DNA of 64,000 nt, taken from the NCBI RefSeq assembly GCF_001586255.1, contig NZ_CP014544.1, forward strand, positions 2,015,501 to 2,079,500. The letters run 5' to 3'. Made by a program: the position numbers and the translations under genes. Below the pieces are notes generated by a model, which searched no databases, was not told the DNA's origin, and saw only the letters and a program-made list of their open reading frames with translations. Below, piece by piece: positions 1 through 64,000 of this stretch. Origin of the DNA: Zhongshania aliphaticivorans. Lineage in GTDB: Bacteria; Pseudomonadota; Gammaproteobacteria; Pseudomonadales; Spongiibacteraceae. Position 1 is the stretch's first letter. Every line of letters begins with the position of its first letter.

Positions 1-384
1 ATGGTCTTAGTGGTTTTTCCTGCGTTGTTCGTGATCTGGAAGGAAGCGTCTAAAAGAGGTGGGCCCACTATCGAATCCCCATAAAATTACTGTTTAACGC
101 TGGCCGGGTAGTTAAGGCTACTCGGCATTATTATAAGTTCACAGCAAGTCACCCTCCGAAATATCGTATCACAATGGAACCTGAGTGAATTTCAATTTAA
201 AGTCGGCCACTCTAATTGAATGGGGTGGGAAATATTAAGGTTTGCTGATGCATTAGAAATGTTCTGGAAAAGGCGCATGCTAGCGGTTATATGAATTTAG
301 CGATTTACGCTGACCCTCAACGATTTTATTAAAGATACCGGATCGAAATATTGGGGCAACGATAGGCACTGAGGACTCGAAAAA
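1..384. other. Left-edge region without a recognised gene
   Basis: I see no convincing coding sequence, tRNA or repeat here. The last part carries the leader of the AraC-type gene, with a GAGGA Shine-Dalgarno-like element about nine bases before its ATG. Confidence 0.5.
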
Positions 385-1140
385 ATGCATCAAAATCAAT
401 TTTTATCACAGCCTTGGTTAGGGTCAGTGGCCATAACTGCAGGCATGGGGGTATTTCTTGGCGCCTCGGGCGACAACAAACCTCACCGACATTGGGCTCA
501 TCAAATCGCTATTGGCCTAGAAGAACCAATAGCGCTGCTATCTGACAAAACACGATATTTCGAACGCGGGCTATGGATACCTGCAGGTACCGCTCATCAA
601 CTAGAAACTGCACATGTATTATGCATCTATATCGACCCAACACATGATTTTTGTAAAACCCTATTACCGCAGATAGCAATAGAGGAATGGTCTATATCCT
701 TGTTGAATGAAGAAATTTCATCCGAGTATGTAACGCGCTTTGCCAAAGTAAAAAACCTCCAAGCAGCGTTGATTAGCTTCGACAAACAATGTCGCTGTCA
801 ATTCAGTGACACTCCAGACGAGCGATTGAATATCATTTTGGCAGCACTTAAAGATGATATTAGTAGCGGTAACAATACGACGCAGAAAACCTTATCGAGC
901 TTGGTAGATCTCTCACCCAGCAGATTCTCACATTGGTTTACAGAGCAAACAGGCATGCCATTACGCAGTTACAGGAAGTGGCTTAAACTGCTGGTCGGAT
1001 TTGAACTATCGCGGCAGATGCCTCTTACCGATGCAGCATTTTTATCTGGCTTTTCTGATCAGGCCCACTTCTGCCGAGCTGTTACGCAGGCATTTGGCGT
1101 AAGCGCTACAACTATTAAGCAACTGCTGCTACCAAAATAG
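385..1140 (+). CDS. AraC-family transcriptional regulator
   Basis: A 251-residue cytoplasmic DNA-binding regulator. The N-terminal half (about 15-110) has the His/Gly/Pro pattern of a cupin-type sensing domain (PHRHWAHQ, then WIPAGTAHQ). The C-terminal 100 residues carry two helix-turn-helix units typical of AraC: SSLVDLSPSRFSHWFTEQTG and the closing segment with FLSGFSDQAHFCRAVTQAFG. Length and domain order fit the shorter AraC/cupin regulators. It precedes a membrane hydroxylase-like gene on the same strand by about 70 bp and may control it or the convergent receptor gene. The ligand is unknown. The family call is firm; the target is inference. Confidence 0.85.
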   Translation: MHQNQFLSQPWLGSVAITAGMGVFLGASGDNKPHRHWAHQIAIGLEEPIALLSDKTRYFERGLWIPAGTAHQLETAHVLCIYIDPTHDFCKTLLPQIAIEEWSISLLNEEISSEYVTRFAKVKNLQAALISFDKQCRCQFSDTPDERLNIILAALKDDISSGNNTTQKTLSSLVDLSPSRFSHWFTEQTGMPLRSYRKWLKLLVGFELSRQMPLTDAAFLSGFSDQAHFCRAVTQAFGVSATTIKQLLLPK

Positions 1141-1211
1141 CTTTTTCGTTCAATGCGCCACCATTGAAAAATGACAAACTAAGCACTCTGTAGCTCTGGA
1201 AGATTTTGCAT

Positions 1212-2069
1212 ATGAAAAGCAAATTGGAAATGTTTGTCAAAGTCCTCTACTTGCCTTTCTTTCTGATCGTAGGAAATGGCATCGCTATTTATATGGCGGA
1301 GCAAGATTATTCGAAATTTGCCTTGGCGGCATGGGTCGGCTTACTCATCGCAGTGTCGCTCTTAATTGAACAATGGATGCCATTCAGCCCCGAATTCAAC
1401 AAGCTTCAAGCAGACTCTGGGCGTGATGTTATTCATGCCTTAGTCAATGAATCACTGAGTATTGTCGGCGTATTAAGTGTGCCAATCATTGCTAGTTTTA
1501 TCCCATTTAATTCAATTTGGCCCTCCTACGCACCGCTGTGGTTGCAAGTGCTGTTGGCGGTGATCATCGCTGATATAGGCATTACACTGGCACATTACGC
1601 CAGTCATAGGTACAGCGCGCTGTGGCAGCTACATGCAGTACATCATAGTGTGAAACGTATGTATGGGTTTAACGGTCTTATGAAACACCCCTTGCATCAA
1701 ACCATTGAAACCCTTGCAGGTACTGCCCCGCTACTCTTGATGGGCGCTCCACAAGAAGTCTTACTGCTGCTGGTTGTTGCGGTGGTTATCCAGCTGTTAC
1801 TGCAACATTCCAATGTTGCCTATTTCGCAGGGCCGCTCAGATCTGTTCTAGCTATCAATCAAGTTCATCGCTTCCACCACCTGAATACGGCAAAAGAAGG
1901 CGATGTCAACTTTGGTCTATTCACAACATTAACGGATCATCTCTTAGGCACTGCGTACTATGACAAAGAGAGGGTTATCCGTTCAGAAGATCTGGGCATC
2001 GGAACCGCGCCGGATTATCCTGTAGCTTATATTCCACAAATGCTAGCACCGTTCAAGCGCCGTCACTGA
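1212..2069 (+). CDS. Sterol desaturase / fatty acid hydroxylase family membrane protein
   Basis: An integral membrane protein of about 285 residues with the histidine clusters of the di-iron fatty-acid-hydroxylase superfamily: HYASH, HAVHHS and HRFHH, placed between hydrophobic segments. In this family the histidines bind two irons that activate oxygen for lipid hydroxylation or desaturation. I chose the ATG at 1212, nine bases after GGAAG, over a TTG two codons upstream. The substrate cannot be read from sequence. The neighbour downstream is a convergent TonB-dependent receptor with a Fur site, and the gene lies just after an AraC regulator, so a regulated lipid or iron-linked function is possible but unproven. 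Confidence 0.8.
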   Translation: MKSKLEMFVKVLYLPFFLIVGNGIAIYMAEQDYSKFALAAWVGLLIAVSLLIEQWMPFSPEFNKLQADSGRDVIHALVNESLSIVGVLSVPIIASFIPFNSIWPSYAPLWLQVLLAVIIADIGITLAHYASHRYSALWQLHAVHHSVKRMYGFNGLMKHPLHQTIETLAGTAPLLLMGAPQEVLLLLVVAVVIQLLLQHSNVAYFAGPLRSVLAINQVHRFHHLNTAKEGDVNFGLFTTLTDHLLGTAYYDKERVIRSEDLGIGTAPDYPVAYIPQMLAPFKRRH

Positions 2070-2140
2070 ACCGCCGTCCCGCAGCAATTATCTCACGGCA
2101 TTGCTAAATATATAGCCACTAACCCTTATTACAGTACCAA

Positions 2141-2163
2141 GCATCTGCGGACTTTTCAGATGC
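2141..2163. terminator. Possible hairpin between convergent genes
   Basis: GCATCTG and CAGATGC form a 7-bp stem with a 9-base loop containing TTTT. It lies in the short gap between the hydroxylase gene and the 3' end of the receptor gene, where a two-sided terminator would be expected. There is no clear trailing T-run, so the call is weak. Confidence 0.3.
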
Positions 2164-2199
2164 AGGGTATTACTCGGGAGTTATTATCGGAGGCCAATA

Positions 2200-4374
2200 T
2201 TAAAAATCGTACTGGATGCCAACTAGTGTGGTGCGCGGTCGATTTGGACGGGCGCCGTCAGGATTACGTGAGACTATTCGCTGCTGGTCAAAGATGTTTT
2301 CAGTTTTCAGAAATACTTCAACATCTTGCGAGAGTTGGTAACGGCTGATGAAGTCCATCACGAATAGTTCTTCAGTCTCTTCATAAGAGTCACCAGTCCG
2401 ATTACAGCCAGCAACAGAACACATTTCATCAATGTATTTGGCTACGATGTAATTATTCCAACCACTTTGGTGCTCGAAGCCCGCACGCAAACTAAAAACC
2501 CGGCCAGGAACATCTTTTCGCTTGTCACCTGATTCAAAGCCAGAAACGGCGTTGTCTTTGGTGATTTCGGCCTTGGTGTAGGTGAATGCAGCGTCCAGTG
2601 GAATCTGAAAAGCACCGATTGCAGCCTCTGCGCTTACTTGTAGTTCAAGACCTGACACCGCCGACTCGCCAAGGGCGAAAGAACCAGAAGTATCACCATT
2701 ACTGCATGGCGCAGCCACTGAGCAGTTTTCAGTGGTATCGGTAATGTCACTGTAAAATGCTATTGTTTCGACAAATATATGGTCGTTATTAAAGCGAACA
2801 CCCGCCTCCCAGTTTTTACTTTCCTCCGGATCTTGCGATACTTTGGCACCACCACCTAGCGGCGAAAAACCCTTGTGAACACCGGCTAGCAATTGTATTT
2901 GGTCGTTCACGTCGAAGCTAAATGATACCCCGGGCAACCAAATAGCCGTGTCGTTTTGGCGATTTTTATCAGTGGCAAACGTGGTGCGAGCGGTATCAGA
3001 ATATTCTAGCCTGCTACTTTCAATATCTTCATATCGCAGGGCCAAATTAATATTTAACGCGTCGCTTACTTGCCAGGAATCGGTTAACCAAAAACTAAGG
3101 GCGTCGGCTTCTTCCTCGCGGTTGTTACTACCCGAAACCTGTCCAGTATCACTGCTGCGAGATTGGAATACTAAGTCACCGTTTGATTCTTGCTTGTAGG
3201 TGTCTACTACTTGAAAACGATCCATTTCGTCGTTGTGACGCCTTAACCCTACAGCGAACTGATGAGCGCCCGCTTCGATATCAAAATTAAGCTGAACACC
3301 TTCCGAAATATACTTCCGATTGTTGTTCTTATAGCTCAGACCATCTTTTTCTGCGTTACCATCTAATATGGCTTGCTCAAGCGCTCCGCCCTCATTAGCA
3401 GCTCGAACGATATCTCCGCCACCACTTAACTTAAACCAATTCCTAGCAAAGTCATTTCTATATGCCGTTGCGGTGGACGTCACCGTATCAGACCAATTAA
3501 AAACGTGACTGACGTTGAGCGATTGATGATCATTATCCATTTCATCAATACTGCTTAAGCCATACCGTCGATTGGGGTCTTCATTGAAGTCCTTATCACT
3601 TAGTCCAAGATAGGTCTCGTTGGAAATTTCATTCGAAGATTGTAATTTCAACAAGACACTCTGACGCTCACCGCTCCAACCGAGCTTAAACACATAATCA
3701 GAAATATCATATCCTGGGTTCTGACTGCTGCGGTCGACATCCTTAAAGCCCACTCCATTACGCTCAACGGTTTCGATCAAAAAGCGCCAATCGCCTGTCT
3801 GGCCACCAAAATAAGCATGTATATCTGAAGAACCGCGTTGATCGGCGGTGACTAACACTGATCCACTCATTTCCTCAGGGATCGGTGTAGACAACATATT
3901 TACAATACCCCCAGTCGTTTGAGGCCCGTGACGTAACAAGGGGGCGCCCTTCAGTACTTCAAACAGCGACATACGAAGCGCCGTTGGGAAATAATAGGCT
4001 TCTGGGTTTGAATACGGCGCAGGCGCAATTAGCACACCGTCTTCCATCAAGGTAATTTTACCACTGCGCTCACTGGTCGCACCGCGAATACCAATATTTG
4101 GACGGAGACCTAAGCCGTCTTCTTCAAGGATATAAATACCGGGAACAGTTTTAAGTGCTTGGTTAATATCTGTGGTGACTTCTGTTTGCAGCTGTTCTGA
4201 GCTTATAACAGCACCTGAGCCAGGTAGACTTCGCGCTCCTTCAACACTGCCAATGACAAGCATTTTTTCGATACTAGCGATATCTGCGAATGCCGGAACT
4301 ACGGGCGACAACACGATACACGTATACAATAGCGACTTCTTCACACCCAACCCCATTCTGTTAATGTTATTCAT
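2200..4374 (-). CDS. TonB-dependent outer-membrane receptor (FecA-like)
   Basis: A 724-residue outer-membrane receptor. It has a signal peptide (to about residue 30, ending AFA), then a plug domain (VISSEQLQ, DINQALKTVPGIYI, IGIRGATSERSGKITLMEDG, EVLKGAPLLRHGPQTTGGIV), then a long beta-barrel ending in the aromatic residue F (GIQYDF). Such receptors import ferric chelates or other scarce ligands using TonB energy. A near-consensus Fur box lies 15 bases before the start codon, which argues for iron-regulated uptake of a ferric compound. The plug resembles ferric-citrate type receptors more than vitamin B12 types, but the ligand is not determined. It stands alone on the minus strand, convergent to the hydroxylase gene. 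Confidence 0.88.
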   Translation of the reverse strand: MNNINRMGLGVKKSLLYTCIVLSPVVPAFADIASIEKMLVIGSVEGARSLPGSGAVISSEQLQTEVTTDINQALKTVPGIYILEEDGLGLRPNIGIRGATSERSGKITLMEDGVLIAPAPYSNPEAYYFPTALRMSLFEVLKGAPLLRHGPQTTGGIVNMLSTPIPEEMSGSVLVTADQRGSSDIHAYFGGQTGDWRFLIETVERNGVGFKDVDRSSQNPGYDISDYVFKLGWSGERQSVLLKLQSSNEISNETYLGLSDKDFNEDPNRRYGLSSIDEMDNDHQSLNVSHVFNWSDTVTSTATAYRNDFARNWFKLSGGGDIVRAANEGGALEQAILDGNAEKDGLSYKNNNRKYISEGVQLNFDIEAGAHQFAVGLRRHNDEMDRFQVVDTYKQESNGDLVFQSRSSDTGQVSGSNNREEEADALSFWLTDSWQVSDALNINLALRYEDIESSRLEYSDTARTTFATDKNRQNDTAIWLPGVSFSFDVNDQIQLLAGVHKGFSPLGGGAKVSQDPEESKNWEAGVRFNNDHIFVETIAFYSDITDTTENCSVAAPCSNGDTSGSFALGESAVSGLELQVSAEAAIGAFQIPLDAAFTYTKAEITKDNAVSGFESGDKRKDVPGRVFSLRAGFEHQSGWNNYIVAKYIDEMCSVAGCNRTGDSYEETEELFVMDFISRYQLSQDVEVFLKTENIFDQQRIVSRNPDGARPNRPRTTLVGIQYDF

Positions 4375-4388
4375 TTACGAATCGTAAT

Positions 4389-4407
4389 GATAATGATTAT
4401 CATAATG
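4389..4407 (-). promoter_or_regulatory. Fur box
   Basis: GATAATGATTATCATAATG matches 17 of 19 positions of the classical Fur palindrome. It sits immediately upstream of the receptor start codon (4374), where Fur-iron would block the promoter. Confidence 0.8.
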
Positions 4408-4666
4408 AGGGTCAATAAGGGGCGCGAGCTTGTGCATCTTTATCTCGGCGAATACAGCGAAACAGGCACTTATGATGAATTTGATCGCAATTGAGAATTA
4501 AGCGACTTTGAGCGGCTAAACGAGAATGAGAATGGAGCCGCTATGCGCTTAGAATGGAGTTTCTAGGGTGCAGCCTTTTAGTCATTGCGCCAAATTGGAC
4601 TTCCTAGGGTTTGCTAGACACCAAGTAACGTTAGAATCTAGTTCTTCGAAAGCTCCTGCGTCACCA

Positions 4667-4821
4667 GACTGTGTGAAAACTATTTTCAAGTCATAATTTA
4701 GACAAGGATTGATGTGAATATGTGTCTTACATCAAAATCTGACCAAGTTTTCTAGCCAATCGTATACACATTTCACGTAGGATCGCGTGATTAATTTCGT
4801 TATAGGAGTTTTCACACAGCC
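4667..4821. repeat. 155-bp inverted-repeat element (MITE-like)
   Basis: The ends GACTGTGTGAAAACT (4667-4681) and AGTTTTCACACAGCC (4807-4821) are inverted repeats matching 14 of 15 positions. A second, imperfect inverted pair sits inside (GTGAATATGTGT and ACACATTTCAC). No ORF is present. Size and terminal repeats fit a miniature inverted-repeat element mobilised by a transposase absent from the window. I could not define a clear target-site duplication. Confidence 0.5.
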
Positions 4822-4936
4822 TCTCACAATAGCGGAAATTTAGTGACAACACTGTGCCGGCCCTTCTTGCATAGTGAGGGAGGGAGGCTGACTTCTTAAC
4901 TGAAATTGGTTATGAGTTTGATAGAAAATTTGAAAA

Positions 4937-5284
4937 TCACCCAATGGCAATCATTATCGCGCGGTGTACAAAGTAACCCACAACCAGCAACAGCAAACCC
5001 GATATATAACTTTGCCAAAAGCCAAGATGAAGCCGATCAGCCAGTAAAAAAGGCAGAAAGAATAAATAAGAAATCGGCACGCCAAAAAGAATACTTTTGG
5101 CAAAGGTAATACTGGCTTGTGGATCTTTGTGTTCGATGTAGGAAAAAAATAAAGCCAAAATGGAAACCAATGGTAATGCGACTATAAATCCCGCCAACAC
5201 TGGCTTCTTATCCGATAGCCACGACGCATAACCAATAACCGCTGCGGCAAGAAGCAGCTTTGCGGCAAATATATAGGCTGTCAT
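4937..5284 (-). CDS. Small membrane protein (DUF3147-like)
   Basis: A 115-residue protein made almost wholly of four hydrophobic segments (about 5-24, 29-50, 63-82 and 90-110), with short charged loops. It resembles small inner-membrane proteins of the DUF3147 type; no catalytic motif is visible. It is the last gene of the czc operon, 10 bp after the preceding gene's stop, so it probably serves metal handling or membrane homeostasis with that operon. The function is not known. Confidence 0.6.
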   Translation of the reverse strand: MTAYIFAAKLLLAAAVIGYASWLSDKKPVLAGFIVALPLVSILALFFSYIEHKDPQASITFAKSILFGVPISYLFFLPFLLADRLHLGFWQSYISGLLLLVVGYFVHRAIMIAIG

Positions 5285-5294
5285 AGGCTCACCT

Positions 5295-5642
5295 TTAGTT
5301 CACGACTTCAAACTTACCGCTGATGTTCGCATCAAATACTTCACCTTCAGCTGACATCAGAATATAAAGCGTGCGCTCATCGCTGGGATTTACAAGCTTA
5401 ACAATATAGTAGCCATCGCCACTCTGAAAAATTGTTGCTGCCTCATTACTGATACTTGCCCAGCTCGCGGGTACTTTGCCAAAGCCAAGCTGCGGGTCGA
5501 TATTGGCAAAACCCTGAACAATTTGAGTTGCTATGGCTAAGGCTTTTTTTTCGGTAATTGGCGCATGGCCACCTCCATGCGCCAATAGATTTGAGCTTAT
5601 AAATAAACTTGCTAGCAAACATAAAGTAATTCGGTATTTCAT
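5295..5642 (-). CDS. Periplasmic DUF6488-like protein
   Basis: A 115-residue secreted protein: signal peptide MKYRITLCLLASLFISSNLL then AHGGGHAPITEKKAL. The histidine-rich mature N-terminus could bind metal, and the remainder looks like a PepSY-type small alpha/beta fold. Proteins of this kind (DUF6488, by recall) often sit beside heavy-metal RND genes. It lies 14 bp after the HupE-like gene in the czc operon. A periplasmic metal-binding accessory is the best inference. Confidence 0.6.
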   Translation of the reverse strand: MKYRITLCLLASLFISSNLLAHGGGHAPITEKKALAIATQIVQGFANIDPQLGFGKVPASWASISNEAATIFQSGDGYYIVKLVNPSDERTLYILMSAEGEVFDANISGKFEVVN

Positions 5643-5656
5643 GTTTTCACCTTTAT

Positions 5657-6532
5657 TTAGTGGCTGTGGTAAGCGCCATCGCCGTGTTCATGGGGTGCTT
5701 CGTCCTGCAGTGAAGGCTGAGGGGTTATTATGCGCCGAGGATAGCGATCGAGGATATTTGATTTCGCTTCAGCAGCCATATCTTCATGTATATGTGAGTG
5801 ATCATCGGTATTAATCGGGAAATTATCGGCAAGCTCCGTGTGCTGGTAGCCATGTAATTGATGCAAGAATAGCAAGCCACCAACGATGACCAGCAATGTA
5901 TTGGCCATAACGCTAAAGCGCTTGAATGAGGCAGTTTTGCGCCACCCTACTAACAGTGCCAGCATTACGGTGAGTGCCGCGATCTGACCGACTTCGACAC
6001 CGACATTGAAAGCCAGTATTTTCATAACGATACTGCCCTCACCCATGGGCAACTGTTGCAGTCGAGTCGACAAACCAAAACCGTGAATCAAGCCAAAGCC
6101 AAACACCATCCACATTAGGCTAGGTGACGCTACGCCGAGATAACGTTTGAAGCCATCGAGATTCTCGAAGCCCTTGTAGCAGACGGTTAGCGCGATAACA
6201 GCATCAATCAGGAAGTAATTTGCCTGCACGAAATAAAGCGTGGCAAAGACCAGCGTAATCGAGTGGCCCACAGTGAACGCCGTAATGAATTTCACAATAT
6301 CGCTAAAGCGGCTGAGAAAGAAAACAACGCCAAACAGAAAGAGCAAATGGTCATAGCCGGTGAGCATATGTCCCGCACCCAACAGAACATAATCTGGTAA
6401 CCCCGCTTCTATCGCGCGCTGTTTATCTGTCTCAGACATGCCGTGGGCGAGCACATTTATACTACTGAACATCAACATCGCTATTGCAGCAATGAGGGCG
6501 TAACAACGACCTGCAAACATTGTTTTCTTCAC
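5657..6532 (-). CDS. HupE/UreJ-family membrane protein
   Basis: About 291 residues: a cleaved leader ending NVLAHG, then about seven hydrophobic segments containing the family signature GAGHMLTGYDHLLFLFGVVFF and later GFGLIHGFGLS. HupE/UreJ proteins are linked to nickel or cobalt uptake; versions inside czc clusters are probably metal permeases or accessories. The tail is His/Asp-rich (HSHIHEDMA and EHGDGAYHSH). I chose a GTG start at 6532: an AAGGAG lies six bases before it and it directly follows the czcA stop with a one-base gap. Longer reading frames upstream run inside czcA. Confidence 0.8.
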   Translation of the reverse strand: MKKTMFAGRCYALIAAIAMLMFSSINVLAHGMSETDKQRAIEAGLPDYVLLGAGHMLTGYDHLLFLFGVVFFLSRFSDIVKFITAFTVGHSITLVFATLYFVQANYFLIDAVIALTVCYKGFENLDGFKRYLGVASPSLMWMVFGFGLIHGFGLSTRLQQLPMGEGSIVMKILAFNVGVEVGQIAALTVMLALLVGWRKTASFKRFSVMANTLLVIVGGLLFLHQLHGYQHTELADNFPINTDDHSHIHEDMAAEAKSNILDRYPRRIITPQPSLQDEAPHEHGDGAYHSH

Positions 6533-6533
6533 A

Positions 6534-9500
6534 TTATGCTCCTTTATCGGTGCGGTGCAGCATCCGGTACAAGGACGGCAGCACAAATAAGGTAAGCAGT
6601 GTCGACGACAAAATACCGCCAATCACCACGGTAGCGAGAGGGCGCTGCACTTCTGAGCCAATCCCCGTGTTTAATGCCATTGGTACAAAGCCCAATGACG
6701 CAACCAGCGCAGTAGTAATGACCGGCCGTAACCGAGTCAGCGCACCTTCGATAATCGCAGGCTCTAGCCCCAAGCCTTCGCGACGCAGCTCGCGAATAAA
6801 CGACACCATCACCAAACCGTTTAAAATGGCGATACCCGATAAGGCGATAAAGCCCACCGCGGCAGAGATGGAAAAGGGTATATCTCTAAACACCAGCGCC
6901 AATATCCCACCAGTTAGCGCGAGAGGAACACCACTAAATATAATCATTGCGTCTTTCAATGAGCCAAGTGCTAACAATAAGAGGCCGATAATCATGAGCA
7001 GTGTCACAGGTACAACCACGGCCAGTCGCTGCGAAGCGGATTGCAAGGTTTGATAGGTACCACCGTATTCCACCCAATAGCCTGCTGGCAGCGTTACTTG
7101 CGATTCGATGGCTTCCTTCACATCACTGACAAAGCTACCAAGATCACGACCCCGAACGTTCGCAGTCACCACCACCCGACGTTTACCGTTCTCTCGGTTG
7201 ACCTGATTCAGCCCCGTCGTCAGCCCAATATCCACCAACTCTTTCAGCGGCACATAGCCACCACCAGATATTTGAATGGGAAGTGAGCCCAACTGGTCAA
7301 TATCATTGCGTCGGTCTTCCGGTAGCCGCACAACAATCTCGGCGCGGCGATCACCCTCGTAGAAAAACCCCGCGCCCTGGCCGCCCATTGCCGTGGCAAC
7401 TTGATCTTGCAGACTATTAAGCTCAACACCATATTGACCTAGGGCAGACTGCTTAGGCTTAAGCGTTAGCATGGATAAACCCGTAGTCTGCTCCATTTGA
7501 ATATCGACAATATCATCCACTGAGCCGATGGCACTTTGGATTTCTTCACCAAGGCTTTCGAGCTGAGACAAATCATCACCGAATATCTTAATCGCTAGCT
7601 CGGCACGTACGCCTGACAACAGCTCATTAAAGCGCATCTGGATCGGCTGAAGAAATTCATAGCGATTGCCCGGCACGGGTTCGACCAACGCTGCAAGCTC
7701 TTCCACTATCTGGTTTTTAGGCTTACTCGGATCAGGCCACTGATCGCGCGGTTTTAGGATAATAAAATTATCTGCCACACTCGGCGGAACCGCATCAGTC
7801 GCAACATCGGCGGTGCCGATCTTGGCAAATACCCGCTCTACTTCAGGCATGGTCTTAATTGCGACTTCCAATGTTTCCTGTAAGGCTACTGCCTGACTAA
7901 GCGAGGTGCCCGGAATTCTAAGTGCGTGCATCGCGATATCACCTTCATCGAGATTTGGCACAAACTCACTGCCCAGGCGACTGGCCAAGCCTGCACATAC
8001 AACAAGTAATACCAACGCAGCTGCAACCACAGCGCCGCGCATGGCGATCGCTTTGCCCAGCAGGCGGCCATAAAGGTTTTTTGTTGCATAAAATGCGCGA
8101 TTCTCTTTTTCGACTACCGGCCCCTTGAACATCATGGCGATAGCCGCTGGCACAAAGGTGATGGACAGTAGCATTGCGGCACTCAGAGCAATGACCACCG
8201 TCATGGCCATGGGGTGGAACATTTTGCCTTCTACACCCGTTAAGGAGAAGATCGGCAAATATACCGCAGTGATGATAAACACCCCAAACAGTGCAGGCCG
8301 TATCACCTCTTTGGTGGCGCTGAACACAACGTCGAGGCGCTCATTCAGCGACAAGGTCTGCTTGTCGCTGGCAAGGCCCAAACGACGTAGACAGTTCTCC
8401 ACGATGATAATGGCGCCATCGACCAACAAGCCAAAATCCAATGCGCCCAAGCTCATCAAGTTGGCACTAACGCCGCTACGCACCATGCCGGTGATGGTCA
8501 TCAACATAGCAACTGGGATGACCGCAGCAGTGATTATGGCTGCACGCACATTGCCCAGTAATAAGAATAAAATAACAATAACCAGCAATGCCCCTTCGAG
8601 CAGATTAGTCGTTACCGTTTTCAGAGTTTTGTCCACTAGGCCAGTGCGATCGTATACCGCCGTCGCGGTAATGCCTGCGGGCAAACTCGACTTAATTTCC
8701 TCAAGCCGTTCACCGACCGCTTTGGCAACGGTACGGCTGTTTTCGCCAACGAGCATAAATACCGTGCTCATTACGACCTCACGACCATTCTGGGTGGCGG
8801 CACCAGTACGTAGCTCCTTACCCTCGCCAACAGTCGCAACATCACCAACACGCAGAGGCTGACCATCAACCGTTTTAATCACTATCTTGCTAATATCCGC
8901 AAGCGTTTCGGCTTGTCCCGGAATACGTAACAGCCACTGCGAGCCTTTTTGCTCAACAAAGCCAGCCCCACGGTTTTGATTATTGTCGGCAACCGCATCG
9001 ATCAGCTCTTGCTGCGAGATACCATAGGCGAGCATTTTTTCAGGCTGCAGCCCAATTAACACTTCCCGTTTGTAGCCGCCAATTGGGTTTACTTCAACCA
9101 CACCGGGCACACGCAATAGCTGGGGGCGAATAATCCAATCATGTGCTGAGCGCAAATCCGTTGGCGTAATCAGCTTGCCATCGGCGTCGGTCGCACCCGG
9201 TTCAGCGTCCACGGTGAACATGAAGATTTCACCCAGCCCCGTCGCAATCGGCCCAAGCTCCGGCTCCAGTCCTATTGGCAATTTTGCCCGCACGTTGCCA
9301 AGTCTTTCGTTCACCAGCTGACGTGCGAAATAAATATCGGTGTCATCACCGAATATTACTGTGACTTGGGAAAGTCCGTATCGAGAAACAGATCGGGTGT
9401 ACTGCAGCTCGGGTAGGCCTGCCATCGATGTTTCAATGGCGTAGGTAACGCGTTGCTCGACTTCCAGCGGCGTGTAGCCTGGCGCTTCAGTGTTAATTAT

Positions 9501-9641
9501 GACCTGAACATTGGTGATATCGGGAACGGCATCAATCGGCAGTCGGTTGAAATTCCATAAACCCAGACCACAAAGCGCAAGCACGGCGGCCATCACCACA
9601 CCGCGCCGCGCTAGGGAAAATTGTATAATTGCATCAAGCAT
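6534..9641 (-). CDS. czcA: Heavy-metal RND efflux pump, CzcA family
   Basis: A 1035-residue inner-membrane RND pump. The first transmembrane segment is followed by NRLPIDAVPDITNVQV, the hallmark of the heavy-metal efflux branch. The fourth transmembrane helix carries LDFGLLVDGAIIIVEN, whose Asp/Asp/Glu residues form the proton relay. A second transmembrane half (PVTLLMIIGLLLLALGSL onward) completes the duplicated RND fold. With the adaptor and outer-membrane channel encoded just upstream it exports divalent cations such as Co, Zn, Cd or Ni from the periplasm or cytosol. It follows czcB by 10 bp. A second, diverged czcA lies at 25370-28513. Confidence 0.95.
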   Translation of the reverse strand: MLDAIIQFSLARRGVVMAAVLALCGLGLWNFNRLPIDAVPDITNVQVIINTEAPGYTPLEVEQRVTYAIETSMAGLPELQYTRSVSRYGLSQVTVIFGDDTDIYFARQLVNERLGNVRAKLPIGLEPELGPIATGLGEIFMFTVDAEPGATDADGKLITPTDLRSAHDWIIRPQLLRVPGVVEVNPIGGYKREVLIGLQPEKMLAYGISQQELIDAVADNNQNRGAGFVEQKGSQWLLRIPGQAETLADISKIVIKTVDGQPLRVGDVATVGEGKELRTGAATQNGREVVMSTVFMLVGENSRTVAKAVGERLEEIKSSLPAGITATAVYDRTGLVDKTLKTVTTNLLEGALLVIVILFLLLGNVRAAIITAAVIPVAMLMTITGMVRSGVSANLMSLGALDFGLLVDGAIIIVENCLRRLGLASDKQTLSLNERLDVVFSATKEVIRPALFGVFIITAVYLPIFSLTGVEGKMFHPMAMTVVIALSAAMLLSITFVPAAIAMMFKGPVVEKENRAFYATKNLYGRLLGKAIAMRGAVVAAALVLLVVCAGLASRLGSEFVPNLDEGDIAMHALRIPGTSLSQAVALQETLEVAIKTMPEVERVFAKIGTADVATDAVPPSVADNFIILKPRDQWPDPSKPKNQIVEELAALVEPVPGNRYEFLQPIQMRFNELLSGVRAELAIKIFGDDLSQLESLGEEIQSAIGSVDDIVDIQMEQTTGLSMLTLKPKQSALGQYGVELNSLQDQVATAMGGQGAGFFYEGDRRAEIVVRLPEDRRNDIDQLGSLPIQISGGGYVPLKELVDIGLTTGLNQVNRENGKRRVVVTANVRGRDLGSFVSDVKEAIESQVTLPAGYWVEYGGTYQTLQSASQRLAVVVPVTLLMIIGLLLLALGSLKDAMIIFSGVPLALTGGILALVFRDIPFSISAAVGFIALSGIAILNGLVMVSFIRELRREGLGLEPAIIEGALTRLRPVITTALVASLGFVPMALNTGIGSEVQRPLATVVIGGILSSTLLTLFVLPSLYRMLHRTDKGA

Positions 9642-9651
9642 GGGACGTCCT

Positions 9652-10884
9652 TTAGTGGTCGTGTGAAGCGCCAGATTTTTCGATATCGGCCTTGATGATG
9701 TAGCTGTTTTCGGTAACGTATTCGGTTCCCAGCTTTAGCCCACCTAGGACTTCAATCCAGTCGCCCGCCTCGCGACCGAGCTCCAGCATCCGAACTTCGT
9801 ATTGGTCGCCTACTTTGGCGTAGACCACGGTGAAATCCCGAAAGCCTTGCAGTGCTTGGCGCTTTACCGCGAGTGGCACTTCATAGCGAGCAACTTCCAC
9901 ATCGCCGCGAACAAAGCTCCCCACTGGCAGCGCAAGATTGCTGGCGTCAACACTGACGCGTATATCCGCAGATTGATCCGCATTCAGCAGTGGAGAAATC
10001 CACTGCACGTCACCTTCTCCAATTTCTTCCATCGCATCGTTGAGCAACTGCACGCTGTTGTTTAGCGCAATTCGACGACGGTCGTCAGGGTAGGCTTTGA
10101 GTAAAACCACTTGGCGGGAGCGATCAACAATACTCACCAGCGTACGGCCAGCAGTCGCTTCGCCGATATTAACCGGCAGGGCCGCAATTTCACCGGCAAT
10201 ATCGGCGCGCAACACATAGGATTTCAGGCTTTCGTTACTCTCGATGCTCATCAACGGAGTGCCCGCTTTCACCTGCTGACCTAAGCTAACGTGAATGGCT
10301 TTAATCACACCGTCGAAACGGGCGCTTAACTGCGTTAAAGCATTGGTATCGGCTGCCAGTCGACCGAAGAGCGGCAGCCGCTCTACGAGCACTTGTGAAC
10401 GTGCAGTACCAGTGGTGATACCCATGGCGTCAGCCACGTCGGCATTAATCCGAGTTCGTCCCTCAAAATTATCGTACTGCCACTCATAGCGCTTATCGCC
10501 GTAGGCCGCATTGAGCGTAACTAGAAAAGAATGTGGCTCGACTATTTCCATATCACCGCGCAAAAAATCTTCTTGCGGCCTGAAATTGATTTGATCGTCG
10601 CCATCACCGAGGCGCCCCAAAGTAACGCTCACCTTGACGTTTTCTGGAGGCAATGCCTCGCCACCTTGACTTGCCCACACCCGAAACTCTGGCGGTACAC
10701 CGGTCTCGAAGATGGCCAATTCAATCGCGAAGTCATCCTCGCGCAACATACGCCCCCGGTGCGGGCCTTTTTCAGGTTCAATTTCCTGCACTTCGGCGCC
10801 AACGGCGAGTGCAGCGCTACTTAAACTCATTAATAGCGAGACAAGCATACTGACGATTAACGATCGTTTTACTGAATTACTCAT
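9652..10884 (-). CDS. czcB: RND periplasmic adaptor, CzcB family
   Basis: A 410-residue membrane-fusion protein with a secretory leader (ending ALA). It then has an N-terminal domain of about 120 residues, a barrel-sandwich lipoyl segment (FDGVIKAIHVSLGQQVKAGTPLMSIES and RADIAGEIAALPVNIGEATA, each quoted only in part), and a beta-barrel and membrane-proximal domain. The tail ends SGASHDH, a possible metal-binding end. It links CzcA to the outer-membrane channel. It overlaps czcC by four bases (ATGA), showing translational coupling. Confidence 0.92.
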   Translation of the reverse strand: MSNSVKRSLIVSMLVSLLMSLSSAALAVGAEVQEIEPEKGPHRGRMLREDDFAIELAIFETGVPPEFRVWASQGGEALPPENVKVSVTLGRLGDGDDQINFRPQEDFLRGDMEIVEPHSFLVTLNAAYGDKRYEWQYDNFEGRTRINADVADAMGITTGTARSQVLVERLPLFGRLAADTNALTQLSARFDGVIKAIHVSLGQQVKAGTPLMSIESNESLKSYVLRADIAGEIAALPVNIGEATAGRTLVSIVDRSRQVVLLKAYPDDRRRIALNNSVQLLNDAMEEIGEGDVQWISPLLNADQSADIRVSVDASNLALPVGSFVRGDVEVARYEVPLAVKRQALQGFRDFTVVYAKVGDQYEVRMLELGREAGDWIEVLGGLKLGTEYVTENSYIIKADIEKSGASHDH

Positions 10885-12188
10885 GGATTTACCTCATCGT
10901 TGCCCAGCAGTGGCAAACCGGTTAGACGTTCAATTTCGACGCGTGTGAGCTGTGCTTTAAACTGACTATCCAGTAAATGACTGCGTGTCACGAGCAATTC
11001 CTGCTGCACCCCGCGCCAATCTTGGTAGCTGTACCGGCCAAGCTGGTAGGCGTTTCGGGCTTCTTTCTGGGCTTGTTCAAGCGTTGGGATAATGTGCTCA
11101 CGCAGTGCGCCAACCACATGCTGCGCGTGCTGAAACTCTTGAAGCAAAACATACAAGCGCGCTTCCAGCACTAATTGCACTGCATCAGCATCTGCGCGAT
11201 AAGCATCACGATTCGCAGCTAAGGCGGCGATACGTCCACGATTACGCTGTTCGCCCCCTAAGGGCATAGTAAAACCAGCTACTAAGGCGTAGTCGTCGGT
11301 ATTTTCAAAACGCCTTACACCGGTTGAAAACTGCCATCGTGACTGGGCTTCCGTTTTTGCTAAGGCGATCTCGGATTGCGCAATGCGCTCTTGGCTGAGT
11401 AGTTTCTGCACGCGCGGATGACTGCTTAGCTGCAGCGCTAGCTCCTCGTAGTTCAGTTTGCCGGTGGCAATGGCGAGGGAGCCTGATACTGTATCAAAAT
11501 CGAGTTGTCGCGCACTCCACTGGGTCGCCAACATCCGCTTAGCGCCACGAATTTCATGATCCAGATCTTCGAGTGTTATCTCTGCCCGCGCTAACTCGGC
11601 TTCAGCACGAAGCTTGTCAGCGAGCAGCGATTTGCCTGCATCCATGCGCTTTGACAGTTCTTTAACCACTGAATCCGCTTGCGCTCTTGCGGCTGCAGCG
11701 AGTTCTTTACGCTGCTGATAAACGACTACGGTGAGAAATTGACGGGCAGTCTCGGCGGCCACATCCAGCTTCTTTATCGCTTGCTCATCGCTAATCACCT
11801 GTTTTTGCACGTCAGCACTATGTCCGCGCTGCTGCAGTAAGTCACCCTCTAAAACCCAACTAATACTGAGCGTTGACTGAAGGCTGTCAGAACCGCTGTA
11901 GTCCCCCGAGCCAAATCCATCTTCAACACTTAAGCCAAGCTGGGGGCGACTGCCGACCCGTGCCTGCTGCGCCATTCCATCGGCAGCTGCGCGACGGTAG
12001 TAAAAGGCTTGGAGCTCTGGGTGTTTAGTAAAGCTTCGTTGAATGGCCTCGTTTAACGTTAAGGATTTCTCTGCCACAGAGGCCGTCGACATAGTCAGCA
12101 ATAACGGAATTAGGGCAAGCGTTTTACGCCAAAAAAACCGATCTACAATCGGTTTTTTTGGCGTTAGAAACGGACTAAAAACATACAT
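10881..12188 (-). CDS. czcC: TolC-type outer-membrane channel, CzcC family
   Basis: A 435-residue outer-membrane efflux protein. Two OEP repeats are visible: SLTLNEAIQRSFTKHPELQ near the start and the heptad-rich QAQKEARNAYQLGRYSYQDW helix near the end. The leader is odd. Its first 22 residues (up to WRK) precede the hydrophobic signal core LALIPLLLTMSTASVA and include an internal 17-bp perfect palindrome. The ATG at 12188 has GAGG eight bases upstream, overlapping the end of the M56 gene, so this start is likely. Downstream partners are czcB and czcA. Confidence 0.9.
   Translation of the reverse strand: MYVFSPFLTPKKPIVDRFFWRKTLALIPLLLTMSTASVAEKSLTLNEAIQRSFTKHPELQAFYYRRAAADGMAQQARVGSRPQLGLSVEDGFGSGDYSGSDSLQSTLSISWVLEGDLLQQRGHSADVQKQVISDEQAIKKLDVAAETARQFLTVVVYQQRKELAAAARAQADSVVKELSKRMDAGKSLLADKLRAEAELARAEITLEDLDHEIRGAKRMLATQWSARQLDFDTVSGSLAIATGKLNYEELALQLSSHPRVQKLLSQERIAQSEIALAKTEAQSRWQFSTGVRRFENTDDYALVAGFTMPLGGEQRNRGRIAALAANRDAYRADADAVQLVLEARLYVLLQEFQHAQHVVGALREHIIPTLEQAQKEARNAYQLGRYSYQDWRGVQQELLVTRSHLLDSQFKAQLTRVEIERLTGLPLLGNDEVNP
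12126..12164. promoter_or_regulatory. Perfect palindrome inside the czcC leader (candidate operator or hairpin)
   Basis: Arms ACGCCAAAAAAACCGAT and ATCGGTTTTTTTGGCGT are perfectly complementary over 17 bp around a 5-base loop (CTACA). The site overlaps codons 9-21 of czcC. The core AAAAAACCGAT-N5-ATCGGTTTTTT recurs, with different but again self-complementary flanks, in front of the blaI-type gene (13569-13617). Confidence 0.65.
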
Positions 12189-12197
12189 AAATACGCC

Positions 12198-13151
12198 TCA
12201 ATGACTAAAAATTGCTTCAACCGCATGATGATAGCTATCCACACTCAAAAGGCAGGAAGCCAAAAGTACACACAGAAATACAACAAACAACGATAAGGGG
12301 AAACTGCGGCCTGGTTCAGACCTCAGCTGATAATGAACACGCGCTTCAATTTCAGACGCATAGAAATGACAAGACAAGGGACTGGAGAATTGCTGCTGAT
12401 TTCGCGACAAGCGGCATAGTTTTATCACGGTACTAGCAACGGTGGTGCCACCCGATCCGCCCACAGCCGCATAATCGTCTGCTGCAAGCTCCAAGCACAA
12501 AGAAAATTCGCGGCGTAACCGGTTGCTAGTGAATGGTAGGTAAAACGCCGCAAGAAAGGAAAAAGACCACTTCCGTAAAGGGTCAAACCTCTGCTGGTGG
12601 GCGAGTTCATGGCGACAAACGATGTCATTTTCAGCCGCAGATAATTGTGCTTGCAAGGCAGAACTAATGAAGACTTTAGGCCGAAAAAGACCAGCGGTGA
12701 ACGCATAAATCACCGTAGAGTCCACGCTACTATTTTTAGTAAAACCATCAAGGGTAAGCAGCGCACCAAGGGCAGACCGATGCTTAAGCAATTGGTGAGT
12801 ATGGCGAACTATCGCTAGAAAAGACGCCGCGGAAAATAGAAGTACTATCGCGCTGTGCCAGCTATATAAGTTGAAAACATTAATATGGTGCCAATGGGTA
12901 AGCGCCAAGAACCACGAGGGCATAACCGCGGCAGAATCAGGCATTAGTACAACGCTTGCAACGCTTAGAGCAACAAGCCAAGGGATCAAAACAAATGACC
13001 ACAACACCCATTGGCGAGCGCCTGCGGATAATTTGACCCGCCACTGTTCAGTAGTTCGAAAAACGAAAGTAAGAATTAGTGAGCAATAGAAAAACACCGA
13101 TGCGGCAATAAACACGCTATTTAGGGTAATCGCATAACCGCCGACAAGCAT
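12198..13151 (-). CDS. M56-family membrane metallopeptidase (BlaR1/MecR1-like, no sensor domain)
   Basis: A 317-residue membrane protease. Hydrophobic helices occur near 8-30, 46-70 and 100-118, then a cytosolic zinc site H181-E-L-A-H185 (in CRHELAHQQRFDPLRKW) with the third ligand region E221LAAD, and a final helix (about 287-306). M56 proteases such as BlaR1 cleave their partner BlaI repressor on sensing a signal. True BlaR1 has a C-terminal penicillin-binding sensor of about 250 residues; this protein ends after the last helix and lacks it. A His-rich stretch (LTHWHHINVFNLYSWH, 85-99) could be a metal sensor. It is 2 bp from the repressor gene and 9 bp from czcC, so a metal-responsive switch is inferred. 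Confidence 0.85.
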   Translation of the reverse strand: MLVGGYAITLNSVFIAASVFFYCSLILTFVFRTTEQWRVKLSAGARQWVLWSFVLIPWLVALSVASVVLMPDSAAVMPSWFLALTHWHHINVFNLYSWHSAIVLLFSAASFLAIVRHTHQLLKHRSALGALLTLDGFTKNSSVDSTVIYAFTAGLFRPKVFISSALQAQLSAAENDIVCRHELAHQQRFDPLRKWSFSFLAAFYLPFTSNRLRREFSLCLELAADDYAAVGGSGGTTVASTVIKLCRLSRNQQQFSSPLSCHFYASEIEARVHYQLRSEPGRSFPLSLFVVFLCVLLASCLLSVDSYHHAVEAIFSH

Positions 13152-13153
13152 TC

Positions 13154-13534
13154 TTATTTCCCCGATTTATCGCTGGCGCGGCGCTGATCAATAAGCGATG
13201 CCAATGCCTGCAATTGCGTTTCAGTCATTTCTGCTGACAGGGAGCTAAATGCGGCCAATAAGGTGTCTTCATTGTCAGTGTAATCGGCGGCGACTTCGCG
13301 CATCAATTGCGCCAGAAAAGCATTTTTGGCCATAGCTGCACGATAAATGAAGGCGTGGCCAGCTTTATTACGGATTAAGAGCTTCTTTTTATATAGCCGG
13401 TCAAGGGTACTTTGGATCGTGTTTAACGTTCTCACCGAATCATCCGTAAGCTCGCGATGTACCCGCTTAGCGTCTGCTTCATCTGTATCCCAAAAATACT
13501 GGAGAACCAATTTTTCCAAATATCCCAATTGCAT
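13154..13534 (-). CDS. BlaI/MecI/CopY-family transcriptional repressor
   Basis: A 126-residue winged-helix repressor. The N-terminal DNA-binding domain shows the family pattern LGYLEKLVLQYFWDTDEADA, RTLNTIQSTLDRLYKKKLL and HAFIYRAAMAKNAF. The C-terminal helices form the dimer interface, in which M56 proteases cut. It is the first gene of the operon with the M56 protease and czcCBA. A long palindrome overlapping its promoter is the likely operator. There is no Cys cluster as in CopY, so metal is probably sensed by the partner protease. Confidence 0.9.
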   Translation of the reverse strand: MQLGYLEKLVLQYFWDTDEADAKRVHRELTDDSVRTLNTIQSTLDRLYKKKLLIRNKAGHAFIYRAAMAKNAFLAQLMREVAADYTDNEDTLLAAFSSLSAEMTETQLQALASLIDQRRASDKSGK

Positions 13535-13568
13535 GCCACATTCGACCTAGGTTTACAGAAGAATAGTA

Positions 13569-13617
13569 TAGTGCCTACGAAAAAACCGATCGTCAATCGT
13601 TTTTTTCGTAGGCACTA
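13569..13617. promoter_or_regulatory. 22-bp-arm palindrome over the blaI-type promoter (candidate operator)
   Basis: Arms 13569-13590 and 13596-13617 pair at 21 of 22 positions around a 5-base loop. On the minus strand a TTGACG (-35-like) spans the loop and TATACT (-10-like, 13565-13570) follows after 20 bases, 31 bases before the repressor ATG. A repressor bound here would cover the promoter. The core is shared with the palindrome at 12126-12164. Confidence 0.65.
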
Positions 13618-13774
13618 CAACGAAGAAAATGGGTTAAATGATAAACAGAAGCGGAACCGCTGAGGGATCGCAGGTTGAGGCGCCAAATCCCCCGCTATAC
13701 CCAACGTAGATAAATTCATGCGAGGTCGACCAATTATCAGCGATGACGAGCGCAACGAATTTAGGGTGGGTGAG

Positions 13775-14392
13775 TTAATTTATCCGCTTGAAATGACAAT
13801 AAATGAAACTCTGCATTTTGCCTATCGGCGTTTGGTGAGATTCTTCTTCGTGGCCTAATAATTCAAACTGCGCACCTAATTCGGCGTGTAACGTACTCGG
13901 AGAATAACGGCGCACAGGCAGACCGCTGCATTGCTCGGGGCCATTCTCGGAAAAAGTCGCAATGATCATGTGCCCACCTAATTTAACGCAATCTAATACT
14001 GTTTCAACATAGCTGCGCCTATTGGCTCCCTCTATCAGGAAATGAAACACCGCACGGTCATGCCATAAGTCGATACCCTGCATAGGAAGAAGGAAGTGAA
14101 GAACATTCCCCTCAATCCACTGTACTTTTTTAGAAGTATCTCCTAGTCGTTTTTTGACCGCGTTAAGCGCGGCCCCAGATATGTCCATGACGGTTACATT
14201 AACAAAATCATTTTCCAGCAATGAATCTACAAGAGTGGATGCACCGCCGCCGACATCTATTATTTTTGCTGTTTTCTCAATATTGATTTGTTGAATAATG
14301 TGCAGCGAACGGGATGCGTGGGGCTGAAACCAGCTTACAGAGTCAGCTGATTTTGTTGTGTATACTGCATTCCAATGCGCTTTGGTGTCCAT
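13775..14392 (-). CDS. Class I SAM-dependent methyltransferase
   Basis: A 205-residue soluble enzyme of Rossmann type. Motif I is KIIDVGGGASTLVDSLL (about 42-58), motif II VTVMDISGAAL, then VQWIEGNVLHF and DLWHDRAVFHFL. The N-terminus (HWNAVYTTKSADSVSWFQPH) is typical of a group of small methyltransferases often found near metal or metalloid resistance genes. The substrate is unknown. It lies between the two-component system and the czc operon, with its own 84-bp upstream gap. Confidence 0.82.
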   Translation of the reverse strand: MDTKAHWNAVYTTKSADSVSWFQPHASRSLHIIQQINIEKTAKIIDVGGGASTLVDSLLENDFVNVTVMDISGAALNAVKKRLGDTSKKVQWIEGNVLHFLLPMQGIDLWHDRAVFHFLIEGANRRSYVETVLDCVKLGGHMIIATFSENGPEQCSGLPVRRYSPSTLHAELGAQFELLGHEEESHQTPIGKMQSFIYCHFKRIN

Positions 14393-14476
14393 AAAGGCCC
14401 CTTCATCGAATTTAAAAACCGCGAATTTTTTTGGCGCACTGCTTTATAGTAAATATCCAATACGCACTAATATATC

Positions 14477-15892
14477 TTAACTTTCGATCATGCTGATAGG
14501 TAAACGTATTGAAAAGTATGTCACGCTGCTATTAGAGTCAGCATCGACCCTACCACCATGAGCTTCAACAATGGACTTAACTATTGCCAGGCCCAGGCCA
14601 GCTCCCTCACTGAGTCGCTGACGCGAAGGATCAACGCGATAGAATCGATCAAATATTTTTGGTAGATGTTCTGGGGGGATCTTTAAACCGGGGTTTTCAA
14701 CACGGAGCTCTACCCATGCATCATCTGTTTTTTTTAGTTTCACGTTAATTGTTTGCCCGGCCGGTGTATATCGCAATGCATTTGATAGCAAATTAGATAT
14801 GGCGCGCCTCAACATAGCCCGATCGCCACTCAGCATGGGTGTGCTTCCGTCTAAAGTCAGAACAATCTGTTTCTCCTCTGCCAAAGCCTCAAAAAAGTCA
14901 AATAACTCCCGCACTTCATGCCCGAGATCCAGCCACTCACGTACTGGATTACGTAAACCGTGTTCGCTTTGAGCCAACCACAGCATGTCGTTGACCATTT
15001 TCGCTAAGCGCTCCTGTTCTTCTAAATTTGAGTATAGTAACTCTTGGTATTCCTCCAAGCTTCTGGCCCGATTAAGCGCGACTTGGGTTTGGGTAATGGA
15101 ATTTGTTAAGGGTGTACGCAGTTCGTGGGCGATATCAGCAGAAAAGTGCGAAAGTCGAGCAAAGCTGTCTTCCAAACGACCGATCATGTAATTGAATGAG
15201 TCAACAAGCCCTCGCAGCTCACCCGGTACAATATTTGGGTCTATTCGCACATGCAGGCGATCGGCTTGGACATCGCGCATAGTGTCGCTTAAGCCGCGCA
15301 GCGGCGCATGCCCCTGATGTACGCCAAACCAAGCGGCCAACAACGTGACGACGCCAGCTAAAGTCATAATAAGCCACAGGCTGCGCCTAAAATTATCGAG
15401 AAAGAAGATATGGAAGTTCATATCCATGGCCGCGACAATACGATAATTACGTCCACTAATTAGAGTTTGGGTAATGGCACCTCGGTAAGCATTTCCCCCT
15501 GCGCCCCAGCTATGTAAATTAGCTGCTAAAATACGGGAGACGGGCGTATAGAGAGTCACTGGCGTGAGCAGTTCGTCATCACTCGGCCCGTAGATGAGTT
15601 GTCCGTCTGGGCTCCAAACTTGGAAATATACGCCATGATGTCCTGAAACCGCGTGGGATAGCACTTCAGGTAGCCGCGGGATGTCGTCTGCGCCTGCCCG
15701 TAACGCCCGTTCCACGGCCTGAGTAATAACAATGAGCTCATCGGCATCCTGCTCAGCAAAGTGACGTTTTACGGCTTGTTGAACAAGGTGTGCAGTCATC
15801 AGTAGGCTTAGGCCGATGGCAAGGGCAACGAAGACCATCACTCTTGTTGTTAGCGATAACGGGCGACGCTTAACTCGACTAAGCCACTTCAT
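14477..15892 (-). CDS. Heavy-metal sensor histidine kinase (CusS/CopS-like)
   Basis: About 471 residues. A transmembrane helix near 20-40, a periplasmic sensor of about 120 residues, a second helix, then HAMP ([15 protein letters not shown]), HisKA with the phosphorylated His in [17 protein letters not shown], and HATPase with [11 protein letters not shown] and [18 protein letters not shown]. The domain order is that of the CusS family, which senses periplasmic copper or silver. I chose the ATG at 15892, which overlaps the response-regulator gene by 14 bp; a longer reading is possible but lies wholly inside that gene. Confidence 0.9.
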
Positions 15893-16571
15893 TATCGTCT
15901 TCGATCTCCAGTTTGTAGCCCATGCCACGCACAGTGTGAATCAACTTTGCTGGGAAATCGTCGTCGATTTTGGCACGCAGACGGCGAATCGCAACGTCAA
16001 TAACGTTTGTATCGGAATCAAAATTCATATCCCAAACTTGGGAGGCTATCAGGGATCGTGGTAATACCTCGCCCTCTCTACGCGCTAAAAGCTCCAACAG
16101 GCAGAATTCCTTGTGGCTAAGACTAATTTTTTTACCTCCACGGCTAGCGCGGCGGCGCGGAAGATCTAAGGTGAGGTCTGCAACAGTAATTTGATCTGAA
16201 AGCACAGGCGCTACACTTCTGCGCAGCAAGGTACGAACTCTAGCTAGTAGCTCAGCAAAGGCAAATGGCTTAACCAAATAATCATCTGCGCCAAGCTCAA
16301 GCCCTTTAACCCGGTCTTCTACGCTATCTCGGGCGGTAAGAAAAAGTACTGGAGTTTGCCGACCAGCTTCCCGAAGGGACTGCATTATTCGCCAGCCATC
16401 AACATCGGGTAACATGACATCTAACACCATCAGGTCAAAAACTTCCGTCATTGCAAGATGATGGCCATCGAGGCCGTTGCGCGCCAGCGTGACCATAAAT
16501 CCTGCCTCAGAAAGCCCCTGACGCAAATAATCGCCGGTCTTGAGTTCATCTTCCACTACCAATATCCGCAA
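15879..16571 (-). CDS. OmpR-family response regulator (CusR/CopR-like)
   Basis: A 230-residue regulator. The receiver domain has acidic residues VVEDE, phospho-Asp in [14 protein letters not shown], and Lys in [13 protein letters not shown]; the C-terminal winged helix has [17 protein letters not shown] and [12 protein letters not shown]. It is cotranscribed with the sensor kinase. Its start is divergent from copA, and the shared intergenic region holds a perfect 17-bp-arm palindrome that is the obvious binding site. Confidence 0.93.
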
Positions 16572-16642
16572 AATTGCGTCGCTCCGTCGTTTGGCTTAAG
16601 TCAGTTTGATAAACATTATGGATGAGGCTTTCCAACACCAAG

Positions 16643-16680
16643 ATGACTTAAAGATTACAGCTTTGTAATCTTTAAGTCAT
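16643..16680. promoter_or_regulatory. Palindromic copper-regulator box between cusR-type and copA genes
   Basis: ATGACTTAAAGATTACA and its exact reverse complement flank a 4-base spacer (GCTT). The inner ATTACA...TGTAAT matches the general form of boxes bound by CopR/CusR-type regulators. It sits 71 bp from the regulator start and 66 bp from the copA start. Confidence 0.7.
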
Positions 16681-16746
16681 GCGAGTGACAGGTGTAGGTC
16701 TCTAGTATTACGAACACAAATCACTGAATGTATGAGGTAGTTGCCC

Positions 16747-18600
16747 GTGAGCCAATGGCTTCCCCAACAAAAACGATCTTTACAACCAAACCGCCGTCGC
16801 TTTGTACAAGGCCTTGCGGCTGGTGGCGTACTGGCAGCAACACCCACTTGGTTACAGGCAGCAATGAGCAGCAAAGTGGCACAGGGGCAAACGCCTGTTC
16901 TAAGTGGGCGTGAAATCAATCTTGTTATAGCCGAAAGTCCCGTCAACTTTACCGGCGTGACACGTATGGCAACAACGATCAACGGTTCCATACCCGCTCC
17001 TACTTTGCGTCTGCGCGAAGGCGATGAAGTGACGATTCGCGTCACCAATCACTTAGCAGTTGCCACCTCCATCCACTGGCATGGCATTCTTCTACCCTAC
17101 CAAATGGATGGCGTGCCTGGCATCAGTTTCAAAGGCATAGCGCCGGGCGAGACCTTTACGTATCGATTTACCCTACAGCAAAGCGGTACCTACTGGTATC
17201 ACAGCCATTCCGGTTTTCAAGAAATGACGGGGATGTATGGCGCACTCATCATTGAGCCTAGAGCAGGCGAAAGACACCGTTCTGACCAGGATTATGTGGT
17301 GCAACTTTCAGATTGGACTGACGAAGATCCTATGCGCGCTTTCAGTAAATTGAAAATTCAGAGCGATGTGTACAATTTCAATCAGCCCACCTTCTTTGAC
17401 TTTAGCGAAGATGTTTCAAAGCTTGGTTTACAGGCCGCACTGGAAAAGCGCCAGATGTGGAACAAGGCGCGCATGAATCCAACCGACTTGAACGACCTAT
17501 CGGCGGCCACGCTGACCTTCCTCATGAACGGTACAGCGCCTAATGGTAATTGGACGGGACTGTTCCAGAAAGGGCAACGCATACGCCTGCGCTTTATTAA
17601 TGCGGCAAGCAATAGCTTTTATGATGTGCGTATTCCCGGCTTAAAATTGACCGTCATTCAGGCCGACGGCCAAGATGTCGAACCGGTTTCCGTCGATGAA
17701 TTTCGCTTTGGCCCCGGCGAAACCTACGATGTATTGGTTGAACCCGCAGACGATGCCTACACGATCTTTGCCCAGAGTATGGATCGCACCGGTTATGCCC
17801 GAGGCACATTAGCATTGCAGCAAGGTCTATCCGCGCCAGTCCCTGCGCTTGATCCGGCAGAGTGGCTGACGATGTCAGACATGATGGGTGCAATGGGCAG
17901 CATGGCCGGCATGAATCATGATTCCATGAAAGGTATGGAAGGAATGAATCATGGCTCGATGAAGGGTATGCAGGGAATGGGCAGCATGGAAGGTATGAAG
18001 GGAATGGCGGGAATGAATGGTATGGATCATTCCGCCATGAATCACCAGCCAAAGAATCCTTTGGCCAAGCCCTCTAGCACTGTTAACCATGCCAGTAGTG
18101 AATACGGCGCGTCTGTCGATATGCGAGTGGATACACCACGCACCAATCTTGATGACCCAGGTATCGGTTTGCGTAACAACGGCCGACGAGTATTGACCCT
18201 AGCCGACCTGAAATCGATTAACGGGCTGCTGGATGATCGTCGCACCCCAACTAAGGAACTTGAACTACACCTCACTGGCAATATGGAGCGCTACAGCTGG
18301 TCATTCGACGGTTTGGAGTTTGGCAAAAGCACACCGGTGTCGTTGAAACACGGTGAGCGCGTTAGGGTTATTTTGCAAAATGACACCATGATGACGCATC
18401 CAATGCATTTACACGGCATGTGGAGTGAACTCGAAACCGACAAGGGTGAGCTGCGGGTTCGGCGCCACACCATTTCGGTTCAGCCATCGCAACGTATCAG
18501 CTTTTTAACAACTCCCAATGACCTTGGTCGCTGGGCGTGGCATTGCCACCTGTTATTTCATATGGATGCGGGGATGTTCCGCGAAGTGGTGGTGTCATGA
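16747..18600 (+). CDS. copA: Multicopper oxidase, copper resistance protein CopA
   Basis: About 617 residues. A Tat signal (NRRRFVQGLAAGGVLAATP) sends the folded protein to the periplasm. Copper-site motifs are in family order: HWHGILLPYQMDGVPG, YWYHSHSGFQEMTGMYG, then near the C-terminus HPMHLHGMW and AWHCHLLFHMDAGM. A Met/His-rich insert of about 60 residues (GMNHDSMKGMEGMNHGSMKG and onward) binds extra Cu(I). The enzyme oxidises or sequesters copper. I prefer the GTG at 16747, nine bases after GAGG, over a TTG two codons upstream. It overlaps copB by ATGA. Confidence 0.93.
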   Translation: MSQWLPQQKRSLQPNRRRFVQGLAAGGVLAATPTWLQAAMSSKVAQGQTPVLSGREINLVIAESPVNFTGVTRMATTINGSIPAPTLRLREGDEVTIRVTNHLAVATSIHWHGILLPYQMDGVPGISFKGIAPGETFTYRFTLQQSGTYWYHSHSGFQEMTGMYGALIIEPRAGERHRSDQDYVVQLSDWTDEDPMRAFSKLKIQSDVYNFNQPTFFDFSEDVSKLGLQAALEKRQMWNKARMNPTDLNDLSAATLTFLMNGTAPNGNWTGLFQKGQRIRLRFINAASNSFYDVRIPGLKLTVIQADGQDVEPVSVDEFRFGPGETYDVLVEPADDAYTIFAQSMDRTGYARGTLALQQGLSAPVPALDPAEWLTMSDMMGAMGSMAGMNHDSMKGMEGMNHGSMKGMQGMGSMEGMKGMAGMNGMDHSAMNHQPKNPLAKPSSTVNHASSEYGASVDMRVDTPRTNLDDPGIGLRNNGRRVLTLADLKSINGLLDDRRTPTKELELHLTGNMERYSWSFDGLEFGKSTPVSLKHGERVRVILQNDTMMTHPMHLHGMWSELETDKGELRVRRHTISVQPSQRISFLTTPNDLGRWAWHCHLLFHMDAGMFREVVVS

Positions 18601-19442
18601 GTAAAACGAAAATGAAAAACATCATCAGCCTAATGGCAGTCACAACTTTTTTTACGACATCGGCCTCATGGGCCCAAATGGATGGTGGAAAGATGCAAAT
18701 GCAAGGTGGCAGTGCACCCGATGATGCTCGTGATCCACATGCTTATTCAGATGGCTATACGCTTACCGAAGGCCCATATGCCCAACAAGGCCCAAGGCAA
18801 CTAAAATTGGCTGACGAACACGCTTTGCTGTCTGTATTAGGCGACCGCCTTGAATACAGCGAGGATAGTGGCAGTACGACCTTCGACCTTTTAGCTCGGT
18901 ATGGCACTACTTACGATAGTCTCGTTATAAAAGCTGAAGGTGATACTAACGGTGGTCAATTGGAGGAAAGTCAGACAGATCTACTCTGGAGTCACGCTAT
19001 CAGTGTCTTCTTTGATACTCAGCTGGGTGTGCGGCTGGATCAGTACAAAGAAGGTAGCGATCGCCAGTGGCTCGCTGCGGGCATCCAGGGTTTAGCACCG
19101 TACTGGTTTGAACTAGACGCTACCGCTTACCTCGGTGACGATGGACGTACAGCACTGAACCTTCAGGCAGAATACGAATTACTGCTAACACAAAAGCTAA
19201 TATTGCAGCCTCGTGCGGAGCTTAATCTTTACGGTAAAGATGATCCTAGCAATGGCCTCGGCAGTGGTTTGTCAACTGCATCTATTGGCTTGCGCTTGCG
19301 CTATGAAATAAATCGCCAGTTCGCGCCCTATGTCGGCGTGGAGTGGTCGGACGCATATGGCGGTACCGCTGATTATCGACAAGCTGCAGGACAGGACATA
19401 AACGATACGCAATTAGTAGCAGGCCTGCGGTTCTGGTTTTAA
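18597..19442 (+). CDS. copB: Copper resistance outer-membrane protein CopB
   Basis: About 281 residues. Signal peptide ending SAWAQ, a short Met-rich stretch (MDGGKMQMQGG), then a beta-barrel with alternating hydrophobic strands ending GLRFWF, the outer-membrane C-terminal aromatic signature. CopB proteins are part of periplasmic copper sequestration and export. The start ATG overlaps the copA stop; longer readings run inside copA. Confidence 0.9.
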   Translation: MSKTKMKNIISLMAVTTFFTTSASWAQMDGGKMQMQGGSAPDDARDPHAYSDGYTLTEGPYAQQGPRQLKLADEHALLSVLGDRLEYSEDSGSTTFDLLARYGTTYDSLVIKAEGDTNGGQLEESQTDLLWSHAISVFFDTQLGVRLDQYKEGSDRQWLAAGIQGLAPYWFELDATAYLGDDGRTALNLQAEYELLLTQKLILQPRAELNLYGKDDPSNGLGSGLSTASIGLRLRYEINRQFAPYVGVEWSDAYGGTADYRQAAGQDINDTQLVAGLRFWF

Positions 19443-19493
19443 TTAAATTATCGATTACTCATATTCCCAACTCAAAGATTAAGGATTATTCCA

Positions 19494-19832
19494 ATGCGCT
19501 CAAAATTTATAACATTGTCAATTGCAATCTCTACGCTGGCTTTTACTTTGTCAGCCCAGGCTCATGATCCCAAAGAGCACATGAACAACGCAGAAAAGCC
19601 AGATTGCGCGGCCATGGAAAATATGGATCACAGCAAAATGGATATGAACGACCCTGTCATGCAAGCCATGATGAAACAGTGCATGGGCGACATGGAAGGT
19701 ATGGAAGGTATGGAAGGTATGGAAGGTATGGAAGGTATGGAAGGTATGAGTGGCAGTGAAGCGCCTCAAGGCGATAAACCGGCGCAACACGGAAATGAAA
19801 GTAGCACGGAACAGACTGGCCATAATCACTGA
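19494..19832 (+). CDS. Met-rich periplasmic copper-binding protein
   Basis: A 112-residue secreted protein: signal peptide ending SAQA, then a HDPKEHMNN start and a mature chain rich in Met, His and Asp, including MDHSKMDMNDPVMQAMMKQC. It has a block of six GME-type repeats encoded by an exact 9-bp tandem repeat, and ends in a His-rich tail. Methionine arrays bind Cu(I) or Ag(I). It follows copB by about 50 bp with its own ribosome site, and acts probably as a periplasmic copper sponge. No named family is recognised. Confidence 0.75.
   Translation: MRSKFITLSIAISTLAFTLSAQAHDPKEHMNNAEKPDCAAMENMDHSKMDMNDPVMQAMMKQCMGDMEGMEGMEGMEGMEGMEGMSGSEAPQGDKPAQHGNESSTEQTGHNH
19692..19745 (+). repeat. Six exact copies of a 9-bp tandem repeat (ATGGAAGGT)
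   Basis: Units at 19692, 19701, 19710, 19719, 19728 and 19737 are identical and in frame, encoding Met-Glu-Gly repeats. Identity at the DNA level suggests recent or ongoing slippage, which would change the number of Met ligands. Confidence 0.9.
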
Positions 19833-19893
19833 TATAACTATTTCGAGTCACCCAGCAAGACTTCATTAACTCTTTAGACGATTTGGAAATATT

Positions 19894-20475
19894 ATGGCCG
19901 CAAACAAATTTCTACGCTGTGGTAAATGTTTGATGATTACCGCCGTTGTCGCGATGTTGGGCGGTCTAGCATTTCTTTACTCTGGTCTCTACCCGATGGG
20001 AGCTGATGTGCCGCACAATGGCCTAACATATTGGGGGCTCGAAACGATGCGGGAACGCTCCATTTCCCGAGCGGCAAGTACGATTGAGGTTCCCAATGAT
20101 CTAGCCTCATCAGAGCGACTGCTAAAAGGTGCTGCTGACTACAATGCGATGTGCGCGAGCTGCCACCTGCAACCTGGTAAAAACCAAAGCGACTTTACTT
20201 TGGGCCTCTACCCTGCCCCACCCAATCTCGCACAGAAGGGTGATGATCATGGCCATGATGGCGGCCACGATGACAACACCTATGCTTTGCAACGTCAATT
20301 CTGGATTATTAAGCACGGTATTAAAGCATCGGGCATGCCATCGTGGGCACCTGGGCATGACGATGAGCGTATATGGAATATGGTGTCATTTTTACAACGA
20401 TTACCTGAACTAAGTACTGGGCAGTACCAGGTTCTCACTGCACGTAGTGACAACACCAAAAAACAGGAACATTGA
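19894..20475 (+). CDS. Membrane-anchored c-type cytochrome
   Basis: A 193-residue protein with one N-terminal transmembrane helix (about 14-32) and a periplasmic cytochrome c domain. The haem-binding site is CASCH, and the axial Met probably lies in KASGMPSWAPGHDDERIWNMV. A His-rich loop (DDHGHDGGHDDN) between them may bind metal. Mono-haem proteins of this kind occur in copper clusters, where they could pass electrons from CopA-type oxidases. Here it follows the Met-rich protein in the cop operon. The function is inference. Confidence 0.82.
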   Translation: MAANKFLRCGKCLMITAVVAMLGGLAFLYSGLYPMGADVPHNGLTYWGLETMRERSISRAASTIEVPNDLASSERLLKGAADYNAMCASCHLQPGKNQSDFTLGLYPAPPNLAQKGDDHGHDGGHDDNTYALQRQFWIIKHGIKASGMPSWAPGHDDERIWNMVSFLQRLPELSTGQYQVLTARSDNTKKQEH

Positions 20476-20589
20476 TACTGCCTAATCAATGTTCCAATTA
20501 ACGCTATACACTCGATAATTCAATATGAATACCGCACTACCCTTCTGTGATGACATTTAAAAACTCTACTAACAACCAGAGAAATAGCC

Positions 20590-20955
20590 ATGGCAAGCGC
20601 TAATTATACTTTGAAATACATGCTGGCAGTATTCATCCTTAGTCCCCTTTTCGCCGCGGCCCACTCAGCACATGACCCTGTTAAGGAAATTCACAAAAAA
20701 GATCAGACGATTGCGAGCCGACAATCAGAATTTGATCAATTGCGGTTCTCAGCGCAAAAAATAGAAAATCTCCAAGATCAAATTACCGCCATGGAAAGTA
20801 AAATACTTATGATAAGAAATTTGATGGCTAGCGATTATCCTCATATCAAGGAAAAAATGAGCAAGTACTCTTTCGACTACATTAAAAGTGTAGAAGAATC
20901 ACTAGCGCAGTTAAAAAACACATTACAGCAAACTGATACATTACTTAATCAATAG
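20590..20955 (+). CDS. Small secreted coiled-coil protein
   Basis: 121 residues: signal peptide ending AAAHSAH, then an almost fully helical, heptad-containing chain (FDQLRFSAQKIENLQDQITA; SVEESLAQLKNTLQQTDTLL). I do not recognise a family. It is last in the plus-strand copper group, 114 bp after the cytochrome gene. A periplasmic accessory role in copper stress is the natural guess. Confidence 0.6.
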   Translation: MASANYTLKYMLAVFILSPLFAAAHSAHDPVKEIHKKDQTIASRQSEFDQLRFSAQKIENLQDQITAMESKILMIRNLMASDYPHIKEKMSKYSFDYIKSVEESLAQLKNTLQQTDTLLNQ

Positions 20956-21157
20956 TGATGGTTCGTAAATTGCGTCGAGCGCAGTCAACAAGCTCTAGTA
21001 GGAAGCTTCAAACGACTCTCTGTATTTTGTACGCACTAATCTAATCGGCTAAATACAATTTTCTCGATCGCTACCGCTGTCACAATTCGGCGGTCGCTTC
21101 CATATCACCTGGCATGGACAAGCTTTTAATAGTGGAGTGAGTGTATTAACTCTCAAG

Positions 21158-21556
21158 TTATTTTCGAGATACCGATAAAGTTTGAAGAATCCCGCACTCT
21201 TTAACAGTACTTTGATTTGAACAGCTATTTCGAAGCGTCATCAATTTGTTTTGGAGGTCTTGTAACTCATTTATTCGAAGTGCAACTTGCTCTATATGGC
21301 TATCAACCATTCTGTTCACATCATCGCATCCTATTCCTGGCTGCTGATTTAGCGCTATAAGTTGCCGAATTTCGGCAAGCGAAAGATCAAGGCTTCGACA
21401 ATGCTTGATGAACTTTAGCTGGTCTACCGTCGCCGAATCATACAAGCGAAAGTTACCGTCACTGCGCCGCAGCGTGGCCAACAGTTTTTCTTTTTCATAG
21501 TGGCGTATGGACTGCACAGAACACCCAGTTAACTTAGCTAGCTCTCCAATTTTCAC
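21158..21556 (-). CDS. MerR-family metal sensor, CadR/PbrR type
   Basis: About 132 residues. The N-terminal MerR helix-turn-helix is KIGELAKLTGCSVQSIRHYE; then a dimer helix and the Cd/Pb-type metal-site pattern: a Cys in GIGCDDVNRMVDSHI and two in RNSCSNQSTVKECGILQ. These three cysteines are the ligands that mark CadR/PbrR rather than CueR or ZntR. I chose GTG at 21556, eight bases after AAGG; longer readings run through the operator region. It is divergent from the CDF gene and reads the typical stretched promoter between them. Confidence 0.85.
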   Translation of the reverse strand: MKIGELAKLTGCSVQSIRHYEKEKLLATLRRSDGNFRLYDSATVDQLKFIKHCRSLDLSLAEIRQLIALNQQPGIGCDDVNRMVDSHIEQVALRINELQDLQNKLMTLRNSCSNQSTVKECGILQTLSVSRK

Positions 21557-21573
21557 CAATCTCACCTTAACAC

Positions 21574-21604
21574 TTGACTCTATAGTTACCATAGAGTTTA
21601 GGCT
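21574..21604 (+). promoter_or_regulatory. MerR-type stretched promoter and operator
   Basis: TTGACT (-35, 21574-21579) and TAGGCT (-10, 21599-21604) are separated by 19 bases. The spacer holds the dyad ACTCTAT-N7-ATAGAGT (21577-21597). The layout matches known CadR/PbrR operators. It drives the plus-strand CDF and second czc genes. Confidence 0.8.
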
Positions 21605-21635
21605 AAGCATGATTGAAAGTAAAAGGAGCGGCGCA

Positions 21636-22526
21636 ATGACACTGACTGGCAACGGGCAATCTGCAGAGAATATCGATGATAAAGGTACTATAAGCATCCT
21701 GCAGCCCGATAAAATCTACGTTAGCCAGTTTGTGGTTTCTAAGATGGATTGTCCTTCTGAGGAACGCATAATTCAGATGGCTCTAGAGGGCATTGAACCG
21801 GATGTAGTTCTAGAATTTGACACGCCCAATCGCATGCTAAAGGTATTTCACAGTGGCAACCTTGTCGCCATACAGTCTCGTTTGGATTCGCTTAGCCTCG
21901 GCGCGAAAATTAAAGATACTCACAATTTAGACCGCGATGAACTGTCGCAAGCGATAGCGTCAGCAAAAGAAGCAAGTTTAAAAGAAGGTACCATCCTAAA
22001 ATGGTTACTTGCGATTAACGCAACCATGTTTGTCGTTGAATTTTTGGTTGGGTGGTCGGCACAATCTGCGGGGCTTATTGCAGACTCGCTAGACATGTTC
22101 GCTGACGCTTCAATTTATGCCGTGGCACTCTACGCAGTTGGTCACAGCGTCAAAAGGAAGCTGCAGGCTGCTCACCTTTCAGGCTGGTTGCAACTAGCGC
22201 TAGCTTTAGGTGCGCTAAGTGAAGTGATACGACGATTTATGTTTGGCAGTGAACCTGCCTCCACTTTGATGATGAGCTTTGGTTTTATCGCTTTGATAGC
22301 TAACGTAATATGCCTAATTTTGATATCTAAAAGCAAAGATGATGGCGCACACATGAAGGCCAGCTGGATTTGCTCATCAAACGATGTGATCTCCAATGTG
22401 GGTATTATTTTAGCCGGTGTACTTGTCGCAGCCACAGGTTCGCGCTACCCTGACTTGCTTATTGGCTTGGTTATTTCCGTCATTGTGTTGCATGGCGCGC
22501 ACCGAATTCTGAAGTTAAAATCTTAA
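21636..22526 (+). CDS. Cation diffusion facilitator family transporter
   Basis: About 296 residues. An N-terminal ferredoxin-like domain with VVSKMDCPSEERIIQMAL resembles a heavy-metal-associated fold. Six hydrophobic helices follow (from LKWLLAINATMFVVEFLVGW). Metal-site Asp residues in GLIADSLDMFADASIY and the paired SSNDVISNVGIILAG are those of CDF antiporters. It exports Zn, Cd or Pb from the cytosol. I chose ATG 21636, preceded by AAAAGGAG; upstream ATG codons lie too close to the -10 box. It is the first gene of the CadR-controlled operon. Confidence 0.85.
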   Translation: MTLTGNGQSAENIDDKGTISILQPDKIYVSQFVVSKMDCPSEERIIQMALEGIEPDVVLEFDTPNRMLKVFHSGNLVAIQSRLDSLSLGAKIKDTHNLDRDELSQAIASAKEASLKEGTILKWLLAINATMFVVEFLVGWSAQSAGLIADSLDMFADASIYAVALYAVGHSVKRKLQAAHLSGWLQLALALGALSEVIRRFMFGSEPASTLMMSFGFIALIANVICLILISKSKDDGAHMKASWICSSNDVISNVGIILAGVLVAATGSRYPDLLIGLVISVIVLHGAHRILKLKS

Positions 22527-22585
22527 GCAGTTCGGCGCCTCAACCGCTAACAGATACCAAACCGCATTCATTTAAAAGGTTAATT

Positions 22586-22924
22586 GTGACTAAACACTGG
22601 ACATCTTATCTGCTGATAATACTGATTGCTTGCCAGTCAGTATTTGCTTTTGCGGATAACCATGAGGTTCAAGACACAAGTCCATTGGCAGTATTTGATC
22701 AAAGTGACATCGTTCAAAACGAATTAATTGTTAACCAACTTAATACCAAAGATGCGACAAATATAGACAACTGCGACCACTGCGGTTTTTGTCATCATGG
22801 CCAGCTAGTTCCTGTTCTCCTGTCATTTTCACCCGCTCCGAGCACTGTATTACTCAAAACACAATATAATATGGCGATTCCTAACGACCCGCTATTCTCC
22901 TTCTACCGCCCTCCCAAAGTTTAA
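22586..22924 (+). CDS. Small secreted Cys/His protein next to czc genes
   Basis: 112 residues starting with GTG after an AAAAGGT site. Signal peptide ending FAFA, then a cluster NCDHCGFCHHGQL that should bind metal or disulfide, and a tail NDPLFSFYRPPKV. Short proteins with a CxxCxxCHxx cluster and a RPP tail are often found before czcCBA. No catalytic motif. It lies 59 bp after the CDF gene and 83 bp before czcC. Confidence 0.65.
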   Translation: MTKHWTSYLLIILIACQSVFAFADNHEVQDTSPLAVFDQSDIVQNELIVNQLNTKDATNIDNCDHCGFCHHGQLVPVLLSFSPAPSTVLLKTQYNMAIPNDPLFSFYRPPKV

Positions 22925-23007
22925 GCCTACGTTTTACTAATCTAACGACATTTCGGTTATTTCCGTAATGTTTAGCATGATTCCGTCTATTAAACGTGGA
23001 TTTTTAC

Positions 23008-24348
23008 ATGGCTATTCGCTTTTTTATGCCTACGAGATTCGTATGGCGCACGCAACACAGCTTTAAAAAGCTGGTGCTTTTATGTTTGTTTTTCGGCTGG
23101 CAAGTATCTTTTGCGCACGCTGAAGCTACAAATAACTCCCTTACGCTCAATGCCGCACTTAAGCGTGCTATCGAGCTAAACCCGTCATTAAAGGTTTTTG
23201 AGTTTCGCAATTCTGCGCTAAGTGGGCAGATGCAAATTGCGGCGCTAAAACCTGCCTATGAGCTAGGAATTGACGCAGAAAACTTTTCTGGCGCAGATGA
23301 ACTCAGTGGGTTTGACGGCGCAGAACTTACCGTTTCGCTCTCCTCTGCTTTGGAAATGGGCGATAAACGCGCAGCAAGGCTCGGCATTGTTTCTAACAGT
23401 CGCTCAGTGATCGATGCACAGCGACAAGTGGCATCATTGGAGTTATTAGGCGAAGTGACCCGTCGTTATGTGGATGCGCTTGCTGCACAGGAGCAGGTTA
23501 CCCTAGCGAGAGAAGCCAATAGGCTTGCCAATGAAACGCTTAAGATCGTCAGACGGCGCGCCAAAGCTGGGGCAGCGCCTGAAGCAGAGGTGAAACGAGC
23601 ACTCGCGGCCGCGTCACAGGCAGGTCTAACGCTACAGTCCACCCAACAGCAGCTTAACTACTTAAAAGTTTCCCTCGCTGCGCTCTGGGGTGAAAAAACG
23701 CCTACTTTTGTGACACTTGAAGGTGATTTATATCACTTTGGCACCGATATTGAGTTTGACTCACTCTTCGCAAAAATGGAGAAGAATCCAGCAATCCTCA
23801 TTTTTGCGGCTGAAGAGCGCCTCAAGGATGCCGAACTGCGCGTTGCCACAACACAGTCGAAAGCGGATGTCAGTTGGTCGCTAGGCGTGCGTCGATTTCA
23901 AGCAAACGATGATTCTGCACTGGTGGCCGGCTTCAGCATGCCGCTGTTTTCCGGCAGAAGAAACACAGGGGCGGTCTCCGCAGCACGTGCCCAGCGCAAT
24001 GAAATCTATGTCCAAAAAGAAGTGGCTTTACTGAGTATGCACACACAATTGTTCCGTGCATTCCACAATAGAAAGCAAGCAATTCTCGCGGCCAAAACAC
24101 TACAAAGCACCATCATCCCTGCGCTGCGAGATGCACTCAAAGAAACGCAAGCTGCCTATGAACGTGGGCGCTATGGCTATTTAGATTACGTGTCTGCACG
24201 GCAGGAGTTACTGAATGCTCAGCGCACACTGATCGAAGCGGCTGCGTCTGCACTCACTTATGGCGCCGAAATTGAACAACTAACAGCAGAGCCCTTGTCA
24301 TCGACGCTCTATAGCGTATCAAGCGATTTCTCAGGAACAGTACAATGA
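23008..24348 (+). CDS. czcC: TolC-type outer-membrane channel, CzcC family (second set)
   Basis: About 446 residues. A leader with hydrophobic core LVLLCLFFGWQVSFAHA, then two OEP repeats: SLTLNAALKRAIELNPSLKV and KETQAAYERGRYGYLDYVSA. It forms the outer-membrane duct of the second efflux pump. The start could also be the ATG at 23026; I used the ATG at 23008. It overlaps czcB by ATGA. It is clearly diverged from the copy at 10881-12188, so the two sets are not a recent duplication. Confidence 0.88.
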   Translation: MAIRFFMPTRFVWRTQHSFKKLVLLCLFFGWQVSFAHAEATNNSLTLNAALKRAIELNPSLKVFEFRNSALSGQMQIAALKPAYELGIDAENFSGADELSGFDGAELTVSLSSALEMGDKRAARLGIVSNSRSVIDAQRQVASLELLGEVTRRYVDALAAQEQVTLAREANRLANETLKIVRRRAKAGAAPEAEVKRALAAASQAGLTLQSTQQQLNYLKVSLAALWGEKTPTFVTLEGDLYHFGTDIEFDSLFAKMEKNPAILIFAAEERLKDAELRVATTQSKADVSWSLGVRRFQANDDSALVAGFSMPLFSGRRNTGAVSAARAQRNEIYVQKEVALLSMHTQLFRAFHNRKQAILAAKTLQSTIIPALRDALKETQAAYERGRYGYLDYVSARQELLNAQRTLIEAAASALTYGAEIEQLTAEPLSSTLYSVSSDFSGTVQ

Positions 24349-25280
24349 ATATATACGATACGATTAAAACACCCATTATTAATGCCATTTTCTACGCCAC
24401 AATTTGTTTTTCAGCGTCAGTCGCGCTTGCCGAAAGCGGACATGGCGATGAAGAAGATCATGACGAGGGGCACATTGAACTCTCTCAGGAGCAAATGAAG
24501 CACGCGGGTATCGGCCTAGCCCAAGTTGGGCCTGGCGCAATTCGAGAAACCTTAGCCGTTTACGGGATTATTACGAGCAACGCGGAACAAGCCCAAGCCG
24601 TCACGGCCCGGTTCGACGGCGTCATCCGCTCCGTTAATAAAACCATTGGTGATAACGTCCGTAAAGGTGATGTACTTGTCACTGTTGAAGCGAATGAAAG
24701 CCTAAAAACCTACCCTATTTATTCTGCACTTAATGGCGTCATTAGCCAGCGCAACGCCAATATTGGCGAACAAACAAACGGTAAAACACTGCTTGTTGTT
24801 GAAGATTACTCTAGCGTTTGGGTAGATCTTTCCGTGTTCCCCAAAGACATCGCCAAGCTCGCATTGGGGCAAACGGTAAGGATAAAAAGCACTAACCACT
24901 CCAGCACGGGCGAAGGGAAAATTATCTTTATTGCCACTCAGGGTAACCCTTCGAATCAAGCCACCACAGCACGCGTCCTGCTGAAAAATGTCGACAACCT
25001 ATGGAAACCCGGACTTTTTGTTAATGCCGAAATCACCCAAACAGAAACTGCCGCTGCAACTGTTATCAACAATGAAGCTGTTCAACTGATCGAAGGTGAA
25101 ACCGTCATTTTCGTGCAAGGAGACGAAGGTTTTGAACCTCGCAATATCACCTTAGGCCGCACAGATGGCGACGCCAGCGAAGTACTGCGTGGACTAAAAG
25201 TTGGCGAAACATATGTAATCAAAAACAGCTTTGTTTTGAAATCTGAAATGGGCAAGGAGGATGCTGAGCATGGCCATTAA
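24345..25280 (+). CDS. czcB: RND periplasmic adaptor, CzcB family (second set)
   Basis: 311 residues, shorter than the first set's 410, because it lacks the extra N-terminal domain. Leader ending ALAESGHGDEEDHDEGHIEL (Asp/His-rich, possibly metal-binding). Barrel-sandwich lipoyl motifs RFDGVIRSVNKTIGDNVRKG and SALNGVISQRNANIGEQ, a beta-barrel and a tail ending EDAEHGH. It joins CzcA to CzcC. It overlaps czcC by four bases; czcA begins 89 bp downstream. Confidence 0.9.
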   Translation: MNIYDTIKTPIINAIFYATICFSASVALAESGHGDEEDHDEGHIELSQEQMKHAGIGLAQVGPGAIRETLAVYGIITSNAEQAQAVTARFDGVIRSVNKTIGDNVRKGDVLVTVEANESLKTYPIYSALNGVISQRNANIGEQTNGKTLLVVEDYSSVWVDLSVFPKDIAKLALGQTVRIKSTNHSSTGEGKIIFIATQGNPSNQATTARVLLKNVDNLWKPGLFVNAEITQTETAAATVINNEAVQLIEGETVIFVQGDEGFEPRNITLGRTDGDASEVLRGLKVGETYVIKNSFVLKSEMGKEDAEHGH

Positions 25281-25369
25281 TCACATCCGCCGCACTGCGA
25301 ACTCCAAGCGCAGTTTTTGCCACCAGCACTACGATATTTCGTGGTGCGAGACCGTAGTAGGGCCTCGCT

Positions 25370-28300
25370 ATGATCGATAAACTTATTCAATTTTCCATTG
25401 CCCGCCGTTGGCTGATCATGTTTTTTGCGATCGCCATCAGTGCACTCGGTGTTTGGAATTATCAAAACCTGCCCATCGATGCCGTACCCGATATCACCAA
25501 TGTACAGGTACAAATTAATACAAGTGCACCCGGTTACTCACCGCTGGAAGTAGAGCAGCGTATTACCTACTTGGTCGAGCTGGCGATCACCGGATTACCT
25601 TACGTAGAGAGTACCCGCTCTTTGTCGAGATATGCGCTCTCTCAGGTCACCGTTGTATTTGAAAAAGGGACGGACATTTACTTTGCCCGCAACCTGATCA
25701 ATGAACGTTTGCAGCAGGCCAAAAGTGATATGCCCTCGGGCATTGAACCCGTGATGGGGCCAGTAGCGACCGGCCTCGGGGAGATTTTTCACTACGCGGT
25801 GCACGCAGACGACGATGCTCGACAGCCAAACGGCGAGAAATATGATGCGACTGCCTTGCGCACCTTGCAAGATTGGGTCATTCGTCCCCAGTTGCGCCTG
25901 GTCAATGGTGTGACGGAAATCAACACGATCGGAGGTTTTGAAAAGGAATTTCACATCACTCCAACCCCAGCCCGCCTATTAACCTTCGGATTAAGCTTTG
26001 ATGACTTGGTTGAGGCCATAGAAAAAAACAACGCCAATGTTGGTGGGGGTTACATTGAAAAAAATGGTGAGCAATACCTTATTCGCGCACCTGGACAAGT
26101 TACGGACATCGCTGAAATTGAGACGATCATTGTCGCGCACAAAGACGGCATTCCGATAACGGTAGCAGATGTGGCCGACGTCGGTTTTGGCAAACAGCTC
26201 CGTACCGGTGCGGCAACCCGCGATGGGGAAGAAACCGTACTCGGCACTGCCGTGATGCTGTTGGGCGGTAATAGTCGCAGTGTTTCAGAGGCGGTTTCCG
26301 CAAAGTTGGTGGAAATCAATAAAACACTGCCCAAAGGGATCACCGCCGAGCCCGTCTATAACCGCACCGTACTCGTCGATAAAACCATTACAACCGTACA
26401 GAAGAACCTGCTTGAAGGTGCCGTACTGGTTGTCGTTGTTTTATTAGTCATGCTCGGCAACGTCCGCGCCGCTTTACTCACTGCGATGGTCATTCCGCTG
26501 TCAATGCTAATGCTCATGACCGGTATGGTACAAGCCAAAGTCAGCGCCAACTTGATGAGCTTGGGTGCGCTCGATTTTGGTCTTATTGTCGACGGCGCAG
26601 TGATTATTGTTGAGAACTGCATACTAAGACTGGCTGGTAGGCAGCATCAACTCGGCCGCATACTCAAACTGGATGAGCGCTTCCAAACCGTTTTCGCCGC
26701 GACACGGGAAGTTTTCACGCCAAGCTTGATCAGCGTTCTGGTGGTGATTTTAGTAAACTTACCGATCCTCGCTCTCACCGGCGTGGAGGGGAAAATGTTT
26801 ACGCCCATGGCAATGGCCGTGATCATCGCCTTATTGTCGGCCTTGGTGCTGTCATTAACCTTTGTGCCCGCTGCAGTCGCACTGTTGCTCACTGGTCGTA
26901 TTGAAGAAAAGGACAACATCATTGTTCGTCAATCAAAACGGGTGTATACCCCAATTCTGACGTGGGTACTCAAATTCCGTTTCGGTGTATTAGCTGGCGC
27001 GGTGCTGCTCGTTATCGCGGTTGGTGGCTTATCCACAAAAATGGGCACAGAGTTTATTCCGAATCTGGATGAAGGTGATATTGCCATTCAGGCTTTGCGG
27101 ATTCCGGGCACCAGCCTCACCCAATCCCTCGATATGCAGTTTCGGCTTGAACGCGCCGTGCTGGAAATACCGGAAGTAAAAACCTACTTCTCACGTGTCG
27201 GCACCGCAGAGGTTGCCAGTGATCCCATGGGGCCAAACATCTCTGATGGCTATGTGATGCTGAAAGATCGTACAGACTGGCCCGACCCCGACAAGTCTAA
27301 AGCCCAATTGCTAGAAGATATCCGGCAAAAACTGACGCTCATTCCCGGTAACGCGTTCGAGATCAGCCAGCCGATACAGCTTCGCTTTAATGAACTGATT
27401 TCAGGTGTTCGCTCAGACCTAGGCATTAAGATTTACGGCGACGATCTAGATCAGTTATTGAAATCAGGTTCTGAGATTGCAACGGCGCTTAACGGAGTTG
27501 AAGGTGCTGAAGGCGTCAAAGTAGAGCAGGTTTCTGGTTTACCTATATTGTCGGTTGAAGCCAATCGGCCGGCGCTATACCGCTACGGTCTGAACGTCGC
27601 TGATGTCCAAGAGGTATTAGCCGCTGCAACAGGTGGCGAAGAAGCCGGATTAATCTTTGAGGGCGACCAACGGTTTACCATCGTTGTACGGGTAGCGGAG
27701 GAAATCCGCAACGACTTGCGAGCGCTAGAACAGTTGCCGATACCGCTCCCGCAAGGAGGCTACGTACCACTCCAAGAAGTCGCCACGCTCACGCTGGCAC
27801 CGGGGCCGAACCAAATTTCCCGTGAAAACGGCAAACGTCGCCTTGTTGTGAGTGCCAACGTACGGGGCCGGGATTTAGGTGGTTTTGTCGCCGATGTGCA
27901 ATCTCAAATTGAACGAGAGGTGACCTTGCCGCCCGGCTATTGGCTGGAATACGGTGGTACGTTTGAGCAACTCCAATCCGCAACCGAGCGGTTAAGCCTC
28001 TTAGTACCCGTGACACTTGTCATGATTTTTGCCCTACTCATGATGACCTTTGGTTCTGCGAAAGATGCGGCACTCGTATTCAGCGGTGTGCCACTTGCGC
28101 TAACTGGCGGTGTCATTGCGCTTTGGCTGCGTGATATACCCTTGTCAATCACCGCAGGCGTTGGCTTCATTACGCTATGCGGTGTTTCGGTACTCACCGG
28201 CGTAATGATGGTCTCGGCGTTTAGAGATCGGCTGGAGCAGGGTGATGATATCGATCTATCGATCAAAGAAGGCGCGATGTTACGGCTACGGCCAATATTA

Positions 28301-28513
28301 ATGGTCGCATTGGTAGCCGCGCTCGGATTTCTGCCGATGGCCCTCAACACCAGCACGGGTGCGGAAGTGCAGCGGCCACTCGCGACGGTGGTTATCGGGG
28401 GAATCATCTCCTCTACCCTATTAACCCTACTGGTTTTGCCCGGTTTATACCGTATGGCTTACCGCAAGCCAAAAAACATCCCTGAGAGTGATGAGAGTCA
28501 AATGGCATCTTGA
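25370..28513 (+). CDS. czcA: Heavy-metal RND efflux pump, CzcA family (second set)
   Basis: 1047 residues with the same plan as the first CzcA: QNLPIDAVPDITNVQVQINT, then fourth-helix LDFGLIVDGAVIIVEN with the Asp/Asp/Glu proton relay, large periplasmic loops and a duplicated membrane half. Its operon starts at a CadR/PbrR-type promoter, so Cd, Zn or Pb are likely inducers. Together with the CDF pump it gives two-step export: cytosol to periplasm, then out of the cell. Confidence 0.95.
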   Translation: MIDKLIQFSIARRWLIMFFAIAISALGVWNYQNLPIDAVPDITNVQVQINTSAPGYSPLEVEQRITYLVELAITGLPYVESTRSLSRYALSQVTVVFEKGTDIYFARNLINERLQQAKSDMPSGIEPVMGPVATGLGEIFHYAVHADDDARQPNGEKYDATALRTLQDWVIRPQLRLVNGVTEINTIGGFEKEFHITPTPARLLTFGLSFDDLVEAIEKNNANVGGGYIEKNGEQYLIRAPGQVTDIAEIETIIVAHKDGIPITVADVADVGFGKQLRTGAATRDGEETVLGTAVMLLGGNSRSVSEAVSAKLVEINKTLPKGITAEPVYNRTVLVDKTITTVQKNLLEGAVLVVVVLLVMLGNVRAALLTAMVIPLSMLMLMTGMVQAKVSANLMSLGALDFGLIVDGAVIIVENCILRLAGRQHQLGRILKLDERFQTVFAATREVFTPSLISVLVVILVNLPILALTGVEGKMFTPMAMAVIIALLSALVLSLTFVPAAVALLLTGRIEEKDNIIVRQSKRVYTPILTWVLKFRFGVLAGAVLLVIAVGGLSTKMGTEFIPNLDEGDIAIQALRIPGTSLTQSLDMQFRLERAVLEIPEVKTYFSRVGTAEVASDPMGPNISDGYVMLKDRTDWPDPDKSKAQLLEDIRQKLTLIPGNAFEISQPIQLRFNELISGVRSDLGIKIYGDDLDQLLKSGSEIATALNGVEGAEGVKVEQVSGLPILSVEANRPALYRYGLNVADVQEVLAAATGGEEAGLIFEGDQRFTIVVRVAEEIRNDLRALEQLPIPLPQGGYVPLQEVATLTLAPGPNQISRENGKRRLVVSANVRGRDLGGFVADVQSQIEREVTLPPGYWLEYGGTFEQLQSATERLSLLVPVTLVMIFALLMMTFGSAKDAALVFSGVPLALTGGVIALWLRDIPLSITAGVGFITLCGVSVLTGVMMVSAFRDRLEQGDDIDLSIKEGAMLRLRPILMVALVAALGFLPMALNTSTGAEVQRPLATVVIGGIISSTLLTLLVLPGLYRMAYRKPKNIPESDESQMAS

Positions 28514-28606
28514 TGCTCCACCGTCTGGCCATAAGGCTGTGCAGTACTTATGGCCAGACAAATGCTCAACCATAAATATCGCTTTACTAATTCATGGAGT
28601 ACCGTT

Positions 28607-28927
28607 ATGAAACAAATCAAAGCATTTATACACCATGTCAGATCCGCCATTGTAGTTGAAGCATTGCGCGATGCCGGCTATAAAAATCTAACCCTGCTAG
28701 ATGTAAAGGGGACGCTAAAACCACTTAGCGAATCCGAACAATCGTATTCAACAGATGCTGGCGTTGTTATTTCTGAGGTTCGAATCTCACTAGTCTGTGA
28801 GGATTCTCAAGTTGATGATGTCACTGGCATTATTCGTACGGCTGGAAGAATTGGCCCACATATCTCCGGCTGGGTTTATGTTAGCCCCATAGAGCAAGCA
28901 CTGCCTATCGGCGGGCCTGGTAGCTGA
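28607..28927 (+). CDS. PII-like protein of metal-efflux operons
   Basis: About 106 residues: MKQIKAFIHHVRSAIVVEAL, GYKNLTLLDVKGTLKPLS and VDDVTGIIRTAGRIGPHISG match the ferredoxin-like fold of PII signalling proteins. The T-loop lacks the uridylylated Tyr motif of GlnB/GlnK. By recall, a PII subgroup is linked to CusABC/CzcCBA operons. It has a GGAG site before ATG 28607; a longer reading lacks one. It is the last gene of the second czc operon. It may tune the pump or bind metal or nucleotide. Confidence 0.75.
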   Translation: MKQIKAFIHHVRSAIVVEALRDAGYKNLTLLDVKGTLKPLSESEQSYSTDAGVVISEVRISLVCEDSQVDDVTGIIRTAGRIGPHISGWVYVSPIEQALPIGGPGS

Positions 28928-29033
28928 CAGCGAGATTCGTACCAAAAGTCAGCTAAATTTTATCTCCGTAGGTAATCATAGGCCTTTCAATAACAGCCCT
29001 GTGAACTGCTTACGGATATAATCGAGCGGTAAA

Positions 29034-30077
29034 TTATTTGGTGTGATTGTCTGGGGCATTATCATTGATTACCCCTGCAGTACCAGAGGCCCCAGCGATA
29101 AGTTGATTAATTACGTCATTTTTAGCACTGACCCCGGCCTCCAACATAGCTATTTTAACGATTGAAGCCTGTTGTTTGGACTGCAGATCTCCATATTCTT
29201 GCCTCAATTTACCGTTTTCTACAGAGTAGGATTCAATATGATCTCGGGAGGTGAGTAACTCGATATTTAGTGACTGCTCAGACAAATCCAATGCTTTTAC
29301 TCTGCTCTCAAGTTCATTTTTCGCGGATGTCAGGTGACTCAGTGCTTTTTGAGCGGCGCCAAGCTCCGAGACCAATCGTGAGTTATCTTTATTTAGTTGT
29401 GTGACATCCGATTGCTTAAGCGACAACGTTTGATTTAAAACACGATTTTCTCCCTGCAATAGCTGAACTTGCTGCTCGTGTCTGCGCAGATCTTGTTCAC
29501 GCTGTTCTTTTACAGATTGCCTATAATGCTCAAGCGCTTCCCTATTGTGGTGGTGCTTCTCTTCAAGTGATTCAATTTGGGTCTGTTTTTCCTTGAGCAA
29601 TGCCGTTAATTTGGCCTCCGTTTGCGTTGCCTTAGCGATATCAACTTCAAATTTAGCCACCGCGGCATTTTTGCCTACCAGTGCAGTTTCTAAGCACTCT
29701 AGCGTATCAGACTGTGAGGTATACTTTTTGTTGAGTGCTTCTAGCGCTTGTGTTGACTCACTGTTTTGCGCACGAAGGTCCTGTAATTGTTGTTCAAATT
29801 TAACTGCTTGCTGCTCAACGATAACGTTCGCCTCCTCCCTTAATCCAGCGGCCAAACGTGTAACAAGCTCCTTAATAGGTTGACTGAGTAGCGAGGCATC
29901 GTCCATTTTGATGGCGGACTCTTCCTCCAATTCTTTGAGATATCGATGAATGGTAGACTTAGAACCAGTGTTGCCAAGTGCGATTCTTATCGTATCTATG
30001 GAGGGGTTTTGCCCCTTTTTGAGAACCTCTTCCCGCGCTTTTAAGACTAATGCTTTGTTGATTCCACCCCTAGCCAT
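29034..30077 (-). CDS. KfrA-like DNA-binding coiled-coil protein
   Basis: 347 residues. The first 70 carry a helix-turn-helix domain of KfrA type (INKALVLKAREEVLKKGQNP, then GSKSTIHRYLKELEEE). Nearly all the rest is a long coiled coil (about 75-320) with dense Glu/Gln/Lys heptads. KfrA proteins bind DNA, repress their own genes and help plasmid or island upkeep. It is divergent from a tyrosine recombinase, a pairing common at edges of integrated islands. Its upstream region holds a palindrome suited to self-regulation. Confidence 0.78.
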   Translation of the reverse strand: MARGGINKALVLKAREEVLKKGQNPSIDTIRIALGNTGSKSTIHRYLKELEEESAIKMDDASLLSQPIKELVTRLAAGLREEANVIVEQQAVKFEQQLQDLRAQNSESTQALEALNKKYTSQSDTLECLETALVGKNAAVAKFEVDIAKATQTEAKLTALLKEKQTQIESLEEKHHHNREALEHYRQSVKEQREQDLRRHEQQVQLLQGENRVLNQTLSLKQSDVTQLNKDNSRLVSELGAAQKALSHLTSAKNELESRVKALDLSEQSLNIELLTSRDHIESYSVENGKLRQEYGDLQSKQQASIVKIAMLEAGVSAKNDVINQLIAGASGTAGVINDNAPDNHTK

Positions 30078-30115
30078 AAATCATCTCCAGTATATTTCGT
30101 ACTGTATTACGTATC

Positions 30116-30127
30116 ATGTATATACAT
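30116..30127. promoter_or_regulatory. Palindrome upstream of the KfrA-like gene
   Basis: ATGTATATACAT is a perfect 12-base palindrome 39 bp before the start codon, within AT-rich DNA with related GTAT/ATAC half-sites. It is a possible self-regulatory site. Confidence 0.35.
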
Positions 30128-30167
30128 ACTATATTAAAGCTAGATCTATTCGTATGATAGTGCTTAT

Positions 30168-30202
30168 ATGACATTAAATAAGGGAGACTTATTTAATGTC
30201 AT
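30168..30202. repeat. 15-bp-arm inverted repeat between kfrA-like and recombinase genes
   Basis: ATGACATTAAATAAG and CTTATTTAATGTCAT are perfect complements around the 5-base loop GGAGA. Its right end overlaps the ATG of a short truncated reading frame. It could be a terminator-like hairpin, an operator or a recombination site. Confidence 0.6.
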
Positions 30203-30260
30203 GGCAAAAAAACGTAATCTTGAGGCTCTTTTCAGTACAGAATCGGCGTTGGCTCGGTAA
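30201..30260 (+). pseudogene. Possible truncated start of a lost gene
   Basis: A 19-codon frame encoding MAKKRNLEALFSTESALAR then TAA. The MAKKRNLxxLF start resembles N-termini of ParB-like island proteins, and no homologous continuation follows. It could be the stub of a gene deleted when the recombinase region was joined, or chance. Confidence 0.25.
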
Positions 30261-30339
30261 TCGCGGTGAAGACATGCAGGAGTAGGCCGCCACACGCACG
30301 ACATTTCTCTGGATAAACCGCCACTATATAAGGCACCTA

Positions 30340-31293
30340 ATGACTAACCCCACCGATAGATACATTCATGCCGCGACACGCGAAAACACCCGAAAGAGTT
30401 ACCGCGCAGCAATAGAACACTATGAATCTGTATGGGGTGGATATCTGCCAGCGACGGCAGATAGCATTGCGCAATACCTCGCACACTACGCGCCGACTTT
30501 GGCTATCAACACCCTAAAACTGCGTTTGGCTGGGCTTGCTGCGTGGCACAATGATCAGGGCTTCCCCGACCCCACCAAGTCGCCGCATGTCAAAAAGGTG
30601 CTCAAAGGTATAGCTGAACTTCACCCGCACGCAGAAACACAAGCTAAGCCTCTTCGACTTGAGGAGCTGAATACGGTTGTTTCGTGGTTCGACATGGTAT
30701 TGGCATCAGAGCTATGCACACACCCTCGCCGCCTGACGTTAGTACGTAACAAAGCCTTATTTCTTGTTGGTTTTTGGCGGGCGTTTCGCAGCGATGAATT
30801 AACTCGTATCAACATTGAAAACGTGACCGTGACGCCGGAAAAAGGACTTGAAATTTTTCTTCCTCGTAGCAAAACGGACCGAAACTCACAGGGACGAACC
30901 GTCCGCGTACCGGCATTGCTGCAACTCTGCCCTGTTTCGGCTTACCTAGACTGGGTTAGCGAAGCGCAGTTACGGGAAGGCCCCCTCTTCCCCGGCATCA
31001 ATCGTTGGGGTCACCTCGCAGACAAACCACTTCATCCTGCCAGCGTCATTACAGTTATTAAGCAGAGCTGCAGGCTTGCAGGTATACCCGACTCCGATGA
31101 ATATAGCAGCCATTCATTGCGGCGTGGATTTGCGAGCTGGAGCAATGCTCAGCAGTGGGATATAAAGGCGCTGATGGAGTATGTTGGCTGGAAGGACGTC
31201 AAGACGGCGTTGCGGTATATTGATGCAGATGATCCGTTTTTAAGCCAAGCGAAGGACAATGGGTTGCCACCACTTATTAAAGGACTCGACTAA
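30340..31293 (+). CDS. Tyrosine recombinase (integrase)
   Basis: 317 residues. A SAM-like core-binding domain (about 10-85) and a catalytic domain with Arg150 in WRAFRSDEL, His258 and Arg261 in SHSLRRGFASW, Trp284 in VGWKDVKTALRYID and nucleophile Tyr293. All key residues are present, so it should be active. It may mobilise the island that starts here. The 3' end overlaps the convergent XRE gene by four bases. Confidence 0.88.
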   Translation: MTNPTDRYIHAATRENTRKSYRAAIEHYESVWGGYLPATADSIAQYLAHYAPTLAINTLKLRLAGLAAWHNDQGFPDPTKSPHVKKVLKGIAELHPHAETQAKPLRLEELNTVVSWFDMVLASELCTHPRRLTLVRNKALFLVGFWRAFRSDELTRINIENVTVTPEKGLEIFLPRSKTDRNSQGRTVRVPALLQLCPVSAYLDWVSEAQLREGPLFPGINRWGHLADKPLHPASVITVIKQSCRLAGIPDSDEYSSHSLRRGFASWSNAQQWDIKALMEYVGWKDVKTALRYIDADDPFLSQAKDNGLPPLIKGLD

Positions 31294-31547
31294 ACGAGTT
31301 TTGATGTCTTTAATGACTTCATCATGATGTCCATACCCTCATGAGGATCGGCACCAATAACTTCACAGTATTCAATGAACTCTGACAGTTCAATCTTTCT
31401 GCGATCCTGTTCCATTTTTCCCAAAACAGAATGATGCCGCCCCATCATCGCCGATGCCGCACGTAGCGACAAGCCGCTATTCTCCCGCTGCTGCTTCAGC
31501 CAAGCTCGCAGGTTGTCGTAGTGAATAGTGTAGGGAGATGGTTTCAT
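31290..31547 (-). CDS. XRE-type helix-turn-helix repressor
   Basis: About 85 residues. The DNA-binding core is AWLKQQRENSGLSLRAASAMMGRHHSVLGKMEQDRRKIELSEFIEY, quoted here as residues about 12-57, a standard XRE fold. I chose ATG 31547; a longer reading would run over the operator palindromes. It is divergent from the small protein/helicase pair and likely represses that pair and itself. Confidence 0.75.
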   Translation of the reverse strand: MKPSPYTIHYDNLRAWLKQQRENSGLSLRAASAMMGRHHSVLGKMEQDRRKIELSEFIEYCEVIGADPHEGMDIMMKSLKTSKLV

Positions 31548-31593
31548 TGTCTCGATGATAGAGACAATGTAGAATGTCGCGAAATTCGAGACA
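31545..31593. promoter_or_regulatory. Two palindromic operators between the XRE gene and the helicase cassette
   Basis: CATTGTCTC-N7-GAGACAATG (31545-31569) is perfect. TGTCGCGAA-A-TTCGAGACA (31575-31593) has one mismatch. Both share TGTC/GACA ends. One overlaps the XRE start codon and the other lies just before the plus-strand gene, a layout expected for a repressor controlling both directions. Confidence 0.65.
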
Positions 31594-31614
31594 GAAAAGA
31601 CGACATACTGCTTC

Positions 31615-32148
31615 ATGAAAGACATACATATTAAGCCTGCACTTCTTCATGTTTTACACGACATGTCTGTCACGCCGTTCACCGTTGGGCAGCTGACGGA
31701 CAATTACCTAAAGCATCCGGACTGCGAACACACGGCTAAGCCGTCTGCTAGGCAATATGTCTATCGCAAAATGATTAGTATGATGGAGCTGGGCCAAATG
31801 ATTAAATTGAGCAACAGTCAACGACGGCCACGCTACCAGTTAACATCTATTTTTTTAGGTGTAGATTGCGCTACCAGCATTGAGGAAATACAAACAGCCA
31901 AAGTCCAACAGCCACATAGCTCACCAGTAAATTCTCACGAAACCACACTAAAAGAAAAACTAAGTGAGTGTAAATCTGAAATGCTCAGTGCGTTAGGCGA
32001 ATCAGACGAATATAGTTCGCTTTGCAAAGAGCATCCGGAGTTACGCGAGCGCGCGCAAGCCTTATATAACGAGGCTCGCGAACGCAGTGCAATGTTGCTT
32101 GGCAAGATGAAAGCACTTGAAAACATGCTTTCTCTGTATGCAGGGTAA
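31615..32148 (+). CDS. Hypothetical protein, probable winged-helix adaptor of the helicase cassette
   Basis: 177 residues. The first 80 look like a winged helix (SVTPFTVGQLTDNYLKHPDC, ARQYVYRKMISMMELGQMIK, RRPRYQLTS). The second half is helical with a probable coiled coil (EELRERAQ-type segment near 135-170). No named family. It ends five bases before the helicase start, so both are probably made together. It may give DNA or target recognition to the helicase. Confidence 0.55.
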   Translation: MKDIHIKPALLHVLHDMSVTPFTVGQLTDNYLKHPDCEHTAKPSARQYVYRKMISMMELGQMIKLSNSQRRPRYQLTSIFLGVDCATSIEEIQTAKVQQPHSSPVNSHETTLKEKLSECKSEMLSALGESDEYSSLCKEHPELRERAQALYNEARERSAMLLGKMKALENMLSLYAG

Positions 32149-32152
32149 CACT

Positions 32153-33577
32153 ATGCAACTTAGGCGATGGCAAAAAGAAGCAGTCACCGCTGCTTTAGCG
32201 AAATATAAAACCGACAACCCCCACTTTCTCTGCCTGGCAACCCCTGGTGCTGGTAAAACATTGATGGCGTCAACTATCGCATATGAATTAATGGTCTCCG
32301 GGATGATCGATTTGGTTTTGTGTTTCTCGCCATCAGTCAATGTGGCCACATCAATTCAAATGTCACTTGAGTCTCGACTAAATTGCAGATTAGATGGTTT
32401 GCTTGGATCGAAGGGCCAATCCCTTACTTACCAATCAATGCCCAATCAAAATTCATCATTTTGGTCCCTCCTGTCCCAATTCAAAACATTGGTTATTTTT
32501 GATGAAATACATCACTGCGCAGGGGACCATTTAGGCAACGGGAATGTCTGGGGTCAAAAAATCATTCAACACATACAAGGCAAAGCCAATTATACCCTTG
32601 CATTAACGGGGACACCGTGGCGTTCCGACAAAGTGCCCATCGCTTTATCTAGCTATTGTGTGAATGGCAATATCCAGTGTGACTACACCTACGGCTTAGA
32701 TCGAGCAATTCAAGATGGGGTATGTCGAACACCCAAGATTATCGCTATAGACAATGAAGATATCACATTAATATCAGGCAATGAAAACGTACGGTATAGT
32801 TCGTTTGCGGACCTACTTAAGCAATCAAAATGTCCGTATCAGCAGCTATTAGATAGCACTGATTTAATTACCTACATGATCAAATTAACCGCAAAAAAAC
32901 TTATCGAAGTAAGAAAAAAGCAAGCAAATTCTGGGGCCTTAGTAGTCGCCGCTTCCGTTGAACACGCGATTAAAATTGCCGAAATCATCGAGTTTGAAAC
33001 CGGAGAGTCAGCGCGAGTTGTGACCTATCTCCACGATGATGCGCAAAAAACAATCCAATATTTTCGCGAGTCTAACGATAAATGGATCGTCTCTGTTGGC
33101 ATGATTAGTGAGGGTACTGATATCCCTCGATTAAAAGTGTGCTGCCACCTTACTAGGGTAAAAACTGAGCTGTATTTTAGGCAGGTTCTTGGCCGCATAT
33201 TACGTTCCACGGGTCTTAAAAATGACGAAGGCTATTTTTTCATGCCCGCCGAACCGAACTTAGTCGAATATGCCCAGAGGGTCGTAGAAAACATACCTGG
33301 TGAAAACTCAATAGCGATTGAGCTTATGGCAGGAAATATAATGACTGGAGATCAATCAAAACAAGATTTTACACAACAAGATATTGCTGGCGCGCAAGTT
33401 ACGGATGAGAACGAGCATCCCCAGCTTCACTTCAACAAAGGAAATGAAATACCTAACTTTCCAGTGTTGAGCGAATTGACGCTATCGGATTCATACGATA
33501 TGGCTATTGGTCTTGTTGGCCGATTTAGGCAAGAAATAATAAATTTGGCGATACAGGATATTGCGATTAATCGGTAA
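32153..33577 (+). CDS. SF2 DEAD/DEAH-type helicase (ResIII-like)
   Basis: About 474 residues. Motif Q/I region LRRWQKEAVTAAL and Walker A ATPGAGKT, motif II VIFDEIHHC, motif III LTGTPWRSD, then a C-terminal RecA domain with VGMISEGTDIPRLKVC and motif VI RQVLGRILRSTG. The protein has no nuclease or methylase domain of its own. I chose ATG 32153, four bases after the previous stop. With the XRE repressor and wHTH partner it forms a compact regulated cassette next to an integrase, which suggests a defence or mobile-element function. Confidence 0.82.
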   Translation: MQLRRWQKEAVTAALAKYKTDNPHFLCLATPGAGKTLMASTIAYELMVSGMIDLVLCFSPSVNVATSIQMSLESRLNCRLDGLLGSKGQSLTYQSMPNQNSSFWSLLSQFKTLVIFDEIHHCAGDHLGNGNVWGQKIIQHIQGKANYTLALTGTPWRSDKVPIALSSYCVNGNIQCDYTYGLDRAIQDGVCRTPKIIAIDNEDITLISGNENVRYSSFADLLKQSKCPYQQLLDSTDLITYMIKLTAKKLIEVRKKQANSGALVVAASVEHAIKIAEIIEFETGESARVVTYLHDDAQKTIQYFRESNDKWIVSVGMISEGTDIPRLKVCCHLTRVKTELYFRQVLGRILRSTGLKNDEGYFFMPAEPNLVEYAQRVVENIPGENSIAIELMAGNIMTGDQSKQDFTQQDIAGAQVTDENEHPQLHFNKGNEIPNFPVLSELTLSDSYDMAIGLVGRFRQEIINLAIQDIAINR

Positions 33578-33912
33578 AAAATGAAACTGGTAATCACACA
33601 ATTAGCGATCTCCGATAGCTCGAAAAGATTTTCAATTTTAGTAGCGCCGTAACAAAAATACTCCGTACTCTTGGGCTACACTTTAATATGGCCAATTTTT
33701 GACATTCTTCTGAATTATCGGTAACTCGAACTGGTGATCGGCTAAAATTGAGATGTACTCGCCGGCGCCGAGCCCATAAAAACTTTCTATATAATGAAAT
33801 TTTGCGACTTTAGTGAGTTGACTTAGCATGATTTCGTCTGTTGTAGCCCTGCTCGTCGAATTTCTCCATTTAAATTTTAATCAAGAGTTCGGAATTTTCG
33901 CTTACTCGTAAC
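33578..33912. other. Intergenic region, nothing recognised
   Basis: 335 AT-rich bases between the helicase and metallophosphoesterase 3' ends. I see no ORF with support and no clear repeat or terminator. Confidence 0.5.
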
Positions 33913-34662
33913 TCATATTTCCACGATTAGGCTCTCGTCGAAATCGGGATTTAGCCAGTCCGGGCTATAACCCCGTGGGTTGCATGCGACACGTGTACTC
34001 CCAACGTTGTAATTACAGCTGTTGTGCACATGCCCATGTACCCATACATCTATGTTATGGCTTTCAATCATTGCATCCAGATGGGAGGCGTAGACGGCGC
34101 TGGTGAGTTCCTCTGACAACTTTGGTGCAATTGATCTTGCAGAGGGTGCATGATGGGTGACCACAACATTTTGCTTAGTTGAGCTGGACGAGAGCTTGTC
34201 GTTAAGCCAATCCAATGACCGGTTATGAATGGCCGTCATACTTATGGGGTTGAGCTTCGAGTATCCTGGCTCAACACGGATCTTCTTGAAATCGGACATT
34301 TCCTGCTGGCAGAAATACCCCGCCAGACGCGGGTCGCCAAATAACTTTAGATCAGTCCAAAGGGTACAGCCAAAGAACGAGACGCCATCGATTTCGACAT
34401 GGTCGTTCTCCAGCAGGTGGATATTTGTTCCCTCGACTAGCTGCTTTCCCTTTGTCACGAGACCGGGGTATTTCTCGCCGTAGTATTCATGATTGCCCAT
34501 CACTGCGATGACGGGCTTGTCAGGAAATGTCTTCATCGCCCACTCGAGACCGCGGGTTTTCAGGTTGATATCACCCGCAAGAATAACAACATCCGCGTCT
34601 GTATCAGGGATCGATAGCGGTGCAAATTCGAGGTGAAGATCGCTCAACACTAATAACTTCAT
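33913..34662 (-). CDS. Calcineurin-type metallophosphoesterase
   Basis: 249 residues with the full metal-site set: LVLSDLHLEF (D-x-H), VVILAGDIN (GD), VIAVMGNHEYY (GNHE), VVTHHAP (H) and VWVHGHVH (GHxH). Such enzymes cleave phosphate mono- or diesters, including nucleotides and cyclic nucleotides. It stands 130 bp before the 5'-nucleotidase gene on the same strand, beside an NrtR regulator, so a role in nucleotide or NAD turnover is plausible. Confidence 0.85.
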   Translation of the reverse strand: MKLLVLSDLHLEFAPLSIPDTDADVVILAGDINLKTRGLEWAMKTFPDKPVIAVMGNHEYYGEKYPGLVTKGKQLVEGTNIHLLENDHVEIDGVSFFGCTLWTDLKLFGDPRLAGYFCQQEMSDFKKIRVEPGYSKLNPISMTAIHNRSLDWLNDKLSSSSTKQNVVVTHHAPSARSIAPKLSEELTSAVYASHLDAMIESHNIDVWVHGHVHNSCNYNVGSTRVACNPRGYSPDWLNPDFDESLIVEI

Positions 34663-34792
34663 GTTCGTACCCCTGATACTGATTTCATTACGTCTAAGCC
34701 GTCCGATTACTCAAGTATTTATATTAAGGACGAAAATCTGGTGCGCTAGGAAATTGCGCAGCTCACAGCTTATTTCGGCGATAAATTGACCT

Positions 34793-35263
34793 TCATGCTT
34801 TAGTTAATACTTGCTCGAAGTGATTTTTAACCGTAGCCCAGTCTGGAAAATGTTCCGAGCCAAAGTGAATCAGCTTACCCCCAAACGAATCCTGGCCTTT
34901 ACCGGTGATGTTGTCGTCAATAAGGTAATCGCCGCGATTCAGACCTTTGTGCGGGCTAATAATTAGGTTGTCTACCGCATTCATCCCGAGGTGCTGCTCT
35001 ACCCAAAGCCGCTTTTCGGCATAGCAGTGGGGATTTTTAACTGACGGTGCGGTAAGGACGAATACGGCGGTTTTGGGATGATTGTGAAGCCACAAGTAGG
35101 TTTCGATAGCGCCCTCGATTGGCTCAAGGCTGAGATACATGCTCGGCTGGCTCTGCGGATACTTCAGCTCTGGGTATTTAGCCTGCCACCGCGTAAAGCC
35201 CGCATCGTAGTCGCATAGGACGTGGTCCATATCGACGTAGATAATGGTTTTATCGTCAAACAT
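34793..35263 (-). CDS. 5'-nucleotidase, NT5C type (HAD fold), copy 1
   Basis: 156 residues. HAD motif I is YVDMDHVLCDY, then VFVLTAPSVKNPHCYAEKR and GDYLIDDNITGKG (motif IV acids). NT5C-type enzymes dephosphorylate (deoxy)nucleoside monophosphates. It is 51 bp downstream of the NrtR-type gene, so it may act on NMN or other NAD-related nucleotides; this is inference. A close copy lies at 52930-53430, with roughly four in five residues identical by eye. Confidence 0.8.
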   Translation of the reverse strand: MFDDKTIIYVDMDHVLCDYDAGFTRWQAKYPELKYPQSQPSMYLSLEPIEGAIETYLWLHNHPKTAVFVLTAPSVKNPHCYAEKRLWVEQHLGMNAVDNLIISPHKGLNRGDYLIDDNITGKGQDSFGGKLIHFGSEHFPDWATVKNHFEQVLTKA

Positions 35264-35314
35264 TGAACTTCTCCTTGCAGTGTGCGCTATCTGGGCCGTG
35301 CGTCACTCTGTTGT

Positions 35315-36019
35315 TTACCCTTCGAGATTGCGGATAAAGCGGTACTGTTTACTTTCAGCCTTCGCTCGATAGAGCTTGGCTGGGCGTCCTCGTGATTCCG
35401 TTGCCTTGCCAGTGTCTTCGAGCAGTTCTGCGCTTTCTAGACGGCGCCGGAACGACTTTTTGTTCAGCGGCGTGCCAATGATGACTTCGTGCAATGACTG
35501 GAGTTCGGTCAGCGTAAATTCATCGGGCAGCGCAAAGGCTGGCACCATCGAATACAACGCTTTTTGGCGAAGCCGTTCGTGGGCGGCGGCAATAACATCA
35601 CGGTGATCGAAGGCTAGGTCTTTCTTTAAGGTTTGGACGGGCTGCCATTTCACATCTGCCACCGATGCAACTGAGGACTCACAGGCTGAATGGGCCACTA
35701 AGGCAAAGAAGGCGATAGTCACGCTCCAGCCGCGTGGATCTCGGTCTGGACCGCCCCAAGACATGAGTTGCTCAATATACGGTGGTTCGACGCCAGTCTT
35801 CTCGCGCAATTTGCGGATTGCGCAGGCTTCAATTGATTCATCTTGTTTTAGGTCGATGAATCCACCGGGCAGCGCCCACTTGCCCTCAAAGGGCTCCTTA
35901 CCCCGCTTCACCAGCAGTACTTTTAGCTGATCTTCATGCACGGTAAATAGCACGCCATCAACGGTCGTTAGTGGCACGTCATAGTCATGAATATTGTAAT
36001 TACGCGGCTTGGCTGCCAT
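35315..36019 (-). CDS. nrtR: NrtR-family regulator (Nudix domain + winged helix)
   Basis: 234 residues. The N-terminal Nudix-like domain (about 15-150) has PGGFIDL and RKLREKTGV, where catalytic Glu residues of the Nudix box (RExxEE) are replaced by Lys, so hydrolysis is probably lost while ligand binding remains. The C-terminal winged helix (about 165-225) has FTLTELQSLHEVIIGTPLNK and the SFRRRLE helix. NrtR proteins repress NAD genes and respond to ADP-ribose. Three TGTCTT/AAGACA sites lie in the intergenic region shared with the SPFH gene. Confidence 0.85.
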   Translation of the reverse strand: MAAKPRNYNIHDYDVPLTTVDGVLFTVHEDQLKVLLVKRGKEPFEGKWALPGGFIDLKQDESIEACAIRKLREKTGVEPPYIEQLMSWGGPDRDPRGWSVTIAFFALVAHSACESSVASVADVKWQPVQTLKKDLAFDHRDVIAAAHERLRQKALYSMVPAFALPDEFTLTELQSLHEVIIGTPLNKKSFRRRLESAELLEDTGKATESRGRPAKLYRAKAESKQYRFIRNLEG

Positions 36020-36101
36020 GCAGAACCCCTACAAAACCCAGTTTCATATAAATTTTTATCGGCATCACATCAATAGCTTACCGTAATATTACGCCAGTTA
36101 T

Positions 36102-36183
36102 GGTCTAAAAGACACTAACAGCGCTTGACGAATTTGTGTCTTTAAGACATTATCAAGCTCACTTAGTGTCTTAAAGCCATTAA
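36102..36183. promoter_or_regulatory. Three NrtR-like operator sites
   Basis: GGTCTAAAAGACACTAA (from 36102), TGTGTCTTTAAGACAT (36135-36150) and TTAGTGTCTTAAAGCCATTA (from 36163) share the dyad TGTCTT-AAGACA. They fill the gap between nrtR and the SPFH gene, so both directions are probably repressed by NrtR. Confidence 0.7.
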
Positions 36184-36195
36184 AGGAGAGCCGCC

Positions 36196-37233
36196 ATGCT
36201 AGGTATTCAATACTTCAAAGCTGACCCCACTGTTCACGTGATTCAAATCAGTAGTGGTCGTATAAAGCGCCAAGGTAAGGGCCTTAACTTTTTCTACTAC
36301 GCTCCTAATACCTCATTGACCGCTATACCCATGAGCGCGAAAGAAGCGCCTTTTATCTTTAACCTGCAAACGGCGGACTTTCAGCACCTTCGTGTGCAGG
36401 GTCAGTTGACGTTCCGCGCCGCTGCGCCTGAGAAGCTCAGCGAATTGCTGAACTTCACCTTGAATCAGGACGGCAAAGAGTACGTTTCTGAAGACCCAAG
36501 TACCTTGGGTGACCGCGTAGTCCGTGTGGCGCAGGGGGTTATCCAGGAATTGATTCAAACCACCGCCCTTCGTACTGCATTAACCATGCTGCGGGATTTG
36601 GATGCGCACTTGAAAGCGTCGCTGGCTGATAATCCGGCGCTGGATCGCCTAGGGATTGAAGTGCTGGATGCAATGATCGTTGCGCTGAGTCCAACGCCTG
36701 AAACGGCAAAAGCCCTTGAAGCAGAGGCGCGTGAAGCTATTCTTAAGCACGCCGATGACGCAATTTACGATCGCCGTAAGTCGGCGGTGGTTCAAGAGCG
36801 CACCATCCGCGAGACAGAGCTGCAAACAGAAATGGCTGTACAGACTAAGCAGCAAGAAATCGCTGAAGCCAAGCTGGACAATGTGCGTGCCCTTACTAAG
36901 AAAAAGGCAGAAGCCGAGGCGGAGCAGCTGGCCGCGGATATCGAAGCCGAAGCGAAGCGCAAAGCGCTGGTTGAGTTAGCGCAGGTGAATCGGCAGATTG
37001 AGTCTGACGCGGAGGCCTATGCGATAACAGCCCTTGCTAAGGCATCAAGTAGTGTTCCGGTGGAATACGTCAAAGCCATGGCCATGGCTAATATGGATCC
37101 ACAGCAGTTGTTTGCTGCAGCCATGGATACCTTTGCCATGAATGCCGCCAAGGTCGGTACCCTGAATATTGGCACTGACATCTTATCCAATCTGGTGGCG
37201 GACGCTGGCGAGCGCAACTTGGCTCGCCAGTAA
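36196..37233 (+). CDS. SPFH/Band-7 domain protein
   Basis: 345 residues. An SPFH (stomatin/prohibitin-like) domain covers about 20-180, followed by a long charged coiled coil (about 185-275, rich in Glu/Lys/Ala) and a C-terminal region with repeated small residues. There is no clear N-terminal membrane anchor, unlike most stomatins. SPFH proteins form ring or cage scaffolds. It is 16 bp before an NAD-kinase-like gene, under NrtR-type sites, so it may be a scaffold for an NAD-related enzyme. Confidence 0.8.
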   Translation: MLGIQYFKADPTVHVIQISSGRIKRQGKGLNFFYYAPNTSLTAIPMSAKEAPFIFNLQTADFQHLRVQGQLTFRAAAPEKLSELLNFTLNQDGKEYVSEDPSTLGDRVVRVAQGVIQELIQTTALRTALTMLRDLDAHLKASLADNPALDRLGIEVLDAMIVALSPTPETAKALEAEAREAILKHADDAIYDRRKSAVVQERTIRETELQTEMAVQTKQQEIAEAKLDNVRALTKKKAEAEAEQLAADIEAEAKRKALVELAQVNRQIESDAEAYAITALAKASSSVPVEYVKAMAMANMDPQQLFAAAMDTFAMNAAKVGTLNIGTDILSNLVADAGERNLARQ

Positions 37234-37249
37234 TAGGGAGGCATTCATC

Positions 37250-38170
37250 ATGGAACTGACGTCACGCTTTATTTTGGTTTACCGTAAAACGCGCCTAGCC
37301 GAGTTGGTTGAACGGTTTAATACCGTTCAACAGGCGCGGTTCTATCTTGAGCAATCTGGCGCTGACTTCCACGATTACATGGAAGAGGATCGCATCTATG
37401 GGGTGGAGCTGGAGCTTGCCCGCCGCACACTTGCCGAGCTTGGAAGTGTGCAAATGCTAGAGCGCGCCATGCTACCGAGTTACCTATTTCGGGCCGATGA
37501 TTATGTGGTGGTTATTGGCCAAGACGGCTTAGTGGCCAATACGTTGAAATATCTGGATGGGCACGCCGTTATTGCCCTAAACCCAGATAGTCGGCGTTGG
37601 GATGGCATACTTCTGCCGTTTAAACCCGCTGATATACTGCCCATAGTTACCGACGTAATGAAGCAGCGGCGAACATACCGTGAGATTACCTTCGCCAAAG
37701 CCACCACCAATGACGGGCAAAGCCTGCTTGCGGTTAACGATTTATTCATTGGCCCAAAGACCCACACCTCTGCCCACTACACGCTAGAGCTGGGAGGCGT
37801 TAAAGAGCAGCAAAGCTCATCTGGGATTATCGTATCAACAGGGCTGGGTTCAACGGGCTGGTACCAGAGTGTGCTGGCCGGTGCGCACGGCGTTTGTCAT
37901 TCAAGCTCGAGTCAAGCGGAGTCAGCCGGTTTTGCATGGAATTCTGACTTTTTGGTGTACAGCGTGCGGGAGCCTTTTCCTAGTAAGCAGACTGGAGTCA
38001 GCCTCGTTCATGGGCAGGTTAATTACGATAATCCGCTCAGTATTGAATCGCTCATGCCAGAGAATGGGGTGATATTTTCCGACGGGATTGAAAGTGATTA
38101 CTTGCCGTTTAATGCCGGTTCAAGGGTTACTATTGCGATCGCTGAGCAGAAGGGCCACTTAGTTGTGTGA
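37250..38170 (+). CDS. NAD-kinase-like protein (COG0061 type, diverged)
   Basis: About 306 residues. Motifs of the NAD kinase fold are present in altered form: VVVIGQDGLVANTL in place of GGDG, LLAVNDLFIG in place of the NE/D strand, and GIIVSTGLGSTGWYQS for the STPTGSTAY loop. The N-terminal 100 residues are extra. Either it phosphorylates NAD or a related ligand, or it only binds NAD. I chose ATG 37250; the longer reading overlaps the SPFH gene. It is coupled to the SPFH gene and NrtR sites. Confidence 0.75.
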   Translation: MELTSRFILVYRKTRLAELVERFNTVQQARFYLEQSGADFHDYMEEDRIYGVELELARRTLAELGSVQMLERAMLPSYLFRADDYVVVIGQDGLVANTLKYLDGHAVIALNPDSRRWDGILLPFKPADILPIVTDVMKQRRTYREITFAKATTNDGQSLLAVNDLFIGPKTHTSAHYTLELGGVKEQQSSSGIIVSTGLGSTGWYQSVLAGAHGVCHSSSSQAESAGFAWNSDFLVYSVREPFPSKQTGVSLVHGQVNYDNPLSIESLMPENGVIFSDGIESDYLPFNAGSRVTIAIAEQKGHLVV

Positions 38171-38539
38171 CTACGCTTCATCGATCCCTTACCCGTGAGT
38201 GTAGGTTCTGGGCGGTGGCAGTCAGCGCGGTTTTGGTAGGGGCACTAGAGATATGCTTATTTTATCGTTTTACTAGTATAGGGCACTCTTCGGGAAACAT
38301 GGCCCTTTGTCTGGCGTCAACTATCTTGACTGGCGGTCACCCTAATTGTCGCCGAACAGCGGTTGACGCTCGTTGATTACGAACGTCATTCACAAACAAA
38401 AAAAGTTTGTCAAGGTGGCCCTAAATATCTTGGGACGTGTTAATCCTTCAACCACGCTAATATACGAAGAGCCTCCAAAAGAACGAATCAAAAGTGCTCC
38501 CGATAACATCTGAAGGAACACTCGCCCAGCTACCGCTCT
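38171..38539. other. Intergenic region, nothing recognised
   Basis: 369 bases between convergent operons (NAD-kinase-like and DUF6527 genes). No supported ORF, repeat or RNA was seen. Confidence 0.45.
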
Positions 38540-38869
38540 TCAAACCCAGATAACTTTTCCGTTTCGTAACCAAAAATGGGATTTGCACCCGCCGTTGAGC
38601 CAGACGGAAGGGTGCAGCGTGGGTTTCCCCTCCTTACTGATATTGATAGACCAGTGGGGCTTGGCCTCCTCGATCAATAACAACTCTAGCCGTTTGCCAC
38701 AGCCGCAGGGACAATGAAAAGCCACGGCCCAGTCTTCGTTGTCTTCTCTAGCCAGCACCAGATTTCGTCGAGGTAGTTTCTGGGGTGGTGTATCTGCCTC
38801 AACGACGGTGACTCGTCGCCCTGGAAGAAGCCTATCTACCTGTTTTAATATCCAACGGGGCCATTTCAT
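38540..38869 (-). CDS. DUF6527-like small zinc-binding protein
   Basis: 109 residues. A CPCGCGKRLELLL cluster plus a later GGCKSHFWLRNGKVIWV segment suggests a small zinc-ribbon or treble-clef fold. By recall DUF6527 proteins are encoded beside bacterial ubiquitin-like conjugation genes, which is the case here: it overlaps the JAB-E1 gene by four bases (ATGA). It could be a RING-like adaptor or a substrate; this is inference. Confidence 0.65.
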   Translation of the reverse strand: MKWPRWILKQVDRLLPGRRVTVVEADTPPQKLPRRNLVLAREDNEDWAVAFHCPCGCGKRLELLLIEEAKPHWSINISKEGKPTLHPSVWLNGGCKSHFWLRNGKVIWV

Positions 38870-40272
38870 TCGCCCACCTCGCTAACAGCAAAACGCGGCA
38901 TGCCCAGCAGGGGTTCAATTAAACCACGGCCAAGGTGAGGGTTCGGCGCGCAGCTAAAGTCTGTTTCACCCATAAATTCCTCTTCACCTGCGGCCAGTGA
39001 AAACTGGGTGCGGGCCCGTTTGCTATTAGACTCCTGGCGAAAGGGGTATGCCCGCGCAATAAACTCCATGACGCAGTCGCTGGCTGCACGCATATTTAGA
39101 GAGATAACCGATGGCGCTTCTTCGGCGACACCTTTGATGTACCCTTCTGCTACTTGTTCGGCCAACTCTTTTGGGGCCACTTGTTGCAAGTATTCCCGGC
39201 GTAGAGCTTCTGGAGTGTAGACCCCGCGATCCGCCAAGGTGCTGCCACCAGGCTTCACATAGTCCACCCGCCCGCATACATCGCCAACAGCGACTCCACC
39301 TGCACTCTGGCGGGTTGGGATAGTAACGGCCACATCAAATAGTGGCTGCAGAAAGGCTGCAGCAATACGGTCACACACTTGCCGCCCTTCAAAGCTGTCG
39401 ACACAGCAAAATAGCATGTCACCTCCGCCCGCTAGCTCAATGGCCTCGCGGGTAGCAACACTGGCTTTAAGTGTGAGCACTTCGACGTCGTCGCGGTATG
39501 TTGGGATGACCGATGCAAATCTCGCCACTTTGGCTGTACTGTTCCGGGCATCGTCCAATGTGGCGTTAAGGATACGGTTGAGGTTCTTGAATTCAATTTC
39601 ATCAAAATCGATCAAAATCAATCGGCCAAAGCCAAGACGGGCCAGCTGTTCTACCACGATAGACCCGGTACCGGATACCCCAACCACACAAGCAGTGAAG
39701 TGTTTGAGGTGACGCCCCATTTCGGTTGAGAAGGCCATAGGGGTAGGTAGCAAACTACCTTGCTCAGATGCTTGCCAGGTTAGCAACTCATCGCTAGCGA
39801 GGTGCACAGCGCTGACAGGTGTAGTCACCAATTGGCGATCATAGAACCGAGCGCAGATAGCACCGTCCGATGTCATGATGGCCGAACCATGTCGGGTCAA
39901 AGGCGATTCGCTGGCCTCGAATAGCGCGGGCATAACGTCTCGATCACCGTCATCGTCAATGGCTGAGAACGCCAAGAGGCCGCCGGGGTGTGAGTGCATC
40001 AGCACTATCGACAGAGCATGAGCCTCTGCCAGGTCAATGGCCTCCTCGATGACGGTGCCAGGCCAGCAGATGCGATCATGCGAGCGCTCACTACAATCGG
40101 CGTAATCAACCAACAGAATCTGATTGACCACATAGCGATGTGCGGCGCTTTGGGCGCAGAGCACAATAGCAGCGGCCTCCAGGCCGTCGCCGGGGAAAAG
40201 GTGCTCGCGCAGTTTGGCATGATGAGCCTCATTGATCGCCAGTTTGATGGGCTGACTAATGGTTGCGCTCAT
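38866..40272 (-). CDS. JAB isopeptidase fused to ThiF/E1-type activating enzyme
   Basis: 468 residues. N-terminal JAB/Mov34 domain with the JAMM zinc site H93-S-H95 ... S103-A-I-D106 (HSHPGGLLAFSAID); Glu32 is the candidate catalytic acid. The C-terminal ThiF/E1 domain begins near 185: ATP site GVSGTGSIVVEQLARLGFG and IDFDEIEFKNLNR (232-Asn, 233-Arg), then FCCVDSFEGRQVCDRIA. Cys333, Cys400 and Cys441 are candidates for a thioester site. JAB removes, and E1 activates, a ubiquitin-like protein. It is coupled to the multi-Ubl-E2 gene upstream (4-bp overlap). Confidence 0.88.
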   Translation of the reverse strand: MSATISQPIKLAINEAHHAKLREHLFPGDGLEAAAIVLCAQSAAHRYVVNQILLVDYADCSERSHDRICWPGTVIEEAIDLAEAHALSIVLMHSHPGGLLAFSAIDDDGDRDVMPALFEASESPLTRHGSAIMTSDGAICARFYDRQLVTTPVSAVHLASDELLTWQASEQGSLLPTPMAFSTEMGRHLKHFTACVVGVSGTGSIVVEQLARLGFGRLILIDFDEIEFKNLNRILNATLDDARNSTAKVARFASVIPTYRDDVEVLTLKASVATREAIELAGGGDMLFCCVDSFEGRQVCDRIAAAFLQPLFDVAVTIPTRQSAGGVAVGDVCGRVDYVKPGGSTLADRGVYTPEALRREYLQQVAPKELAEQVAEGYIKGVAEEAPSVISLNMRAASDCVMEFIARAYPFRQESNSKRARTQFSLAAGEEEFMGETDFSCAPNPHLGRGLIEPLLGMPRFAVSEVGE

Positions 40273-41435
40273 TTTCCCACCTCCCGAAGCAACGATTCTT
40301 CCACAACAGCCAAGTGCGTTATCACGCTGTCAGTTAAGGGGTTCCATTGTGTGACGCCATTGAGATGGCGACTCCAGCGCTGGTAGACGTTCCCAAGAAT
40401 GTTTTCCCGACTTTCAGTCTGAGCAATGTTGCCACCATTAGCCAACGTCAGGACGGGATGAACAAAGAACATATCGAGCTTTGCATCCGGATAAGCAGTG
40501 GGAATCTCTATAGCAAGATCTACCTGCTCGCAGTTATAACCGCTCGGCAAGGAGTGATTGTGAATGATCAGCCAACGCCGAGCCCCAACCAAGCGGGTCT
40601 CCCAGTCGAGCCCCAAGTGGTTCAAATACGCCACGTCTTGATCCAGCAGAGTAAACTCAAAGGTGGGAGCAACTGCCGCCTCACCATTGTTGATTTCTGC
40701 TGGGGTGAGACGGAGCTTTTCAATGCCCGGTTTCCGCAGGTCGATGACATCGCTCATCTCAATGACCTGCTTTTTCTCACCCTTCACCTTGAGCACCAGA
40801 ATCCAACCCTTATCTGGATTAAACCCGGCCGCCTTAAGTGCATCGCTGGCAACGATCGTCGGTTGTTCAACGCTTACAGTAACGCCCTGCACGTTCAGCT
40901 TCCAGATTTTGCGTTGAGTGTAGAGTTTCTCGAGACCAGGCTCATCCAAATCCACATAGTCCCCGTCGGCAAGCAGCTGATCCGGCTCATTACGACGCTC
41001 CAACCAGATGTCTTGATTCTCAGCAATGTAGCCAACGCGGCGCAGCACATCCTCACAAATATGGGCTTGACCCCAAGGAAAACGCTGTCCGTTTAAGGCG
41101 ACATAGAAGAGGCGATCGCTATCGAAAGCAAAAAACTGCTCAACGCCACGTTGATACACGTCCACTGTGTCATCGAGGTCTACCGCTTCGAGTTCGCCTT
41201 TGTCGTCAAACAGCAACAGCAGGTGATTTTCAACGGGGGTTTTGCCTGCTGCACTCAAAATTTGGCGACCGGTAGGCACCGGATCGTCAATTTCAACCAA
41301 GGTGCCCTGCCCGTTGGGATCAAGCACCTGTACCAGATAGTGCTCCGCAATAGGCAGTGGGCGGCCCTCTTGACGACAAAGGGCTATGTTTTCGCGCTCA
41401 ACACGCGCTTCGTTGGGGGAAGTAACATCGTTCAT
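40269..41435 (-). CDS. Triple ubiquitin-like (multiubiquitin) domains fused to an E2-like domain
   Basis: 388 residues. Three beta-grasp repeats are visible at about 30-105, 108-180 and 182-255; each has a related strand-turn pattern (YLVQVLDPNGQG / LFYVALNGQRFPWG / WKLNVQGVTVSVEQP), a mid helix, and a VDLDxPGxExL-like strand (VDLDEPGLEKLY; IDLRKPGIEKLR). The C-terminal 120 residues are E2-like: LIIHNHSLPSGYNCEQVDLA, IPTAYPDAKLDMFF and a QRWSRH...W segment, as in the Prok-E2_E family by recall. The only Cys in the E2 part is in GYNCEQ, so the catalytic route may differ from canonical E2. It is preceded by a 95-bp gap after the UvrD gene. Confidence 0.85.
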   Translation of the reverse strand: MNDVTSPNEARVERENIALCRQEGRPLPIAEHYLVQVLDPNGQGTLVEIDDPVPTGRQILSAAGKTPVENHLLLLFDDKGELEAVDLDDTVDVYQRGVEQFFAFDSDRLFYVALNGQRFPWGQAHICEDVLRRVGYIAENQDIWLERRNEPDQLLADGDYVDLDEPGLEKLYTQRKIWKLNVQGVTVSVEQPTIVASDALKAAGFNPDKGWILVLKVKGEKKQVIEMSDVIDLRKPGIEKLRLTPAEINNGEAAVAPTFEFTLLDQDVAYLNHLGLDWETRLVGARRWLIIHNHSLPSGYNCEQVDLAIEIPTAYPDAKLDMFFVHPVLTLANGGNIAQTESRENILGNVYQRWSRHLNGVTQWNPLTDSVITHLAVVEESLLREVGK

Positions 41436-41530
41436 AATCGAATAATCTCTTGATGGCTTGCCGCGACATGCGGTTTCTTAGCCGTTCAAAGGGTTAATCG
41501 AAGCGAATCGTGCCGACCGGAAAGCTTAAT

Positions 41531-44500
41531 CTACTTTTTTATACAAATTTTTCCTGCCGGGACTTTGCCACAGATGAAAAAGCTCGGGCAGCGGGGGCAA
41601 GTGCGACTTTCAGGCTTTGCAGGAAAGTGCCCTTGGGCAATAGCGCCCATGGCCGATTGGGCTTTGCTCAGGCGCGCAGATTTTTTGCGGTCGGTCACCG
41701 TGACCTGCTCCTGGGTTTCGCCCGCCAAGTGCACGGCCTCCACTCGAGTGCCATGCCCAAACCGACGTTCTGCTGCCTCCAGCAATAGCGTGTATTCAAT
41801 TCGGTCAAATTCGTCGCTGCTCTTTTTGCCGGATCTGATGCGCCGAATGTTGTACTTGCCGTCTGTATCGAGTGTCATTTCATCGGGTAAAACGCTGATC
41901 TCTCCTTCTGGAAAAGACACCTGCAGTACCTCGGGCTTGACCAGCTGACGCCCCTGGCGAGTCTGGATCAGAAATTGCACCAGGCGCTCCCCAATACGGC
42001 GATAGTCCTCCGCGTAGCCGTGATCCACCGGGCCCCGATTGAACCACGACCGTGTAAATTGAGCCTCCAATTCACCAGCACTTGGCGTGGATTCGCTGTG
42101 CTCCTGTCCCAACCAATCCAGCACCTCGTGCACCGCACTGTGCATTTGCATAAACGCACTCTCGCTACGCTTGCCCGCCAAGGCTAAAGCGTGGGTATAG
42201 AGAAACCGCCTGGGGCAGCGATCATACAAGCTGAGCTGTTGTTCGCTGATCAGCAGTGCTTCTTCATCAAGGCTTAAGACCTCAAGCTCCACTGAGTTAA
42301 GACTGAGCCGAGTCGGACTATTCTGCTGTTGGATAACCGAAGCGATGCGGTCGATGTATTTGGAGGGTTTGCGATTGTTGCCATTGGCTTGTACAGAAGA
42401 GGCGTATAGCAACAGTCCTTCTTGTGCCCGCGAGGTGGCGACAAAGAATTTACACTCCTCCTCTTCTTCATGCCCAGCTGTGATAGCCTCAAGCCCTGTT
42501 AAGCCCTCTGTTCCGTCAATCAGCCCATCGGGGGGCACACAACGCGGCGGCCTGTTGCTACCCGGCAATCCGGTGGCAATCATACCTGGGAGGTGCACCA
42601 CCTTGAACTCCAAACCTTTGCTTGCATGTATGGTCATTAAGCGAACGCCATTGATGCTATGAGCTGCCTGAGGGAGTTGACGCATTTCGCGGTCTTCGGA
42701 GAGCAACACAATACGGCGAATGCGCGACAGCAGTCTATCAATGGGCAAGCCGCTACCATTGATGGAGTTGCGGACAAAGCTCAACAGTTGCCACAAAGCG
42801 ACGCCCTTCATTTGGCTTTGTAGGTCATTGGCCATGGCCGCCTGTCTGGCCCAGCCCAAGCGATCAATGACCAGGCTTGCTAGCACCGGCCAGGGGTTGG
42901 CATTAGTGGGAACATCGCCCAAAACCGCCGACAGGCGTTTGAGGCTTTCGCGGGCTTGTTCATCTAAACCGGGCACCTCATCGATCAGTACTCCCCAACT
43001 CAAGGGGTCGGGATCAGCTTCGCGCAGGTGTTGCTGTAGCGCAGTGATGTGTTCCAAGCGAACTGTGTAGCCGGGAAGTGTCGCCGCCCGCACCAGGCCC
43101 GTAGCACGCCGGTCGGTGACTAACGACAGCAGTGACAACAGATCCTTGATTTCTTCACGTTCAAACAGGCTGCCTAAATACAACACCGGCAGGCCGAGGG
43201 CTTCAAGACTGGCAGCGATCTCGCTCAAGCGGTTGTTGGAAGTACAGAGTATCGCCTGATCTTTGTATTCGACACCCTGACTTTTCTTCTCCATTATCGC
43301 TGCAGCGAGTACGGCAATTTCGTCATCAGGGGTGGTAGCCACACGTAATTCAGGCCGTTTTCCCAATGAGCCATGATGAGCATGGAGCTGCAAAGGCAAA
43401 GCCCCCTCAGAGGCTTTCATGCTCGTCGAAAAGTGTCGGTAGAGATCAACAATTTCGCCCGAAGAGCGGTAATTGATATCCAGCCCTGCTACTTGTGCGC
43501 CGGGAAAGTCCTCAATAAAGCGCTTCATATTGATCGACGAAGCGCCTCGAAAACGGTAGATGGATTGGCGCGAATCTCCAACGACCCAAAGCCGCTTGCC
43601 TTCTCCCGCAATAGCCTTAATCAAGCGCACTGAGGCGCGGTTAACATCCTGGTACTCGTCTACCAAAATGTGTTTGTGGCGTGATGCGAGCAGTTGTTGA
43701 ACTTCTGGCTCTGACTCCACCAAGCGCACAGGTAGCGACACCAGATCGCCGAAATCAACGCTGTCGGTACCTTGCAATACAGTCTCATAGGCTTGATATA
43801 ACTCAGCTACATCAAGGCATTTTTCAGCTCGCTCACGCTGCTTATCAGCATCGTCGCCCAGCGGTAACTCTCGAGAAGCCTCAAGCATAGCCTCTGCCAA
43901 TGCTCGATATTCAGTGGCATTCACAACTTCGTCTTTCGCACGTGAGATAGCCGAAAGCATGTCGCCCAAGTCTAGGGTTGGATCGTAGAGGTTGCGAAAG
44001 TGCTTAAGCGGAAGCCTCGCTATTTCGTCTTCAAGCAGCTCGATAGCTTCGTACCGCGAAATCACTCTGGGGTTTTCGGATAAGCCCAACCTGTCATGAA
44101 AGCGGTGCACCACATCCAGCCCGAAAGAGTGGAAGGTACCCAACCACAAAGTCGCCACCGCCCTGGGGAACTTGGCGGCGATACGCTCGCGCAGCTCGCC
44201 AGCGGCCTTGTTGGAGAAGGTCAACACCAGGATTACCCCAGGATCTACCCCGTCCTCCAGCAAGGACTCAATGCGATGCACCAGAGTGCGGGTTTTACCG
44301 GTGCCCGGCCCTGCTTGAAGTTGGAAGGCACTGCCACGGTGTAAGGCGGCGTTGCGTTGGGAATCATCCAAACCGACCGGTGTTGCTGCGGACTCTGTGC
44401 GCGGTGGCGTAATGGGAGGCAGCAGCAGCGCATCGAGCAACTGCTGTTGAACCACACTCAACGGAGCTTGTAATCGATCAGCGATTGCCTCGGAAGACAG

Positions 44501-44962
44501 CTGTTCGTCGATGTGCCAGCATCTTGCCACACTGCGCGGCAGTAGCAATTCGCGGGCAAAAAGATCCATAACAATCTCGCGCCGTTCGTAGCTGCCATAG
44601 TCAACCACTCGTTCGGCACCCACCGCAGGGGCTTCGGTAGATCGGTCGGGATCAATTTCCTCAGTGAGGTCATCTTGCGTAGCACCTTCCAACTCCACAT
44701 GACCAATTTCATGAGCGATTAGAAAGGCTTTGTCGAAATCACTGCCCACGTTTTCATAGAGGATCATCCCTGCCTGGCTGTCGTAGAGGGCTCTCCCACC
44801 ATTAAGCTGGGAGTCTCCCTGGGCCAGTGGATAAACATCTATTCCGCGCCGCTCTGCCTCATCCGTGACGAAAGACAACAACGCGCTGGTATCACTGCCC
44901 CGAGCACAAGCGGCCTGATGCAGCTTAGCCGCCTGTTGTCGAGCCGCTTCGATGGCATCCAT
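41531..44962 (-). CDS. ImmA/IrrE peptidase - UvrD helicase - PD-(D/E)XK-like fusion
   Basis: 1143 residues in three parts. Residues about 1-170 are an ImmA/IrrE zinc peptidase (H84EIGH88). Residues about 195-850 are a UvrD/PcrA-type SF1 helicase (Walker A AGPGTGKT; HILVDEYQDVNRAS; later LMTIHASKGLEFKVVHLPG). The last 230 residues are a RecB/AddB/Cas4-like nuclease fold with YDRCPRRFLY and a closing CPRCPSFFICGK, a likely iron-sulfur cluster. The motif that should read DxK reads IRRIRSGKK, so nuclease activity may be lost. It is 1 bp from the 202-residue HTH-like gene, which may be its peptidase target. Confidence 0.85.
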   Translation of the reverse strand: MDAIEAARQQAAKLHQAACARGSDTSALLSFVTDEAERRGIDVYPLAQGDSQLNGGRALYDSQAGMILYENVGSDFDKAFLIAHEIGHVELEGATQDDLTEEIDPDRSTEAPAVGAERVVDYGSYERREIVMDLFARELLLPRSVARCWHIDEQLSSEAIADRLQAPLSVVQQQLLDALLLPPITPPRTESAATPVGLDDSQRNAALHRGSAFQLQAGPGTGKTRTLVHRIESLLEDGVDPGVILVLTFSNKAAGELRERIAAKFPRAVATLWLGTFHSFGLDVVHRFHDRLGLSENPRVISRYEAIELLEDEIARLPLKHFRNLYDPTLDLGDMLSAISRAKDEVVNATEYRALAEAMLEASRELPLGDDADKQRERAEKCLDVAELYQAYETVLQGTDSVDFGDLVSLPVRLVESEPEVQQLLASRHKHILVDEYQDVNRASVRLIKAIAGEGKRLWVVGDSRQSIYRFRGASSINMKRFIEDFPGAQVAGLDINYRSSGEIVDLYRHFSTSMKASEGALPLQLHAHHGSLGKRPELRVATTPDDEIAVLAAAIMEKKSQGVEYKDQAILCTSNNRLSEIAASLEALGLPVLYLGSLFEREEIKDLLSLLSLVTDRRATGLVRAATLPGYTVRLEHITALQQHLREADPDPLSWGVLIDEVPGLDEQARESLKRLSAVLGDVPTNANPWPVLASLVIDRLGWARQAAMANDLQSQMKGVALWQLLSFVRNSINGSGLPIDRLLSRIRRIVLLSEDREMRQLPQAAHSINGVRLMTIHASKGLEFKVVHLPGMIATGLPGSNRPPRCVPPDGLIDGTEGLTGLEAITAGHEEEEECKFFVATSRAQEGLLLYASSVQANGNNRKPSKYIDRIASVIQQQNSPTRLSLNSVELEVLSLDEEALLISEQQLSLYDRCPRRFLYTHALALAGKRSESAFMQMHSAVHEVLDWLGQEHSESTPSAGELEAQFTRSWFNRGPVDHGYAEDYRRIGERLVQFLIQTRQGRQLVKPEVLQVSFPEGEISVLPDEMTLDTDGKYNIRRIRSGKKSSDEFDRIEYTLLLEAAERRFGHGTRVEAVHLAGETQEQVTVTDRKKSARLSKAQSAMGAIAQGHFPAKPESRTCPRCPSFFICGKVPAGKICIKK

Positions 44963-44963
44963 A

Positions 44964-45572
44964 TTACTCGTCCTTCATTTCCCTCAACGCCGCTTGTTGT
45001 GCTTCGCTTAATGCAGAACTTGTCAGCGCCTCTTCAAAAGTGATTTTGTCACCCGCCCTAGGCTTCCCCGAAGCCTTATGCCTCAGACCTGAAGCAACAA
45101 CAGGCGGGGCCTCTAAGGCGCTTGTCAGCCCCTCAAGTTGCACTGTCAGTGCCTGTGCAACTGCGGACAAGAATCGCTGGGGAATAGTGGCCACCTGGAT
45201 AGAGCAATCCCGTAAGCGGGATAAGAACAGGCGGTTAACATTCAACTCACTGGCAAGTTCACGAAAACGCTCTTCGCTTAGGTTCGACAGGGGGTTATCC
45301 ATTGAGAGCGAAGCTATCGAGGCGGGATCAGTAGGACTTAGCAAGGATTGAAATTTGGACCAAGCCTGTTTGGACTTGTCGTTTGGAACCTTCTCGGCAG
45401 CCACTTCATCAAACTTCGGAGCCGTAAAAAGTTCAATGGACAGATCAATGAGCGCTTCGCGATACTGGGGGTAGCGCTTTAGATAGCTCGCCAAGGTATC
45501 AGCATTGGGGTTCGATTCTGCTGAGAACGCGTGTAATACGTCTTCTTTTGACGCTTGAGGTGTAGTGTTCAT
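44964..45572 (-). CDS. HTH-like protein, candidate repressor or anti-sigma partner
   Basis: 202 residues. The middle part (about 95-155; NLSEERFRELASELNVNRLF, then LSRLRDCSIQVATIP, then FLSAVAQALTVQLEGL) follows the periodicity of an XRE helix-turn-helix with a weak recognition helix. I do not recognise a named family. It overlaps the sigma-factor gene by four bases and precedes the ImmA-UvrD gene by one base. ImmA-type peptidases cut ImmR-type repressors, so this may be the cleaved regulator; alternatively it binds the sigma factor. Confidence 0.6.
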   Translation of the reverse strand: MNTTPQASKEDVLHAFSAESNPNADTLASYLKRYPQYREALIDLSIELFTAPKFDEVAAEKVPNDKSKQAWSKFQSLLSPTDPASIASLSMDNPLSNLSEERFRELASELNVNRLFLSRLRDCSIQVATIPQRFLSAVAQALTVQLEGLTSALEAPPVVASGLRHKASGKPRAGDKITFEEALTSSALSEAQQAALREMKDE

Positions 45573-46357
45573 TGTAGCTCCTCCGCCTGCAACATGACTC
45601 GCAGTTTTTCGATAGCACGTTTTAACCGGTTACGTACCGTTCTTTCCGTGCACTCTAATGCTTTCGCAATGCTCTCGACTTCCGGGTCTTGTGACTCGAT
45701 CGGCATTCCCTGCCACCGCAACCCAACTGCACGCCGTTCATCCTCCGGTAGTTCATTAATCGCGTCCATTAGCCGCGACCGGAAAGCGATATCGTCAATT
45801 TTTGACGGATTTGGATTGATAAATTCTGCAGCTGCAATGTCAACCTCATGGCTGACTTCCTCCCCGCTGCCGCTTTCCTCCGTTAATGGCCTGGCGTTGA
45901 TCATGGGGTCGGTTTTGCGTGCTGGGCCATATTTTCTCAGTACATCCGTACGCAATTTGCTCAGAGCATCATTAAAATTGACCTCCCAGTAGTACATTTT
46001 GTCCTCTTGTGAGTTTCGATCCTTCGCAATCATTTCCACAATCCGTTCGGAAAGCTCTTCGCGGATTGCCACGGCATGTTCAATCCAGGCCTCAGACACG
46101 ACTTTCCGCAATGCGGCTTCAAGCCGCTCGTGAAAGGTGCAAAAAATCGGCTCTAGGTGCTTTGACCCCAGTTCTAACTCGGTGTGACGCAGAAAGTAGA
46201 TTAACACTTCAAACGGCACAGCCTGCTGAGTGCATGTGAGACGTTCAACCAACTGACCGGGCAGAAGGCCACAAAGTGCGCTAAGCGCCTGCTCAATCTC
46301 GGAGCGCCGCTGGTAGGGTTCACCTTCTTGCGTTGTTTTTTTAAGCGGTATTACCAT
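45569..46357 (-). CDS. Sigma-70/ECF-like RNA polymerase sigma factor
   Basis: 262 residues. The clear part is C-terminal region 4: RLMDAINELPEDERRAVGLR, then VESIAKALECTERTVRNRLK, RAIEKLRVML. The N-terminal 150 residues hold a degenerate region 2 (RHTELELGSKHLEPIFCTFH; YYWEVNFNDALSKLRTDVLR). A free-standing sigma factor at the head of a defence-like operon could direct its transcription on demand. It is the first gene of the ubiquitin-like/helicase cluster. Confidence 0.75.
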   Translation of the reverse strand: MVIPLKKTTQEGEPYQRRSEIEQALSALCGLLPGQLVERLTCTQQAVPFEVLIYFLRHTELELGSKHLEPIFCTFHERLEAALRKVVSEAWIEHAVAIREELSERIVEMIAKDRNSQEDKMYYWEVNFNDALSKLRTDVLRKYGPARKTDPMINARPLTEESGSGEEVSHEVDIAAAEFINPNPSKIDDIAFRSRLMDAINELPEDERRAVGLRWQGMPIESQDPEVESIAKALECTERTVRNRLKRAIEKLRVMLQAEELQ

Positions 46358-46676
46358 CCTTGGGTTTCCCTTAACATCTGATTTAGGAAGCCAGTAAATT
46401 ACCTACCCTTTACTATTGGTACAAGACGGAACTGCCCCATTCTAAGACAGAAAGGCTCTTGTCGGGAGCGGGATACCTTTTTGTACAGTTTATAACCCGA
46501 CGACGAAGCGCATCCATATATCATATGAAAACATGCTACGCGGAATGAATTAGGAAGAAGTGACCAGCACCCATAGGTCCTGAGATCCCGACGAATATCC
46601 ATAGTTATTCCTTAGCTGACCAGGACTTTTTGGACTAATAGTTTTTCTACGAATTGATATTCAGACAAGCTACCCC
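46358..46676. other. Intergenic region upstream of the sigma-factor operon
   Basis: 319 bases. It should hold the promoter of the minus-strand sigma operon (5' side) and the end of the reverse-transcriptase operon. No clear terminator or repeat; part of it weakly resembles 52770-52860. Confidence 0.4.
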
Positions 46677-48008
46677 CTAATATCCAAAATCCTTAACGTC
46701 AGCGAGAAGATCTTTGACTTGGCGTCCAACCCGCTTATGAAATTCAAATTCAATTTCGTCATCTTCCAGCTTAGATACATCCATACCGAAATAATCAACC
46801 AACACCTCTTTCATCATATCGAGGTCATAATCATCAAAATTAGGGATGTAGTTGGTCTCATACCTGCGATGTGTTAACTCCTTAAAAGCCCTGACAAATT
46901 TCTTCGGCTTCACGTTTATCTTAAAGCGCTTACAAAGTTTACTGATATAATGATCAAGCACATGCAGGAGAGCCTCGTCATTGATTTCCGCAAAAAAGAA
47001 CAGCCAACCCTTGCTCTTATTTTCAAAAACACAGCCAGTTATGCGCAGGTTTAATCGCCACAGTAGAAACTGTTCGTTCTTCTTTTTGGAGTGTGCGTGT
47101 GTTGTAAAAATTGCAACTAGTGATGATTTTAGGTTTTCTACCGTTCCCTGCCTAGCAGAAACCACCGAATTGTCGAATTGATACCCTAGGTAATCAAATC
47201 TATCGGCAATTGCGCCCATGCTCGATTTTGTCGGCATTGTGATTGGGTCATGAACTTTTAGCCCAATTTTGGCAAATCGCTTGATTACCTTATCTGCAAT
47301 ATCCTCCGTTTCCTTCCGATTGCAGAAAATAAGCACATCATCTACGTATCGATAACAGCTAACATCAGCCAATGAGTCCAAAAAACGATCAATATTTATT
47401 AAATAGATTGCCGCCAAAATGTTTGATATCGCCAGCCCCTGCGGAACACCGTGATCCACGAGGGTATCCGTAGATCTGGATTTACTCACAGTAGGAACAG
47501 TTATGGCATTGAATATAAAATCGAGAATTTCCGTGTTCTTTACTTTCTTTCGAAGCCTGCTATGCAGTTCATCATGCCGCACAGATGGATAGAAATTGGC
47601 AATATCAAGCTTTATATAACTATCATACTTCCCCGACCCTACATCTGACTTGACGCGCTTAACTATATTCTGAGGAAGCTCGAAACTTATAGTTTTTCTA
47701 TAATGGGCGCCTAAAAAGTCACATAGAGCGCGAAGTGCGATGCGATCACGAACAGTCGGAATCGAAATCTCACGGGGCACTTTATTACGGCCCTTACTGA
47801 CCAGCTTAAGCTTGTACTTAGTAAATTTATATGTTCCTGCGTTAGCCTTCCTTGATAGTATTTCAACTTGATTATTCAACTGCTTCCTAAATGCATATTG
47901 ATCAAGATTGTCTAGCCCTGTTGCTCCAGAATAAACAATATGATCGTCAAAAATTTTTTCTAAGTTCTTTTTTGAGAAGTGCCGTTCAAAAAGCCTCTTT
48001 ACAGTCAA
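46677..48008 (-). CDS. Reverse transcriptase of defence type, SLATT-associated
   Basis: About 443 residues. RT palm motifs: SYIKLDIANFYPSV (Asp135), HGVPQGLAISNILAAIYLI, RYVDDVLIF (Tyr221-Val-Asp-Asp224) and FDYLGYQF. The C-terminal 190 residues have no named domain. The catalytic Asp residues are intact. I chose TTG 48008: GGAG lies eight bases before and TTG overlaps the SLATT stop (TTGA), implying coupled translation; longer readings run inside the SLATT gene. It is not a group II intron RT (no maturase or endonuclease domains). SLATT-RT pairs form a known defence-RT architecture. Confidence 0.85.
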   Translation of the reverse strand: MTVKRLFERHFSKKNLEKIFDDHIVYSGATGLDNLDQYAFRKQLNNQVEILSRKANAGTYKFTKYKLKLVSKGRNKVPREISIPTVRDRIALRALCDFLGAHYRKTISFELPQNIVKRVKSDVGSGKYDSYIKLDIANFYPSVRHDELHSRLRKKVKNTEILDFIFNAITVPTVSKSRSTDTLVDHGVPQGLAISNILAAIYLINIDRFLDSLADVSCYRYVDDVLIFCNRKETEDIADKVIKRFAKIGLKVHDPITMPTKSSMGAIADRFDYLGYQFDNSVVSARQGTVENLKSSLVAIFTTHAHSKKKNEQFLLWRLNLRITGCVFENKSKGWLFFFAEINDEALLHVLDHYISKLCKRFKINVKPKKFVRAFKELTHRRYETNYIPNFDDYDLDMMKEVLVDYFGMDVSKLEDDEIEFEFHKRVGRQVKDLLADVKDFGY

Positions 48009-48595
48009 GCCATACACTCCAGCAAAATGAAAACTAACACAGGAAGCAGATAAAAGAAGGCCATCATCAGGCAGCGCTTTGTTATGTGCCAGGCGGTGCA
48101 TATCCATATGTATGGCGTCGGCTTTTTGTCTAAGTTTTTTCGATTTTCCTTTGGAGTAGTTAGGTATGCCTCACATTGGGCAAGATAATAATCAATGGTC
48201 AAGTGATTTTCACAAACACCCAGAATTTGGTCGTATTCGGCAGACAATTCTTCAAGAGTTACACAGGGCGTCTTGCCTGCTTCAAATTCCCTACAACGCT
48301 GGTATACGTCATTGAGGGTTTCATAGCACTCTTTGATCAATCCGGCTCGCTGTTTAAACGAGAGTCCATTAATAAACCCGGACATGCACAGGACCAGAAC
48401 AGAATAGACAACCCATGCGATTCCCGACATATCGCCATCAGATGAACTATATTTGAGGTAATAAACAGATGCTGCTACTCCGGCAAAAGAATACCAAAGC
48501 AATACAACCTGAGCCTGAAAAGCATTAGACACGAGACGCTTCTCTGCCTGTATTTTTGATTTTCTTGTCCACCAAATATTATCGGAAAATGCCAT
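48005..48595 (-). CDS. SLATT-family transmembrane effector
   Basis: 196 residues. An amphipathic N-terminus, two close helices (about 29-48 and 56-77), a soluble middle with Cys/Glu-rich helices (CYETLNDVYQRCREFEAG), and a hydrophobic C-terminus (MMAFFYLLPVLVFILLECMA). SLATT proteins are predicted pore-forming effectors; by recall the SLATT_5 subfamily neighbours reverse transcriptases. Here it is coupled to the RT gene. It probably kills or halts the cell when the RT senses infection. Confidence 0.8.
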   Translation of the reverse strand: MAFSDNIWWTRKSKIQAEKRLVSNAFQAQVVLLWYSFAGVAASVYYLKYSSSDGDMSGIAWVVYSVLVLCMSGFINGLSFKQRAGLIKECYETLNDVYQRCREFEAGKTPCVTLEELSAEYDQILGVCENHLTIDYYLAQCEAYLTTPKENRKNLDKKPTPYIWICTAWHITKRCLMMAFFYLLPVLVFILLECMA

Positions 48596-48615
48596 TTTAA
48601 ATTCCTAAATAAGAA

Positions 48616-48735
48616 TGTCCTGAGGTGTCAGTAAGTTACATAGAGTTAACACCCGTTGCCGGGCAAGCCCGAAGGCTAAGAGACAAGCTCTTCAATATTA
48701 GTTGCACTCACAAGTGAGTGGCCTGCCGAAACAGG
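48616..48735 (-). ncRNA. Structured RNA of the SLATT-RT system, 3' part (IS-split)
   Basis: On the minus strand, five adjacent hairpins occur: 48721-48735 (GCCTG stem, broken at its last pair by the IS), 48705-48720 (CACTCA stem), 48678-48692 (AAGAG), 48666-48677 (AGCC-TTCG-GGCT, UUCG loop) and 48652-48663 (CCCG-GCAA-CGGG, GNRA loop). A final ACACCTCAGGACA at 48628-48616 pairs perfectly over 13 bp with TGTCCTGAGGTGT at 51406-51394. The RNA would end about 20 bases before the SLATT ATG. Without the IS the element is about 134 nt. Confidence 0.75.
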
Positions 48736-48815
48736 TGCGTATTCCGCTGAACCTGATCAGTCGTACCGCTTGAACGTGATCACTTAATTCACCTCATGCA
48801 TCATGTGCCGTCTTT

Positions 48816-49574
48816 TTACTTTAAGTGATCATCTTCAGTCAATGTAGTCATCAGTTTTCGCATGGATTCCCCCTTCAAATTGATCTTGTGAGCGTTGTGT
48901 AAAAGCCGATCCAAGATGGCGTCAGCCAACGTTGGATCATTGATAAAGTCATGCCAGTTTTCCACCGGAAGCTGGCTCGTTACTATCGTTGTTTTTTTGT
49001 TGTGCCGATCCTCCATGATTTCCAGCAAGTCGTTCTTTTGCACTTGCGTCAGCGGCTCTAAACCCCAGTCGTCAATGATCAGTACGTCTGCTTTGGCGAT
49101 TTGCGCGAGGAGCTTGAGATAGCTGCCATCACCGTGGGCGATGGTAAGCTGCTCAAACAGCCGAGAGGCACGGAAGTACCGAGTGGGATGACCCTGTACG
49201 CAAGCATGGTGGCCGAGAGCGCAGGCAAGATAGGTTTTGCCGCAGCCCGTCGGGCCGGTCATCACTAAGTTATGCCCTTTGCTAATCCAATGATTGCTTT
49301 GCAGAGCGGCAACGGTGCTTGGTTTAAGTCCGCGCGGATGGCTGTAGTCAACGTCCGCCAATCTTGCCATTTCTTTAAGGCGTGCAGCGCTGAGTAAGCG
49401 CTGCAATCGTTTGTCGTTCCGGTAGGTGATTTCCTGCTCAATGGCTAAGCCGATACGCTCTGCAAAGCCAAGCTCGTCGTAGGTGTTGGGCTGGCGGAAC
49501 TGCGCTTCCAGTGCGTCCGCTAAGCCAGTGAGTCGAAGTTGCCGGAGTTGTTGTACGCTTTGTATTTCTAGCAT
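48816..49574 (-). CDS. istB: IS21-family helper ATPase IstB
   Basis: 252 residues. AAA+/DnaC-like ATPase with Walker A GPTGCGKTYLACALG, Walker B VLIIDDWGLEPL and a sensor segment TTIVTSQLPVENWH. It assists IstA in target selection. It lies downstream of istA in the same orientation and has full family length. Confidence 0.93.
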   Translation of the reverse strand: MLEIQSVQQLRQLRLTGLADALEAQFRQPNTYDELGFAERIGLAIEQEITYRNDKRLQRLLSAARLKEMARLADVDYSHPRGLKPSTVAALQSNHWISKGHNLVMTGPTGCGKTYLACALGHHACVQGHPTRYFRASRLFEQLTIAHGDGSYLKLLAQIAKADVLIIDDWGLEPLTQVQKNDLLEIMEDRHNKKTTIVTSQLPVENWHDFINDPTLADAILDRLLHNAHKINLKGESMRKLMTTLTEDDHLK

Positions 49575-49615
49575 GTGCTTTCCTTGGGTTGGGTGGTTTG
49601 GTTGATGATGCTTGT

Positions 49616-51166
49616 TTAGTGGTAGTAATTGGCGCCACGGACATTGCGATGAGACTCACTTGCCTGCGCTTGCGGTTCTAGCGGCAGGGCCAGTTGATCC
49701 ATATTGCTCTGCAGGATCGATTTGATATTGCTTAGGCGTAGGGCTTTGATGTGTTGTGCACGTAAGCAAGCCGCCTCTAGGCGTGCCGGTGTGTATTGTT
49801 TGGCGAGATTCAGTAACCCTAAGCAGGCGCGATACGCCTGCTCTGGTACCTGCTTTCGTTGCAGGAACAGCTCAACCATCGCGTGTGTTTCGGGGCCTAT
49901 CGTTCCCGCCCACGAGAGCAGTCGCTTCGGCGTCCACTGCTGATGCCGCTGGTGTGCTTCAGGCATGTGCTGCGTATTGGTGGTAAACCCACCTTGACGC
50001 TGGCTACGTGCATGACGTGCGACCTGCTGATCCTTAAAGAAGATAGCAACACCGTCGCGGCTGGCTTGGATCTCCACTTGCGTCTTAACCAGATGATGAG
50101 GAACGGAGTAATAGTGCTTGTCGAACTCGACGTGGTAATCAATATTGACCCGTGCCAGCTTGAACTCGAGGTATTCATAGCGCGTCGCTGGCAGTGGTTT
50201 AAGCGCCGGTTTGTCCAGCATCTCAAACTGGCTTAAGCGGCAACCCGGAAGCTTTTTGAAGGGCCGTTGATTGAGGTCTTCCAGTAAGCCCTTAATTGCA
50301 AGGTTAAGTTCCGCCAGCGTAAAGAAGGTCTGGTGGCGTAACTTCGCTAATATCCACCGCTGCACAATCAGCACCGCGTTTTCGGCCTTCGCCTTGTCTT
50401 TTGGTTTGAGCGGTCGCGCAGGAATGATCGCGGTTCGATAGTGTGAGGCCATATGTTGATAACTGGCATTGATGGTTGGTTCGTAACGGCAAGGTTTGCT
50501 CACTGCGCTGCGGAGCTGATCAGGCACAATGATCTCCGGCACGCCGCCAAAGAACTCGAAGGCCTTGACGTGGGCATCAATCCAATCCGCTTTGCGTTGC
50601 GTCCAGCTGGCGGTGGCAAAGGTGTAATTGCTGGCACCGAGCGTCGCGACAAAGATTTCAGCGTTGCGGATCTCGCCGGTATCTGGGTTAACAATCGGCA
50701 CTGTCGCGCCACTGTAATCCACAAATAGTTTTTCACCGGCGAGGTGGATCTGCCGCATAGAGCGTTTTTGTTGGGCGCGCCATTCGCGGTAATACCCGCA
50801 ATACTGCGAGTACTGATAGCCCGCATCCCCATAAGCCTGTTTGTATTCCTCCCACAGCAGCTGTTTGGTGACGCTTTTGCGCTTTAGCTCCAGATGTATG
50901 GCGGCGCAATCAGGCATAACGCGGCCATGTCGCGCACTCAGCTGGGGTGAAGGAAACAGCAGTTGCTCAAGATCGTTATCTGACAGCTCGGCGGGCAGGG
51001 GCCAGCAAAGCCCCAGCGCAGAGGCGCGTTTGCCGTAGGTTGATACGGTGCCCACGCCAATGCCCAGGCTGCGCGCTATCTGGCGATGACTTAGCTTTGC
51101 CTCAAGTTTAAGGCGGAGAATTTCTTTGATATGTCGCATTGCTAATCTCGTGTTTGGCATCGTCAT
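49616..51166 (-). CDS. istA: IS21-family transposase IstA
   Basis: 516 residues. N-terminal helix-turn-helix (LSHRQIARSLGIGVGTVSTY), then a DDE integrase core (HLAGEKLFVDYSGATVPIV; GGVPEIIVPDQLRSAV; AKAENAV with the Glu), then a beta-barrel region. It catalyses IS transposition. Full length, no frameshift seen. Confidence 0.93.
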   Translation of the reverse strand: MTMPNTRLAMRHIKEILRLKLEAKLSHRQIARSLGIGVGTVSTYGKRASALGLCWPLPAELSDNDLEQLLFPSPQLSARHGRVMPDCAAIHLELKRKSVTKQLLWEEYKQAYGDAGYQYSQYCGYYREWRAQQKRSMRQIHLAGEKLFVDYSGATVPIVNPDTGEIRNAEIFVATLGASNYTFATASWTQRKADWIDAHVKAFEFFGGVPEIIVPDQLRSAVSKPCRYEPTINASYQHMASHYRTAIIPARPLKPKDKAKAENAVLIVQRWILAKLRHQTFFTLAELNLAIKGLLEDLNQRPFKKLPGCRLSQFEMLDKPALKPLPATRYEYLEFKLARVNIDYHVEFDKHYYSVPHHLVKTQVEIQASRDGVAIFFKDQQVARHARSQRQGGFTTNTQHMPEAHQRHQQWTPKRLLSWAGTIGPETHAMVELFLQRKQVPEQAYRACLGLLNLAKQYTPARLEAACLRAQHIKALRLSNIKSILQSNMDQLALPLEPQAQASESHRNVRGANYYH

Positions 51167-51387
51167 CCCGGCGCAAAAGCGGCAAGGATAACGTGCAGTA
51201 CAGGATGAATTTCAATGCATGAGGTGGTGTGGAAATTGATGGTGATCAGTCATTGCGACAACGTGAACACCCGTTGCGATAAGTCCCGTAAAGTGATCAT
51301 TTTAAATCGCAATGAGTGATCACGTTCGTTCGCAACAGGTGATCACGTTGGATCGCAGGCGGTGATCAGGTTGGGTCGGAATACGCA

Positions 51388-51406
51388 ACAGGCACACCTC
51401 AGGACA
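51388..51406 (-). ncRNA. Structured RNA of the SLATT-RT system, 5' part (IS-split)
   Basis: After removal of the IS, this end joins the block at 48735. Minus-strand TGTCCTGAGGTGT (51406-51394) pairs with ACACCTCAGGACA (48628-48616), and C51393 completes the GCCTG/CAGGC hairpin. This shows that IS21 landed inside the RNA element. Confidence 0.7.
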
Positions 51407-51418
51407 AAACTGGTTAAA

Positions 51419-51449
51419 AATTTACCCTTCCTGTTAAGATATCTAGCAA
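51419..51449 (-). promoter_or_regulatory. Candidate promoter of the structured RNA
   Basis: Minus-strand TTGCTA (51449-51444) and TAAATT (51424-51419) are 19 bases apart. Transcription from about 51411 would begin just before the 13-base stem. The spacing is not ideal. If real, the IS now separates this promoter from the SLATT and RT genes. Confidence 0.35.
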
Positions 51450-51500
51450 ATTCTAGGGGCAGTATACCTAATTAATATCCGCTTTGGGTGGTGCCGTCCA

Positions 51501-52235
51501 TCAATGAAAATCAACCCCGTCCAAAAAATGCCCGCCATCGGCGGTGAGCACATTGGTGTAAATCTCGGTACTTTCGATCGATTTATGCCCCAAGAGCTGA
51601 CTGACAACCTTCAGCGGCCGTCCGTGCAGCAATAGATGGATCGCGAAGCTGTGCCGAAAGGTATGACAGGTAATATTGATCGGCGCGCCCCCTACTCTAT
51701 CCACCAGATCATGGATGTGCCGGTTCACTGTCTGGCGCGCCATGGTGAAGATCCGCTCGTCCTTCCTAAAATGGCCCGCGTACAGGTAGCTCTGTATGCG
51801 ATCTTGAAGCATCGGGTCAATGATGGGCACGGCCCGCTTTGGGCTACGGGCGAGTTGTACGTTAGTCGGTCTCCCCGGCCGCTGTTTAAGTGTGCGCAGC
51901 ACCACCATGAAATCGTAGCCGTCATCAATGAAGTGGCTCGGTGTGAGGGCCAGAACCTCAGAAATCCGAGCGCCGGCAGTCCACATAAGGTCAAGAATCA
52001 GGCGGTAAGTTGGGTGTTTTTCGGCGTCGAGAAGGCCCAGGACTTCGGGCTTGAGTAAGTACGTGGGCATCGCGTCCACGGTATCCAACACGAGTTCGCG
52101 CTTGGCCATGAGGCGCTGCCAGTCGATTTGCACATGCTGAATCGGGAACGTATCGAGGCGCAGCTCTTTCGGGGTGAAGCGTCGTTTTGGCCGGGATGCG
52201 GGAAATGCCCCGCGGCTGTCCTGATTCCGTACCAT
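51501..52235 (-). CDS. Tyrosine recombinase
   Basis: 244 residues, shorter than most integrases and with a reduced core-binding domain. Catalytic residues: Arg90 in TAGARISEVLAL, His191 and Arg194 in CHTFRHSFAIH, His217 in LLGHKSIESTEIYTNV and Tyr226. It is directly upstream of the SLATT-RT RNA region and may have brought that system in. No attC cassettes are seen, so it is not an integron. Confidence 0.85.
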   Translation of the reverse strand: MVRNQDSRGAFPASRPKRRFTPKELRLDTFPIQHVQIDWQRLMAKRELVLDTVDAMPTYLLKPEVLGLLDAEKHPTYRLILDLMWTAGARISEVLALTPSHFIDDGYDFMVVLRTLKQRPGRPTNVQLARSPKRAVPIIDPMLQDRIQSYLYAGHFRKDERIFTMARQTVNRHIHDLVDRVGGAPINITCHTFRHSFAIHLLLHGRPLKVVSQLLGHKSIESTEIYTNVLTADGGHFLDGVDFH

Positions 52236-52929
52236 TTCACCTAAATCCCTGGTGCATATTTGTTACCTTTATACGCTCAGGTTTTGGGCGTTGCAAGCCG
52301 CAATAGTCGAGGAAAAACAGGCTGCAGACCGGTGCACCGAAATAGGTGTTAATGGTGCAAATCCGGCTCTTTTAATTAATGTGAAAACACGTTGAATATC
52401 GCAGTCCATCTCTTAGTTACGGCCGAGTCCTTAGCGCCCTACTTAGTCGAGATAATTGAGCGTTGGCACTGATTGCCATGAGCAGCGCTTTTTGAAATAT
52501 ATGTTTATAGCTACGTTACATAACCACAGTGAGTTTCTCTATGGGCCTGCTGGAGGTAATCCTAATGTACCGCTCTCACTACCACTTGGAGTTATCGCAT
52601 GTACAAAACGAAATGATTTGTTCATTAATTTCTGTTAGTTATCGAATATATCAAGAGTTTTTACCCTTAAATCGTCATCCACCGATCTCTCAGGCGCAGG
52701 ACGATGCATCCTGATATCGAGTGTATAAAGCGTATATAATTAGATTATCCGAAAGCATCAAAGTGTTCCACGAATATGTTTCACGGAATAATGTGGTACG
52801 AAGTGGCTAGCACCCCGATGTATGTTCCCGTACGCGTGAATAATTAAGTCCTAACGAAGTCTAATCGCCCCAATTCTTAAGGATTTTTATACCAAGGGTT
52901 AAAATAGGTGGGCTAGAAATTTCCGCAGG
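52236..52929. other. Intergenic region with no supported gene
   Basis: 694 AT-rich bases. Short frames occur but lack ribosome sites and family features. The right end (from about 52890) resembles DNA downstream of the first nucleotidase gene (about 34745-34790), so it belongs to the duplicated block. Confidence 0.5.
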
Positions 52930-53430
52930 TTACAGATTGTTTTTGCGGTGAATTGACCTCCAGTCTTTAGGCAAAATTTGTTCAAAGTAATCTCTAACAG
53001 CAATCCAATCTGGAAAATATTCCGAGCCAAAATGAGTTAGCTTCCCCTCAAACAAGTCCTGCCCCTTACCTGCGATATTATCATCAATAAGGTAATCACC
53101 GCGATTCAGGCCTTTGTGCGAACTAATAATTAAGTTGTGTGCCGCATCCATACCGAGATACTGCTCTACCCAAACCCGCTTTTCGGCATAGCAGTGGGGA
53201 TTTTTAACCGACGGCGCAGTGAGGATAAATACAGCTGTCTTGGGATGATTGTGGAGCCACAAGTAGGTGTCGATTGCGCCGTCCATTGGCTTAAGGCTGA
53301 GATACATCCCCGGACGGCTCTGCGGGTACTTCATCTCTGGATATTTGGCCTGCCACTGCGCAAAACCGGCCTTGTAGTCACAAAGAACATGGTCCATATC
53401 GACGTAGATTATCGTCTTGCCATCGAACAT
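52930..53430 (-). CDS. 5'-nucleotidase, NT5C type (HAD fold), copy 2
   Basis: 166 residues. It shares motifs YVDMDHVLCDY, LTAPSVKNPHCYAEKR and GDYLIDDNIAGKG with the copy at 34793-35263. It is the longer by an extra C-terminal tail (KDWRSIHRKNNL). The catalytic acids are intact, so both copies may work. Its upstream DNA still carries a remnant of the nrtR 3' end, showing it was copied as part of a larger block. Confidence 0.8.
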   Translation of the reverse strand: MFDGKTIIYVDMDHVLCDYKAGFAQWQAKYPEMKYPQSRPGMYLSLKPMDGAIDTYLWLHNHPKTAVFILTAPSVKNPHCYAEKRVWVEQYLGMDAAHNLIISSHKGLNRGDYLIDDNIAGKGQDLFEGKLTHFGSEYFPDWIAVRDYFEQILPKDWRSIHRKNNL

Positions 53431-53481
53431 TGAATTTCTCCTTACTGCTCAGCTATTTACGACGTGTGTTGCCTTTTTTAT

Positions 53482-53541
53482 CTACCCCTCGATTATCCAT
53501 CAAACTGTACTGCTTGCTTTCGGCCTTGTACGATTTCTCAT
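53482..53541 (-). pseudogene. Remnant of the 3' end of an nrtR-type gene
   Basis: Minus-strand reading gives YKAESKQYSLMDN, close to YRAKAESKQYRFIRN at the C-terminus of the NrtR protein at 35315-36019. A 2-base deletion then shifts frame before the matching end GAGGGGTAG (GAAGGGTAA in nrtR). The rest of the gene is gone. Confidence 0.6.
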
Positions 53542-53795
53542 TGATCATCCGTATCGTAATAGAGTTGATCATATCACCTCTGATCAGGTGGCCAAATTCA
53601 CTATGCCACGACACCTCCTACCTATACAAATACCTCATGAATTACTTATATAATCAACACCTTATATTAGAAAACCCAGTTGATTTACCCCAATACAGTT
53701 AATCACCCTACACTGCGAATCAGCTAACTTACCAATGCGCGTGATTTGGCTCTGTGAATCATCAATCGGGCCAGCGCGCACCACAGAGAAGCCTT

Positions 53796-55427
53796 ATGTC
53801 TTTGCTTTATCGCTTAAGCCCAAACCGTATTATTATCGCCGCCGCATTATTCCTTGTTGCCACCGCAAACCTGACGTTTTTCAGGGCCGTACTCGCGCTA
53901 TATCCTCTGGCAGATAATTTTGGTTTTGTGGCGTCGCTAGCGATTTTATTAGCGGCTTGTTTGACGCTCCTAATGTCGGTGTTCAGTTTGGCGTTGCCTT
54001 GGCGATGGACCGTCAGCCTGTTTTTATTGACTGCCGCTGCTAGTTCGTATTTTTCTGATCAGTTCGGCACGGTTATCGATTTGGATATGATTCGTAATGT
54101 GTATGAAACTGACGCCGCAGAATCTATGGATTTGTTCAGTAGCGGTCTTATTTTCCGTGTGTTTTTCCTTGGTATTGTTCCTGTCGCCTTGCTTTGGTGG
54201 CTCCCAACACCAGTGACTGGCTTCGTTCGCCAGAAGGCCTTTCATGCGCTCACTGGCTTGTTAGCTGTGGGCATTATGGCTATTTGCGTGTTTGGTTTCA
54301 GCAGCCAATACGCAAGTTTTTTCAGGGAGCACAAGACAGTTCGATACTATGTTAGTCCGGCATATCCTATTTACTCGGCCATACAGTTTGCCGCCAGCTT
54401 TGCGCCAAGCTCTGCCCCGCTCCCGTTTATGGCCTTAGATGCGGTGGCAAATATTTTGGAATCCGAAGATGCCCACGCGGAGTTAGTGATTCTCGTGGTT
54501 GGTGAAACTGCGCGCGCAGACCATTTCTCTTTAAACGGCTACCCTCGAGCCACCAACCCACGGCTTAGCCTCGAGGCTAATATAATCAGTTTCAGCAATA
54601 TCCACTCTTGTGGCACGTCTACGGCGATATCCGTACCGTGTATGTTTTCGTACTCAGCCCATGATGGTTTTGACGTAAAAAGTGCGAGAAACACCGAAAA
54701 CGGTCTGGATTTGCTGCAAAAGGCCGGTGTAAATGTGCTGTGGCGAGACAATAACTCGGACTCTAAAGGCGTGGCCGACCGGGTGCCATTTGAAAATTTT
54801 CGCAGCGCTGAGTTAAACCCTGTCTGCGACGATGAGTGTCGCGACATAGGCATGCTAGACGGCTTGCAGGGCTATATTGACGCTAAAAGTGGCGATATTT
54901 TGATTGTGTTACACCAAATGGGCAGTCATGGCCCCGCCTACCACCGTCGCTACCCGGCGGAGTTTGAAAAATTCACCCCTGCTTGTCACTCAAACGAACT
55001 CGCCAATTGCACCCAAGATGAGATTGTAAATGCCTATGATAATACAATTCTCTACACCGACTATTTCCTTTCCGAGGTCATCGCGCTGCTAAAGGCCAAT
55101 TCGCCAAAGTATGAGGCGGTTATGTTCTATGTTAGCGACCACGGTGAATCCTTAGGCGAGTCGGGTATTTATTTGCACGGCATGCCCTATAGCTTTGCTC
55201 CCGAGGCCCAGACGCATGTTCCGGTCATCGCGTGGATAAGTCCATCATCAGATATTGATTACGCGCAGTCACTGGCATTAAGAGATCAAGCAAACTCCCA
55301 CGACGTGGTGTTTGACACGCTACTAGACGTGTTTGAAGTGACAACTGAGCTATTGCCCGCTGCCGAAGTAAAGTTGGTGGTTCTGGAGGACGAAGAAGAC
55401 GAGAACGATCACAATGTCGCCCGCTAA
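53796..55427 (+). CDS. eptA: Phosphoethanolamine-lipid A transferase, EptA/MCR family
   Basis: About 543 residues. Five N-terminal transmembrane helices (to about 190), then a periplasmic sulfatase-fold domain: LVVGETARADHF with a metal-binding Glu, SCGTSTAISVPCMFS with the nucleophile Thr, DILIVLHQMGSHGPAYHRRYP and YVSDHGESLGE with Asp/His metal ligands. It moves phosphoethanolamine to lipid A, lowering negative charge and giving polymyxin resistance in known members. I chose ATG 53796; a GTG at 53754 is less likely. It overlaps the PAP2 gene by 14 bp. Confidence 0.88.
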   Translation: MSLLYRLSPNRIIIAAALFLVATANLTFFRAVLALYPLADNFGFVASLAILLAACLTLLMSVFSLALPWRWTVSLFLLTAAASSYFSDQFGTVIDLDMIRNVYETDAAESMDLFSSGLIFRVFFLGIVPVALLWWLPTPVTGFVRQKAFHALTGLLAVGIMAICVFGFSSQYASFFREHKTVRYYVSPAYPIYSAIQFAASFAPSSAPLPFMALDAVANILESEDAHAELVILVVGETARADHFSLNGYPRATNPRLSLEANIISFSNIHSCGTSTAISVPCMFSYSAHDGFDVKSARNTENGLDLLQKAGVNVLWRDNNSDSKGVADRVPFENFRSAELNPVCDDECRDIGMLDGLQGYIDAKSGDILIVLHQMGSHGPAYHRRYPAEFEKFTPACHSNELANCTQDEIVNAYDNTILYTDYFLSEVIALLKANSPKYEAVMFYVSDHGESLGESGIYLHGMPYSFAPEAQTHVPVIAWISPSSDIDYAQSLALRDQANSHDVVFDTLLDVFEVTTELLPAAEVKLVVLEDEEDENDHNVAR

Positions 55428-56166
55428 GCATATTCAATACGCTCTGATTGCACTCACCGCAGTAACATTGTGCTTTGAGTTGAGTAATTTGGATTTATGG
55501 ATTCAGGGGTTCTTTTACAATGCCAGTAGTCAGCATTGGCTATTTCAAATCGACGGCAACCCCTGGCGTCATTTTTTCTTTTACGATGCTCCTAAAAAGC
55601 TTTTACTCCTTTTTGAGCTTGCGCTTTTAGTCAGCTTACTGTTTTTTCGCAAAGCGCCACTTGTCCAACAATATCATCGTGGCTTGCTTATTGTGTTGCT
55701 TGCCTTGCCTCTTGGCCCAGCCGCCGTATCCTCATTAAAAGGTACTACGAACGTCGCCTGCCCTTATGCACTTAGTGAGTACGGCGGCAAGCTTCCCTAT
55801 CTCAAATTATTTGAAAGCTACCCTGCCGAAAAGCAGCCAGCAAAGCAGCAGCGATGCTTCCCCGCCGGTCACGCCAGCGGCGGCTTTGCCCTGTTGGCGC
55901 TTTATTATTTGCCTAAGTCTCGGCGTCGACGGCGCCAAATGCTAGGTATAGCGCTAACAGCCGGTTGGGCGATGGGTGGATATAAAATGCTCCTTGGCCA
56001 CCATTTTTTTAGTCATACACTGGTCTCGATGCTGCTGTGCTGGTTGGTAACAAATTGCATCGCCTTACTAGTAACACCGACCTTGGGCCTTACCGAACGG
56101 GGTTCATTCCGCAACAAGGCGTCTCGTGTTAAATTGGCAAGTTTGTTTGAAAAAACGAGCCAATAA
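55414..56166 (+). CDS. PAP2-family membrane phosphatase
   Basis: 250 residues with about six hydrophobic helices. PAP2 motifs are SLKGTTNVACP, CFPAGHASGGFALLAL and MLLGHHFFSHTLVSM, matching the lipid phosphatase set found beside EptA genes. Likely substrates are lipid A phosphates, undecaprenyl diphosphate or diacylglycerol from the EptA reaction. Translationally coupled to eptA. Confidence 0.85.
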   Translation: MSPAKHIQYALIALTAVTLCFELSNLDLWIQGFFYNASSQHWLFQIDGNPWRHFFFYDAPKKLLLLFELALLVSLLFFRKAPLVQQYHRGLLIVLLALPLGPAAVSSLKGTTNVACPYALSEYGGKLPYLKLFESYPAEKQPAKQQRCFPAGHASGGFALLALYYLPKSRRRRRQMLGIALTAGWAMGGYKMLLGHHFFSHTLVSMLLCWLVTNCIALLVTPTLGLTERGSFRNKASRVKLASLFEKTSQ

Positions 56167-56730
56167 CGCTTAGCTGCAAATTGCTGAAAATGCCTTCCCC
56201 AGCGAGCAAAAAATATAACGCCACACCGGCAAACGCCGCTTATAAAGCTACCATCTGCACTGTCAAGCTATAAAACGATTACTCGCCATACTACACCCCG
56301 CAGTACAGCCTATGATTTGGGCTCCATGTAAGATGAATTAAACCCCGCCCAGCTTGAAACGGCGACGAGCCTTTTCGTCTACTGCATGACTAAGCCAAAC
56401 GCTTGTTTATAAAGGCTACTTTACGCTAAGCTTGGGCATCTTTTGTCGGCAGCCCTTAGAACTGAATGTCCCGTTTGCGGGCAGGCGAACCTGTAGCAGG
56501 ATTGTTTACAGTGTAAACGCCGCTGAGCGTCATTATAGATTGAGTTCAAAAGGGAAATGAGCATCCGAGCATTAAAAAGCGAACGTTATTGCTTACTCAA
56601 CAATGCTAAGCGTGCTAAATTTGCCAAACTTAATTTGGATGGATGCTCACGAGCTTAGTGAGCTGATGCAAATATTAACGACCAGCAGCTGTTGCCGCGA
56701 TTAATACCAAGAAAAATACTTAAGGCCTCT
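56167..56730. other. Intergenic region with a possible decayed transposase fragment
   Basis: No intact gene. Near 56460-56530 the plus strand reads ECPVCGQANL, a stop, then QDCLQCKRR, which looks like a zinc-ribbon piece of a decayed IS1595-type transposase. This is a weak call. The last bases carry the AAGG ribosome site of mrpE. Confidence 0.35.
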
Positions 56731-57201
56731 ATGAAACATACGGTTAGTATTTCTGCGCTATTAGCCACTATATGGCTCGCCAATTCTGGCCACTACACCG
56801 GCTTGTTGCTGTCCTTTGGTGCAGTGTCTGTAGCATTGGTCGTCTGGGTCTGTCATCGCATGGACGTCGTTGACCACGAGTCGCAGCCTGTCCACTTAAC
56901 CCGCCATCTACCTCGGTATTATAGTTGGCTGGTAGCGCAGATCATTATCAGTAATATCGACGTAGTAAAGCGCATTTGGTTAGGTAGCAGCACTATCTCC
57001 CCAGGTACGAGGCGCTTTCCTGTAAAGCAAAAGACTGATATTGGACGGGTTGTTTACGCTAATTCGATCAATCTTACGCCCGGAACAATTTCCGTAGAAC
57101 TTTCCGACACCGAGGTTTTAGTACACGGCCTCACTCAAGCCAACCTTAATGATCTCGACGCGGGTGAAATGTCCCGTCGGGTGGATCTATTGGAAAAATG
57201 A
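56731..57201 (+). CDS. mrpE: Mrp/Mnh antiporter subunit E
   Basis: About 156 residues. Two or three N-terminal helices, then the MrpE signature: PRYYSWLVAQIIISNIDVVK followed by SINLTPGTISVELSD. ATG 56731 has AAGG before it; a TTG 39 bases upstream is less likely. It starts a tightly overlapping antiporter operon that exchanges Na+ (or K+) for protons. The order E-F-G-B-C-D is typical of some gammaproteobacterial Mrp clusters. Confidence 0.88.
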   Translation: MKHTVSISALLATIWLANSGHYTGLLLSFGAVSVALVVWVCHRMDVVDHESQPVHLTRHLPRYYSWLVAQIIISNIDVVKRIWLGSSTISPGTRRFPVKQKTDIGRVVYANSINLTPGTISVELSDTEVLVHGLTQANLNDLDAGEMSRRVDLLEK

Positions 57202-57479
57202 TGCTGGCTGTAACAACCTTCACCCTCATACTGGTTATGGCAATGGCGCTGATTCGGGGCTTTGCTGGCCCTAGTATCTTCGACCGTGTGCTTGCCGCGA
57301 ATTTATTTGGCACCAAAACGGTTCTACTTATTGCTGTGCTGGGCTTTTTGTTCGGAAGACCAGAGTTTCTGGATATTGCGCTGCTCTACGCGCTAATGAA
57401 TTTCATCAGTGTGATCGCAATTTTGCGCTACTTTGAACACACTCAGAAAGCTGAGGAAGGTCGCTCTGCCGATGAATGA
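57198..57479 (+). CDS. mrpF: Mrp/Mnh antiporter subunit F
   Basis: 93 residues, three helices, with RGFAGPSIFDRVLAANLFGT as the F-subunit signature and RPEFLDIALLYALMNFISV after it. It overlaps mrpE by four bases and mrpG by eight. Confidence 0.9.
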   Translation: MMLAVTTFTLILVMAMALIRGFAGPSIFDRVLAANLFGTKTVLLIAVLGFLFGRPEFLDIALLYALMNFISVIAILRYFEHTQKAEEGRSADE

Positions 57480-57786
57480 TGCAATAGGATTCCTAAGTGG
57501 TGCGCTGCTTCTTTTAGGCAGCTTCTTGATTTTTACTGGCGCGCTGGGGGTATTGCGATTTCCCGACACCCTCAGCCGCATGCATGCAGCAGGTGTTACT
57601 GAAACGCTTGCCACTACCCTGCTTCTCATGGGTTTAATGCTATTGGCTGGCTGGAGCTTGGTTCTTCTCAAGCTGATTATGATTCTATTGTTCATTTTGT
57701 TTACCAGCCCCACATCCAGCCATGCTTTAGCGAAAGCGGTTTGGCGCCATCAAGAGCACGAAACAAAGGGAGGTCGCCATGACTAA
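57472..57786 (+). CDS. mrpG: Mrp/Mnh antiporter subunit G
   Basis: About 104 residues, three helices, with GVLRFPDTLSRMHAAGVTET, the subunit G signature. ATG 57472 overlaps the mrpF stop. Its 3' end overlaps a strong AGGAGG-type ribosome site and ATG (57779) that should start the next subunit. Confidence 0.9.
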   Translation: MNDAIGFLSGALLLLGSFLIFTGALGVLRFPDTLSRMHAAGVTETLATTLLLMGLMLLAGWSLVLLKLIMILLFILFTSPTSSHALAKAVWRHQEHETKGGRHD

Positions 57787-57849
57787 TCATAACAATGGCA
57801 CCGCTGCGGCGGGGAGGGTTTCCCCATAGAACTATTTATCGATCTTGCT

Positions 57850-58812
57850 TTGCTAAGCATGTTGTTTGCTACCGCAATAGGGATTGTGCTCAGCCGCGAC
57901 CTGATTGCGGTCGTTATGCTGACCGGTATTTACGGTTTTTTGTCGGCGAGTTTCTTTGTTCTCATGGACGCCGTCGACGTTGCCTTTACCGAGGCTGCTG
58001 TAGGAGCAGGCATATCACCACTGCTGATGCTACTAACATTAGCGATGGTCGGGCGTAAGGAGCAAGCCAACCGCAGTCGTAATTTTTTTGCATTGATGCT
58101 GGTAACAATCACTGGCGCACTACTGATTATCGGCACTTTTGGTATGCCAGAATTTGGCTCAGCCAATGCGCCAGCCCATACGCATGTAGCCCCGCGCTAT
58201 ATAGAACAATCTGGGGCCGAAATAGGCATACCCAATATTGTTACCTCTGTGCTGGCCAGCTATCGTGGCTTTGATACCTTTGGGGAAGTCGCCGTAATTT
58301 TCACCGCAGGTATCGGCGTTTTGTCTTTGCTCATGTTAAAGCCTGCGCCGAGCCAAGTCCCCCTAAGCAATGGGGCTCGGCACCACACGGTATTGCGTAT
58401 CGTCAGTAAAATCTTAATTCCGCCAATTCTGTTATTTGCGCTTTATGTTCAGTTTCACGGTGACTACGGTCCTGGTGGCGGCTTTCAAGCCGGCGTGATC
58501 TTCGCTGCGGGCATTATTTTATACACCATGTTTTTCGGCGTAGATGTCGCCCAACAAGTAGTAAGCTCCGCTGTTTTAAGGGTTCTGGCTGCTTTCGGTG
58601 TATTGCTTTACGGATCCGTGGGGCTGGTCTCCATGCTTAACGGTGGTGAGTTCTTAAATTACTCAGTGCTGGCAGAGAATCCTCTTACCGGTCAACACAT
58701 TGGCATCCTTGTTATCGAGCTTGGCGTTGGCATCACGGTGGCAGCTGTCATGGTGATGATTTTTTATTGCTTCGCCGGACAACAGAGTAAGCAAGTAGAG
58801 GCAGAGGAATGA
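57850..58812 (+). CDS. mrpB: Mrp subunit B-like (DUF4040 + MnhB), probable 5' frameshift
   Basis: At least 320 residues. The N-terminal DUF4040/MbhD part (TGIYGFLSASFFVLMDAVDV, FTEAAVGAGISPLLML) is followed by an MnhB part (KILIPPILLFALYVQFHGDYGPGGGFQAGVI). No good start is found in this frame: TTG 57850 lacks a ribosome site. A strong GGGAGG plus ATG at 57779 opens another frame that stops at 57829, and the family-like residues IELFIDLALL lie in this frame before 57850. A one-base loss in the G-rich run near 57806-57818 would join them. Confidence 0.8.
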   Translation: MLSMLFATAIGIVLSRDLIAVVMLTGIYGFLSASFFVLMDAVDVAFTEAAVGAGISPLLMLLTLAMVGRKEQANRSRNFFALMLVTITGALLIIGTFGMPEFGSANAPAHTHVAPRYIEQSGAEIGIPNIVTSVLASYRGFDTFGEVAVIFTAGIGVLSLLMLKPAPSQVPLSNGARHHTVLRIVSKILIPPILLFALYVQFHGDYGPGGGFQAGVIFAAGIILYTMFFGVDVAQQVVSSAVLRVLAAFGVLLYGSVGLVSMLNGGEFLNYSVLAENPLTGQHIGILVIELGVGITVAAVMVMIFYCFAGQQSKQVEAEE

Positions 58813-59165
58813 CCTTATTAATGTCCCACTACAACTATTGGATTGTTGTAGCACTGATGATGGTTGGTTTCTTCATCGTGATAGCACAAGGTAATTTGGT
58901 TAAAAAGATCGTTGGTTTAAATATTTTTCAAACCTCGGTTTTTATTCTTTATATCAGTGCAGGAAAAATACACGGCGGCAGCGCCCCTATTCTGAATGAC
59001 AGCATCACCGTTTATTCAAACCCCCTGCCCCATGTTCTCATCCTCACCGCGATCGTAGTCGGGATTGCCACCACCGCATTGGGGCTGGCACTCGTGATAA
59101 GAATCAATAAAGCCTACGGCACTATTGAAGAGTCTGAAATTCAGCAGCGAGACCATTCGTGTTAA
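58809..59165 (+). CDS. mrpC: Mrp/Mnh antiporter subunit C (NuoK-like)
   Basis: 118 residues, three helices, homologous in plan to NuoK: GNLVKKIVGLNIFQTSVFIL and PHVLILTAIVVGIATTALGL. It overlaps mrpB by four bases. Confidence 0.9.
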   Translation: MTLLMSHYNYWIVVALMMVGFFIVIAQGNLVKKIVGLNIFQTSVFILYISAGKIHGGSAPILNDSITVYSNPLPHVLILTAIVVGIATTALGLALVIRINKAYGTIEESEIQQRDHSC

Positions 59166-60634
59166 GCCATTTACCCATTCTACAAGTTATTCTGCCACTG
59201 CTCGGCGCACCCGCTTGCCTGATTTTAGGCCGCGGCAAACTCGCTTGGCTATTCGCCTTGCTTATCAGCGCCCTCAGTTTTTGTATCGCCGCCATGCTGC
59301 TGCATACGGTCTACCATCATGGCGTAATTAGCTACGCCTTAGGTGGTTGGCAAGCGCCCTGGGGTATCGAGTACCGCATTGATTTACTCAATGCTTGGCT
59401 ACTATTGATTGTTTCTGGCAGTAGCACGGTTGCGTTACTGGCCGCGCAGAGCAGCATTAACGTTGAAATTGCCCCAGAAAAGCAAACTATCTTTTTTGTC
59501 GCTTGGCTGCTTTGCCTCGCGGGCTTACTGGGGATATTAGCCACCGGGGACGCGTTTAACGTCTTTGTTTTTTTAGAAGTTTCATCGCTGTCTACTTATA
59601 CCTTGATCTCGCTAGGGCCAAAGAGAGAGAGCCTGTGGGCCGCCTTTCGTTACTTGATCATGGGCACAATCGGCGCGACCTTTATTTTGATTGGTATCGG
59701 TCTCATGTACATCATGACCGGCACCCTCAATATGCAGGACTTAGCCCAACGTCTGCCATTAGCCAGTGATTCCTCTACGGTATTTACTGCCTATGCGTTT
59801 ATTCTCGTGGGCATCAGTTTAAAGCTCGCCCTGTTTCCACTTCACCTTTGGCTACCTAACGCCTACACCCACGCGCCATCAATCGTTACTACATTCTTGG
59901 CTGCAAGCGCCACCAAAGTCGCGCTGTACCTGATGATCCGTTTCACTTACACGGTATTCCCCAGTCACTTCAGCCAAATCGACATCCCACTTGAGGAAAT
60001 TTTCATTGTATTGGGTATCACTGGGGTAATCGGCGCGTCGATTGCCGCTATTTATCAGGCGGAAGTTAAGCGCGCTATAGCCTACTCCAGTGTCGCTCAG
60101 GTCGGTTATATGGTTGTTGGCCTAGGGATTGGCGGCGTCCTCGGATTACAGGCCACGTTGTTGCACGTATTCAATCATGCATTAATGAAAGCCACTCTGT
60201 TTATGGCACTCGCGGCAATCGCTTGCCGCATCGGCGCTACCACCCTGACGTCAATGCAGGGCTTGGGTCGAAAAATGCCATGGACCAGCTTCGGTTTTGT
60301 GGTTGGCGGACTCAGTATAATCGGTGTTCCGCTTACCGCAGGCTTTATCAGCAAATGGTATCTGGTGTCGGCGGCGGCGCTGTCTGACCGCTGGTTATTA
60401 GTGTTACTGATCATGATTGGCTCGCTACTCGCGATCGTTTACATCTGGCGGGTTGTAGAGGCGCTGTACTTTAAACCAGCTACTGACAGCAAACCCCTCA
60501 AGGAAGCTCCATTGGCAATGCTACTGGCTCTCTGGTTACTGGTATTCGGTAATATTTATTTTGGCATTGATACGCGCTTGCCGGTGTCCATAAGCGCCGA
60601 AGCGGCAATAGCATTGCAGGAGGGACGCCCATAA
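59159..60634 (+). CDS. mrpD: Mrp/Mnh antiporter subunit D (NuoN/M-like)
   Basis: 491 residues, about 14 helices. Proton-channel features: FLEVSSLSTYTLISLGPKRE with the key Glu, LKLALFPLHLWLPNAYTHAP with a Lys, IYQAEVKRAIAYSSVAQVGY and HVFNHALMKATLFM. It begins with GTG within the mrpC end. It is one of three D-type subunits in this operon. Confidence 0.88.
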   Translation: MLSHLPILQVILPLLGAPACLILGRGKLAWLFALLISALSFCIAAMLLHTVYHHGVISYALGGWQAPWGIEYRIDLLNAWLLLIVSGSSTVALLAAQSSINVEIAPEKQTIFFVAWLLCLAGLLGILATGDAFNVFVFLEVSSLSTYTLISLGPKRESLWAAFRYLIMGTIGATFILIGIGLMYIMTGTLNMQDLAQRLPLASDSSTVFTAYAFILVGISLKLALFPLHLWLPNAYTHAPSIVTTFLAASATKVALYLMIRFTYTVFPSHFSQIDIPLEEIFIVLGITGVIGASIAAIYQAEVKRAIAYSSVAQVGYMVVGLGIGGVLGLQATLLHVFNHALMKATLFMALAAIACRIGATTLTSMQGLGRKMPWTSFGFVVGGLSIIGVPLTAGFISKWYLVSAAALSDRWLLVLLIMIGSLLAIVYIWRVVEALYFKPATDSKPLKEAPLAMLLALWLLVFGNIYFGIDTRLPVSISAEAAIALQEGRP

Positions 60635-62109
60635 TGAGCGCACCAAATATGCTAATTGACGCCGCCATATTCACGCCATTACTCGCTGTGGTCGGCATAC
60701 TCGCTTTTGCCCGCATGCCTAATCTGCGCGAAGCGGTATCCATACTCGCCGGCTTGGCATTGCTGTTGATTAACGTCGAGCTGTACAACAGTTTTAACGA
60801 AGGGCAATCACTGACCCGCCACTGGGTAGATATCGTGCCTGGGCTGAGCTTGAGTTTTAAAATTGATGCCATGGGACTGTTGTTTAGCCTCGTGGCCAGC
60901 TTGCTGTGGCCGGTAACCACCTTGTACGCCATTGGTTATATGCGCGGCCACAAAGAGGACAATCAAACCCGTTTCTACGTCTGTTTTGCGGTTGCCATTG
61001 CGGCGGTCATGGCAATTGCCTATGCAGAAAACCTATTTACCCTGTTTGTTTTTTATGAAGTTCTGTCGCTGTGCACGTACCCGCTAGTGACCCATGCCGG
61101 TACCGAAAAAGCCAAACAGGGAGGCCGGATTTATCTCGGGATATTGATGGGCACATCTGTTGCCTTCTTCCTACCCGCCATCATTGTGACGTGGCTGGTT
61201 GCGGGCACCCTAGATTTCCAAGCTGGCGGGGTATTCCCCGAGCAAACGGGCATCGCATTATTGTCGGTATTGCTGGTGCTGTATGTTTTTGGCGTTGCCA
61301 AAGCAGCGGTAATGCCCTTTCATCGCTGGTTACCAGCGGCGATGGTCGCCCCTACCCCGGTTAGCGCCCTGCTCCATGCGGTGGCGGTAGTTAAGGCCGG
61401 GGTATTTAGCCTCGTGAAGATATTGGTCTTTATCTTTGGTCTAGACACCCTCCAGCAAATTCCCGCAACCGATTACCTGCTATATCTTGCCGGTGCGGGC
61501 GTCGTGCTGGCGTCACTGGTGGCGCTTCGTCAAGATAATCTCAAGGCGAGACTGGCCTATTCAACGGTCAGCCAGCTCGGCTATATCACGGTCGGCGCAC
61601 TGCTTGCGGTTGAAAGCGGCGTGGTGGGCAGCGCGATGCATATCGCCACACACGCAGTGGGTAAAATAACCCTGTTCTTCTGTGCTGGCGCAATCCTAGT
61701 GGCCAGCCATAAAAGTAATATCAGCGAGATGGCGGGCCTTGGCCGACGGATGCCAATCACCATGATTGCCTTCTTCATTGCCTCACTCAGTATAATCGGC
61801 TTGCCGCCCACGGCGGGAACCTGGAGCAAGTGGTGGTTACTCACCGCGACGCTAGAAACAGATCAAATGGTATTAATGGCCGTGCTGTTACTCAGCTCCC
61901 TGCTGAACATCGCCTACCTACTGCCGATACCGCTACGCGCTTTCTTTCCTAGCGTCCCACATGCTGACGGGCCAGTGGCCATTAAAGAGGCGCCCACAGC
62001 GTCGCTTATTGCCCTATGTATCACGGCTGGCGCCTGTATTTTATTATTTTTCTTTCCCAACCCGCTTTTCGAGTTGGTATCCCAGATTTTCACCGAGGGA
62101 TCGCAATGA
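60634..62109 (+). CDS. Second D-type antiporter subunit
   Basis: 491 residues of the same proton-antiporter fold: FYEVLSLCTYPLVTHAGTEK (Glu), AKAAVMPFHRWLPAAMVAPT (Lys), LRQDNLKARLAYSTVSQLGY and HATHAVGKITLFF (the last two are partial). It overlaps mrpD by one base. It may replace the NuoL-like part of subunit A, which is not seen in this window. Confidence 0.86.
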   Translation: MSAPNMLIDAAIFTPLLAVVGILAFARMPNLREAVSILAGLALLLINVELYNSFNEGQSLTRHWVDIVPGLSLSFKIDAMGLLFSLVASLLWPVTTLYAIGYMRGHKEDNQTRFYVCFAVAIAAVMAIAYAENLFTLFVFYEVLSLCTYPLVTHAGTEKAKQGGRIYLGILMGTSVAFFLPAIIVTWLVAGTLDFQAGGVFPEQTGIALLSVLLVLYVFGVAKAAVMPFHRWLPAAMVAPTPVSALLHAVAVVKAGVFSLVKILVFIFGLDTLQQIPATDYLLYLAGAGVVLASLVALRQDNLKARLAYSTVSQLGYITVGALLAVESGVVGSAMHIATHAVGKITLFFCAGAILVASHKSNISEMAGLGRRMPITMIAFFIASLSIIGLPPTAGTWSKWWLLTATLETDQMVLMAVLLLSSLLNIAYLLPIPLRAFFPSVPHADGPVAIKEAPTASLIALCITAGACILLFFFPNPLFELVSQIFTEGSQ

Positions 62110-62390
62110 GCCACTCCCAGGATTTTTTTGATCGCCCAGAGACACTGCGCTGGATACTTCGTAGCCTTTACGCTATTTGCGCCGTGCTGTTTGGATTAGA
62201 TTTCGTCATTCACCGCCACTCTGTGCACCCCTGGGAGGGTCTGTATGGTTTTTATCCGGTATACGGCTTTATTGGCTGCGTCGTACTTGTGCTCGTTGCT
62301 AAGTGGATGCGCAAAGGTTTGATGCGCGGTGAAGATTATTATCAGCAAGTAAACCAAAGCGCGAAGGAGGAAACTCATGTTGGGGATTGA
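62106..62390 (+). CDS. Small two-helix membrane protein of the antiporter operon
   Basis: About 94 residues with helices near 17-34 and 47-65 and a charged C-terminus. It overlaps the second D-like gene by four bases and the next by 14. No named family recognised; tight coupling implies it belongs to the complex. Confidence 0.75.
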   Translation: MSHSQDFFDRPETLRWILRSLYAICAVLFGLDFVIHRHSVHPWEGLYGFYPVYGFIGCVVLVLVAKWMRKGLMRGEDYYQQVNQSAKEETHVGD

Positions 62391-64000
62391 GTTACCGCCG
62401 TTTCTAATTTTTTACCTTGGCGCGTTAATCGCCTTAGTTGGCGGCGCGACATGGCGTGGCCCTGCCTTAATTGTGGTTGTTGTTGTCAGCGCCTTAAACC
62501 TCTGGCAGCTGCCGAGCGGTTTTGGTCTTGAAACTCAATTAATGGGTATGGCGCTCAAGCCAATTCATATCGACCGTTTAAGCCTGTTGTTTGGCTATTT
62601 ATTTCATATCGCGGCCTTGATCAGTGTTATTTATTCCCTGCACATTAAGGATAAAACGCAGCAGGTCGCAGCGATGCTTTACGCTGGCAGCGCATTAGGG
62701 GCGGTATTTGCGGGCGATTTGCTGACTTTATTCATTTTTTGGGAAATGCTGGCGGTCACCTCGGTCTTTTTGATCTGGGCGCGTCGTACAGATACCGCTT
62801 ACAGCGCCGGTATGCGTTACCTAATCATCCAGGTAATCTCGGGGCTGCTACTGCTGGTCGGTATCATTCTCTATTTCAAACAGAACGGCAGTCTGATGTT
62901 TACTGAAATCGGACTCGATTCAATTGCCAGTTGGTTTATGTTCTTGGCATTTGGTATCAAATGCGCGTTCCCGTTTTTTCATAACTGGCTAACCGATGCC
63001 TACCCAGAAGCGACCCCAACCGGTACCGTATTTTTGAGCGCATTCACCACCAAGGTTGCGGTGTATGCAATGGCCAGGGGCTTCCCTGGCACCGAAATGC
63101 TGGTTTATATCGGCGCGACAATGGCGTGTTTCCCGATATTCTTTGCTGTTATTGAAAATGACCTCCGCCGAGTCCTCGCCTACAGCTTAGTCAACCAGCT
63201 GGGCTTTATGATGGTTGGCATCGGTATCGGCACGGAGTTAGGTATTAATGGCGCAGTTGCCCACGCCTTTAACGACGTTATTTTTAAAGGTTTATTGTTC
63301 ATGTCCATGGGCGCGGTGCTATACCGCACTGGGCGCATTAACGGCTCTGAACTGGGCGGTTTATACAAGTCGATGCCCAAAACAGCCATACTCTGTATTG
63401 TTGGCGCGGCGTCGATATCGGCATTCCCGTTGTTCAGCGGATTTGTCAGCAAATCCATGATCATGTCGGCAGCGCTTAAAGAGCACTTTAACATTGTGTG
63501 GCTACTGCTATTATTCGCTTCGGCTGGGGTATTCCATCACGCAGGTATCAAAATCCCCTACTTTGCGTTTTTCGCGCACGACTCTGGTATTCGCTGTAAA
63601 GAAGCACCTTGGAATATGCTACTCGCAATGAGTATCGCGGCGACCCTGTGTCTTGCGATCGGTATCTTTCCGCAACTACTTTACCAACACCTGCCGTTCC
63701 CAACGGATTACAGTGCTTATGATGTGAGCCATATTCTCACTCAGACCCAGCTTCTGTTTTTCTCTGCATTGGCGTTTGTTTGGCTGAACCTAAAAGGTAT
63801 GTATCCGCCAGAATTGCCGTCTACTAATTTAGATTTCGATTGGATGTATCGACGGCCCCTGCCGCGGCTAATCAATGCCTGTGGTCGCTTAGTAAATCGT
63901 GTGGATCTCACTATTCGCAGTCGCATTATGGGCATTGGCAATACTCTCGAGCAGCGTTTAGCCGCGCTTAATAGCGGCGAAGGGGTTTTTTCCCGCACGA
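62377..64000 (+). CDS. Third D-type antiporter subunit (partial, cut by window edge)
   Basis: Open from ATG 62377 (GGAGG before it) to the window end, at least 541 codons. The translation gives LELPPFLIFYLGALIALVGG-like helices at the start (MLGIELPPFLIF), WEMLAVTSVFLIWARRTDT with the key Glu, CAFPFFHNWLTDAYPEATPT and AYSLVNQLGFMMVG. It is clearly NuoL/M/N-related. The 3' end lies outside the window. Confidence 0.85.
   Translation, partial: MLGIELPPFLIFYLGALIALVGGATWRGPALIVVVVVSALNLWQLPSGFGLETQLMGMALKPIHIDRLSLLFGYLFHIAALISVIYSLHIKDKTQQVAAMLYAGSALGAVFAGDLLTLFIFWEMLAVTSVFLIWARRTDTAYSAGMRYLIIQVISGLLLLVGIILYFKQNGSLMFTEIGLDSIASWFMFLAFGIKCAFPFFHNWLTDAYPEATPTGTVFLSAFTTKVAVYAMARGFPGTEMLVYIGATMACFPIFFAVIENDLRRVLAYSLVNQLGFMMVGIGIGTELGINGAVAHAFNDVIFKGLLFMSMGAVLYRTGRINGSELGGLYKSMPKTAILCIVGAASISAFPLFSGFVSKSMIMSAALKEHFNIVWLLLLFASAGVFHHAGIKIPYFAFFAHDSGIRCKEAPWNMLLAMSIAATLCLAIGIFPQLLYQHLPFPTDYSAYDVSHILTQTQLLFFSALAFVWLNLKGMYPPELPSTNLDFDWMYRRPLPRLINACGRLVNRVDLTIRSRIMGIGNTLEQRLAALNSGEGVFSRT

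Follow-up and report, generated by a model that had tools for sequence, protein, structure and literature searches.

Reverse transcriptases (RTs) of class UG17 that are encoded together with a SLATT protein constitute the system DRT10, in which a 137-nt ncRNA lies upstream of the SLATT gene (Tang et al. 2025, preprint, PMC12632851). In E. coli homologues, RIP-seq revealed an RT-bound ncRNA at the corresponding place which templates cDNA; its deletion abolished defence and scrambling of stem-loops severely diminished it, with SL5 scrambling alone completely eliminating the repeat products and the other scrambles decreasing them (PMC12632851). In an intact system, as shown for the E. coli homologues, the RT binds the ncRNA, uses the Ser (or, presumably, Tyr) at its own C-terminus as primer and copies the A-B part of a template loop, whereupon the new DNA re-anneals at A' and the cycle repeats; the product is a single-stranded tandem-repeat cDNA, proposed by the authors of PMC12632851 to control the SLATT effector. 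For Eco1, a C-terminal Tyr is called the likely primer in the same preprint, where DRT9 is described as similar in ncRNA fold and protein-primed synthesis, but as having a poly-U template and a homopolymer product.

In the 64-kb stretch of Zhongshania aliphaticivorans DNA analysed here (the window), such a pair of genes is found (Table 1). The RT is of class UG17 rather than Drt9, as RT_UG17 is followed in PADLOC by the next family at 1.5e-36 and by Drt9 at 1.2e-14; NCBIfam gave no match to it above cut-off, and the best-scoring models, group II RT and Drt3a, fell well short of their own thresholds. By alignment the active site YVDD is present (as RYVDD), the protein ends in KDFGY, that is, with a Tyr, and translation likely begins at a TTG (48008) that overlaps the stop codon of SLATT. 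The label DRT10, already given in the initial annotation, is right by PADLOC (RT_UG17 plus RTasSLATT) and the naming of PMC12632851, and the system is a further member of a type described there. Common to both are the RT class, the SLATT partner, length and place of the ncRNA, a closing stem with small hairpins, a template loop after a stable hairpin, an A-B-A' pattern (in the window a candidate one) and a C-terminal Tyr/Ser. The window differs in that its ncRNA is split by an IS21 element, in that the rejoined ncRNA folds five small hairpins as against four in the text of PMC12632851, and in its surroundings: the E. coli loci examined lie, by annotation, among prophage-type genes, whereas the recombinase gene in the window is part of a recurring cassette. 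Very probably, the window holds a DRT10 (UG17) antiphage ncRNA whose first hairpin was interrupted by a recently multiplied IS21, and defence is probably lost or strongly reduced.

Table 1. Features of the DRT10 locus and its surroundings (positions in the window)
Feature	Position	Strand	Basis or remark
int2 remnant, 62 aa, 66% identical	38328..38510	+	tblastn
UG17 reverse transcriptase, 443 aa	46677..48008	-	PADLOC RT_UG17 6.6e-164
SLATT_5 protein (RTasSLATT), 196 aa, open frame	48005..48595	-	Pfam 2.7e-25, PADLOC 6.5e-58, NCBIfam SLATT_5 2.1e-42
ncRNA 3' (SLATT-proximal) 120 nt: hairpins, template loop, closing-stem 3' arm	48616..48735	-	model R1, covariation
Template loop GTTAACTCTATGTAACTTACTG	48629..48650	-	directly after GCAA hairpin
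GCAA-loop hairpin	48651..48664	-	covariation helix 5, joined fold
Hairpin AGCC-UUCG-GGCU	48666..48677	-	joined fold; absent from model R1
Hairpin AAGAG-CUUGU-CUCUU	48678..48692	-	covariation helix 4, joined fold
Hairpin CACUCA-CUUG-UGAGUG	48705..48720	-	covariation helix 3, 100% of cells paired
First hairpin, UUCG loop	48721..48735	-	sequence, R1, joined fold
Target-site duplication ACAGG	left 48731..48735, right 51388..51392	.	sequence
IS21-family insertion sequence	48736..51387	-	2,652 bp; istA/istB on SLATT-RT strand
istB helper ATPase	48816..49574	-	NCBIfam IS21_help_AAA 3.5e-78
istA transposase	49616..51166	-	NCBIfam transpos_IS21 2.7e-91
ncRNA 5' end: closing-stem 5' arm (51394-51406) and first base after	51393..51406	-	sequence, joined fold, L046/L051
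int1 tyrosine recombinase, start of recurring cassette	51501..52235	-	Pfam Phage_integrase, recurrence

The split ncRNA and its relatives

Without the IS, 48616-48735 and 51393-51406 join into 134 nt on the minus strand. The ends of this element pair perfectly over 13 bp (48616-48628 with 51394-51406), and 20 nt separate it from the ATG of SLATT (48595), in line with the approximate figures of the initial annotation. The IS-free fold has -57.7 kcal/mol (z -6.29), equalled by none of 200 shuffles, and comprises five hairpins and a 4-bp stem inside the template loop; of the loops claimed initially, at least five hairpins and the single GNRA loop (GCAA) are there, but UUCG, reported once, is seen twice. 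A conserved single-stranded CAACUAAU comes after the hairpin CACUCA-CUUG-UGAGUG. Many relatives, on inspection of single folds, also form hairpins at the position of AGCC-UUCG-GGCU. The 5' end of the ncRNA now lies beyond the IS21; L046 and L051 have uninterrupted equivalents.

Relatives were taken as the best 80 of 269 and the best 80 of 112. The covariance model R1, built from the upstream regions of 23 of them with the window left out, matches at 48616-48748 with 96.7 bits (E 4.6e-23), the first 13 nt of the match lying inside the IS end; nothing else in the window has an E of 1 or below, and genome-wide it is the sole match reported with the limit set at E 10, where 150 of 419 candidates were scored. 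Thirty loci score at least 67 bits with R1, each once and directly upstream of SLATT; 23 of them are model members that match by construction, and the other seven are mostly near kin of members. In the relatives 19 of 24 model pairs changed on both sides (138 cells), which none of 500 shuffles reached; slid controls were far lower. The sequences were selected by hand: A2 holds 23 chosen among closer loci, with near-duplicates, L054 and distant groups left out, and A3 26 sources picked among the 30 strong loci. The initial annotation, which took the element for the cognate RNA, would have been refuted if no related SLATT-RT locus had a matching structure upstream; such structures are present, and its view is supported.

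The ncRNAs of more distant loci are missed by R1 (L208 and L209 are unmatched, and beyond L066 no locus except L104 and L119 exceeds 30 bits), and R1 therefore describes one sub-group. A closing stem was seen at the expected place in 87 of 102 distinct rows, by a criterion without shuffle control; the 15 rows without one include the window and L054, the others being distant loci, rows whose starts are apparently shifted, or ambiguous cases. No Rfam family matched the window at gathering score, a result that favours neither a template RNA nor a leader of the operon. Viral loci were searched with R1 in the first 43 of 79; viral contigs scanned with the window RT alone yielded none that was confirmed. 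The window genes found no match in E. coli DNA, the E. coli DRT10 loci being reached via L064 and L149, and in genus and order DRT10 was found by DNA in only two of 57 genomes (the strain's own and G408).

An element that directly precedes SLATT in the same orientation might, instead of being a template RNA, act in cis as a leader of the operon, such as an attenuator or riboswitch. However, across relatives the loop that separates the closing stem from the last hairpin is variable while the frame is kept, and the RNA at the corresponding place in E. coli is the RT-bound, cDNA-templating ncRNA of the RIP-seq experiments (PMC12632851), which makes a leader highly unlikely.

Read as a template by the rule in PMC12632851, this loop gives in the window, on the minus strand, a predicted A (TAACT, 48648-48644), B (CTATG, 48643-48639) and A' (TAACT, 48638-48634). 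The uninterrupted ncRNA would accordingly template cDNA in 10-nt units, (CATAGAGTTA)n, with the Tyr at the RT C-terminus as primer. Taken alone, the match in the window is not significant (shuffle p 0.067), and such tests on single loops are weak (in L046 the script chose a repeat other than TAAC); among relatives, A-A' repeats of at least 4 nt occur in 17 of 23 distinct loops as against 7.9 expected from shuffles, the remaining six being without an A of 4 or more. The intact relative L049 has the identical predicted template, TAACT-CTATG-TAACT, and at the E. coli locus L209 the published Eco3 template CAATGATTC, then CAAT, follows a hairpin upstream of SLATT.

The IS21 insertion and its probable effect

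The insertion, placed initially at 48736-51387 with the duplication ACAGG, is borne out by the sequence, by perfect terminal inverted repeats of 11 bp and by IstA/IstB; with istA/istB, such repeats and a 5-bp target duplication it is like other members of the IS21 family, the target being the sole difference. The genome holds three full copies at 100% identity, this one counted, and a 422-bp fragment at 96%. It is fair to call the insertion recent, as had been proposed, because the full copies are identical and the other two have 5-bp duplications of their own, GCGTG and ACCCA. In the relative L054 another transposon lies inside the same ncRNA. The 5' half of that ncRNA was not found in the L054 genome: R1 matches elsewhere in it are weak, and a 22-nt pattern, three mismatches being allowed, gave none; the contig of L054 begins about at the IS end.

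The element entered the 5' arm of the first hairpin, most of which could still form since the target duplication regenerates CCUGU. The insertion deprives the closing stem of its 5' arm and places 2.65 kb between the 5' end of the ncRNA and the remainder; the split ncRNA may misfold or lose transcription from its own promoter, with the SLATT and RT frames still open. Against R1, four of the six closing-stem pairs of the split ncRNA are marked non-standard, and the fold of the split piece is a different and weak one (z -1.73). That the promoter was displaced is assumed; in a scan for consensus promoters no outward or native one stood out (one site versus 2.2 expected in shuffles). With its closing-stem 5' arm removed, the DRT10 system is probably switched off in this strain; disablement or a displaced promoter, the probable outcomes named in the initial annotation, would both agree with the anatomy.

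Some activity may nonetheless persist. The IS21 genes are oriented like SLATT-RT and istAB is transcribed toward them, so that read-through from istAB, or another promoter, could give a 5'-truncated RNA in which the template, the hairpin beside it and most of the first hairpin would be retained. The template and its neighbouring hairpin lie intact on the SLATT side of the IS, and only scrambling of SL5, the equivalent of that neighbouring hairpin, eliminated repeats (PMC12632851). Repeat synthesis and defence might then continue in part, the protein frames being open. Yet the closing stem is lost, the truncated RNA favours a different fold and scrambled stem-loops severely diminished defence in the preprint, and a system that still works is accordingly improbable beside one whose defence is lost or strongly reduced.

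The neighbouring recombinase cassette

The int1 gene ends 94 bp upstream of the ncRNA; its nearest NCBIfam models are XerA, XerD and XerC, all below cut-off. In related genomes the cargo that follows an int1 gene varies. It consists of DRT3, Gabija, an Avs3-like system, E1-E2/JAB with neighbours or TIR/pAgo plus Gabija, and in at least one case of a metal-efflux set without a defence role. In seven of 14 loci the far end of the cassette is formed by a second recombinase gene in opposed orientation, int2. Palindromic sites are found about 126 bp upstream of int1 (TTTGCACC...GGTGCA) and just upstream of int2 (AATCCGTAATAATGATATTTTAACGGATT).

With palindromic sites marking the nearby cassette ends, and with recombinase genes near other DRT10 loci as well (L039, about 355 bp from SLATT, L207 and L209), the inverted repeats of the ncRNA might be regarded as a DNA recombination site of the tyrosine recombinase, without any RNA. 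This is barely credible: the cassette sites differ from them in sequence and place, an int1-like gene is detected in only one of the 30 strong loci, and weakly (L039, E 0.001), deletion of the recombinase had no effect on immunity (PMC12632851), and covariation with G-U pairs fits RNA.

We tentatively suggest, as a possibility rather than a likelihood, that DRT10 is one occupant of an undescribed kind of mobile cassette, bounded by int1 and int2, through which the genus and its relatives would exchange whole systems. No empty site for the cassette's second copy was found in the 18 genomes searched: apart from both sides in the genome of this strain, the joined flanks matched only one side in G001, and that in part. 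Gamma-mobile-trio (GMT) elements also combine a tyrosine recombinase with defence cargo; int1, however, scores 24.2 bits where the cut-off for GmtY is 340, and the cassette has one recombinase gene per end. No description of such a cassette was found among titles and abstract openings in the literature, subscription journals lying mostly outside that scope.

If mobile, a recombinase-bracketed cassette would offer bacteria a simple route to swap whole antiphage systems. The window adds to DRT10 a member with a precise, testable cDNA prediction, and its transposon-broken defence ncRNA was recognized in the initial annotation from sequence alone. Natural alleles with a broken ncRNA and open SLATT and RT frames, such as those of the window and L054, are relevant to a question left by the DRT10 preprint, namely whether SLATT is harmful when the cDNA is missing.

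The interrupted RNA and its system

A structured element of about 134 nt upstream of the SLATT–reverse transcriptase (RT) pair, split by an IS21, had been described in the initial annotation, and it was borne out, with coordinates, 5-bp duplication (ACAGG) and 13-bp closing stem all exact. That it is the cognate RNA of the RT is likewise supported, as judged from the families of the two proteins, from its match to R1, a covariance model built from relatives, and from the DRT10 parts described in the accessible portions of PMC12632851. PADLOC assigns the RT to RT_UG17 (6.6e-164) and its partner to RTasSLATT (6.5e-58), and UG17 together with SLATT constitutes the antiphage system DRT10 (PMC12632851, a 2025 preprint, in its accessible portions); there, a 137-nt ncRNA upstream of SLATT was located by RIP-seq, a tandem-repeat cDNA is copied by the RT from an A-B-A′ template loop located after a stable hairpin, and priming is by a C-terminal serine, or likely a tyrosine in the E. 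coli homolog Eco1. The window has corresponding parts, with a candidate A-B-A′ repeat in the loop; its RT has Tyr as C-terminal residue and a probable TTG start at 48008 that overlaps the stop of SLATT. An independent check came from an E. coli locus found via DNA similarity (L209): it contains the published template of the homolog Eco3, CAATGATTC then CAAT, unpaired in a loop that follows a hairpin and lies upstream of SLATT. For the window, TAACT-CTATG-TAACT predicts the cDNA repeat CATAGAGTTA; taken on its own, this A-B-A′ repeat is not significant (p 0.067), and an A of at least 4 nt occurs in 17 of 23 distinct relatives versus 7.9 expected.

Loci were reached via the RT on genome contigs (best 80 of 269), on viral contigs (79, from the best 80 of 112, the last 36 weakly related) and on plasmids (six). 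For R1, 23 upstream regions were chosen by hand, the window excluded, then aligned and folded to a consensus. R1 matches the window with 96.7 bits (E 4.6e-23), the sole match in the 64 kb at E ≤1 and also the only one reported genome-wide, where 150 of 419 first-look candidates were scored; four of the six closing-stem pairs are non-standard in this alignment, this being the part replaced by the IS. Scores of at least 67 bits were obtained at 23 of 87 loci and 7 of 43 further loci, each with a single match immediately upstream of SLATT; 23 of these 30 belong to the set from which R1 was built and match by construction, and most of the remaining 7 are close kin of that set. In a 26-row model alignment 96.1% of cells are paired and both sides change in 19 of 24 pairs, counts biased toward the model since the alignment was fitted to R1; its covariation score, 0.639, was reached by 0 of 500 shuffles (0.268) and compares with 0.060–0.144 in slid controls. 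A plain MAFFT alignment of the 23 regions likewise has both-side changes in 19 of the 24 predicted pairs. At L046 and L049, two of the relative loci, the sequence directly upstream of the ncRNA resembles the end of an hsdS gene, which encodes the specificity subunit of type I restriction systems.

Consequences of the insertion

The IS, of the IS21 family (2,652 bp, IstA and IstB, 11-bp terminal repeats), occurs in the 4.2-Mb genome as three identical full-length copies, this one included, each with a 5-bp duplication of its own. It lies inside the first hairpin of the ncRNA, most of which is regenerated by the duplication, and leaves the 5′ arm of the closing stem 2.65 kb distant from the remaining ncRNA; the template, the hairpin beside it, and the SLATT and RT reading frames are all intact. 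When joined, the ncRNA folds at −57.7 kcal/mol (z −6.29); the 120-nt SLATT-side piece alone reaches −36.4 (z −1.73; 12 of 200 shuffles equally good), in a different arrangement. Defence is probably lost or weak, because the native ncRNA promoter would lie beyond the IS and the RNA would be unable to close. Against such a loss speak the orientation of istAB toward SLATT and the report, in the accessible portions of PMC12632851, that repeat synthesis was eliminated only by scrambling of the stem-loop SL5; a promoter consensus scan gave one site-like match versus 2.2 expected by chance, weak evidence both ways.

A second interrupted ncRNA is found at L054, a locus of a Bathymodiolus gill symbiont with open SLATT and RT frames, where an rve-type transposon (by inspection IS3-like) has taken the place of the 5′ part and appears to contain an IS1-type transposase gene. 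Its R1 score is only 25.6 bits, and the 5′ half of its ncRNA was looked for and not found, so that this case is less complete than that of the window. With 30 uninterrupted loci, near-duplicates kept in, a transposon is thus present in the ncRNA of 2 of 32 sub-group loci. Transposon-interrupted cases of such ncRNAs are not named in the titles and abstract openings of the literature searched, and “transpos” and “insertion sequence” are absent from the main text of the DRT10 preprint, as far as accessible (PMC12632851).

Coordinates of the features (window positions unless prefixed by a locus)
Feature	Position	Strand	Remark
RT (UG17)	46677-48008	minus
SLATT	48005-48595	minus
ncRNA, joined flanks	48616-48735 + 51393-51406	minus
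R1 match	48616-48748	minus
IS21	48736-51387
int1	51501-52235
int2 remnant	38328-38510
Other cassette loci	L205/L206, L224/L235, L237, L239, L241, L242, L243, L245, L246
342-aa recombinase	L205:13595-14620 + L206:1215-2237		opposite orientation
L054 interruption	L054:1-2250
Putative ubiquitin-like conjugation operon	38866-46357	minus	downstream of RT
NT5C-like nucleotidase	52930-53430		Pfam
NT5C-like nucleotidase	34793-35263		inspection
KfrA_N protein and tyrosine recombinase	29034-31293		adjoining

A possible cassette

The tyrosine recombinase gene int1 recurs in related genomes, with 18 matches in 14 of 57 genomes; 14 matches, in 12 genomes (two with two each), exceed 600 bp. A query that included 108 bases downstream of the int1 stop showed where DNA homology is lost: no earlier than 4 bases before the stop and no later than 6 bases beyond it in 12 of the other 13 loci, and 34 bases beyond it in G020. 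The following sequence varies among loci; int1 of G011 is frameshifted. A second, opposed recombinase gene, int2, forms the far end of the segment in 7 of 14 loci (second copy of G000, G004, G011, G013, G016, G020 and G407; the first 17 residues are missing from the G011 match), and remnants are present in three (window, G001, G021); none was found in four (G009, G010, two G012 loci), of which G009 and one G012 locus reach the contig end.

As cargo PADLOC identifies an Avs3a-like gene (second G000 copy), Drt3b and Drt3a (G011), GajA+GajB (G407, G021, and with TIR/pAgo in G016), GajA with a 198-aa part of GajB (G004), a weak LmuB-like protein (G001), and E1-E2/JAB (G020), the last with two neighbors, one a weak match to MBL-type proteins and one unmatched but patatin-like in appearance. 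A pure defence role is countered by three loci whose cargo, by inspection, looks different: an apparent CusCBA efflux set in G013, genes resembling glycosyltransferases in G009 and one resembling an oxidoreductase in G010.

Of 8 elements examined, all but G407 have a palindromic site 125–127 bp upstream of int1; of 7, all but G011 have another, different in sequence, immediately upstream of int2. From these comparisons the cassette may be a mobile unit. Right-end homology ends at the site in most pairs, yet G016 and G020 have ~770 bp more in common beyond it; an empty site was looked for in 18 genomes and not found, and the int1 score is far under the GmtY cut-off.

The DRT3 cassette has a further recombinase on both sides, the second copy 83% identical. 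Downstream of the window's RT lies what looks like a ubiquitin-like conjugation operon: a sigma-region-4 protein, a 202-aa protein without assigned identity, a fused M78 peptidase-UvrD helicase-PDDEXK protein, one protein with Multi_ubiq and Prok-E2_E, and one with JAB and ThiF (E1-like). Two similar nucleotidase genes flank the DRT10 segment, and nucleotidase-like sequence seems, by inspection, to follow int2 in G016 and G020. Elsewhere, another tyrosine recombinase adjoins a DNA-binding protein of plasmid type (KfrA_N), which suggests a plasmid-derived island.

The finding is correct and of an ordinary sort, an IS21 having disrupted a DRT10 ncRNA; new here are a DRT10 member, its predicted repeat, natural broken alleles and a possible cassette.
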